35,037 nt of DNA from Paracoccaceae bacterium (GTDB lineage Bacteria > Pseudomonadota > Alphaproteobacteria > Rhodobacterales > Rhodobacteraceae), in contig JAAEZB010000020.1 in the NCBI GenBank assembly GCA_018223085.1, positions 1 through 35,037 on the forward strand, written 5' to 3'. Each line of letters starts with the position of its first letter. The first letter of the stretch is position 1. The notes beneath the pieces were generated by a model. It searched no databases, was not told the DNA's origin, and saw only the letters and a program-made list of their open reading frames with translations. The position numbers were made by a program, and so were the translations under genes. Of this stretch, positions 1 to 35,037 are shown piece by piece.

Positions 1-20
1 TTTCCGGGTCTGATGCGCCT

Positions 21-707
21 ATGGGTGTTGTTGAAGAGATCATGTTGCGCCAGTCGGTGCGGTTTGGGGTGTTCCTTTTGGGGGGCGGGGCGGCGTTGCT
101 TTATGCGGCGTGGTTTTGTTATCGCGGCTCGTCTAACCTCAAGACCTTTGTGAAGGCGGTGCCGATGCTGGCCTTTGCGGTCGGGGCGTTTGCGACGTTT
201 GGGCATCCTCTCATCATTCTCGCGCTCCTGGCGTCGGCGCTGGGCGATATTGCGATTTCGCGGCCGGGGGAGCGGGCGTTCCTTGTGGGACTGGTCAGTT
301 TCGCGGTGGCGCATCTGTTTTATATCCTGCGGTTCTGGGGGCTGGTGGGGTTTGAGGGCGTGATGGCCTTGCCTTGGGCGGCGGCGCTCGTGGTGCTTTT
401 TGCGCTGTCGACGGAGCGGTGGCTTATTCCGCATACGGGCGGAATGAAGCTGCCGGTGCGGATTTATGTGTTGCTGATCTCGCTTATGGGGCTGACGGCG
501 CTGGGCCTGACGGGGTCGCCTTTGGCGCTCATGGGGGCGTTTGCCTTTATGGCGTCGGATACGATCCTCGCGATCCAGATTTTCCGCATGAAGGAGGAGT
601 CGCGTTGGCAGGTGCCGGCCTCGGTCCTTCTCTGGCTTCTTTATGCGGGGGGGCAATTGGCGATCGTGATTGGCGTTGGCTGGGCCGCGCCGCTCTTCCA
701 TCTTTGA
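21..707 (+). CDS. YhhN/TMEM86-family membrane protein (putative lysoplasmalogenase)
   Basis: A 228-residue, almost wholly hydrophobic protein with about seven or eight membrane segments. The motif SALGDIAIS near residue 72 and the following hydrophobic/aromatic pattern (FAVAHLFYILRF) match the YhhN/TMEM86 family. Some members of that family hydrolyse lysoplasmalogens in the membrane; the substrate in bacteria is mostly unproven, so the function is inferred from family alone. The frame is open to the window edge, so the true start could lie upstream. Internal ATG codons at 21 and 42 both lack a convincing ribosome-binding site. The gene ends 46 bases before ftsY on the same strand and may be cotranscribed with it. 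Confidence 0.72.
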   Translation: MGVVEEIMLRQSVRFGVFLLGGGAALLYAAWFCYRGSSNLKTFVKAVPMLAFAVGAFATFGHPLIILALLASALGDIAISRPGERAFLVGLVSFAVAHLFYILRFWGLVGFEGVMALPWAAALVVLFALSTERWLIPHTGGMKLPVRIYVLLISLMGLTALGLTGSPLALMGAFAFMASDTILAIQIFRMKEESRWQVPASVLLWLLYAGGQLAIVIGVGWAAPLFHL

Positions 708-753
708 GCAACTGGCATTAGGTGAGGAAGGGTAACACCCGGAGGCCCTGCGC

Positions 754-1881
754 ATGGCGTTTTTCTCGAAACTGAAGGACAAGTTGTTCAAGTCGTCGTC
801 GAAGCTCGACGAGGGGTTGGATGCGATTGTCGAGGAAGGCGGCGAAGACGTCGTTGAGGCGGCGGTTGAAGAGGTTCAGGGCGTTCCGGTTGAGGAGGCT
901 CTGACGCCGCCCGTTGCCGATCCTGAACCGCTTGCCGAGCCGGAGCCGGATGAGACCCCTGTGGAAAGCAGTGCCGAGGCACCGGCAGCGCCGAAGGGGG
1001 GCATCCTTGCGCGGCTTACGGGGCGCGCGACGGGCGCGGGCGAGGTCAAGCGGGTGCTTGACGATGAGATGCTTGAACAGCTTGAAGAGTTGCTCATCGC
1101 GTCGGATATGGGGGTCGATACGGCGCTGCGCGTGACGGCCAATATCGCCGAGGGGCGGTTTGGCAAACGTCTTTCGGCGCGCCAGCTCAAGGAGCTTCTC
1201 GCCGGGGAAATCTCGCGGATCATGGAGCCGGTGGCGAAACCGCTGCCGATCTATCCGACCACGCCGCAGGTTGTTCTGGTCGTGGGGGTCAACGGGTCGG
1301 GCAAGACGACGACGATTGGCAAGCTCGCGAGCCAGTTCAAGGGCGCGGGCAAGTCGGTTGTGATTGCGGCGGGCGATACGTTTCGCGCGGCGGCGGTTGA
1401 ACAGCTACAGGTTTGGGGCGAGCGGGCCGGGGTGCCGGTTCTGACGGCGCCAGAAGGGTCGGACCCGGCGAGCCTTGCGTTTGATGCGATGACACAGGCG
1501 CAGGAGAGCGGCGCGGACCTTTTGATGATCGACACGGCGGGGCGGCTGCAGAACCGCGCCGATCTTATGGAAGAATTGGCCAAGATCGTGCGGGTGATCC
1601 GCAAGAAGGATGAAAACGCGCCGCATAACACGCTCCTCGTGCTGGATGCGACGACGGGGCAGAACGCGATTAACCAGGTTGAGACTTTTCAGAAGCTTGC
1701 CGATGTGTCGGGGCTTGTGATGACCAAGCTCGACGGGACGGCGAAGGGGGGTATCCTCGTGTCGTTGGCCGATAAGTTCGGGTTGCCGATTCATGCAATT
1801 GGTGTTGGCGAGCAGATTGATGACCTTGCCCCGTTTGACCCGGAAGAATTTGCCGCGGCATTGACCGGATTGTCGGAGTGA
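754..1881 (+). CDS. ftsY: Signal recognition particle receptor FtsY
   Basis: A 375-residue SRP-type GTPase. It is the membrane docking receptor for SRP-ribosome complexes during cotranslational insertion of inner-membrane proteins. Residues about 25-80 form an acidic, Pro/Glu-rich A domain. The four-helix N domain runs about 90-160 and the G domain follows: P-loop GVNGSGKTT (178-186), DTFRAAAVEQL (208-218), DTAGR (260-264) and TKLDGTAKGG (324-333). All GTPase motifs are intact and the length is normal for alphaproteobacteria. The ATG at 754 has a strong GGAGG ending nine bases upstream. A DMT transporter gene follows after 16 bases. Confidence 0.97.
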   Translation: MAFFSKLKDKLFKSSSKLDEGLDAIVEEGGEDVVEAAVEEVQGVPVEEALTPPVADPEPLAEPEPDETPVESSAEAPAAPKGGILARLTGRATGAGEVKRVLDDEMLEQLEELLIASDMGVDTALRVTANIAEGRFGKRLSARQLKELLAGEISRIMEPVAKPLPIYPTTPQVVLVVGVNGSGKTTTIGKLASQFKGAGKSVVIAAGDTFRAAAVEQLQVWGERAGVPVLTAPEGSDPASLAFDAMTQAQESGADLLMIDTAGRLQNRADLMEELAKIVRVIRKKDENAPHNTLLVLDATTGQNAINQVETFQKLADVSGLVMTKLDGTAKGGILVSLADKFGLPIHAIGVGEQIDDLAPFDPEEFAAALTGLSE

Positions 1882-1897
1882 TGTCGGCGGGGCGGGC

Positions 1898-2800
1898 ATG
1901 AGCGAATGGCTCATCTCCCTTGAAGGCACAGAGGCGGGGCATCAGCTCGCGTTGATCCTTGCGATACTGGCGGCGTTTTTGCATGCGGTGTTTGGCGCGT
2001 TGCAAAAGGGGCGGCATGATCCGTGGCTTTCACGCGGAGCGATTGATGGGGCCTATGGGCTTATGGCGATGCCGTTTGCTCTTTTCGTGGTGCCATGGCC
2101 CGAGCCGCATATGTGGATTATCTTTGCCGGCGCGTTTGTGATCCATACGGCGTACAAGTTTCTACAAGCCTATGCCTATACCAAGGGGGCCTATACGGTG
2201 GTCTACCCGGTGGTGCGAGGGACGGGGCCTTTGTTTGCGGTCATCGGGGCGTGGCTTGTGTTTGGCGAGCAGTTCACGGCGCTGCAATGGGGCGGGGTGG
2301 CGGTTCTCTTGATGGGGATTTTCGGGCTGGCGCTCTATAATCTCGTGTTCCTGACCACGGCGCGGGATACGTTGCCGACGGCGTTGGCGGTTGCGGTGGC
2401 GACGGGCGTCTTTGTGGCGTTTTATACGACCTATGACGCCTATGGCATTCGTGCGACGGCCAATCCGTTTACCTTTCTGGCGTGGTTCTTTTTCCTCGAT
2501 GGGCTCGTCTTTCCACCGCTGGCGGCGCTGCGCTGGTGGAACATGGTCGAGCGGCCCGCCTTACCGCCGCTATTGTTGCGGGGGTTTGTCGGGGGGATTG
2601 TGGCGTTCTTCAGCTTTGGGTCGGTCATGATGGCGACGCGGCTTGATAAAGTCGGTGAGGCGGCGGTGTTGCGCGAGACCTCGACCGTGTTTGCGGCCTT
2701 GATCGGCTGGCTTGTGCTACGCGAGACGGTGGGGCCGCGGCGGATTGCTCTCATGACTTTGATCGCGGCGGGCGCGGTGTTGGTTGAACTGGGCGGGTGA
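1898..2800 (+). CDS. EamA/DMT-superfamily transporter
   Basis: A 300-residue protein with about ten predicted membrane segments and two EamA-like halves, each ending in a pattern typical of drug/metabolite transporters (for example VIGAWLVFGEQFTALQWGGV near residue 115 and LIGWLVLRETVGPRRI near 270). The substrate cannot be told from sequence. The gene lies 16 bases after ftsY and its stop codon is 38 bases before the ispZ ATG, so the three are probably cotranscribed. The ATG at 1898 follows a GGCGGGGCGGG stretch that may serve as a weak ribosome-binding site. Confidence 0.85.
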   Translation: MSEWLISLEGTEAGHQLALILAILAAFLHAVFGALQKGRHDPWLSRGAIDGAYGLMAMPFALFVVPWPEPHMWIIFAGAFVIHTAYKFLQAYAYTKGAYTVVYPVVRGTGPLFAVIGAWLVFGEQFTALQWGGVAVLLMGIFGLALYNLVFLTTARDTLPTALAVAVATGVFVAFYTTYDAYGIRATANPFTFLAWFFFLDGLVFPPLAALRWWNMVERPALPPLLLRGFVGGIVAFFSFGSVMMATRLDKVGEAAVLRETSTVFAALIGWLVLRETVGPRRIALMTLIAAGAVLVELGG

Positions 2801-2838
2801 ATGGGCCAGATAGAGCGAAACATAAGGATGAGCGCGCG

Positions 2839-3450
2839 ATGAGCGAAAAGACAAAGATCAATCCGCTTCTCAAGATGGGGCTCGAACTTGGGCCGATCGT
2901 GGCGTTTTTCGTCGCTTACCTGAAGCTGCGGGAAGAGACGTTTCTTATTGGCGGGACGGAGTATGAGGGGTTCATCCTTGTCACGGCGGGGTTTGTGCCG
3001 CTGATGATCCTGAGCACGGGGATTTTGTGGCGTCTGACGGGGCACCTTTCGAAGATGCAGGTCGCGACGCTGGTGCTTGTGGTGATCTTTGGCGGGTTGT
3101 CGGTTTGGCTCAACGATGATCGGTTCTTCAAGATGAAGCCGACGATGATCTATCTTCTGTTTGGTGGCGCGCTTGGGGTCGGGCTTATGCGGGGGCAGAG
3201 TTACCTGCGCTATGTCATGGAAGAGATGGTGCCGATGACGCATGAGGGATGGATGATCCTGACCAAGCGGCTTACGGCGTTTTTCCTTGGGCTGGCGGTA
3301 TTGAACGAGGTGATCTGGCGCACGCAGAGCACGGATACATGGGTCTATTTCAAGACCTTTGGCCTTACGGCGGCGGTTTTCGTGTTTTTCATGACCCAAG
3401 GGGGCGTGTTGCAGAAATACGCGACCGACGAAGAGCACGACGACGCGTAA
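2839..3450 (+). CDS. ispZ: Inner-membrane septation protein IspZ/YciB family
   Basis: With the ATG at 2839 the protein is 203 residues, begins MSEKTKINPLLKMGLELGPI, and has five or more membrane segments. The ELGPIVAFFVAYLK opening and the NEVIWRTQSTDTWVYFKTFG block near the end are hallmarks of the YciB/IspZ family, which is linked to cell-envelope integrity and septation; its biochemical role is unsettled. An earlier GTG at 2797 overlaps the upstream stop codon, but the ATG at 2839 is preferred because AAGGATGAG lies just upstream and family homology begins there. A hairpin-rich repeat begins at the last base of the stop codon. Confidence 0.9.
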   Translation: MSEKTKINPLLKMGLELGPIVAFFVAYLKLREETFLIGGTEYEGFILVTAGFVPLMILSTGILWRLTGHLSKMQVATLVLVVIFGGLSVWLNDDRFFKMKPTMIYLLFGGALGVGLMRGQSYLRYVMEEMVPMTHEGWMILTKRLTAFFLGLAVLNEVIWRTQSTDTWVYFKTFGLTAAVFVFFMTQGGVLQKYATDEEHDDA

Positions 3451-3513
3451 GGGGCGCTGCCCCTCACGTTGCCAAGGCAACGCTCACCCCGGAGTATTTT
3501 TCCAGAGAAGAAG
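3450..3513. repeat. Double-hairpin intergenic repeat-like element
   Basis: Two adjacent hairpins follow ispZ directly: AGGGGC/GCCCCT (3450-3455 with 3459-3464) and CGTTGCC/GGCAACG (3467-3473 with 3476-3482). They are followed by CACCCCGGAGTATTTTTCCAGAGAAGAAG-like sequence with a T run, split here as CACCCCGGAGTA and TTTTTCC. The element could terminate ispZ transcription. From memory, similar hairpin plus CCGGAGTATTTTT units recur between genes in Rhodobacteraceae genomes. Only one copy lies in this window, so repeat status is an inference. The opposing hydrolase gene ends inside it. Confidence 0.5.
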
Positions 3514-4416
3514 CGCAGGCGGCAGGAAAGCAGGCCGACGCGCGGGGCGTTCTTCGGCAGGCATGCTGAGGCGGTTTTGCAAGTGTGGTAGTGGCAGGCG
3601 TTCGGGACGGCGGATCAGGGCGTTATAGAACGGGAAGACGCCGGGGCGCAGGTAGGTCGACCAGTGGCAATGGGTATGGCGGCGCGGCGCGATGGCATGG
3701 CCCATATCGGCGAGGGTCGCGAGCGTGTGCGGATCGTCGAGCCGGAGCGTCAGGGCATTGCGCGCGGTAAATCCCCGGCCAAGGGCACGGTCGCCGCGCG
3801 TTGCGGGGGGCAGGGCTTTTTCATAGAGGAAATCATAGGGCGCGTTTTCGCGGCTGACGATGTTGAAGAGTTCTGCGCCTTGGCCGCCGGGGGACGCGAG
3901 GGCGGTTTCGGCGTGGCTCTGGTAGGTGGCACCGTTGAGCAGGATCACCCGGCCCAGAGACCCGCGCGAGATGTGTTGCATCGTAGCAAGCACGAGATGG
4001 GCACCGAGAGAATGAGCGATGAGATGCACAGGGCGGTCCGGGGCGAGGTGATGGAGTGTGTCGACCAGCACGGCAAGGGCGCGCGCGGCGGTTTCGGCCC
4101 CGGCGCGGGCGTCACGCAGCCGGCCACGGGCGGACCAGCCGAAGGCGATGGCCAGACCTTCGCCGGGCGTGCTGCGTCCGAAACCGAGGTGGCGCGGCCA
4201 ACTCAGGGCCTTGGGGCAGTCATGGCTCTCGCCGGTGGAGAAGATATGGGTATGAGGGCAATGGCGCGGGTCGCCGGGCAGGAATTTATAGCCATGCACC
4301 ATGATGATGATCGGCCCCGGTGCGGTCAGCGCACGGTCCAGAGCCGGCGTCAGCGGGTGCGGCCCGCCGTGTAATACGGGTCTTGGGCCTTGGGCATTGA
4401 TCCGGATCAGCGGCAC
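3484..4416 (-). CDS. Alpha/beta hydrolase, DUF900-like
   Basis: A 310-residue protein with an alpha/beta-hydrolase core. An oxyanion-type HGYKF sits at residues 41-45, and a nucleophile elbow AHSLGAH places Ser136 in the usual position. A candidate catalytic His lies in the DMGHAIAPRRHTHCHW stretch near residue 240. The substrate is unknown and no signal peptide is visible. The start is GTG at 4416, chosen because GGGAGGAGG lies just upstream on the minus strand; no good ATG competes. The last residues (WKNTPG then stop) are encoded by the repeat-like element shared with the ispZ 3' end, so the C-terminus is probably a recent, non-conserved tail. Confidence 0.8.
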   Translation of the reverse strand: MPLIRINAQGPRPVLHGGPHPLTPALDRALTAPGPIIIMVHGYKFLPGDPRHCPHTHIFSTGESHDCPKALSWPRHLGFGRSTPGEGLAIAFGWSARGRLRDARAGAETAARALAVLVDTLHHLAPDRPVHLIAHSLGAHLVLATMQHISRGSLGRVILLNGATYQSHAETALASPGGQGAELFNIVSRENAPYDFLYEKALPPATRGDRALGRGFTARNALTLRLDDPHTLATLADMGHAIAPRRHTHCHWSTYLRPGVFPFYNALIRRPERLPLPHLQNRLSMPAEERPARRPAFLPPALLLWKNTPG

Positions 4417-4460
4417 GGCACGGCCTCCTCCCTAGATGTTGTGTGTGGTATGGGGGAATT

Positions 4461-4489
4461 TTGAAACGGTGCCGTGAAATCCTTGTTAA
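4461..4489 (+). promoter_or_regulatory. Putative sigma-70 promoter for metZ leader
   Basis: TTGAAA at 4461-4466 and TGTTAA at 4484-4489 are separated by 17 bases. The first matches the -35 consensus at five of six positions; the second is a weak -10. The position, about 50 bases before the riboswitch aptamer, fits a metZ leader transcript. The call rests on spacing and position only. Confidence 0.4.
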
Positions 4490-4540
4490 AGCTCCGTGAC
4501 GGTCTTGACCGATGAAAGGTGCGGCATTATGGCATCGCGC

Positions 4541-4593
4541 AGTGGCGATTTGTTACCGGATTGCGGGCCACTTAAAAGATGCCGCTAAAGAGG
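4541..4593 (+). promoter_or_regulatory. SAM-II riboswitch aptamer
   Basis: The stretch matches the SAM-II class (metA/metX/metZ leaders of alphaproteobacteria): GTGGC (4542-4546) pairs with GCCAC (4567-4571), the loop carries GATTTGTTACCGG, and the 3' side ends GCCGCTAAAGAGG. GCGG (4563-4566) can pair with CCGC (4582-4585) to give the class's H-type pseudoknot. It would sense S-adenosylmethionine and repress metZ when SAM is plentiful. An upstream GCGGCAT (4521-4527) is perfectly complementary to ATGCCGC (4579-4585), a possible competing helix that would break the pseudoknot. Confidence 0.9.
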
Positions 4594-4606
4594 TCAGGAC
4601 GACAGT

Positions 4607-4639
4607 AAACCCCTGTTCGCTTGGCCGACGGGGGTTTTT
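4607..4639 (+). terminator. Rho-independent terminator in metZ leader
   Basis: AAACCCC (4607-4613) pairs with GGGGTTT (4631-4637). The stem extends inward through TGTT/GACG to about eleven pairs and runs into TTTTTGTTT. It lies between the SAM-II aptamer and the metZ start codon, so it is a plausible expression platform for transcription attenuation. No clear antiterminator joining it to the aptamer was found by eye. Confidence 0.75.
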
Positions 4640-4671
4640 GTTTGGGCGCAAGGCGCCTGCGGAGAACGACA

Positions 4672-5853
4672 ATGAGCGATTGGAAAGCACGCACGAAGCT
4701 CGTGCACGGAGGCACGCGGCGCAGCCAGTATAACGAGGTGAGCGAAGCGATTTTCCTCACCCAGGGCTTTGTATACGACACCGCCGAACAGGCCGAGGCA
4801 CGGTTCCTCAAGACGGGCGAGGATGAGTTCATCTATGCCCGCTATGGCAACCCGACCGTGGCCATGTTCGAAGAGCGGATTGCCCTTCTCGAAGGGGCGG
4901 AGGATGCCTTTGCGACGGCCTCGGGGATGGCGGCGGTCAATGGGGCGCTGATGTCCTTGGTGAAGGCGGGCGACCATGTGGTTGCGGCGCAGGCCTTGTT
5001 TGGGTCGTGTCTTTATATCCTTGAAGATATTCTGCGCCGGTTCGGGGTTGAGGTCACGTTGGTGGACGGGACGGACCTTGAGCAATGGCGCGCGGCCGTG
5101 CGGGAAGATACGGCGGTTGTTTTCTTTGAATCCATGTCGAACCCGACGCTCGAAGTCATCGACGTGGCGGCGGTTTCCGAGATTGCCCATGCGGTTGGGG
5201 CGAAGGTGGTGATCGATAATGTGTTCTCGACGCCGGTTTTTTCCGATGCCATCGCGCAGGGGGCGGATATCGTCATCTATTCGGCGACCAAGCATATCGA
5301 CGGGCAGGGGCGCGCGCTTGGCGGGGTGATCCTTGGGTCGCGTGAGATCATTCGCGGCGTGGTTGAGCCCTATATGAAACATACCGGCGGCAGCATGTCG
5401 CCCTTTAACGCCTGGATCATGCTTAAGGGGCTTGAGACGATTGACCTTCGGGTCAACGCTCAGGCGGAAAGCGCGCTTCGGATCGCACAAGCCTTTGAAG
5501 GTCATGAGAAACTCGCGCGGATGATCTATCCGGGGCTTGAGAGTCATGCGCAGAACGCGCTTATCCAGCGTCAGCTTGGCGGCAAGGGCGGCACGGTGGT
5601 GTCCTTTGATATCAAGGGAGGGCAGGAGGCGACGTTCCGGTTCCTCAATGCGCTTGAGGTGGCGGTGATTTCGAACAACCTTGGCGATGCGAAATCCATT
5701 GCGACCCATCCGGCCACCACGACGCATCAGCGTCTTCCCGACGAACAGAAAGCCGAGCTTGGTATCACGCCGGGGTTGGTGCGCTTCTCGGTGGGGCTTG
5801 AGGATGTGGAAGACCTTATCGCCGATCTGGCGCAGGCGCTGGACGTGGCCTAA
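4672..5853 (+). CDS. metZ: O-succinylhomoserine sulfhydrylase
   Basis: A 393-residue PLP enzyme of the Cys/Met-metabolism family. It converts O-succinylhomoserine and sulfide to homocysteine in methionine synthesis. Visible motifs are the YARYGNPT cofactor/phosphate-binding segment (55-62), ATASGMAA (81-88), and SATKHIDGQG with the Schiff-base Lys207. The TKHIDGQGRALGG form is characteristic of MetZ. The ATG at 4672 is chosen over any upstream start because GGAG lies at 4661-4664, and because the frame before it would run through the riboswitch terminator. Control by the SAM-II riboswitch supports the methionine role. Specificity for succinyl over acetyl homoserine is inferred from family resemblance. 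Confidence 0.95.
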   Translation: MSDWKARTKLVHGGTRRSQYNEVSEAIFLTQGFVYDTAEQAEARFLKTGEDEFIYARYGNPTVAMFEERIALLEGAEDAFATASGMAAVNGALMSLVKAGDHVVAAQALFGSCLYILEDILRRFGVEVTLVDGTDLEQWRAAVREDTAVVFFESMSNPTLEVIDVAAVSEIAHAVGAKVVIDNVFSTPVFSDAIAQGADIVIYSATKHIDGQGRALGGVILGSREIIRGVVEPYMKHTGGSMSPFNAWIMLKGLETIDLRVNAQAESALRIAQAFEGHEKLARMIYPGLESHAQNALIQRQLGGKGGTVVSFDIKGGQEATFRFLNALEVAVISNNLGDAKSIATHPATTTHQRLPDEQKAELGITPGLVRFSVGLEDVEDLIADLAQALDVA

Positions 5854-5861
5854 GCAGACAG

Positions 5862-5896
5862 ACGCCGGAAGTGATCCAAAGGGTCGTTTCCGGCGT
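5862..5896 (+). terminator. Hairpin after metZ
   Basis: ACGCCGGAA (5862-5870) and TTCCGGCGT (5888-5896) form a perfect nine-base-pair stem with a smaller inner GATCC/GGGTC pairing. The downstream AATCCTTT is only weakly T-rich, so termination may be partial and folE2 could receive read-through. Confidence 0.6.
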
Positions 5897-5971
5897 AATC
5901 CTTTCGGAATTGGCAATTCGGTGGCAGAGATCCTAAGTTAACTCTGTCCGTAACGCGCGAAAGGGCAGGGC

Positions 5972-7072
5972 ATGAATGTGCAGATGAGCGACAAGACCGA
6001 CGATCAGGCACGTCAGGAGGCGGCAGAGGCGCTTGCGCAGCTGCGGGCCTGGGCGATGAAGGCGACGCCGACGGAGATTGCCGAGCTGGACCCGGCGATT
6101 GCGCGGCTTCTGCCAGATCAGCCCTTGTCGAACTATCCCGACCTTAGCCGCGAGTATCCGAAAGATTTCGAGGTCGATGCCGCCTATCGCGCGACACTGC
6201 CCGATTTGCAGAACGGTCCGTCGAGCCTCATCAAGGGCGAGAAACAGCAGATCGAACATGTAGGGATTTCCAATTTCCGCCTGCCGATCCGGTTTCACAC
6301 CCGCGATAATGGCGACATCACGCTTGAAACAAGCGTTACCGGGTCGGTGAGCCTTGAGGCCGAGAAGAAGGGCATCAACATGTCCCGGATCATGCGGTCA
6401 TTTTACAAGCACGCGGAAAAAACCTTTAGTTTCGAGGTGATGGAGGCGGCGCTTAATGATTACGTGAGCGATCTGGAGAGCTTTGATGCACGTATCCAGA
6501 TGCGGTTTTCCTATCCGATGAAGGTGCCGTCGCTGCGGTCTGGGCTTGAGGGCTATCAGTATTACGATATCGCGCTTGAGAAGGTGCAGCGCGGTGGCGT
6601 GCTCTATAAGATCATGCACCTTGATTTCGTTTATTCTTCGACCTGCCCTTGTTCTTTGGAGCTTGCCGAACATGCGCGGCAGGTGCGTGGACAGCTTGCC
6701 ACGCCGCATTCACAGCGGTCGGTGGCGCGGATTTCTGTGGAGATCAAAGGTGAAGAATGCCTTTGGTTTGAAGATCTTATCGACCTTGCCCGCGCGGCGG
6801 TGCCGACCGAGACGCAAGTCATGGTCAAACGCGAGGACGAGCAGGCCTTTGCGGAATTGAACGCGGCAAACCCGATTTTTGTCGAGGATGCGGCGCGGCT
6901 TTTCTGTGAGCAGTTGAAGGCCGATCCGCGGGTTGGGGATTTCCGTGTGGTGGCAAGCCATCAGGAGAGTCTGCATAGCCATGATGCGGTATCTGTCCTG
7001 ACCGAAGGGCCGCTTTTTGACTCGGTCAGCCTTGATCCACGCTTGTTCCAGACCCTGTTCCACGTCGGGTAA
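5972..7072 (+). CDS. folE2: GTP cyclohydrolase I, type IB (FolE2)
   Basis: A 366-residue member of the GTP cyclohydrolase IB family. It makes 7,8-dihydroneopterin triphosphate from GTP, the first step of folate/pterin synthesis. Diagnostic stretches are EHVGISNFRLPI (95-106), the STCPCS motif with Cys225/Cys227 as candidate metal ligand, and TPHSQRS with His246. FolE2 tolerates metals other than zinc and often serves under zinc limitation, but no Zur box is visible upstream. AGGGCAGGG precedes the ATG at 5972; a second in-frame ATG at 5984 is possible. The enzyme supplies pterin precursor for folB/folP later in the window. Confidence 0.95.
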   Translation: MNVQMSDKTDDQARQEAAEALAQLRAWAMKATPTEIAELDPAIARLLPDQPLSNYPDLSREYPKDFEVDAAYRATLPDLQNGPSSLIKGEKQQIEHVGISNFRLPIRFHTRDNGDITLETSVTGSVSLEAEKKGINMSRIMRSFYKHAEKTFSFEVMEAALNDYVSDLESFDARIQMRFSYPMKVPSLRSGLEGYQYYDIALEKVQRGGVLYKIMHLDFVYSSTCPCSLELAEHARQVRGQLATPHSQRSVARISVEIKGEECLWFEDLIDLARAAVPTETQVMVKREDEQAFAELNAANPIFVEDAARLFCEQLKADPRVGDFRVVASHQESLHSHDAVSVLTEGPLFDSVSLDPRLFQTLFHVG

Positions 7073-7177
7073 GTCCGGGGAAATCGCACGTCTGTATCGC
7101 GTCTGTATTGCGTATGCATCGCGGTGGTGCGGGTTTTGGGGCGATTTGTTGGTCTTGAGGCGGTGTTTCACAAAGTT

Positions 7178-7203
7178 GGGTGAGCGGTATCGACCGCTTA
7201 CCC
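7178..7203. terminator. Stem-loop between folE2 and the GT4 gene
   Basis: GGGTGAGCGGT (7178-7188) and ACCGCTTACCC (7193-7203) form an eleven-pair stem with one G-T pair and a four-base loop. It lies between the convergent folE2 and glycosyltransferase genes. No strong T run follows on either strand, so it may act as a weak bidirectional terminator. The rest of 7073-7234 holds a short tandem CGTCTGTATYG repeat near 7090 and nothing else recognisable. Confidence 0.5.
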
Positions 7204-7234
7204 TAGTCTCTATGCGGTGACCTCAATGGCGGCA

Positions 7235-8275
7235 TTATTCAGCGGGGCAGGCGTGGGTCGAGTAAACGTCCGATGTTGAAACCGCAGTGGCGTCATACCC
7301 TGTATGATCGGCGATGAGCCGTGACCAAGCCGATGCAAACTCGCGCTCACAGTCGACAGCACGGCTACTTTTCTGTTTCACCGTGTCGGCCTCAAGGGCG
7401 GTGGCAAGCGCCTGCGCCCAGCCCGCCTCTTCCTGACCGTAGACAAAGGTGCCATCGCGACCCGCGCTCATGGTCAGGCCGTCGACACCGGAGCAGAGCA
7501 CCGGGCGACCGGCCGCGCGCGCCTCAAGTGCCACGAGGCCGAAGGCTTCCCAGCGTGAGGGAATGGCGACGAGATCGACAGACTGCATAACGCGGTCTGG
7601 GTGGTCAGAGTGGCCGAAGAACCGAATGCGCGGATCATCGCAGGCCAGAGCGCGTAGCGCCGCGTCTTCCGGCCCGGCGCCATGAATATGCAGCGAGACA
7701 TCTTGGTTAGGCAGCCTGCGGAAAGCGCGGATCAGGATGTCAAAGCCCTTCTGGCGATGCAGCCGACCAATGGCACCGATTACGCGCGGTGTGCCGTCTG
7801 CGGGTGCCAGCGCGCGAAAATCCCGGAGATCCACCACCGGTGCGATCACGCGCAACGTTTGGGCGGCGGCGAGGCGGCGGCGTTTCATCCAATCTGCCTG
7901 TGCCTGGCTGACGGCGACAACGTTGTCGAATAGGGCAAGTGACGTCCGCAGCATTGTAAAGAAGCGCAGTTTAGAGGGAACGTTCAGTGCGGTGAATGCC
8001 TCGGTATAGCTATGCTCGACATGGACGAGCGGTTTGCCAGCATGACGGGCGCGGAACGCGATCAGCGACGGTAGCCTGCGCCAGTTGAGGCTCAGGTGTG
8101 AGACGATGATATCGGCGTCGCAGCTCGGGAGGGCGCCATTGCGGGATACGACGCGCAGGCTATGGCGTGCGGTGCGGTCCATGAGGGGGCAGGTCTGAAT
8201 ATGTTCGAGAACGCGGTTGACGCCGCCGGGCGTGGCATCGTCGACGAGGTGCAGGACATGGGGGAGATTGGGCAT
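7235..8275 (-). CDS. Glycosyltransferase family 4
   Basis: A 346-residue GT-B glycosyltransferase. It opens with VLHLVDDATPGGVNRVLEH, typical of the N-terminal domain. The C-terminal donor-binding domain begins at GAIGRLHRQKGFDIL, and the conserved EX7E motif appears as EAFGLVALE within PSRWEAFGLVALEARAAG. It should add one sugar to the growing lipid-linked oligosaccharide on the cytoplasmic face; the sugar is not predictable. It is the last gene of a four-gene minus-strand operon: only 24 bases separate it from the preceding GT2 gene. Confidence 0.9.
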   Translation of the reverse strand: MPNLPHVLHLVDDATPGGVNRVLEHIQTCPLMDRTARHSLRVVSRNGALPSCDADIIVSHLSLNWRRLPSLIAFRARHAGKPLVHVEHSYTEAFTALNVPSKLRFFTMLRTSLALFDNVVAVSQAQADWMKRRRLAAAQTLRVIAPVVDLRDFRALAPADGTPRVIGAIGRLHRQKGFDILIRAFRRLPNQDVSLHIHGAGPEDAALRALACDDPRIRFFGHSDHPDRVMQSVDLVAIPSRWEAFGLVALEARAAGRPVLCSGVDGLTMSAGRDGTFVYGQEEAGWAQALATALEADTVKQKSSRAVDCEREFASAWSRLIADHTGYDATAVSTSDVYSTHACPAE

Positions 8276-8299
8276 GGTTTCTCTCTCTCGCGCTGGGGG

Positions 8300-9286
8300 T
8301 CAGGAGCGGGCGGCGCGCAGCACCGTCCGGGCAAAATTCATCGGCATGTCGCCAAACCGGGCCGTGGCATGTGCCGCGAGCAGGGTTGTCAGGCTACGCA
8401 TCGGTTCTTCGAGGATCGGGCGGTGGGATTCGCCAAAGGCACGGCCAAGCAGGGCACAGGCGGCATCACCATCTCCGCTACTGACCGCGCGGCGGGCGAG
8501 GTAGCGCAACTGATATGCGCGGGCGGCGGTTTCGTGCTGGGCGAAAAAGTCGGGCGCTGTGGGGCGGAGTTTCGTTACCATCCGCTCCCATGAGGCGAGC
8601 TGTGCCTCGATATTCGCCGAGAGGCCGGTGGCATTGACGCGATATTCGGTGAGTAGCCCCGGCACGCCCTCGATGATCCAGTCAGTTTTCAAGCAAAGGC
8701 GTAGCCAGCATTCGATATCTTCGGATTGGCGGAAGGTTTCGTCGAAAATCCAGTCACGCTGTGTCTCGGAGGCGGGCCGCCAGGCAATGGCGTCGAGTGT
8801 CTCGCGGCGGATGACCGGGGCCGATCCGTTGCCAATAGGATTACGCTTGAAGACATGGGCGGACGTTACGCCGCGCAGCCGTGGGCGCTGGGCATGTCCG
8901 ATCCGGTTGCCAGCCTCGTCAATCAGGGCCGAGCCGGAATAGCTTAGCCCGACTTCCGGATTCGCGCGGAGGTGATTGATATGCGCGGCCAGCTTTTCGG
9001 GAATCCACAGATCATCCGCATCGCAAAATCCGATTACACTGCCACGTGCGGCAGCGATGCCACTGTTGCGTGCGCCCGCAAGGCCGCGGTTGAGCTGATG
9101 AACGACGCGGAAGCGCCTGTCCTTTGCGGCGTGGAGGTTTGCAATAGTGGCCGTATTGTCGATTGAGCCGTCGTCGACAATCACGACTTCGAAATCGCGG
9201 AAGCTCTGCGCGCTTAGTGAGGCAAGTGTCGCGGGCAGGGTGGCGGCGGCATTGTAGGATGGAACAACGATCGTAGCGTAGGGCAT
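8300..9286 (-). CDS. Glycosyltransferase family 2
   Basis: A 328-residue GT-A enzyme, starting at the ATG at 9286 (MPYATIVVPSYNAAATLPAT); a longer open frame to 9418 overlaps the next gene and lacks homology. Motifs are the VVPSYN nucleotide-binding start, EVVIVDDGSIDNT, the GLAGARNSGIAAARG segment and the DXD-like FCDADDLW. The ED of SEDIECWLRL is the likely catalytic base region. It shares its layout and several blocks (FCDADDLW, YR-N-GLSA, YLARRA near the end) with the next upstream gene, so the two are tandem paralogues. It probably extends the exopolysaccharide repeat unit. Confidence 0.9.
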   Translation of the reverse strand: MPYATIVVPSYNAAATLPATLASLSAQSFRDFEVVIVDDGSIDNTATIANLHAAKDRRFRVVHQLNRGLAGARNSGIAAARGSVIGFCDADDLWIPEKLAAHINHLRANPEVGLSYSGSALIDEAGNRIGHAQRPRLRGVTSAHVFKRNPIGNGSAPVIRRETLDAIAWRPASETQRDWIFDETFRQSEDIECWLRLCLKTDWIIEGVPGLLTEYRVNATGLSANIEAQLASWERMVTKLRPTAPDFFAQHETAARAYQLRYLARRAVSSGDGDAACALLGRAFGESHRPILEEPMRSLTTLLAAHATARFGDMPMNFARTVLRAARS

Positions 9287-9297
9287 CGGGATGATCC

Positions 9298-10221
9298 TTA
9301 GTTGGCGAACAGGTATTGGCGGGTTGTTTGGGGAAGACACGGCAGCAAGAGCGCAGCGAGCGCGATCAACACGCCCCGGCGCGCCGGAAGAAGGAAGGCC
9401 GTCGCATTTTGACGACATCCTTCAACAACCAGCTTTCGTGTGGTGGAGGCAGGCGCGCCGATGCGCAGTGCGCGGCGTGCGAGGTAGCGCAGGTAAATGG
9501 CTTCGGCGCGTGGATCGGGACGGTAGCCCAGCCGTGCAGCGGTCTTGAGCGCGGCCATCCGGCTGATGCGCATCTTGTCGAGATCGGCCGAGAGGCCGTT
9601 GTGGCTGAGGCGGTAGAGCACATGGGGGGCATGGATGCCGGTCAGGCGATGGCCTGCCCCAACGAGATGGATCAGGAACTCCAGATCCTCGTTATGCACG
9701 AGGTCCTCGCGAAAGCCGCCAAGGCTCTGGAATGTATCGCGGCGCAGCGACAGGTTTGACAGTGTGCAAACCGCGTTTTCGCCCATGAGCATGGGGACGG
9801 TCACATCGCCTTGGGGCACATGCGAGCATGTTTCAATATGGCTCGGATCTTGATGGAAAAACCCGACCTGCCCGAAAACAGCCTGCACATCGCCGCGCGA
9901 CAGGTAAAGCGCGACATCGCGCAGCTTGTCGCGTTGCCAGAGATCATCGGCATCGCAAAATGCGATGATCTCGCCATTTGCCTGTGTGAGGGCACCGTGA
10001 TTGCGGGCGGCGCTTGGTCCTTTGCGCGGGTTGCGCAGGAGTTTCAGGCGGGAATCCTTTTGCGCAAGTGTTTCTGCGACGCTCCAGCTGTTGTCGGTTG
10101 ACCCGTCCTCGACGAGGATTGCCTCCCAGTTGGTGAAGCTCTGCTCTTGCAGCGCGGAGATGGTTGCCGGAAGGGTTTCGGCGGCGTTGTAGACGGGAAT
10201 GACGACGGAAATCAGGGTCAT
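9298..10221 (-). CDS. Glycosyltransferase family 2
   Basis: A 307-residue GT-A transferase beginning MTLISVVIPVYNAAETLPAT. It has VEDGSTDNS, GPSAARNHGA, the DXD motif in FCDADDLW, and the catalytic-base region HNEDLEFLIHL. The start overlaps the stop of the flippase gene in an ATGA arrangement (10218-10221), which indicates translational coupling. It ends twelve bases before the ATG of the next GT2. The C-terminal block YLRYLARRAL is shared with that neighbour. It ends in a hydrophobic segment (VLIALAALLLPCLP) that could attach it to the membrane. Donor and acceptor are unknown. Confidence 0.9.
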   Translation of the reverse strand: MTLISVVIPVYNAAETLPATISALQEQSFTNWEAILVEDGSTDNSWSVAETLAQKDSRLKLLRNPRKGPSAARNHGALTQANGEIIAFCDADDLWQRDKLRDVALYLSRGDVQAVFGQVGFFHQDPSHIETCSHVPQGDVTVPMLMGENAVCTLSNLSLRRDTFQSLGGFREDLVHNEDLEFLIHLVGAGHRLTGIHAPHVLYRLSHNGLSADLDKMRISRMAALKTAARLGYRPDPRAEAIYLRYLARRALRIGAPASTTRKLVVEGCRQNATAFLLPARRGVLIALAALLLPCLPQTTRQYLFAN

Positions 10222-11450
10222 GACAACGCCCTCGCTTGGTTGGGGGAAAAGGCAAATTGCAGGGCCGGGCGCGACAACACGAGCATGCAGAGGCTGGCTG
10301 TTGCGAGGTAGCCCCACGCGATCGCGGTCAGGCCAAAGGGCGCGGTAAGCACGACATTCAGGGTGACGGCCGCCGTCAGCATGGCCGTGCCGCGCAGTTC
10401 GAGCAGCGGGCGGTTCTCGGCGCGGTGCCAGCCTGCGGTCGCTGTCCAGAGCATTGTCGGAATGGCCACAAGGCACAGGATCGAAACGGGCTCGGCCAGA
10501 CCGTCCCAGCCATCGCCCAGCAGAAATGGCACATACCATTGTGCCAGCAGGGCTTGCAGGAGGACGACCGGAGCGACGATCCCGATGGAAAGAGCAAACC
10601 CCTGACGCATCGCGGCAACGCGATCGGTATGCACGCACAGATGCGGGAACAATACGGCGGCGAAGGCGGCGGAAAAGGAGGTGGCGAGGCTTAGCCCGGC
10701 ATTGAAGGCCATGAAGTAGAGACCGAGGATTTCTGGCCCGAGTAGCGCGCCCACGATCAGTTTGTTGGCATGCAGGCGTGCGGTCATGATGACCTCGGTT
10801 CCGAGGATCGGCCAGCCGAAACGGATGAACGGGCGAATGGCGGTTTTGCCGCTTTCCGGCGCGCGGCGCCAAGGATGCAGGCGGCGCATTGCCAGCAGCC
10901 AGAAAGGCGCCGTCAAAAGCCGGGGCAGCACCAGCACCAGAGCCGAGGGCCATACCATCGCCAGAGCCACTGACATCAGGTTCGCCAGCACTGTCTGGCT
11001 ACCTGCAATGGCCGCGGTTTGCTTGAGTTTGCCCGCCCGCATGGCAAGGCCCGTCTGAACCAGCCCACCGGGCATGAACAGGTATTCACCCGCCAGAACG
11101 AGGATCAAAACAGCCATCGTCAGGTTGCCGGTTATACCCCAAACCGTGCCCGCGATGGCGCACTGAAGCGCGAATAAGCCGAGGCACCAGGCCCAGAACA
11201 GATCGTGCGCCCGGTTGCAGGTGGCTGCAAGCTCGGACGTTGGCGCGGCAATGATGCGCTGGCCTATTCCGTTTTGAGTCAATGACTTGAGCAGATCGCC
11301 CGTAGCCAACGCGGCGGCGGCTATGCCGATCTCGGCCACGTCCAGTGTCCGCGCCACGGCAATGACGACACCGAGGCGAGATAGCTTGGTTGCGATTTCA
11401 GACGCACCATAGGCCAGCAGATGGCCGAGCATTGAAGGAGGATTGGACAC
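10218..11450 (-). CDS. Wzx-like polysaccharide flippase (MATE/MOP superfamily)
   Basis: A 410-residue polytopic protein with about twelve membrane segments. Its opening (GASEIATKLSRLGVVIAVARTLDVAEIGIAAAA) matches oligosaccharide flippases of the MOP superfamily, which move undecaprenyl-linked repeat units to the periplasmic face. A second conserved stretch, PILGTEVIMTARLHANKLIVGALLG split around residue 220, is typical of the family's seventh helix. It heads a minus-strand operon with three glycosyltransferases and is divergent from wza. The frame starts at the ATG at 11450, 224 bases from the wza start. Confidence 0.85.
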   Translation of the reverse strand: MSNPPSMLGHLLAYGASEIATKLSRLGVVIAVARTLDVAEIGIAAAALATGDLLKSLTQNGIGQRIIAAPTSELAATCNRAHDLFWAWCLGLFALQCAIAGTVWGITGNLTMAVLILVLAGEYLFMPGGLVQTGLAMRAGKLKQTAAIAGSQTVLANLMSVALAMVWPSALVLVLPRLLTAPFWLLAMRRLHPWRRAPESGKTAIRPFIRFGWPILGTEVIMTARLHANKLIVGALLGPEILGLYFMAFNAGLSLATSFSAAFAAVLFPHLCVHTDRVAAMRQGFALSIGIVAPVVLLQALLAQWYVPFLLGDGWDGLAEPVSILCLVAIPTMLWTATAGWHRAENRPLLELRGTAMLTAAVTLNVVLTAPFGLTAIAWGYLATASLCMLVLSRPALQFAFSPNQARALS

Positions 11451-11549
11451 GGGCGGTAGCTTTCATCAGGATTTCAGCATTTTTACCCTCTGGCTCCGTC
11501 CTCTGTCTTCGACGCGGCAGGAGAGCGGCGCGCCGCGATGGGGTGGGGG

Positions 11550-11647
11550 CCTATCCTTTCGGGTCACGTTTTCACCCGACTGCCCGAATGGCACGCAGGG
11601 ACCCTCGCGATAAAAGGAATAGGCATGAACATGCCCGCGCGATAAAA
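11550..11647. promoter_or_regulatory. Divergent wzx/wza regulatory region with symmetric elements
   Basis: The 224-base divergent region contains several ordered elements: CCTATCCTTT at 11550-11559; direct repeats CGCGATAAAA at 11606-11615 and 11638-11647 (32 bases apart, about three helical turns); a perfect inverted repeat GGCATG-AA-CATGCC at 11622-11635 between them; and AATAGGCAT at 11618-11626. The CCTAT-type words recur before other genes of the locus. This pattern suggests operator sites, probably for a dedicated regulator; which one is not shown by the sequence. Confidence 0.45.
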
Positions 11648-11674
11648 ACAGGTATGTTCCTTTGAGGATGAATT

Positions 11675-12889
11675 ATGATTTCTGTTCGAACCCGCTTGCT
11701 GGGGTCATGTTTGGGCGTCGCCTTTATCGCCGGTTGCGGCGACGTGCCGCCGCCTGAAAACCTTGGGCCGGTTCAGAGTGGTGGTGCCTATCAGGCCCAG
11801 TACAGAACCCCGCCCAACAAGGCGGAGGCGGAGCCGTTCCTGATATCTGAGCGTATGAACGCAAAGAAGTGCCGGCCCAGTTTCAATACTGCGGGGAAGG
11901 GGGGCAATATCGTGGCGCAAGCGTTGCGTGGGGAACGCCTTTCGCGCAACGATCTGGTCGATATTCGCATTGCCGATGACGAGACCTTTAACGGGGATTA
12001 TGTGGTGACGCGGGATGGTGCGCTCAAACTGCCATTCCTGTCGCCGGTCCATGCCCAAGGCCGCACCACCGCAGACATTGAGGCACAGATTGCGCGCCTT
12101 CTCGTGCAAGAGGGCTTTTATGAAGAGGCGCCGCGCATTTCGGTCAGGCTTGCGGATTTTGCAAGTGTCCGCGTGGCGGTCTCTGGTGCGGTGTTCGAGC
12201 CTCATGCGGTCGAGATTGGCACCCGCGTTGCAGATGATATTGACCGCACCCGCCAAGAAGCGCTTGGGGCGTCCACCGAGGCGCGCAACCTGTCGGTCGC
12301 GTTGCGCGCAGCGGGCGGCGTTCGCCCGGATGCGGATCTTGCAGCCGTGGAGCTGCGCCGCAATGGCACGAAACATATTCTGGACATGCGTGGTGTGTTC
12401 GAGGGGCATAACCCGGTTGATGTGATGCTTCTGACGGGGGACGAAATCCGCGTGCCAACGCGCCAGTGTTTTCAGGATGATCTGATGCGTCCCAGTCCGA
12501 TCAGCCCGCCCGGAATCTCCCTATTCTTGTCGAACCTGACGCAGCCTGCGGCTGGCAACGCGCCGTCTGCGATTGGGCGCGGCGTGCGCGAGGTGCCTTA
12601 TGGCACGCGCTTTATGCAGGCTGTCGTAAACACCAACTGTGTCGGGGGCGCGCGCGCGACGAGCGCGAACCGCTCTGCGGTTCTGTTTACGCGCGATCCG
12701 ATCACCGGCGTTTCGACGGTCATTGAGCGCGATATCGAGGATATACTGCGCCGCGCGGATCGTGACGATTACGATCCTTACCTGCTGCCAGGCGATTCTA
12801 TTGCCTGTTACGACAGCAGCGTCACCAACTTTGCCGAAGTCGCCAAGATCGTAGGCGCGGTGGTTGCTGCGGGTGCCGTCTTCGACTGA
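11675..12889 (+). CDS. Wza-like polysaccharide export lipoprotein
   Basis: A 404-residue outer-membrane polysaccharide export protein. A lipoprotein signal peptide ends in the lipobox IAGC, so Cys21 would be lipidated. The Poly_export domain covers roughly residues 85-165 (DLVDIRIADDETFNGDYVV... and the following PFLSPVHAQGRTTADIEAQI block). SLBB-like repeats follow, containing VAVSGAVFEPHAVEIG and later MLLTGDEIRVP. It would form the export channel for the exopolysaccharide. The ATG has GAGG seven bases upstream. Its stop is three bases from that of the convergent kinase gene, leaving no room for a conventional terminator. Confidence 0.88.
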   Translation: MISVRTRLLGSCLGVAFIAGCGDVPPPENLGPVQSGGAYQAQYRTPPNKAEAEPFLISERMNAKKCRPSFNTAGKGGNIVAQALRGERLSRNDLVDIRIADDETFNGDYVVTRDGALKLPFLSPVHAQGRTTADIEAQIARLLVQEGFYEEAPRISVRLADFASVRVAVSGAVFEPHAVEIGTRVADDIDRTRQEALGASTEARNLSVALRAAGGVRPDADLAAVELRRNGTKHILDMRGVFEGHNPVDVMLLTGDEIRVPTRQCFQDDLMRPSPISPPGISLFLSNLTQPAAGNAPSAIGRGVREVPYGTRFMQAVVNTNCVGGARATSANRSAVLFTRDPITGVSTVIERDIEDILRRADRDDYDPYLLPGDSIACYDSSVTNFAEVAKIVGAVVAAGAVFD

Positions 12890-12892
12890 TCC

Positions 12893-15388
12893 TTAGGGCA
12901 AAGTCGGCTCTGGTGCGTCTTGCCAAACCTCTTTGGCGGCGTCGATTGCAAGCCTTAGCTGATCGCGGTCGCCAAGCTCTGCTGCCATTTCGACAGCAAC
13001 GAGGGCATCGCGCAGCTTTGGTTGGCCAAAGGCCGCAGCGCTGCCTGCCACCTTGTGTGCTTGCTCCGCGATTTCGGCCAGATCGTCCGGCTTTGTATCG
13101 AACCAAGCGAACAGGGCCACGGTTTCGGACAGGTAGCGATCAAGCAGGTCTTGCAGCGGATTTTCACGTGGCTGTGGCCGTGGGGTCTCGGCAGGGATGT
13201 GACGGCGCGATGTGAGTTGGTTGATGACGCGTTGAAGTTCGTTCTCGTCAAGCGGCTTGGGCAGGAAACCCGACATGCCCGCAGCGACGAAGCGGTCGCG
13301 GGCTTCCGGCAGCACATTGGCGGAGAGAGCAACGATCGGGACGTCCCGGCATGCTCCGTTGCCTTCGCGAATGGCACGCGTGGCGCCCAGACCGTCGAGC
13401 ACGGGCATCCGAATATCCATCAAGATCAGTTCGAAGCGATGCTTGTCTGCCTTGGCCACGGCCTCTTGTCCGTTGCGCGCCTCTGTCACGTGATGGCCGA
13501 GGCCGGATAGGATTTCCCTTGCCAGTTCGAGATTGATCTCGGTGTCCTCGACCAAGAGGATGTCGCAGCCGGTTACGGCATCTTCTATGAGTTGCGTCGT
13601 GTCCTGCTCTTCGGGCCCGTCTTCAATAACCAGCGGAAGTCGCACCCAGAAGACACTTCCTTCGCCCTCGGCACTTTCCACCCCGAGTTCGCCGCCCATG
13701 GTCTCGACGAAACGCCGCGCGACGCCAAGCCCGAGGCCGGTGCCGGATTGAATGCCGCTATCAGCCCGGTCGATGGTTTGAAAGTCTCCGAAGATCCGCT
13801 CTTGTTCGTTTTCGGGGATGCCGATGCCCGTGTCGATAACGCGAAGCTCTAATGTGCTGCCGGTCTGTTCGGCCTCGATGATGATCCGGCCATTATGGGT
13901 AAATTTGATCGCATTGCCGACAAGGTTCAGCAACACCTGCTGCAGGCGTGATGAGTCAATCCGCACCCACATCGCGGGTTTCCCGATCCAGCCCCATTGA
14001 ATGTGGCTTCCGTTCATTTCGACTGCGATGGCCTGCGAATCCACGATGTCCTGTAACAGCCGTCCGAGATGCACGACTTCTTCACGGGACTGCACGGCGC
14101 CAGCCTCGAACCGTGCGACGTCGAGCACGGCATCGACGTGATGCATCAGAACGCCGCCCGAGATGTTCATGTTGCGCACGTAGCGCCGTTGCTTCTGTGA
14201 AAGCGGGGTTTTCTCAAGAAGCGTCAGATTTCCCATAAGGCCGTTTAGCGGCGTGCGAATCTCGTGTGTCATCATGGCGAGGAATTCGGTCTTGGCTTTT
14301 TCGCCAGCCAGCGCCTTGTCGCGTGCTTCGACCAATTCGGTTTCGGCGGCCACGCTGTGCGAAATATCGCGCAGGAAGGCGATGACCATTTCGTCTTCTC
14401 CTGCCTGGGCCTTTTCCAATGCCAGTTCGACGGGGAAAACCTCACCATTGCGCCGCTTGGCCTCAAGCCGGACACGACCATGCCCGACCACCCTCTGTTC
14501 GCCGGAAGCACGCATGCGCTTCATTCCGGCGTCATGGGCGTCGCGAAAATGGTCCGGTATGATGATGTCCGCAATGTTTTTGCCGATTACTTCGTCCTGG
14601 GAATATCGAAAGATGCGTTCCGCTGATGGATTGAAGTTCAGGATACGTCCGTCGAGATCCGACACCACGACGGCGTCGAGGGATGTTTCCAGAATGGTGT
14701 TTAGGCGGGCATAGGCGTCGGCCAGTTCCTGACCGCGGATTTCGGTCTGATTGCCGACACGGCGGGTATAGACCAGTAGAACGATCAGAGCAAAAACGAG
14801 CGCTGTGGCGAGCAAGGCAAGGTGCAGCAGAGTGGAGGCGAAATTTTCCCGGCTTTGATCTGAGCGCTCGACGAAATATTGAAGACCGGCCGTGGCAGCA
14901 GTGCGCAGGAGCGGACGCATTTCCGCCGCCTGATTGCCCAGCGTTGGAAGCGCGGCGCGTAGTTCCGTGCGCGGCCCATCTATGATCGGGATGATCGCAT
15001 CGAGCCGGTTTTGAATTTCTTCGATAGAGTTTCCAAACGGCTCGATCTCGCGAAGGCTGCTATAGAACGTGCCGGTTCTCAAAGTCACGACACGGCTGTA
15101 AAATACGTCGAATTCGACGACGACGTCTTCAAGTGCGTCTGGGCTCGTGCTCGTGCGGGCGGTTTGCACCGCGTTGCGAAAGTCGAGAAATTCCACCTCC
15201 GCTTGGGAAAGAGCCCAGTGAACGTTGTCAGATCTTGCTGAGTTCAGGAACCGCAGTTCGCGCACGATTTCGGACAATAGGAACGTGATCGAGAGAACGC
15301 ATAGCAAACCTATCAGGACCAGAAGCATCTGGCTTCGGCGCAATCGCGAATTGTCTTGTGGTCGCCGTTCCGGTGAGGCGTCTTTCAT
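12893..15388 (-). CDS. Hybrid sensor histidine kinase (PAS-HisKA-HATPase-REC-HPt)
   Basis: An 831-residue membrane sensor. Its parts are: TM1 about 21-43; a helical periplasmic sensor region about 44-185; TM2 about 186-208; PAS about 228-340; HisKA with phosphorylated His375 in MMTHEIRTPLNG; HATPase_c with N box around Asn488/Asn492, DTGIGIP and SGTGLGLGVARR; REC with Asp658 in LILMDIRMPVLDG; and HPt with His778 in HKVAGSAAAFG. All phosphorelay residues are present, so it can pass phosphate to a separate response regulator, most simply the LuxR-type one at 17684. Its ATG overlaps the stop of the upstream SUOX-fold gene (TAATG), which implies a shared transcript and joint function. Confidence 0.93.
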   Translation of the reverse strand: MKDASPERRPQDNSRLRRSQMLLVLIGLLCVLSITFLLSEIVRELRFLNSARSDNVHWALSQAEVEFLDFRNAVQTARTSTSPDALEDVVVEFDVFYSRVVTLRTGTFYSSLREIEPFGNSIEEIQNRLDAIIPIIDGPRTELRAALPTLGNQAAEMRPLLRTAATAGLQYFVERSDQSRENFASTLLHLALLATALVFALIVLLVYTRRVGNQTEIRGQELADAYARLNTILETSLDAVVVSDLDGRILNFNPSAERIFRYSQDEVIGKNIADIIIPDHFRDAHDAGMKRMRASGEQRVVGHGRVRLEAKRRNGEVFPVELALEKAQAGEDEMVIAFLRDISHSVAAETELVEARDKALAGEKAKTEFLAMMTHEIRTPLNGLMGNLTLLEKTPLSQKQRRYVRNMNISGGVLMHHVDAVLDVARFEAGAVQSREEVVHLGRLLQDIVDSQAIAVEMNGSHIQWGWIGKPAMWVRIDSSRLQQVLLNLVGNAIKFTHNGRIIIEAEQTGSTLELRVIDTGIGIPENEQERIFGDFQTIDRADSGIQSGTGLGLGVARRFVETMGGELGVESAEGEGSVFWVRLPLVIEDGPEEQDTTQLIEDAVTGCDILLVEDTEINLELAREILSGLGHHVTEARNGQEAVAKADKHRFELILMDIRMPVLDGLGATRAIREGNGACRDVPIVALSANVLPEARDRFVAAGMSGFLPKPLDENELQRVINQLTSRRHIPAETPRPQPRENPLQDLLDRYLSETVALFAWFDTKPDDLAEIAEQAHKVAGSAAAFGQPKLRDALVAVEMAAELGDRDQLRLAIDAAKEVWQDAPEPTLP

Positions 15389-15897
15389 TATTTTATGCTT
15401 ATCCGATCAAGCTGCCATATGCTGCGAGAATAGATCACTTCTGTGCGGTAGTCACGGGAAGACGAGAAAGGGTAAATCACCCAAAGCGGCCCCTTATCGC
15501 GACGCGACAGCTGTTTTCCATCCATCTCATAGGCAATGATCGGACCGGTTTCGGTGGCATCTGATATAGGGATCGAGACGCTGTAATCGTTGATCGCCGT
15601 TGCGTTGATCGTGTCCCCCTCGGCACCAATGTATTCAAGCAGTGTTTTGAGGCGGACACCAATGAAGGTGTGGTTGTCGGGCGTCCAGATCGTTTCGGTT
15701 GTGATTACACTTTCGCCGAGTGCGCGAAGCATTTCGAGATCAAGTAACGCGGTTTCGCCCTCGTTTGTGTTCTCGATCTTGCCGGAGACCGTCAAGAGCA
15801 CAGGCCCTTCAGGCGATGGAAGGATTTCCGCGGTAGCAGGAAAAGCCCACAGGCTGACTGCGACGGCAACCGCAGAGATTGTGCGAAAGATGTTCAT
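15388..15897 (-). CDS. Secreted SUOX-fold (molybdopterin-binding-like) protein, PruR-like pterin sensor candidate
   Basis: A 169-residue protein with a signal peptide (residues 1-23, cleavage after ATA) followed by a single small oxidoreductase molybdopterin-binding-like domain. Recognisable stretches are LLTVSGKIENTNEG near the start, WTPDNHTFIGVRLKTLLEYIGA in the middle, and GPLWVIYPFSS near the end. The whole protein contains no cysteine, so the molybdenum-ligating Cys of sulfite-oxidase-like enzymes is absent and catalysis by that route is unlikely. Agrobacterium PruR, a periplasmic pterin-binding regulator of the membrane protein DcpA, belongs to this fold. The overlap with the kinase gene suggests this protein presents a pterin or similar ligand to the kinase's periplasmic domain. 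The ATG at 15897 has GGAG upstream and begins the signal peptide. Confidence 0.78.
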   Translation of the reverse strand: MNIFRTISAVAVAVSLWAFPATAEILPSPEGPVLLTVSGKIENTNEGETALLDLEMLRALGESVITTETIWTPDNHTFIGVRLKTLLEYIGAEGDTINATAINDYSVSIPISDATETGPIIAYEMDGKQLSRRDKGPLWVIYPFSSSRDYRTEVIYSRSIWQLDRISIK

Positions 15898-15994
15898 GGG
15901 ACGCTCCATTTTTCTTGCCGCCCTCATTGTCGCATTTTCACGCCGGATTGGCAGCTATGCATCAGGATTGCTTGTATATCCATTCAGATCACGT

Positions 15995-16012
15995 CCTATC
16001 CTTTTGGATAGG
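15995..16012. promoter_or_regulatory. Perfect inverted repeat CCTATCC-TTTT-GGATAGG
   Basis: A seven-base perfect inverted repeat with a four-base spacer. It begins immediately after the stop of the fused transferase gene and lies about 98 bases upstream of the SUOX-fold/kinase operon start. No T run follows in the minus-strand direction, which argues against a simple terminator. The half-site plus spacer, CCTATCCTTT, also occurs upstream of wza (11550-11559), so an operator role is plausible. Confidence 0.5.
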
Positions 16013-17398
16013 TCAGTAAGCGCCGCGCCCGGACAGGACCGCCCGCACCGTCAGGGCAAGGAGCATGCAGTCCAGCATCAGACTCTTGGACCGGACATAG
16101 GCGACATCCATGTCGATCATTTTGTCGAAACCGATATCGGCACGGCCCGACACTTGCCATAGACCGGTGATGCCGGGGCGGACGTTCAGCCGTTCCAGCG
16201 CCGCAACCGGGTAGGCGGAAACTTCGGATGGCAGAGCAGGGCGCGGGCCGACCACTGACATATCGCCAAGGAACACGTTCAAAATCTGTGGCAGCTCATC
16301 CACCGAATACCGGCGCAGGAATCTGCCGACGCGCGTGACACGCGGATCATGACGCGCTTTGAAACAGATGCCGTCGCGGTCGGATTGCGCCCGGATTGCG
16401 GCCAGCCGTTCCTCGGCGTTGGTGTGCATCGTGCGGAATTTCAGGATCGTAAACGGATGCCCGTCACGTCCGACACGGGTTTGCCGGAATAAGGCGGGTC
16501 CTTTGCTGTCCAGTCGGATAAGCGCGGCGACCAAAAGCAAGGCCGGTGCAAGGGCGACAAGGGCGAGGCCGCTTGTGACCACGTCGAAACAGCGCTTGGC
16601 ATTTGCGTCAGGTCCGGCGACCCGCAGAGCATGAGTCGTTGCGCGCACCATGAAGGTTGTATTGCCGATCAGATACCGTTTGGCGAGCCGCTGGGGTTCT
16701 TGCGCCAGACGCCAGAGCCATTCCATCCGCGCCGCGCGAACTGGCTTTGGTGCGCGGGTCACGTTCCCGGCAAGAAAATCAAACAATGCCCCGACCCCTA
16801 GAACCAAGCGCGGTTTGAGGTCCGGAAGATGTTTGTCGATCCATAGTTCCTGTTGTGGCACGCCCATCGCAACCAGCAGGATATCGGCACCAGACGCATT
16901 GATGCGCGCAATGGCGGCATCCTCATTGGCTGCCCCTCCATATCCATCCAGAGTGCCAGAGACCCGCAGACCGGGGATGGTTGTCTGTAGCTTCAGGGCT
17001 GCTTTTTCTGCTGTTCCGGGCGTTGCTCCAAACAGGAACACCGACAGGCCGCGCCGGGCTGCCTGATGTAGCAGAGCGGGTGTGAAATCGGTGCCATTCA
17101 GGTTTTCGGTCAGACCAGCACCCGTCATTCGCGCGGCCAGTTCAACGCCGATCCCGTCTGGCAGGATCATGTCGGCGCGAGCAAGCGCCGCGGCATAGTT
17201 TCGGTTGCGAGCGCGGATGTTGGCGCAATGGGCGTTGAGGAAGTAGGCACTGCGCACGGCCCCGGACAGCATGTGTTCCACGGTCTGTTCGGTCGTCGCA
17301 TCGACGACAGGCAGGCCGAGCACTGTTTTGCAGGCGGGGGACGGGGAGATGGGGCGCGTGGCGGTGTCAAAGCTCGTGAGGGACGGGTGTTTGGTCAT
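16013..17398 (-). CDS. Fused GT26 (WecG/TagA/CpsF) - phosphoglycosyltransferase (WcaJ/PglC-like)
   Basis: A 461-residue two-enzyme protein. Residues about 25-250 form a WecG/TagA/CpsF (GT26) domain, with [15 protein letters not shown] (Asp81 as candidate catalytic residue) and GVPQQELWI. Residues about 268-461 form a monotopic phosphoglycosyltransferase, with a membrane hairpin at about 271-293, KFRTM at 320-324, the catalytic Asp-Glu dyad D367-E368 in [17 protein letters not shown], and the terminal [13 protein letters not shown]. The PGT half would load a sugar-phosphate onto undecaprenyl phosphate; the GT26 half would add the second sugar. Fusion places steps one and two of repeat-unit assembly on one chain. 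It is transcribed divergently from the response regulator. Confidence 0.93.
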
Positions 17399-17610
17399 GG
17401 ATGCGGTCCTGGGTTCATGAGTGGCTTTCTACCTTCATGCCCCTATGACCGGCGCCATCGCAATTTCCCGGCGGGATGAGTGCGCAACGCATTCGTGATA
17501 CGCTGTGCCCGGATGTCCCAACGCTGCGCAAAAGACGGCAAAAATGGCGCGATGGGCTGGGTTCTGGTCCAAACGGATATATTGGCGAGACCTTTTCCCC
17601 GTTAATAAAA

Positions 17611-17656
17611 ATGCCTATTGCCCTAAATGTGCCCTAAATTTCGTTTAATGATAAAC
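17611..17656. promoter_or_regulatory. Direct and inverted repeats upstream of the LuxR-type regulator
   Basis: In the 285-base divergent region between the fused transferase and the response regulator, ATGCCTATT (17611-17619) is followed by TGCCCTAAAT twice (17619-17628 and 17630-17639), exactly eleven bases apart. Then comes an inverted repeat GTTTA-ATGA-TAAAC (17643-17656). ATGCCTATT is the reverse complement of AATAGGCAT upstream of wza. Helical-turn spacing suggests protein binding, possibly autoregulation. The rest of 17399-17610 shows nothing recognisable. Confidence 0.4.
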
Positions 17657-17683
17657 TGCGGTTTAACCAAGGATTGGCCTGAG

Positions 17684-18298
17684 ATGAGAGTTCTTATTGC
17701 TGACGACCATGATCTCCTGCGCGACACGCTGATTGCGTTTCTGAGCGCTGAGAATGATATGGAACTGGGAAGTGCTTCGAGCTTTGATGAGGCCAAGGAA
17801 CGTATTCGCGAGGACGCGCCCTACAATCTTATACTTCTAGATTACAAGATGCCGGGCATGAAGGGGCTGGAGAGCCTCTCCGAAGCGATTGCAATGGAAG
17901 GCGGTCAGCGGGTCGCACTGATCTCGGGGCAGGCCACGCGCGAAGTCGCGGAAGAGGCGCTTGGGCTCGGGGCTGCTGGGTTCGTGCCAAAGACCCTGCC
18001 GGCCAAATCTCTCGTGAATGCTGTCAAGTTCATGGCAATGGGAGAGCAATATGCGCCTGTCGACTTTATGAAAGCGCAGGACGAGGAAGAGCCGCACGCC
18101 ATGGCCGAGCGCCTTACCAAGCGTGAACTGGAGGTGCTAAAAGGTCTGACGGAAGGCAAGTCGAACAAGGCCATCGCCCGTGATCTCGACCTGACCGAAC
18201 CGACGATCAAGCTTCACATGAAGACGCTCTTTCGCAAGCTTGAGGTTAATAACCGCACGCAGGCGGCTATTGTGGCGCGCGACGTCGGCCTGTTCTGA
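17684..18298 (+). CDS. LuxR/NarL-family response regulator
   Basis: A 204-residue two-domain regulator. The receiver domain starts with RVLIADDHDLLRDTL and carries the phospho-acceptor Asp53 in LILLDYKMPG, with Lys in FVPKTLPAKS. The C-terminal LuxR helix-turn-helix (about 140-200) contains LTKRELEVLKGLTEGKSNKA and the recognition-helix region LTEPTIKLHMKTL. The ATG at 17684 is chosen because the receiver domain begins there; upstream in-frame ATGs (17648) would add a non-homologous tail. No cognate kinase gene is adjacent on this strand. The closest partner is the hybrid kinase at 12893-15388, so it is the likely output of that phosphorelay and a candidate regulator of the polysaccharide genes. 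Confidence 0.9.
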   Translation: MRVLIADDHDLLRDTLIAFLSAENDMELGSASSFDEAKERIREDAPYNLILLDYKMPGMKGLESLSEAIAMEGGQRVALISGQATREVAEEALGLGAAGFVPKTLPAKSLVNAVKFMAMGEQYAPVDFMKAQDEEEPHAMAERLTKRELEVLKGLTEGKSNKAIARDLDLTEPTIKLHMKTLFRKLEVNNRTQAAIVARDVGLF

Positions 18299-18327
18299 CG
18301 TCCACCCTGTCCAGAAGGATATAGCGC

Positions 18328-18341
18328 GGGGCAAAAGCCCC
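18328..18341 (+). other. Small stem-loop after the response-regulator gene
   Basis: GGGGC (18328-18332) pairs with GCCCC (18337-18341) around an AAAA loop, 30 bases after the regulator stop codon. No T run follows, so termination is doubtful. Confidence 0.35.
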
Positions 18342-18394
18342 AAGCACCTTGCCGACCGCGCACGGGCATGGGTGTAAAAAAACGGGTAGATCTT

Positions 18395-18416
18395 TCGGCG
18401 AAGGAGATCGCCGATG
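18395..18416 (+). promoter_or_regulatory. Hairpin presenting the ribosome-binding site of the wzz-like gene
   Basis: A perfect seven-base inverted repeat TCGGCGA (18395-18401) and TCGCCGA (18408-18414) encloses the six-base loop AGGAGA, which is the Shine-Dalgarno sequence. The last paired base is the A of the ATG start codon. The arrangement can expose or, with a bound protein, block the ribosome-binding site. A GGA in a hexaloop is also the form recognised by CsrA-type proteins, but whether this organism has one is unknown. Confidence 0.7.
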
Positions 18417-19856
18417 ACCACCCAAGACCTGGTAGCGACAGACATGCATGACGGGCGCTCCGCTTCGGGGGGCGGACGCAAGCTTATCCGCCGTGTGCTC
18501 ATTGGTGGCGCGCTGACGGACAGCAAGCGTATTCCGCGCTACGCGTGGATCTGTGCGCTTGGTTTGGCCGCCATCTGGGCGCCGATCACGGGCTACCTCA
18601 GGACGGCCGCGCCCAGCTTTGCCAGCCACATGTCTTTGATTCTGCCCGGTTCCGGGTCGGCCTCATCGGTCAACCTTGCCGAGATCGGGCAGGCATCAAG
18701 CCATGCGAATTCGGCCTTTTCCAGCAACGCGATCAGCCCGACGGAAACCTACAAGCGACTTCTGGCGGCTGATCGGGTTATCAGGGACGCGGCTGATGGT
18801 CTTGGTCTGCAGGCTAAGGACTTTGGTAAACCGCAGGTGAAGTTGGTGGATCAGACGGCGTTCATTCACGTCAAGATCACCGGTCCTGCCCCTGAGGCCG
18901 CACAGGCGCGTAACGCTGCGTTGCTGCGTGCGTTCTTTGACGAAATAGACCGCCTGCGGGGCGACGAAATGGACAGCCGCCAGACCGGCGGTCTTGACGC
19001 GATCAGGGAGTATCAGGCCTCGGTTGCCGCTACGCGTGTTGAGATCGAAAAGCTGCGCGAGGACACCGGGCTTTATTCGGTGGCGCAATACAATCGGCAG
19101 GTGGACGAGGTTGATCTCCTGCGTGCGCGGATTGATACCGCCAATGCAGAGTATGAACGAAGTGCCGCGGCCGTGGTCGGGCTGGAGGCACAGCTTGGGA
19201 CCGATTCAGCAACCGCCGCGCGTATATTGCGACTGAACGGTGATGGTGCCTATACGGCGCTGATTGACGCAATGGCGGAAGCGGAAACTGAACTTGCCCA
19301 AGCGCGTGCGCGGTTCGGCAAGCAGCATCCCGAGGTCATCAAGGCCTTGTCGGCGATGGAATCCGCCCGCGCCGAGGCCATGATCCGTGCCATTTCCCTG
19401 ACTGGTGATGCAGGCGCGTTAGAGCGATCCTTCGATGGCGCGCGAGACGCGCTTTTAACCGAGTTGGTGCGGCAGGACGCTGCGCGCGCTGGTTTGCTGG
19501 CGGAATTGGACGCATTGCGTAACCTCTTGTCGGTCCAGGCCGAACGGCTCGAAAAGCTTGCGCCGAAAGCGGCGCGGCTCGAAGACCTACAGCGGGACTT
19601 CAACGTAGCCGAAGCCGTTTTCGCATCGGCCATCGCACGCACCCAGTCCAGTAAGGCCGATGTCTTTGCGTCTTATCCCCTCGTGCAGGTTCTCGAAGAT
19701 CCGACCCTGCCCGAAGGTCCATCCTCTCCGCGCAAGAAGCTGGCCCTTGCCGCCGGCACTGCGGCGAGCCTTCTTCTCATCTTCGCGCTCGCACTTGCGT
19801 GGACCCGGCGCCCCTTGATCGAAAAGCTGATCTCCGAGAAAGGCCGCATGGCATGA
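18414..19856 (+). CDS. Wzz/GumC-like polysaccharide chain-length protein (no kinase domain)
   Basis: A 480-residue polysaccharide co-polymerase. TM1 lies at about 42-62 (RYAWICALGLAAIWAPITGY) and TM2 near 450-470 (KLALAAGTAASLLLIFALAL). Between them is a periplasmic domain with long coiled-coil stretches at about 185-390, including the family-typical ARARFGKQHPEVIKAL. There is no Walker A or tyrosine-rich tail after TM2, so it is not a fused tyrosine autokinase; no separate kinase gene lies in the window. It should control polymer length together with the Wzy-like protein encoded next, whose start codon overlaps this stop (ATGA, 19853-19856). Confidence 0.85.
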   Translation: MTTQDLVATDMHDGRSASGGGRKLIRRVLIGGALTDSKRIPRYAWICALGLAAIWAPITGYLRTAAPSFASHMSLILPGSGSASSVNLAEIGQASSHANSAFSSNAISPTETYKRLLAADRVIRDAADGLGLQAKDFGKPQVKLVDQTAFIHVKITGPAPEAAQARNAALLRAFFDEIDRLRGDEMDSRQTGGLDAIREYQASVAATRVEIEKLREDTGLYSVAQYNRQVDEVDLLRARIDTANAEYERSAAAVVGLEAQLGTDSATAARILRLNGDGAYTALIDAMAEAETELAQARARFGKQHPEVIKALSAMESARAEAMIRAISLTGDAGALERSFDGARDALLTELVRQDAARAGLLAELDALRNLLSVQAERLEKLAPKAARLEDLQRDFNVAEAVFASAIARTQSSKADVFASYPLVQVLEDPTLPEGPSSPRKKLALAAGTAASLLLIFALALAWTRRPLIEKLISEKGRMA

Positions 19857-21109
19857 GCGCCCCGCAGAACCCGGCCGAGGCTATGGTCTGGAAAACGATC
19901 CTGTGGACTTGGCCGTTCTATGCGTTTGGCGCGCTTTACGTGGTTGGGCCCGTTCTAGCGTGGCTTATGGCGGGGTTGGTGGCGCTGTCTTTATACTTGG
20001 GGCCAGCAATAAGGTCCGATCTGCGTGCCGCAGGGCCGCTTCCTCTGGTGGTCTGGGCGTGGATCATCGGGATGTTGGTTATGCTGGTGGCGCTGTGGAT
20101 TGGGCATATCGAGTGGGATCAGGGGATGAAGATGACGATCAAATCCTCCATCGGCTGGGCGAAAGGGTGGGCGCTTCTTGCGCTGTTTCCTTTGGCGGGA
20201 GCGGTCCTACCCATCCGGCGGGAGGTTTTGGTTCGGGCGCAATGTCGGCTTGGGTTCTGGACCTTGTGCATTGCGCCGGTTCTCCTTGTGGCTCCCTACC
20301 TTGGCTTGCCCGAACGGGTTTGGACCTCGCCGCTGAAGGCAGTGGGTGGGCCGGGCCCGGAATATTTCACGGTTTTTCTTTTTACCTTCGATCCGGCGTC
20401 ATGGACCCCCCGATGGCAGTTTTACGCGCCTTGGTCGCCTTTTGCGGCACTTTTGGGGGTGGTTATGGTGCTCTTTGCCTTGGAAGAGAAAGAGGGCCGT
20501 TGGCGCGCCGCCGGGATCGCAGCAGGCACGCTGATGATCCTTGCGTCGAAGTCCCGCATGGGGCTTGTGGGGCTTGTGGCCTGTACGGTCGGCCCCCGGT
20601 TGGTGCCGCTGGTGCTGCGCAGTTGGGCATGGGGCGGGTTGGCGGCCTTTACCGCATCGTTGGCCATCACGGGGCCTTGGTTTTTGGAGAAGATCGGTCT
20701 GGGCATTGATCAGTTCAAATCCGCCCGTGCAGACAGCACACGCGTTCGTGCCACCCTTCAGCGCATTGCCCGGGAGCGATGGCAGGAAGAGGCCCCTTGG
20801 TTCGGCCACGGCACGGTTCAGCCGGGGCCACACATTGTGGAGTATATGCCGATCGGCAGCCATCACACGTGGTTCGGTCTGTTGTTTGTTAAGGGGGTGG
20901 TCGGTCTTATGGCCTTGGCCGTGCCATTGATCTGGCAAACGGCGCTTGCCTTCAAGGATGCCGCTGTAGGACCGCGCGGACGCCTGCCGCTAGGTCTTTG
21001 TATGGTGATGGTTCTGCTCTCGTTCGGCGAGAACATCGAGATCGAAGCCTATCTGCTTTGGCCTGCGCTTTTGTGTCTTGGCATACATGCGCGTGAATGT
21101 AGCACCTGA
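19853..21109 (+). CDS. O-antigen ligase/Wzy-like polysaccharide polymerase
   Basis: A 418-residue polytopic membrane protein with ten or more hydrophobic segments. A large periplasmic-type loop (about 285-345) contains the WFGHG and HHTWFGLLFVKGVVG features of the Wzy_C/O-antigen-ligase family; ASKSRMGLVGL near residue 225 is also typical. It probably polymerises or ligates repeat units at the periplasmic face. The ATG at 19853 overlaps the wzz-like stop codon (ATGA) and is preferred over 19799, which lies inside that gene. Primary sequence conservation in this family is low, so polymerase versus ligase cannot be decided. Confidence 0.75.
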   Translation: MSAPQNPAEAMVWKTILWTWPFYAFGALYVVGPVLAWLMAGLVALSLYLGPAIRSDLRAAGPLPLVVWAWIIGMLVMLVALWIGHIEWDQGMKMTIKSSIGWAKGWALLALFPLAGAVLPIRREVLVRAQCRLGFWTLCIAPVLLVAPYLGLPERVWTSPLKAVGGPGPEYFTVFLFTFDPASWTPRWQFYAPWSPFAALLGVVMVLFALEEKEGRWRAAGIAAGTLMILASKSRMGLVGLVACTVGPRLVPLVLRSWAWGGLAAFTASLAITGPWFLEKIGLGIDQFKSARADSTRVRATLQRIARERWQEEAPWFGHGTVQPGPHIVEYMPIGSHHTWFGLLFVKGVVGLMALAVPLIWQTALAFKDAAVGPRGRLPLGLCMVMVLLSFGENIEIEAYLLWPALLCLGIHARECST

Positions 21110-21262
21110 TTGGGCGGCATGCTGCGAGGATGCCGTTTGGACCATTGGATTGGAATGCTCGCAGGCCTGTGTTGTAGGGAGTTGGTTTCTGTCCGGCCTC
21201 CTACATACGTCAACGTAGCTGCTGCAATGCAGCAACAGGCGATCAGGGGATGTGGATTCTTT

Positions 21263-21293
21263 AAACTGTTCAAAACTGTTCTGTGCAAAACTG
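21263..21293. repeat. Short direct repeats upstream of the DUF1127-like gene
   Basis: AAACTGTTC occurs at 21263-21271 and 21273-21281, ten bases apart, with a third partial copy AAACTG at 21288-21293. The rest of the 239-base gap (21110-21348) holds only a small TGCTGC/GCAGCA palindrome near 21220-21234. The repeats could be protein-binding sites for the downstream operon. Confidence 0.35.
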
Positions 21294-21348
21294 GGGGCGT
21301 GGGAGGAAACCCGATACGCAAGGCCCGATGGGGCGCGGAGGTTTCCAG

Positions 21349-21576
21349 ATGAACAGGACCGACACGACAATCCATTTTCACAGCCGCCCGCTTATGGAGC
21401 GGTTGGATCTTTATCTTGTGGGGCAAGGGATGGGGTTCAATACAGGGCTTGAGAAGCGGCGGCGGCTGCATGAGGCTTATGCGCTTGATGCGCTGAGCGA
21501 TTGTCAGCTTGCGCTCATGGGGATGAGCCGGGCCGATATTCCGGCCTTTGTCTTTGCCGACCTCTTTGGCGCATAG
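21349..21576 (+). CDS. Small DUF1127-like protein
   Basis: A 75-residue protein starting at the ATG at 21349, with GGAGG at 21337-21341. Its C-terminal half (ALDALSDCQLALMGMSRADI) resembles the L-D-L-S-D-x-x-L-x-x-x-G-x-x-R-x-D-I pattern of DUF1127/YjiS proteins. These are small, often stress- or phosphate-related proteins in alphaproteobacteria, and some bind RNA. The N-terminal part is arginine- and histidine-containing and not otherwise recognisable. It precedes trkH by 54 bases on the same strand. The family match is by pattern only and needs a profile search. Confidence 0.6.
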   Translation: MNRTDTTIHFHSRPLMERLDLYLVGQGMGFNTGLEKRRRLHEAYALDALSDCQLALMGMSRADIPAFVFADLFGA

Positions 21577-21630
21577 AGCGGGCGGGTGTGAACGCTTGAC
21601 ACTCCGCGCGCGAGAGGCCAACGCTTTGGC

Positions 21631-23079
21631 ATGTTTGACCTGCGTCCTGTCGGATATGTGATTGGCCTTCTGGTGGCCATTCTTGGGCTTGCCATGGTGC
21701 TGCCGATGCTTGCCGATATTGCGCAAGGCAATGGGCATTGGTGGGTCTTTCTTCAGAGTGCGATCCTGACGGTTTTGACGGGGGGGCTTGTGGCGTTGTC
21801 CTGTCAGTCGGGCAAGGGGCGCGGGCTTTCGATCCAGCAGACCTTTTTGCTCACCACGGGGGTTTGGGTCGCGCTACCGATTTTCGGGTCTTTGCCGTTT
21901 ATGTTCGGGGCGACGGAAGCGCGATTTGTCGATGCGTTTTTCGAGGCGATGTCGGGGATGACGACCACGGGGTCGACGGTTTTTTCGGGGTTGGATGACC
22001 TGCCGCGGGGGATCAACCTTTGGCGCGGTATGCTGCAATGGCTTGGCGGGATCGGGATTATTGTTGTCGCGATGGTGTTCCTGCCCGAACTGCGGGTCGG
22101 GGGCATGCAGATTTTCCGCTCGGAAGCCTTTGATACTATGGGCAAGATCCTGCCTCGGGCGACGGCGATATCGGGGCAGATCTCGGTGATTTATGTCGGA
22201 CTGACCGTACTGTGCATGGTCTGTTACCTCGTCATGGGTATGCCGGCCTTTGATGCGCTTGTGCATTCGCTGACGACGATTTCGACGGGCGGGTTTTCTA
22301 GCCATGACGCGTCTTTCGGGACGTATTCGGGGCCGATGGAATATGTGGCGTCGGTGTTCATGATCCTCGCGGCGATGCCGTTCGTGCGCTATGTGCAGCT
22401 TGTGAACGGCCATAGCACGCCGCTTTTGCGCGATAGTCAGGTGCGGGTGTTCCTGATGACGATCGCGTTTCTGGTGCTGGTCTTTACCGTGGTTCTGACG
22501 TGGATTTTCCCGCACCATTGGGAAAAGTCGTTCCGCGAGGCGCTTTTCAATATCACCTCGATCATTTCAGGTACGGGCTATGCCAGCGTAGATTACATGG
22601 GATGGGGCAGTTTCATCGTCACCATGTTCTTTTTCATTGGCCTGATCGGGGGATGCGCGGGGTCGACGGCCTGTTCTGTGAAGATCTTCCGTTATCAGCT
22701 TTTGTTTTCGTCGATCCGGGCACAGATCAACCGTATCCGCCATCCGCGCGGGATTTTCACCGTGCGTTATGACGGCAAGAAGGTGAATGAAGAGACGCTG
22801 AGTTCGGTGATGTCGTTCTTTGTCTTCTTCACGGTGACTCTGGGCCTTTTGGCGGTGGCTTTGGGTATGACGGGGCTTGATTTTACCACCTCGCTTTCGG
22901 GGGCGGCGACGGCGGTGGCCAATATTGGCCCCGGCCTTGGCGATATCATCGGACCGGCGGGGAATTTCGCGCCGCTCAACGATACGGCGAAGTGGATTTT
23001 GGTTGTGGGGATGCTTGTCGGGCGGCTTGAGCTGCTGGCGGTGTTCGTGATCCTGACGCCGCAATTCTGGAGAGGGTGA
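21631..23079 (+). CDS. trkH: TrkH-family potassium uptake protein
   Basis: A 482-residue K+ channel-like subunit with four M1-P-M2 repeats. The selectivity-filter loops are visible as TTTGSTVFSG (repeat 1), STGGFSSHD (repeat 2), SGTGYASVD (repeat 3) and NIGPGLG (repeat 4), each keeping the key glycine. It would take up K+ at the inner membrane with a cytosolic TrkA regulator, which is not encoded in this window. The start at 21631 gives the expected N-terminal membrane helix. A ThDP-enzyme gene begins one base after the stop codon. Confidence 0.95.
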   Translation: MFDLRPVGYVIGLLVAILGLAMVLPMLADIAQGNGHWWVFLQSAILTVLTGGLVALSCQSGKGRGLSIQQTFLLTTGVWVALPIFGSLPFMFGATEARFVDAFFEAMSGMTTTGSTVFSGLDDLPRGINLWRGMLQWLGGIGIIVVAMVFLPELRVGGMQIFRSEAFDTMGKILPRATAISGQISVIYVGLTVLCMVCYLVMGMPAFDALVHSLTTISTGGFSSHDASFGTYSGPMEYVASVFMILAAMPFVRYVQLVNGHSTPLLRDSQVRVFLMTIAFLVLVFTVVLTWIFPHHWEKSFREALFNITSIISGTGYASVDYMGWGSFIVTMFFFIGLIGGCAGSTACSVKIFRYQLLFSSIRAQINRIRHPRGIFTVRYDGKKVNEETLSSVMSFFVFFTVTLGLLAVALGMTGLDFTTSLSGAATAVANIGPGLGDIIGPAGNFAPLNDTAKWILVVGMLVGRLELLAVFVILTPQFWRG

Positions 23080-23080
23080 G

Positions 23081-24658
23081 ATGGGGCAAAAACCACTAGG
23101 GGCGCAGATTTCGCATATGCTCCGGGCGCGCGGTGTGGATGTTATTTTCGGTATTCCGGGCGTGCATAATATCGAGATGTACCGCGGCATCGAAGAGGCC
23201 GGGATCACCCATGTTCTGGCGCGGCACGAGCAGGGCGCGGGGTTCATGGCGGATGGCTATGCTCGCGCCAGTGGCCGACCGGGTGTGTGTTACCTCATTA
23301 CCGGGCCGGGGCTTTGTAATGCGATGACAGCGCTTGGGCAGGCCTATAGCGATAGTGTGCCGGTGTTGGCGATTTCCTCGTGTCTTGATCGCACCGCGGG
23401 GCGGCGCGGTCAGTTGCATCAGATGCGCAATCAGGAAGCGGCGGCGGCGACGGTTTGCGACTGGAGCCATGAGGCGGTCAGTGCAAAAGATGCTTATGCG
23501 CTCATTGACCGGGCGCTGGGCGAGTTTGGCAATAGCCGCAAGCGGCCCAAGCATATTCAGGTGCCGATTGCTCTTGCCGGGGCGATGGCCGAAGCGTTTC
23601 CCGAGGCGGGCAAGGCGGTGCGTGTGGCGCGGTCGGCGGATTTGGGCGACGCGCTGGGCGATCTTATGGCAGCGCGGAAGGTTCTCTTTGTGCTTGGCGG
23701 TGGTGCGGCGCGGGTTGGCCCCGTGGCGGCGGAGGTGATTGCCGCGATGGGGGCTGCGTCGATCACGACCTATGCCGGGCGCGGGATCATCCCGGCGGAT
23801 CAGGCGCGCCATTTCGGATCGTACCTCGCGCGACCGAGTAGTGCGGATGTGGCGGCAGAGGCCGATTATGTCGTCGCGGTGGGCACGGAGCTTTCGGAAG
23901 TTGATCTGTGGCGTGATGAGCTGGGGCATGACTGCCCGATGTTGCGGGTAGATATTGATCCAGAGGTGCTTGCATCGCGCGCCAATACGCAGGCGCTTGA
24001 TATGGATGCGGCGGATTTCTTTGTTGCATTGAAGGATATCGTTGCGGGGCATTCGGGCGAGAGCGATTGGTCGGCGGAGGCCGTTACGGCGCAAAAGGCG
24101 GCGTGGCGTGCAGAGGTCGATGCGGAACGGCCCGGAATCGTGCCGGTGGCAGAGGCGCTTCGGGATGCGTTGCCGGACGACGCGATGATTTATTCGGACA
24201 TGACGCAGTTTGCCTATGCGGCCAAGGAAGTCTGGGATATGGCGCGGCCGGGGCATTGGCATCATCCTTGCGGCTTTGGCACGCTTGGCTATGCCCTTCC
24301 GGCGGCGATTGGCGGGGCGGTGGCGCGCAAGAGCGCGCCGACCGTGGCGATTGCCGGGGATTACGGGTTCCAATACACGATTCAGGAATTGGGCACGGCG
24401 GTGGAGCTTGGGCTCGCGCTGCCAATCATTCTTTGGGACAATGGCAAGCTCAAGGAGATTGAGGATGCCATGGTCGCCAGCCAGATCGCGCCTAATGCGG
24501 TTGTGGCGCAGAACCCGGATTTCTGTCGTCTTGCTGAGGCCTATGGGGCACTGTCGGCCGAACCGGAGAGCCTTGAGGATTTGCAGGCGGCGGTGCAGGC
24601 GGCATTCAAGGCGGATCGTCCGACGCTTATTCATGTATCGGCCCAGATCGCGCTTTAG
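23081..24658 (+). CDS. Thiamine-diphosphate decarboxylase, AruI-like (5-guanidino-2-oxopentanoate decarboxylase)
   Basis: A 525-residue protein of the acetolactate synthase/pyruvate decarboxylase family. The N-terminal Pyr domain holds the ThDP-activating Glu in ARHEQGAGFMADGYAR (Glu50). A central domain with FVLGGGAARVG follows, then the C-terminal PP domain with a GDYGFQ...WDN form of the GDG-N cofactor motif. The pattern most resembles AruI, which decarboxylates 5-guanidino-2-oxopentanoate in the arginine transaminase pathway. Other ThDP enzymes are hard to exclude from sequence alone, and no aruH-like aminotransferase lies nearby. It follows trkH after one base and ends at a strong terminator. 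Confidence 0.7.
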   Translation: MGQKPLGAQISHMLRARGVDVIFGIPGVHNIEMYRGIEEAGITHVLARHEQGAGFMADGYARASGRPGVCYLITGPGLCNAMTALGQAYSDSVPVLAISSCLDRTAGRRGQLHQMRNQEAAAATVCDWSHEAVSAKDAYALIDRALGEFGNSRKRPKHIQVPIALAGAMAEAFPEAGKAVRVARSADLGDALGDLMAARKVLFVLGGGAARVGPVAAEVIAAMGAASITTYAGRGIIPADQARHFGSYLARPSSADVAAEADYVVAVGTELSEVDLWRDELGHDCPMLRVDIDPEVLASRANTQALDMDAADFFVALKDIVAGHSGESDWSAEAVTAQKAAWRAEVDAERPGIVPVAEALRDALPDDAMIYSDMTQFAYAAKEVWDMARPGHWHHPCGFGTLGYALPAAIGGAVARKSAPTVAIAGDYGFQYTIQELGTAVELGLALPIILWDNGKLKEIEDAMVASQIAPNAVVAQNPDFCRLAEAYGALSAEPESLEDLQAAVQAAFKADRPTLIHVSAQIAL

Positions 24659-24676
24659 CGGCGGTTCGGGGCAACG

Positions 24677-24708
24677 AAAAAGGCCGGGGTTTGCGCCCCG
24701 GCCTTTTT
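24677..24708. terminator. Bidirectional Rho-independent terminator
   Basis: AAAAAGGCCGGGG (24677-24689) and CCCCGGCCTTTTT (24696-24708) form a perfect thirteen-pair stem with a six-base loop. The A run on one side and T run on the other let it work for both the ThDP-enzyme gene (+) and the convergent protease-like gene (-). Confidence 0.92.
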
Positions 24709-24727
24709 GGTTTTCTGTCCTGAAGGA

Positions 24728-26464
24728 TTATTCCCAGCAGCTTACCAGCACGGTCATGCTGCGGGCCTTGCGGGTCATTTCCTCGGGCGTCATGGCCGCG
24801 CCGAGGGGGGCAGGCGTGGTTGTGATGCCAGCGGCCATCAGTGCGGCGCCGAGCGAGGCGGAGGAAATGGCAAAGCTCACGTCGCCGGGCAGTTTCTTGG
24901 TGCCGTTCGCCCCTGCGGGAAGGAGCATACCGAGGACCGAGCCGTCGGCAGCAAAGACCGGCCCGCCTGTATCGCCGGGCAGCGGGGCCAGTGCGAGGCG
25001 TTTGACGTTGGTGTCGCCGGTGAGGCCTTTGATGTCGGCGAGCGTGCCAAAGGTCATGGTCGGCGCGCCGAGGAGGCCCTCGTAGGAATAGCCAGACACG
25101 GCGACTTCGCTCTGGAGGCGGGCGTCGCCGTCAAGGAGGGTCGCGTGGCCCTGCGGTGCGAGGGTGGTGGCCGGACGCAGGATAGCGATGCCGGTGTCGG
25201 CATCGGAGGACACGAGGGTGGCCTCATAGTCGGTATCGAGGGTGATGCGACCACAGGAGGCGACAGCCTCGGCAGTGGTCAGCACGGTGCCTGCGGTGTC
25301 GACATAAAAACCGGTGCGCGACAGGATCGGACGGCGGATTTCGAGGCCGGCAACGAGGTCGATATTCTGTTCTGCGTTGCTTCCGGCGGCGGGGTCGAGC
25401 ACGCCGGGGAGGCGTTTGAAGGAGGCGCGCATCTCGTCGAGGATACGGGTGCGGCGGGTTTCGTCGCCTACGGGCCAGACAAGGGTAAAGCCCTTGATGC
25501 GGCCATTTTCGAGGCTGGCCTCGGTTTGGGAAATGATCGAGTCATTCTGGCCGATGAGGGTAAAGCTCTTGTCTTTGCGCGACCGTTCGCCTTTGCGGGG
25601 CACGATTTCGAGGGTCTGCATGATGTCATAGAGACCGAAGAGTGTATTTTGGTCGCCTTCCTGCGAGATCAGCAGGACACGGGCGGGAATGTCACCGGTC
25701 GTGTCGTAATGGACGAACGGGTATTCATCCTTGCCGCGTGCCACGACGCCCATGGGCAGGATCATTTCGATTCCGGCCTGTGCGTCGCTCACGGTGCGCA
25801 GGTCCATGCCTTCGAGCACGGCGTAATATTGCTGGCGCAGGGCATCGCGTTGCAGGGTAGTCAGGATGCCGGTCGGCTCATAGCCGTTGTCGCGCTGCCA
25901 TGCGGCCATGGAGGCGCGGGTGCCGCGGCCAAAGGCGCCGTCGATGGCGGAGTTATAATAGCCAGCCCATTGCAGGTAGGACTGCAGTTGTTTGCGTTCA
26001 TCTGCGGTCAGGCGGGCCTCGCTGGCGCGGGCCTCACGCGGGGTTTCGTCGATGACTTCCGGCTCGGCGGGCTGTTCAGTTGTTGCTGCGGCCTCTTGCA
26101 GGGAGGCGGTTGTCGCGGGTTGCACTTCGGTGCCTGCGGGCCAGATGCGCTGGCGGAAGGCATCGCGTGGCACGATGAAGGCATCGCGCGGGATCCGGCC
26201 CTGAGCGCGCAGTTGGCGCAGTTGTGATTCGGCGATGGGGCGGTCAAACGGGCCGATGGCCACGGCATACCATCCATTTCCCAAGGCAAAACCGGTCACG
26301 TCGGGCACGGTTTCGGCATAGACCTGAGCGCGCTGGGTGGCGACGGTCAGGCTCGGGTGGGCCTCGATCTGAAGCCAGGCGGTGCCATCATCATTGTTTT
26401 GGGCGAGGACGGATTGAACCGTTACGAAAAGAAACAGAAAAACCGAGAGAAAAATACGGGTCAT
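24728..26464 (-). CDS. Secreted SPOR/peptidoglycan-binding protein with degenerate trypsin-like domain
   Basis: A 578-residue exported protein. A signal peptide spans residues 1-21 (cleavage after VLA). A SPOR-like region runs about 28-110, a low-complexity linker about 110-148, and a PG_binding_1 domain about 152-212 (AGYYNSAIDGAFGRGTRASM). A trypsin-like beta-barrel lies at about 380-545. In that barrel the His position of the T-A-H-V motif reads TTAEAV (Glu399) and the GDSGGP motif reads GDTGGP (Thr499), so two of three catalytic residues are replaced and proteolysis is unlikely; Asp421 or Asp423 may remain. It probably binds cell-wall material or protein in the periplasm. The ATG at 26464 is chosen because the signal peptide begins there; starts at 26497 or 26512 are possible. 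Confidence 0.82.
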   Translation of the reverse strand: MTRIFLSVFLFLFVTVQSVLAQNNDDGTAWLQIEAHPSLTVATQRAQVYAETVPDVTGFALGNGWYAVAIGPFDRPIAESQLRQLRAQGRIPRDAFIVPRDAFRQRIWPAGTEVQPATTASLQEAAATTEQPAEPEVIDETPREARASEARLTADERKQLQSYLQWAGYYNSAIDGAFGRGTRASMAAWQRDNGYEPTGILTTLQRDALRQQYYAVLEGMDLRTVSDAQAGIEMILPMGVVARGKDEYPFVHYDTTGDIPARVLLISQEGDQNTLFGLYDIMQTLEIVPRKGERSRKDKSFTLIGQNDSIISQTEASLENGRIKGFTLVWPVGDETRRTRILDEMRASFKRLPGVLDPAAGSNAEQNIDLVAGLEIRRPILSRTGFYVDTAGTVLTTAEAVASCGRITLDTDYEATLVSSDADTGIAILRPATTLAPQGHATLLDGDARLQSEVAVSGYSYEGLLGAPTMTFGTLADIKGLTGDTNVKRLALAPLPGDTGGPVFAADGSVLGMLLPAGANGTKKLPGDVSFAISSASLGAALMAAGITTTPAPLGAAMTPEEMTRKARSMTVLVSCWE

Positions 26465-26619
26465 GAGGTGGTAGCGTCCCTGAAGATCTTGAGTCATGTG
26501 ATTAATAGACATGTTTAGCAGATGCCGCCACGCATGCACCCCTATTTTCGCAATGGGGCTGATTGACCCCGCTCCCGTGTCGGCATAGGTAAAACCCGCA
26601 TTTTCCAAAGGGCAGGACC

Positions 26620-27549
26620 ATGGCAACACCGGACAAGAAACCGCAGAGCTTTCAGGAAATCATCCTGCGGCTTCAGAACTACTGGGCCGAGAAGGGATGC
26701 GCGGTGATGCAGCCCTATGACATGGAAGTGGGCGCAGGCACGTTCCACCCGGCAACGACGCTGCGCTCTTTGGGCTCAAAACCGTGGGCTGCGGCCTATG
26801 TGCAGCCCTCGCGCCGTCCAACCGATGGGCGTTATGGTGAGAACCCGAACCGTTTGCAGCATTATTACCAGTATCAGGTGCTCATCAAGCCGAGCCCGCC
26901 GGACCTTCAGGCGCTCTATCTTGGTAGCCTTGAGGCCATCGGCATCGACATGGACCTGCATGATATCCGCTTTGTCGAAGATGACTGGGAAAGCCCGACG
27001 CTTGGCGCGTGGGGTCTTGGTTGGGAAGTGTGGTGCGACGGGATGGAAGTTTCGCAGTTTACCTATTTCCAGCAGGTTGGCGGCCATGATTGCCACCCGG
27101 TTTCGGGCGAGCTGACTTATGGTTTGGAGCGTCTGGCGATGTATGTGCTTGGCATCGACCACGTGATGGACATGCCGTTCAACGCACCGGATTCGCCGAT
27201 TGCCCTTAAATATGGCGATGTGTTCCGCCAGACCGAGCAGGAATACAGCCGTTGGAATTTCGACGTGGCCAATACCGATGTGCTTCTCAAACAGTTTGAA
27301 GAGGCCGAGGCCGAATGTGAAAAGATCCTCGCCGAGGAGCATGTCGATCCCAAGACCGGCAAACGCATCATCATGGCGCACCCGGCCTATGACCAGTGTA
27401 TCAAGGCGAGCCATCTCTTTAACCTTCTCGATGCGCGCGGCGTGATCTCGGTCACTGAGCGGCAGGCCTATATCGGACGGGTGCGGGCACTGGCCAAGCA
27501 ATGCGCGGATGCCTTTGTGCAGACCGAAGCCGGGGGATATGTGGCGTGA
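26620..27549 (+). CDS. glyQ: Glycyl-tRNA synthetase alpha subunit
   Basis: A 309-residue class II aminoacyl-tRNA synthetase catalytic subunit of the alpha2-beta2 type. Typical blocks are [17 protein letters not shown] at the start, [15 protein letters not shown], and [20 protein letters not shown]; the length matches the family. It forms glycyl-adenylate and, with GlyS, charges tRNA-Gly. The ATG at 26620 follows an AGGGCAGGA ribosome-binding region. No T-box leader is visible in the 155-base gap upstream. Its stop overlaps the next start (GTGA). Confidence 0.98.
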
Positions 27550-28073
27550 CCGGAAAAATTATCGCGGGGCTGATTGTCGTGATCTCTCTCATCGCCGGGG
27601 CGGCGATCTATTATTTGCAGGTCTACGCCTTTTACGAGCCGGTCAAAGCGACGGGCACGGATGATGTGCAATTGACCGTCATGGTCACGGGCGCGCCGGA
27701 GCCGATCCTTTATGAGGATTTCGAGGCCATCGACGCGGATTCGAGCCCGATCCGCTATCGCGCGTGTTTCACCACGAGCCAGTCGCTTGCCATGATGAGC
27801 GAGACGTATGAGCCCTATGACAAGGCCGAGCCGCTTGTCGCGCCGCGTTGGTTCGACTGTTTTGATGCCAAGGAGATCGGTCATGCCCTCGAAGAAGGCA
27901 GCGCGATTGCCTTTCTTGGCGAGGCTAATGTGGAATACGGGATCGACCGCGTTGTTGCGGTATTGCCGGACGGGCGCGGCTTCGCCTGGCATCAGATCAA
28001 CCATTGCGGCGAGGTCGTCTTTGACGGCCAGCCGGTCCCTGAAAACTGCCCGCCCAAACCGGAAGGCTACTGA
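27546..28073 (+). CDS. DUF6446-like single-pass membrane protein in the glyQ-glyS operon
   Basis: With the GTG at 27546, overlapping the glyQ stop as GTGA, the protein is 175 residues. It has one N-terminal membrane helix ([20 protein letters not shown]) and a periplasmic domain of about 145 residues with four cysteines that could form disulfides. The opening and the [12 protein letters not shown] segment match, from memory, the uncharacterised DUF6446 family found between glyQ and glyS in Rhodobacterales. No function is known. It ends three bases before glyS, so it is cotranscribed with both synthetase subunits. Confidence 0.75.
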
Positions 28074-28076
28074 CCC

Positions 28077-30302
28077 ATGCCCGATCTTCTGATTGAACTC
28101 TTTTCCGAGGAAATCCCTGCTCGTATGCAAGCGAAGGCGGCGGATGATCTGCGCAAGCGTGTGACGGACGGTCTTGTCGAGGCGGGGCTTACTTATGCGG
28201 GCGCGCAGGCGTTTTCGACGCCGCGCCGCCTGACATTGGCGCTTGAAGGGCTTTTGGCCGAGAGCCCGACGGTGCGCGAAGAGCGCAAAGGGCCGAAAGT
28301 TGGCGCGCCGGATAAGGCGATTGAAGGCTTCCTGCGTGGCGCAGGTGTGAGCCGTGATGACCTTGAAGAGCGCGAGACGCCCAAAGGCGCGGTCTATTTC
28401 GCCACGATCACCAAGCCGGGCCGTGCGGCCGAAGAAATCGTTGCCGAGGTTCTTGAGGATACGGTGCGTAACTTCCCTTGGCCGAAGTCGATGCGCTGGG
28501 GCGCGGGGTCTTTGCGTTGGGTACGCCCGCTCCATTCGATCCTGTGCATCCTGAGCAATGAGGCGGGGGCCAGTGTGGTGCCGCTCGATATCGACGGGAT
28601 CAAAGCGGGCGACACGACCGAAGGGCATCGTTTCATGGGTACGGGGCGCTTTGCCGTGGCCAGCTTTGAGGATTACGAGGCCAAGCTTAAGCGCGACAAG
28701 GTGATCCTTTCGGCAGACGAGCGGGCCGAGCACATCTGGAATGATGCGACCAATATGGCATTCGCCCAAGGCATGGAGATTGTTGAGGATCAGGGGCTTT
28801 TGAAGGAAGTTGCGGGCCTCGTGGAATGGCCGGTTGTCCTCATGGGCGATATTGCCGAGGATTTTCTTGGCCTGCCGCCGGAAGTGCTCCAGACTTCAAT
28901 GAAAGAGCATCAGAAGTTCTTTTCGGTAAAGAACCCCAAGACCGGGCGGATCGAGAAATTCGTGACGGTTGCCAACCGCGAGACCGCCGATCATGGCGCG
29001 ACGATCCTTGCCGGGAACCAGAAGGTTCTTTTTGCCCGTCTGTCGGATGCGAAATTCTTCTGGGAGAACGATCTGCGTGTGGCCAAGGCCGGCGCGGCGC
29101 CGTGGCTTGAGAGTCTTGGCAATGTGACCTTCCACAACAAGCTTGGCACGCAAGGGGCGCGGATTGAGCGCTTTGCCGGTTTGGCACGCGAGTTGGCCGA
29201 AGTGGTTGGCGCCGATGCCGATGTGATCGAGCAGGCGGCCAAGTTTGCCAAGGCGGATCTGTCGTCGGAGATGGTCTATGAATTCCCCGAGCTTCAGGGG
29301 CTCATGGGCCGGTATTATGCCGAGGCGGCGGGGCTTTCCGCGGAGGTCGCGGCAGCGGCGGAAGAGCATTATTCGCCGCTCGGGCCGTCGGATGATGTGC
29401 CGACTGCGCCGGTGTCTGTTGCCGTCGCGCTTGCGGATAAGCTCGATACGCTGACCGGGTTCTGGGCGATTGACGAGAAGCCGACCGGATCGAAAGACCC
29501 GTTCGCCCTGCGCCGTGCGGCGCTTGGGGTGATCCGTCTGGTGCTTGAAAATGACCTGCGGATGAACCTCGACAAGTATTTCGACATGCAGCTTCTGCGC
29601 CATGAGATTGCGCAGAATGGTGATGGCGGGGTTGCCGAGGCGCTTATGGAAGATATGGAGCGCGAGATCGCCGATCATGGTGTGTTTGGCGCGGCAGTGC
29701 GCACGGTTCTTGATGCGTTTGATGGCGACCTGCCGGAGCATATCGAGGAAATCAAACAGAGCGTGCCGGATACCTCGCGCGATCTTCTTGGGTTCTTTCA
29801 TGATCGCCTTAAGGTGCACCTGCGCGACGAAGGCATTCGCCATGACGTGATTGATGCCTGTCTTGAGATGCCGGGCAATGATGATCTGGTGCTTCTGGTC
29901 AAGCGGGCCGAGGCTCTTGGCGCATTCCTTGGTACGGAAGATGGCGAGAACCTCGTACAGGGGTTCAAACGGGCCAACAATATCCTCACCCAGGCCGAAG
30001 AGAAGGACGGGGTCGAGTATAGCTTTGGTGCGGATGTGAAATACGCCGAAGACGACAGCGAGACCGCGCTTTTCGAAGCGCTCGCGGCGCAGGAAGGCCC
30101 GATTGCAGCGGCAATCGAGGCCGAGGATTTCGCGGCGGCCATGGCCGGAATGGCGACCCTGCGTGCCCCGATTGATGCGTTTTTCGAGGCGGTTCAGGTC
30201 AATGCCGAGAACGAGATCGTGCGGCGCAACCGACTGAACCTGCTTGGGCAAATCCGCAAGATCTGCCTTGGGGTTGCCGACCTCACGCGGATCGAAGGCT
30301 AA
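28077..30302 (+). CDS. glyS: Glycyl-tRNA synthetase beta subunit
   Basis: A 741-residue beta subunit that binds tRNA-Gly and completes the alpha2-beta2 synthetase with GlyQ. The opening PDLLIELFSEEIPARMQAKA is diagnostic, as are STPRRLTL, LQTSMKEHQKFFSV and the HD-like/anticodon-binding C-terminal region. It is somewhat longer than the 689-residue E. coli protein, as is usual in alphaproteobacteria. It begins three bases after the DUF6446-like stop codon. A strong GC stem-loop follows the stop. Confidence 0.98.
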   Translation: MPDLLIELFSEEIPARMQAKAADDLRKRVTDGLVEAGLTYAGAQAFSTPRRLTLALEGLLAESPTVREERKGPKVGAPDKAIEGFLRGAGVSRDDLEERETPKGAVYFATITKPGRAAEEIVAEVLEDTVRNFPWPKSMRWGAGSLRWVRPLHSILCILSNEAGASVVPLDIDGIKAGDTTEGHRFMGTGRFAVASFEDYEAKLKRDKVILSADERAEHIWNDATNMAFAQGMEIVEDQGLLKEVAGLVEWPVVLMGDIAEDFLGLPPEVLQTSMKEHQKFFSVKNPKTGRIEKFVTVANRETADHGATILAGNQKVLFARLSDAKFFWENDLRVAKAGAAPWLESLGNVTFHNKLGTQGARIERFAGLARELAEVVGADADVIEQAAKFAKADLSSEMVYEFPELQGLMGRYYAEAAGLSAEVAAAAEEHYSPLGPSDDVPTAPVSVAVALADKLDTLTGFWAIDEKPTGSKDPFALRRAALGVIRLVLENDLRMNLDKYFDMQLLRHEIAQNGDGGVAEALMEDMEREIADHGVFGAAVRTVLDAFDGDLPEHIEEIKQSVPDTSRDLLGFFHDRLKVHLRDEGIRHDVIDACLEMPGNDDLVLLVKRAEALGAFLGTEDGENLVQGFKRANNILTQAEEKDGVEYSFGADVKYAEDDSETALFEALAAQEGPIAAAIEAEDFAAAMAGMATLRAPIDAFFEAVQVNAENEIVRRNRLNLLGQIRKICLGVADLTRIEG

Positions 30303-30307
30303 GCATC

Positions 30308-30339
30308 CGGCCCCGGCGTTTTTGCGAGCGCCGGGGCCG
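30308..30339. terminator. Strong stem-loop after glyS
   Basis: CGGCCCCGGCG (30308-30318) and CGCCGGGGCCG (30329-30339) form a perfect eleven-pair GC stem around a ten-base loop. The T run lies in the loop rather than after the stem, so it may pause or stabilise the glyS mRNA end rather than terminate efficiently. Confidence 0.5.
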
Positions 30340-30421
30340 ATGATGCAGGGACGAAGGCGAATCTTTCCCTTGCCTCGCAAGCCGCGGGGCGTATTCTGCG
30401 GGCCGAAGAAGAGGTGCCGCA

Positions 30422-32962
30422 GTGCAGCAAGACAATCCCGACCTGACATTCATCACGCCAACGGCGCCCGTGGCCACCGAAACCCATGGCGGGCGAGCGA
30501 AATGTCTTCAGCGCCTTGTGCGGCTGGACCTGCCGGTGCCGCGCACCGTGGCGCTTTCGTTTGATGAGGTGCACCGGATTGCGCAGGGCGTGATGCCGGA
30601 TATGGCGGTCCTGTTGGCGCCGCTGGATGAGGGGAGCCTTCTTTGTGTGCGCCCGTCGTCGGAAGACCCTGATTGGGGCGGGCCCGGCGCGGTTCTCAAT
30701 ATCGGGATGAACAATGCGCGGCTTGCAGAGTTGAGCGCGCAGATTGGCGAGCGGGCGGCCCGCAAGCTTTATGCACGGTTTATCCAGACCTATTCGATTC
30801 AGGTCGCGCGGCTTGACCCGGACATGTTCGACGACCTTGATTTCGAGGCGGATGATGTCTGTGAGACGGCGTTGGCCGCCTATGAGGACGAAGCAGAAGA
30901 GCCGTTTCCACAGGATGCAGCCGCCCAGTTGGCCGGGGTATTGCGGTCCATGGCGCGGGCCTGGGAGGGCACGTCGGCACGGCTTTTGCGGCAGGCCAAG
31001 GGCGCGCCTGCCGATGCGGGGCTTGGCCTTGTGGTGCAGGAAATGGTGCTTGGGCTTGGGCGCGGGGAATGCGGGTCGGGCGTGTTGCAGCTTGTGAATT
31101 CGACCACGGGCCATCCGCAGATCACCGGGCGTTACATGAGCCAGTCGCAGGGGCGCGATGCCTTGTCCGACGGGGCGGAATCGCTTTTCCTTGAGAGAGA
31201 TCCGCGCGGGCCGTCGCTTGAAGAACTGGCACCGGAGGCGTTCGAGGCGCTCAAGCTTGATGCGGCCCTGATGCGCAAGCGGTTGCGCGAGGAAATGCAG
31301 ATCGAGTTCACCATCGAGAATGGCGCGGTGCATATTCTTGACGGGGTGCGGGTCCAGCGCTCTTCGCGCGCAGCGGTGCGGATCGCGGTGCAGCTGGCCA
31401 AAGATGGGATCATCCCGAAGGAAGAGGCGCTTATCCGGATCGAGCCGCGCGCGCTCAACGAACTGTTGCACCGGCAGGTGGACCCGGAGGCCAAGCGCGA
31501 CGTGGTTGGCACGGGTGTCGCGGCCAGCCCGGGCGCGGCCACAGGGCGGATCGTCTTCACAGCCGCCGAGGCGCAGGCCAGTGCGGCGCGCGGTGAGGCG
31601 TGTATTCTTGTGCGCCGTGAAACCAACCCGGAAGATATTCGCGGCATGCATGCGGCCAATGCCGTGCTGACCGAACGCGGCGGGGCCACGAGCCACGCGG
31701 CGGTGATCGGGCGTGGACTTGGCCTGCCCTGCGTGGTGGGGGCGTCTTCGATACGGCTCCAGATGCGCAAGAAGTGCCTTGTTGCGACGGATGGACGGGT
31801 GTTCCACGAGGGCGACATCATCACGATTGATGGCAGTGAGGGACAGGTCCTTGCCGGGGAGCCGGCGATGCTTGAGGCGGCGCTTGATGATGCGTTTCAG
31901 GCCTTGATGACCTGGGCCGACGCGGCGCGCGATATTGATGTGCGCGCCAATGCGGATACCCCGGCAGATGCGCGCACGGCGCGCAATTTCAACGCGGGCG
32001 GGATCGGGCTTTGCCGGACGGAGCACATGTTCTTTGAGGCGGACCGTCTGACGGTGATGCGTGAGATGATCTTTGCCAATGCGGCCGGAGATCGGCGCAG
32101 CGCGCTTGAGCAATTGTTGCCGATGCAGCGGGCGGATTTTACCGAGCTGTTTCGGATCATGGAGGGGATGCCGGTCTGTATTCGTCTATTCGATCCGCCC
32201 TTGCATGAATTCCTGCCGAGCGAGCGCACGGGGCTGCGCGATCTGGCGGAGGCGCTCAACTTGCCCCTGTCGGATGTGACGCGGCGGGTTGAGGCGCTTG
32301 AGGAATATAACCCGATGCTCGGCATGCGGGGGGTCCGCCTTGGGATCACGGTGCCGGAAATCTATGACATGCAGGCGCGGGCGATCTTTGAGGCCACCAT
32401 TGAGGCGAGCCGGGATGGCGATCCAGTGGTGCCGGAGATCATGATCCCGCTTGTCAGCGCGAAACGCGAAGTCGAGTTGGTTAAGACGCGGGTGGATGCG
32501 GTCGCGGCAGCAGTGCGCACCGAGCAGGGCGTCGATTTCGACTATCGCCTTGGGGTTATGGTTGAGACGCCGCGTGCGGCGCTTCGGGCCGAGGACATCG
32601 CGCCGCATTGTCATTTCTTCAGCTTTGGCACCAACGACCTCACGCAGATGACCTATGGTCTGTCGCGCGATGATGCGGGGCGTTTCATGTCGACCTATGT
32701 TCAGCAAGGGGTTTACCCGGAAGACCCGTTCCACACGCTTGATGCCGAGGGGGTGGGCGAATTGCTCATACTTGGGGCCGAGCGCGGGCGGCGCAGCCAG
32801 CCGAACCTGACGCTTTCGGTCTGTGGCGAGCATGGTGGCAGTCCCGAATCGATTGCTTTCTGTCGCAAGGCGGGAATCGATTACGTCTCTTGTTCGCCTT
32901 TCCGGGTGCCGGTGGCGCGTCTGGCTGCTGCTCAATTGGCCATTCGGGACAAAATCGGGTAA
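30422..32962 (+). CDS. Pyruvate phosphate dikinase-like protein with divergent ATP-grasp domain
   Basis: An 846-residue homologue of pyruvate phosphate dikinase (typically about 870-890). The swivelling His domain (His425 in GGATSHAAVIGRG) and the PEP/pyruvate barrel are intact: GIGLCRTEHMFF, NPMLGMRGVRLG, GVMVETPRAAL, SFGTNDLTQMTYGLSRDD and CGEHGGSPES. The N-terminal nucleotide domain is altered. The usual RSGA-x-SMPGMMDT stretch reads RPSSEDPDWGGPGA, and the positions equivalent to Asp321, Gln335 and Arg337 of the Clostridium enzyme read Gln293, Asp307 and Val309, while Glu295 is kept. It may use another nucleotide, act only on PEP, or be regulatory. GTG start with GAGG upstream; a canonical PPDK may exist elsewhere. 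Confidence 0.85.
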   Translation: MQQDNPDLTFITPTAPVATETHGGRAKCLQRLVRLDLPVPRTVALSFDEVHRIAQGVMPDMAVLLAPLDEGSLLCVRPSSEDPDWGGPGAVLNIGMNNARLAELSAQIGERAARKLYARFIQTYSIQVARLDPDMFDDLDFEADDVCETALAAYEDEAEEPFPQDAAAQLAGVLRSMARAWEGTSARLLRQAKGAPADAGLGLVVQEMVLGLGRGECGSGVLQLVNSTTGHPQITGRYMSQSQGRDALSDGAESLFLERDPRGPSLEELAPEAFEALKLDAALMRKRLREEMQIEFTIENGAVHILDGVRVQRSSRAAVRIAVQLAKDGIIPKEEALIRIEPRALNELLHRQVDPEAKRDVVGTGVAASPGAATGRIVFTAAEAQASAARGEACILVRRETNPEDIRGMHAANAVLTERGGATSHAAVIGRGLGLPCVVGASSIRLQMRKKCLVATDGRVFHEGDIITIDGSEGQVLAGEPAMLEAALDDAFQALMTWADAARDIDVRANADTPADARTARNFNAGGIGLCRTEHMFFEADRLTVMREMIFANAAGDRRSALEQLLPMQRADFTELFRIMEGMPVCIRLFDPPLHEFLPSERTGLRDLAEALNLPLSDVTRRVEALEEYNPMLGMRGVRLGITVPEIYDMQARAIFEATIEASRDGDPVVPEIMIPLVSAKREVELVKTRVDAVAAAVRTEQGVDFDYRLGVMVETPRAALRAEDIAPHCHFFSFGTNDLTQMTYGLSRDDAGRFMSTYVQQGVYPEDPFHTLDAEGVGELLILGAERGRRSQPNLTLSVCGEHGGSPESIAFCRKAGIDYVSCSPFRVPVARLAAAQLAIRDKIG

Positions 32963-33109
32963 TATCTGAGAAATTTTTAACGATATGTTGAGAATCATCT
33001 TGCGTTCTTGAGGTGATCCTGCCGCGGGGTGGACAGTCGGGGGCTATGTCTATATGTCGCCCGGATGCTCGGACGGGGAGGCCGTTGCCGCAACGAGTAT
33101 GAGGCTGAT

Positions 33110-33748
33110 ATGAGACTGATGACGATTGCTGCGCTGTGCCTGGCTATGGGTGCCGGGACGGTTTTGGCCGAGGCCCCTGCGCGGGTCAGCACCAAGAGTG
33201 AATCACCCGCACAGACGCAGGGCTTCAAGATTGGTAGCAAATTCATGGAGATGTTCCGCGCCAAGGGCGAGACGGCTCCGACCAAGATCACCTATAGCCG
33301 TGACTGGATTGATGCGCGCCCGGAGGTCAAACGGACCGACGTGCAATGGCAGTGCCTTGCGGAGGCGCTCTATTTTGAGGCGCGTGGCGAGAGCGTGAAG
33401 GGGCAGTTTGCGGTGGCCGAAGTCATCATGAACCGCGTCGACAATGGCTATTATCCCGATACGCTTTGCGGCGTCATAAAGCAGGGCACGGGGCGCAAAT
33501 ACCAATGCCAGTTCACCTATACCTGTGATGGGGTGGCCGAAAAAATCCACGAGCCGGACGCGTTTGAACGTGTGGGCAAGGTAGCGCGTCTAATGATTGA
33601 CGGAGCGCCGCGAGTGCTCACCGATGGGGCGACGCATTATCACACCAAGGCGGTCAATCCGAACTGGGCACGGAAATTCCCGCGCACGGCAACGATTGGT
33701 GTACATCATTTCTATCGCCAGCCGACGCGCCTGACCCAGAAGCAGTAA
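33110..33748 (+). CDS. Secreted cell-wall hydrolase, SleB family
   Basis: A 212-residue protein with a signal peptide (residues 1-20, VLA then E) and a C-terminal Hydrolase_2/SleB domain. It contains CLAEALYFEARGESVKGQFA with the candidate catalytic Glu in EARGE, VAEVIMNRVDN, and a conserved tail ATHYHTKAVNPNWAR. The family cleaves peptidoglycan glycan strands as a muramidase/lytic enzyme; here, outside spore formers, a role in wall remodelling is likely. The ATG at 33110 has GAGG at 33101-33104; an ATG three codons later is also possible. A clear terminator follows. Confidence 0.9.
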   Translation: MRLMTIAALCLAMGAGTVLAEAPARVSTKSESPAQTQGFKIGSKFMEMFRAKGETAPTKITYSRDWIDARPEVKRTDVQWQCLAEALYFEARGESVKGQFAVAEVIMNRVDNGYYPDTLCGVIKQGTGRKYQCQFTYTCDGVAEKIHEPDAFERVGKVARLMIDGAPRVLTDGATHYHTKAVNPNWARKFPRTATIGVHHFYRQPTRLTQKQ

Positions 33749-33772
33749 ATCTGGTCAAACTGTCTCGAAAGG

Positions 33773-33804
33773 AAGGTCCGCCGGGTGCGGGCCTTTTGTC
33801 TTTT
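33773..33804 (+). terminator. Rho-independent terminator after the SleB-type gene
   Basis: AAGGTCCGC (33773-33781) pairs with GCGGGCCTT (33787-33795), nine pairs with one G-T, followed by TTTTGTCTTTT. Confidence 0.85.
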
Positions 33805-33913
33805 GATCGCCCGCGATATGACGCGAAAACGCACGCACCTGCCGCCTATGCCCTGTCAACGGGCGGGTGGAGCGCATAGTGTGGCGCGAAACGTAAGACC
33901 GGGAGAGCCCGAT

Positions 33914-34831
33914 ATGAGTAACGAAATCCGCCTTGCCTTTGCGCATCCGTCCGAGCGCGCAGAGGCCACCGCCGAGATGCCGCTTGACCGGATTTCGGTG
34001 CGCGATCATGTGGTCGAAGTCGAGATCGGCGCTTTTCAGGCCGAACGCGGCACGACCCAGCGGGTCAGTTTCAACATTGTGGTCGAGGTGCGCCCGCTGA
34101 CCGGGCCGGTCGAGGATGATGTGGATCGTATCCTGTCTTATGACAAGGTGACCGAGGCGATTGCGCATGAGCTTGCGGCGGAGCGGCTCAACCTGTTGGA
34201 GACGTTGGCAGAGCGAATTGCAGAACGCATCCTGCTTGAACCGCAGGCGATACGAGTCTTTGTGCGGATTGAGAAACTTGACCGGGGGCCGGGTGCCCTT
34301 GGGGTTGAGATCGTGCGAACGCGGGAATTGGTTCACCCGGCCCTGCATGAGGACGAGAAACCGCATCCGCGGGTGGTCTATCTTTCCAATGCGGCGATTG
34401 CGTCAGAAAACCTTGCGGGGTGGATCAATCAGTTGGCAGCCGAGGATGTGCCTTTGATCTTTTGTGTCGGAGCCCCGGAGAGCGCGGCGCCGATTACGGG
34501 CCATGCGATGACCCAGCGACGGATTGATCTTTTGGCGATTGAGCAGAATGCCTGGGTTCTGGCGTCGAAGGATCCGCGTTGTGTGGTGGTTAATACGCGC
34601 ACGGAACTCGATTGGGCGATGAAGAATGGCCAGATTTGTGTCTGGGCGCCGTCTAAGATCGTGCTTGATGCGGTCGATGGGCCAAGTTCAAGCCCGCGCG
34701 ATACAGTGGCTTTGGCGCGGTGGTTTGCCGGGGAAATGGAGGCGCGGCGCCTTATTTCCATTGGCGAAACCCTGCCCGAGGGGGACGATATCCCGACCCG
34801 TTCGGTGGCGATCGAGACACGCGCGCTATAA
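33914..34831 (+). CDS. folB: Dihydroneopterin aldolase fused to a C-terminal amino-acid-kinase-like domain
   Basis: A 305-residue protein, about 2.5 times the length of ordinary FolB. Residues about 24-138 are a FolB domain: DRISVRDHVVEVEIGAFQAE, LSYDKVTEAI with Tyr76, and the catalytic-type Lys121 in VRIEKLDRGPGALGVEI. It would split 7,8-dihydroneopterin to 6-hydroxymethyl-dihydropterin and glycolaldehyde in folate synthesis. Residues about 150-296 form a second domain whose order of motifs (VVYLSNAAIAS; IFCVGAPESAAP; RRIDLLAIEQNAWVLA; PRDTVALARWFAGEMEARRL) resembles the amino-acid-kinase fold, with the glycine-rich phosphate loop lost. The ATG at 33914 has GGGAG upstream. folP follows 91 bases later, consistent with a folate operon. 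Confidence 0.88.
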   Translation: MSNEIRLAFAHPSERAEATAEMPLDRISVRDHVVEVEIGAFQAERGTTQRVSFNIVVEVRPLTGPVEDDVDRILSYDKVTEAIAHELAAERLNLLETLAERIAERILLEPQAIRVFVRIEKLDRGPGALGVEIVRTRELVHPALHEDEKPHPRVVYLSNAAIASENLAGWINQLAAEDVPLIFCVGAPESAAPITGHAMTQRRIDLLAIEQNAWVLASKDPRCVVVNTRTELDWAMKNGQICVWAPSKIVLDAVDGPSSSPRDTVALARWFAGEMEARRLISIGETLPEGDDIPTRSVAIETRAL

Positions 34832-34847
34832 GTTTCAGCTTTGAAAC
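34832..34847. other. Small hairpin between folB and folP
   Basis: GTTTCA (34832-34837) pairs with TGAAAC (34842-34847) immediately after the folB stop codon. No T run follows, so it is more likely an mRNA-stability or attenuation element than a terminator. Confidence 0.35.
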
Positions 34848-34922
34848 GTAGGTGGCGGGAGCCTGCCGATGCGGGGTGTATCGGTGCTTGCCAAGGGGCG
34901 CGCAAAGGACCATTCAGGGCGC

Positions 34923-35037
34923 ATGAAAGAATACTACCGCGCAATCCCACAGAGTGATGCGGCGCGTCCCGAGGGCGCGTTTTGGCTGGCGGGTGGATGG
35001 ACTTGGTTCAGCCATGTTGAGGTTCTAAGCCGTGGGG
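34923..35037 (+). CDS. folP: Dihydropteroate synthase, 5' end only
   Basis: An open frame from the ATG at 34923 runs off the window end (38 complete codons). It reads MKEYYRAIPQSDAARPEGAF and continues with a W-x-W-F-x-x-V-E-V-L-x-R pattern. From memory, this matches the N-terminal extension of Rhodobacteraceae dihydropteroate synthases, before the TIM barrel. It would join p-aminobenzoate to the product of FolB. The core catalytic motifs lie beyond the window, so the call rests on this N-terminal pattern and on the adjacent folB. Confidence 0.6.
   Translation, partial: MKEYYRAIPQSDAARPEGAFWLAGGWTWFSHVEVLSRG

Follow-up and report, generated by a model that had tools for sequence, protein, structure and literature searches.

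In PruR proteins a tryptophan replaces the cysteine of the SUOX fold and the pocket is truncated, and in Agrobacterium tumefaciens PruR interacts with the periplasmic part of DcpA and acts via c-di-GMP (PMC13259868). The combination of PruR with a sensor kinase has been named as a class of its own, PruR-DTB, in section 8 of the same 2026 review, the only one among the papers listed to join PruR, pterin and a histidine kinase; pairing PruR with a kinase is therefore not new. The traits that define the class include a PruR that binds tetrahydropterin and touches the periplasmic domain of its kinase. No output is named for PruR-DTB systems in that review section (PMC13259868), and its primary source may mention regulators. 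In A. tumefaciens, PruR controls the adhesin UPP; in UPP/holdfast loci, uppC corresponds to Wza and uppE to the initiating transferase (PMC12727192, PMC4018554).

We analyzed a window of 35,037 nucleotides from a Paracoccaceae bacterium that contains a PruR-kinase pair next to polysaccharide genes (Table 1). Our preferred reading, which we consider likely, is a pterin-responsive phosphorelay of PruR, kinase and response regulator that has its own regulon and controls polysaccharide as well as its own genes. What is new here is the output half, namely the regulator, a palindrome that may be its operator, and the candidate target promoters.

Table 1. Features of the PruR locus (positions in the window).
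Feature	Position	Strand	Basis
pruR (PruR; SUOX-fold pterin-binding family, 169 aa)	15388..15897	-	Pfam, PDB match, predicted model
DTB-type hybrid kinase, 831 aa	12893..15388	-	Pfam, NCBIfam, residue alignment
TAATG stop/start overlap, pruR/kinase gene	15386..15390	-	sequence
Response regulator of NarL/LuxR type, putative cognate output; phosphoacceptor D72, helix-turn-helix starting at residue 163	17627..18298	+	Pfam, NCBIfam, relatives
Proposed operator, exact CCTATCC-TTTT-GGATAGG, 97 bp upstream of pruR	15995..16012		site scan
Operator-like site, 3 mismatches, 90 bp upstream of wzc	18306..18323		shuffles reach same in 0.4%
Degenerate operator-like site, 4 mismatches, left half perfect, wzx/wza divergent region	11550..11567		weak alone (shuffles 7%)
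Very degenerate operator-like site, 5 mismatches, wecG/regulator divergent region	17564..17581		not significant alone
WecG/TagA glycosyltransferase fused to initiating sugar-phosphate transferase (Bac_transf)	16013..17398	-	Pfam, NCBIfam
Wza-type polysaccharide export protein	11675..12889	+	Pfam
Wzc-like chain-length determinant	18414..19856	+	weak: GNVR and TIGR03007 both below cut-offs
Conserved cluster gene	19799..21109	+	no Pfam/NCBIfam match at thresholds used
Wzx-type flippase	10218..11450	-	profile match
Family-2 glycosyltransferase, domain residues 249-408	9298..10953	-	profile match
Family-2 glycosyltransferase	8300..9418	-	profile match
Family-4 glycosyltransferase	7235..8275	-	profile match

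The initial annotation had described a cysteine-free SUOX-fold protein of the PruR type, and had suggested structure prediction of this protein alone and comparison with PruR. The identification was borne out. The protein contains no cysteine, carries an Oxidored_molyb domain (Pfam, 7e-9) and matches the solved PruR chains 7rkb (5e-35) and 7kos (1.4e-32), and its predicted structure (pLDDT 92) superposes on A. fabrum PruR 7kos_B with a TM score of 0.95 by target and 0.83 by query. The N-terminus is a hydrophobic helix, which suggests export. Pocket residues N103, Y105 and W161 correspond to N102, Y104 and W160 of A. tumefaciens PruR (numbering from PMC13259868, correspondence set by motif and spacing). 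Each of the three was kept in 86/86 loci, and W71 was likewise invariant; this conservation set comprises those of 107 non-redundant loci that have pruR, kinase and regulator all at useful length. Both the family assignment and the conservation of these residues go far beyond what chance would give, and PruR is predicted from them to bind pterin.

The absence of cysteine, put forward originally as the telling feature, is weak evidence. Cysteine makes up 1.03% of residues across 19 ORFs of the window, so that a cysteine-free 169-mer has P ~0.17, and 24 of 41 PruR sequences are free of cysteine; taken alone, the absence is unremarkable. Diagnostic are instead the Asn/Tyr/Trp of the pterin pocket and the WX7E motif of the kinase. 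The protein does lack the cysteine ligand to molybdenum that characterizes SUOX molybdoenzymes, and it has the other traits of a PruR-DTB protein: about 170 residues, a secretion signal (judged from the hydrophobic helix), the SUOX fold, no Moco cysteine, and the pocket Trp and Tyr.

Alternatively, PruR might act as a redox enzyme or a chaperone and not as a sensor subunit, with an incidental kinase pairing, as the Pfam domain name Oxidored_molyb might suggest. We surveyed 80 named loci, 71 of them with full context. SelO takes the place of the kinase after PruR in 3 of the 80, and a fourth locus (L150) lacks a kinase match, but the kinase adjoins PruR on its downstream side in 67 of the 71 full-context loci. 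The replacement of the SUOX cysteine by tryptophan, the truncated pocket and the PruR-DcpA interaction in A. tumefaciens (PMC13259868) also speak against an enzyme, and we regard this reading as very unlikely.

The partner gene lies directly downstream, as in the two-gene operons of PruR-DTB systems, and the hybrid kinase with REC and HPt domains that had been proposed was confirmed. Pfam matches are PAS, HisKA, HATPase_c and REC, plus an Hpt that barely passes (24.8 bits against a cut-off of 24.6), and the layout is a helical periplasmic domain (about residues 41-190), PAS (228-342), HisKA with H375, HATPase (478-586), REC with D658 and HPt with H778. The best NCBIfam match is TorS (350.9 bits, below the cut-off of 676.5), and the cytoplasmic part is of the TorS/BaeS-like kind found in PruR-DTB systems, where PAS and REC are optional. 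The N-terminal 215 residues are helical and had no PDB match at E 0.001 or better. They include the WX7E motif of the PruR-DTB periplasmic domain as W58-X7-E66; in the three-gene loci, W58 was present in 86/86, and position 66 was Glu in 76, Asp in 8 and Ala in 2. The phosphoacceptors H375, D658 and H778 of the kinase and D72 of the regulator were each present in 86/86 loci. The TAATG overlap noted at the junction is real, but it is not a conserved feature, since an overlap occurs in only 13 of 115 relatives and a gap in the other 102 (with analyst-chosen starts).

The regulator gene is divergent from pruR and the kinase gene, and according to its relatives its start is likelier near residue 20 (~17684). 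It is a conserved third gene of the PruR module, present even where polysaccharide genes were not detected. A divergent regulator lies within 4 kb of PruR in 56 of the 71 full-context loci, while 32 carry at least 6 of the 8 polysaccharide cluster genes. Where kinase and regulator are both present (56 loci), the 8 cluster genes are all missing in 22 and 7 or 8 of them occur in 29, so the regulator tracks the PruR-kinase pair and not merely the cluster. Context was not a selection criterion when, among the matches listed, 91 of 150 PruR matches were found within 4 kb of a regulator match; the best regulator match adjoins PruR in 72 of 100 genomes with both among the matches listed. Distances of the regulator receiver domain correlate with those of the kinase (r 0.70-0.80), as expected for linked genes; the PruR-kinase correlation is lower (0.51-0.63).

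The HPt domain might instead feed other acceptors, for instance an additional regulator or an enzyme of c-di-GMP metabolism, leaving polysaccharide control mainly post-transcriptional, as with DcpA. Hybrid kinases may branch. The A. tumefaciens precedent runs through c-di-GMP (PMC13259868). Against this, the GGDEF and EAL output domains of the PruR-DcpA class are absent from the Pfam matches of the kinase, and both the linked regulator and the palindrome described below are conserved. We hold such a route to be quite improbable.

The placement of the pair inside a polysaccharide locus, also part of the initial annotation, holds, with Wza, Wzx, glycosyltransferases and WecG/Bac_transf alongside. 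The family-2 glycosyltransferase ORF at 9298..10953 overlaps wzx, and its listed start is therefore probably too far upstream. The pterin synthesis gene folE2 (5972-7072) was rejected as a part of the module, with no match in 40 or 80 relatives, whose flanks barely reach that far. Elsewhere, a PruA candidate was noted (C13:2912-3646, NF006597, 354 bits, cut-off 281), and the named models that rank next are pteridine reductases, which stay below cut-off.

The putative operator is an 18-bp palindrome, CCTATCC-N4-GGATAGG. The copy upstream of pruR abuts the stop codon of wecG and is the only exact one in the 3.0-Mb assembly. It was rejected as an intrinsic terminator of wecG, since it is not among the 12 listed by a terminator scan, is not followed by a T-run and recurs in divergent promoter regions. 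Only two of the four window sites, those at pruR and wzc, stand out from shuffles; those at wza/wzx and the regulator do not. At up to 2 mismatches, the genome has 12 places and the reversed control 14; looser sites thus give no genome-wide signal.

In relatives, the palindrome recurs (up to 3 mismatches, within 300 bp upstream) at pruR (88/106), wzc (38/39), wza (35/42) and the regulator gene (59/88). Shuffled controls reached at most 3.2%, and the palindrome was absent inside the genes for kinase (0/102), regulator (0/88) and Wza (0/42). Its distance is near-fixed to pruR (median 77 bp, IQR 75-79) and similarly narrow to wzc (median 90 bp, 90-91; 90 bp in the window). Four genomes have their polysaccharide cluster at a distance from the module, and in all four the palindrome is kept in both divergent promoter regions (8 sites, 0-3 mismatches). 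The regulator and this putative operator had both been missed in the initial annotation, and they move the polysaccharide output from a guess based on location to a testable regulon.

Part of the site distribution would also fit a palindrome that belongs to another transcription factor for polysaccharide and pruR, with the PruR kinase signaling elsewhere and the linked regulator having other targets. Of 19 loci whose retrieved DNA lacks the regulator, 8 have the site at pruR. Among the matches listed, 12 of 43 exact sites family-wide are not near PruR, two of them in genomes without a PruR match. A site upstream of every regulator homologue was rejected, as 16 of 20 homologues away from PruR lack one, including L249, which has a strong kinase neighbor. 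However, each of the 4 displaced regulators with an upstream site has a kinase match next to it, and in the 4 Hyphomicrobiales loci with an apparently missing regulator, the sole match in each genome (E ≤1e-30) lies 1.4-1.8 kb past the end of the retrieved stretch by coordinates. Operator type also goes with regulator residue 192 in the recognition helix (canonical in 58/71 with Pro and 2/16 with Val, kinship ignored), and a palindrome of two heptamers fits a dimeric NarL-type regulator. We consider another factor unlikely.

Ten of the 12 exact sites away from the locus were examined as a wider regulon, which was rejected since they mostly share no common theme; L199 and L204 have a common hydrolase-like neighbor gene (by eye), and the L205 site is situated in a separate cluster, between its wzc and wecG genes. 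L231, with polysaccharide cluster and regulator but no PruR, has the site by wzc and none at wza/wzx. For three further regulator homologues away from PruR (L242, L245 and L246), a site of at most 2 mismatches lies elsewhere in the retrieved stretch.

In the phosphorelay that we favor, exported PruR would, by homology, bind reduced pterin, and the loaded or empty protein would dock on the helical periplasmic domain of the kinase, where WX7E is conserved, and set the balance of kinase and phosphatase. Phosphate would pass from H375 via D658 to H778 and on to D72 of the regulator, whose linkage is conserved; the phosphorylated regulator would then bind the palindrome at the promoters of pruR and kinase, its own gene, wzc and wza/wzx, and would thereby control a Wza/Wzx-type polysaccharide and its own genes. 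Because the pterin pathway limits attachment in A. tumefaciens, analogy favors pterin lowering rather than raising polysaccharide. With somewhat less confidence, we lean toward a dedicated pterin regulon in Rhodobacteraceae and some Hyphomicrobiales, in which phosphorelay and 18-bp operator directly switch a gene cluster for an adhesive polysaccharide, both in cis and in trans. Of the original proposal of a pterin-sensing phosphorelay acting on polysaccharide, the PruR-type protein, a kinase with phosphorelay parts and a likely polysaccharide output stand; the argument from cysteine is partly off the mark.

With a regulator, a palindrome and candidate target promoters now named, the output of a PruR-DTB system becomes directly testable. 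If correct, the same pterin sensor would reach surface polysaccharide along two unrelated routes, through c-di-GMP in Agrobacterium and through transcription in the present system. Folate-type metabolism would be tied to attachment through transcription, and surface-colonizing bacteria could read pterins, which are redox-active metabolites, to decide on sticking.

BvgS/BvgA, EvgS/EvgA and BarA/UvrY, in which tripartite hybrid kinases work with LuxR-type regulators, have the same His-Asp-His-Asp chain ending in such a regulator, whereas sensing here would use a separate secreted pterin-binding subunit. The Ruegeria pomeroyi DSS-3 system (WP_011045932.1; PMC13259868) likewise has pruR with a kinase gene next in line, whose product combines a DcpA-type periplasmic domain and WX7E with PAS, HisKA, HATPase and REC; HPt, cognate regulator, operator and target are absent from the review passages and are proposed here. 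With UPP/holdfast loci, the locus shares Wza-type export and an initiating sugar transferase, a likeness at the domain level. PruR-DcpA of A. tumefaciens (PMC13259868) resembles the present system in PruR fold, pocket residues, the partner being the next gene and an adhesive polysaccharide output (UPP, cellulose), but its partner is a GGDEF-EAL c-di-GMP enzyme, whereas here it is a phosphorelay kinase that would act with a DNA-binding regulator.

The initial annotation had described a cysteine-free secreted protein with the fold of Agrobacterium PruR, coupled to a hybrid kinase. Both genes exist: a 169-aa reading frame encoding no cysteine and an 831-aa kinase, joined by the TAATG overlap. The 169-aa protein is a PruR. 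It carries the Pfam domain Oxidored_molyb and matches PruR chains with solved structures from Klebsiella (7rkb, E 5e-35), Agrobacterium (7kos, E 1.4e-32) and Vibrio (two chains). Structure prediction (pLDDT 92) bore out the proposed fold, with a TM-score against 7kos_B of 0.95 by target (0.83 by query), versus query-based values of about 0.6 for sulfite oxidases. Matched by motif and spacing, the pocket residues N102, Y104 and W160 that the review PMC13259868 names for the A. tumefaciens protein are here N103, Y105 and W161; none of the three varies in 86/86 loci (those of 107 non-redundant loci with all three genes at useful length).

Features of the locus and of its surroundings in the window
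Feature	Position	Strand	Remarks
folE2, FolE2-type GTP cyclohydrolase	5972-7072	plus	first step of pterin synthesis
hybrid kinase	12893-15388	minus	831 aa; start within pruR stop codon
PruR	15388-15897	minus	169 aa; hydrophobic N-terminus
NarL/LuxR-type response regulator	17627-18298	plus	divergent, upstream of pruR-kinase
conserved cluster gene	19799-21109	plus	64-85% identity, 34/80 scanned loci
FolB-domain (dihydroneopterin aldolase) ORF	33785-34831	plus	near contig's other end

The source assembly (3.0 Mb, 89% complete, 145 contigs) contains a single PruR match, and matches (E ≤ 1e-3) were found in 21 of 25 genomes of the genus and 142 of 248 of the family. The 80 loci retained by a profile scan belong mostly to genera of the Rhodobacteraceae and their relatives; the Hyphomicrobiales Notoacmeibacter, Oricola and Rhodobium orientis are also among the genomes with loci. 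Two loci from records entitled Enemella evansiae (L102) and Nocardioides marinus (L155), names of actinobacteria, resemble Rhodobacteraceae loci; these records may be mistitled or of mixed origin. In three fetched stretches (L140, L147 and L157; ~10514-12082, plus strand) a SelO protein adenylyltransferase gene follows PruR, with no kinase there.

Pfam domains of the kinase are PAS, HisKA, HATPase and REC, with HPt borderline; H778 of the latter is invariant (86/86 loci), in agreement with the REC-HPt architecture first assigned. The WX7E signature, as given in the same review, is present, with W58 found in 86/86 loci and position E66 occupied by Glu in 76, Asp in 8 and Ala in 2. Residues 1-215 were modelled as all-helical (pLDDT 90.5), and a PDB comparison found no close solved relative of this segment. 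In one relative the kinase frame is short (615 aa; L079:10316-12163, plus strand).

A homologue of the divergent regulator was found in 36 of 40 regions from relatives in a first set. Full context was available for 71 of the 80 scanned loci, of which 67 had the kinase, 56 the regulator and 32 the polysaccharide cluster, counted as present when at least 6 of 8 genes were found. The 56 loci with kinase and regulator comprised 22 with 0/8 cluster genes, 29 with 7 or 8 and 5 in between. Among 150 listed PruR matches not chosen for context, 91 had a listed regulator match no more than 4 kb away. Among the 100 genomes with listed matches for both, 72 had their best regulator match next to PruR. Four Hyphomicrobiales loci had no regulator in the fetched stretch; the sole regulator match of each genome (E ≤ 1e-30; 4 genomes) lies 1.4-1.8 kb past its far end, as deduced from coordinates because contig names were not shared. 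Pairwise distances of the regulator receiver domain correlated with kinase-domain distances at r 0.70-0.80, similar to the values among the kinase domains themselves (r 0.64-0.80), and PruR distances followed the kinase domains less closely (r 0.51-0.63). Linkage by itself could explain the regulator-kinase correlation. The conserved cluster gene has no Pfam or NCBIfam match and is possibly the missing polymerase.

Inverted repeats were counted in non-identical regions upstream of the regulator and of wzx/wza. TATCC-N4-GGATA occurred in 26/87 and 21/42 of these, respectively, and never more than twice in any of ten shuffles per set. The extended palindrome CCTATCC-N4-GGATAGG was then scored in the 107 non-redundant loci (≤3 mismatches, 300 bp upstream) and found at pruR in 88/106, regulator in 59/88, wzc in 38/39, wza in 35/42, wzx in 36/43 and wecG in 30/42, with shuffled controls at most 3.2%. 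These counts are not independent, since a single region serves both wza and wzx, and in clusters another serves both wecG and the regulator. None was found upstream of the kinase start (0/102), where the DNA is largely pruR coding, or inside the kinase (0/102), regulator (0/88) or wza (0/42) genes at ≤3 mismatches. The palindrome keeps an almost constant distance from the start codon, with medians of 77 bp for pruR (IQR 75-79) and 90 bp for wzc (90-91). Exact copies numbered 43 in 31 of the 248 family genomes (reversed control, 0), at least 31 of them within 10 kb of PruR among the matches listed.

The window's pruR site matches perfectly and lies 97 bp from the ATG chosen as start; no other exact copy occurs in the assembly. 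At wzc there are 3 mismatches and a distance of exactly 90 bp, at wza 4 mismatches and 107 bp, and the regulator site has 5 mismatches; only the pruR and wzc sites stood out from shuffles. Looser sites (≤2 mismatches) were not in excess across the assembly (12 places versus 14 in the reversed control), so only near-exact or well-placed sites are meaningful. Exact palindromes were also seen near other genes, identified by eye. One precedes a large secreted repeat-type protein by 388 bp (L208, site at 1501), and another precedes a rhodanese-like secreted protein by 120 bp, in a genome without PruR match (L210, site at 1501). In each of two genomes an off-locus copy has the same hydrolase-like gene at a distance of ~820-850 bp (L199 and L204, both at 1501). 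At L150 an exact palindrome precedes PruR, and no kinase was matched.

The linked regulator is, on sequence comparison, the best candidate for the palindrome's binder. Residue 192 of its recognition helix is Pro in 71 loci, 58 of which have the canonical operator at pruR, versus 2 of 16 loci with Val and none in the single locus with Ala (Fisher 3e-7, loci treated as independent of phylogeny). Among 20 regulator homologues away from PruR, four had the palindrome upstream, each adjoining a kinase match; another (L249) lies beside a strong kinase match, yet has no palindrome. Set against this is the alternative that something other than the linked regulator binds the palindrome, which is kept at pruR in 8 of 19 loci without a regulator in the fetched DNA. 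Three of these eight are of the Hyphomicrobiales type, with the regulator located further off.

Clusters separated from PruR provide the best argument that the palindrome may be a working target and not a passenger of the locus. Wza orthologues (E ≤ 1e-60) were sought in hand-picked genomes with no wza at the fetched PruR locus, and 4 of 26 had one elsewhere. All four clusters had the palindrome in the wza/wzx region (1, 2, 2 and 1 mismatches) and in the wzc/wecG region (0, 3, 3 and 1 mismatches, the two 3-mismatch sites being marginal). These eight sites were the only ones in 20 kb (≤3 mismatches); shuffles gave 0.5-1.1 sites per 20 kb, so their placement weighs more than their number. Among 30 hand-picked genomes without PruR match, one had a Wza orthologue, in a cluster that retained the regulator. 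This cluster, in the stretch L231 (G028:C509:65001-85000), has the palindrome upstream of wzc (1 mismatch), where the regulator gene ends, and none at wza/wzx.

The observed gene content, residue conservation, and conservation and position of the palindrome are consistent with a chain in which a pterin would be the PruR ligand, PruR would dock on the kinase, phosphate would flow through the relay, and the regulator would bind DNA and thereby place the polysaccharide under control. The assembly's only FolE2 match, folE2, lies ~160 bp from the cluster's last glycosyltransferase gene, an adjacency not seen in relatives (40 + 80 loci). Together with the FolB-domain ORF (above the Pfam cut-off, below that of TIGR00525) and a candidate pteridine reductase also encoded in the assembly, it suggests that reduced pterins could be home-made.

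A literature search covering few subscription papers found no dedicated regulator, operator or polysaccharide regulon for a PruR-kinase pair, a silence that is not proof of absence. The sensor pair class itself is already known: section 8 of PMC13259868 defines PruR plus kinase as PruR-DTB, with Ruegeria pomeroyi as an example. A figure legend of that review gives REC as the last domain of the Ruegeria kinase. Among the compared loci, REC is followed by an HPt whose His is invariant, so that a full His-Asp-His chain is available. For A. tumefaciens, the abstract of the same review states that PruR loaded with pterin stimulates DcpA to degrade c-di-GMP, which limits attachment.
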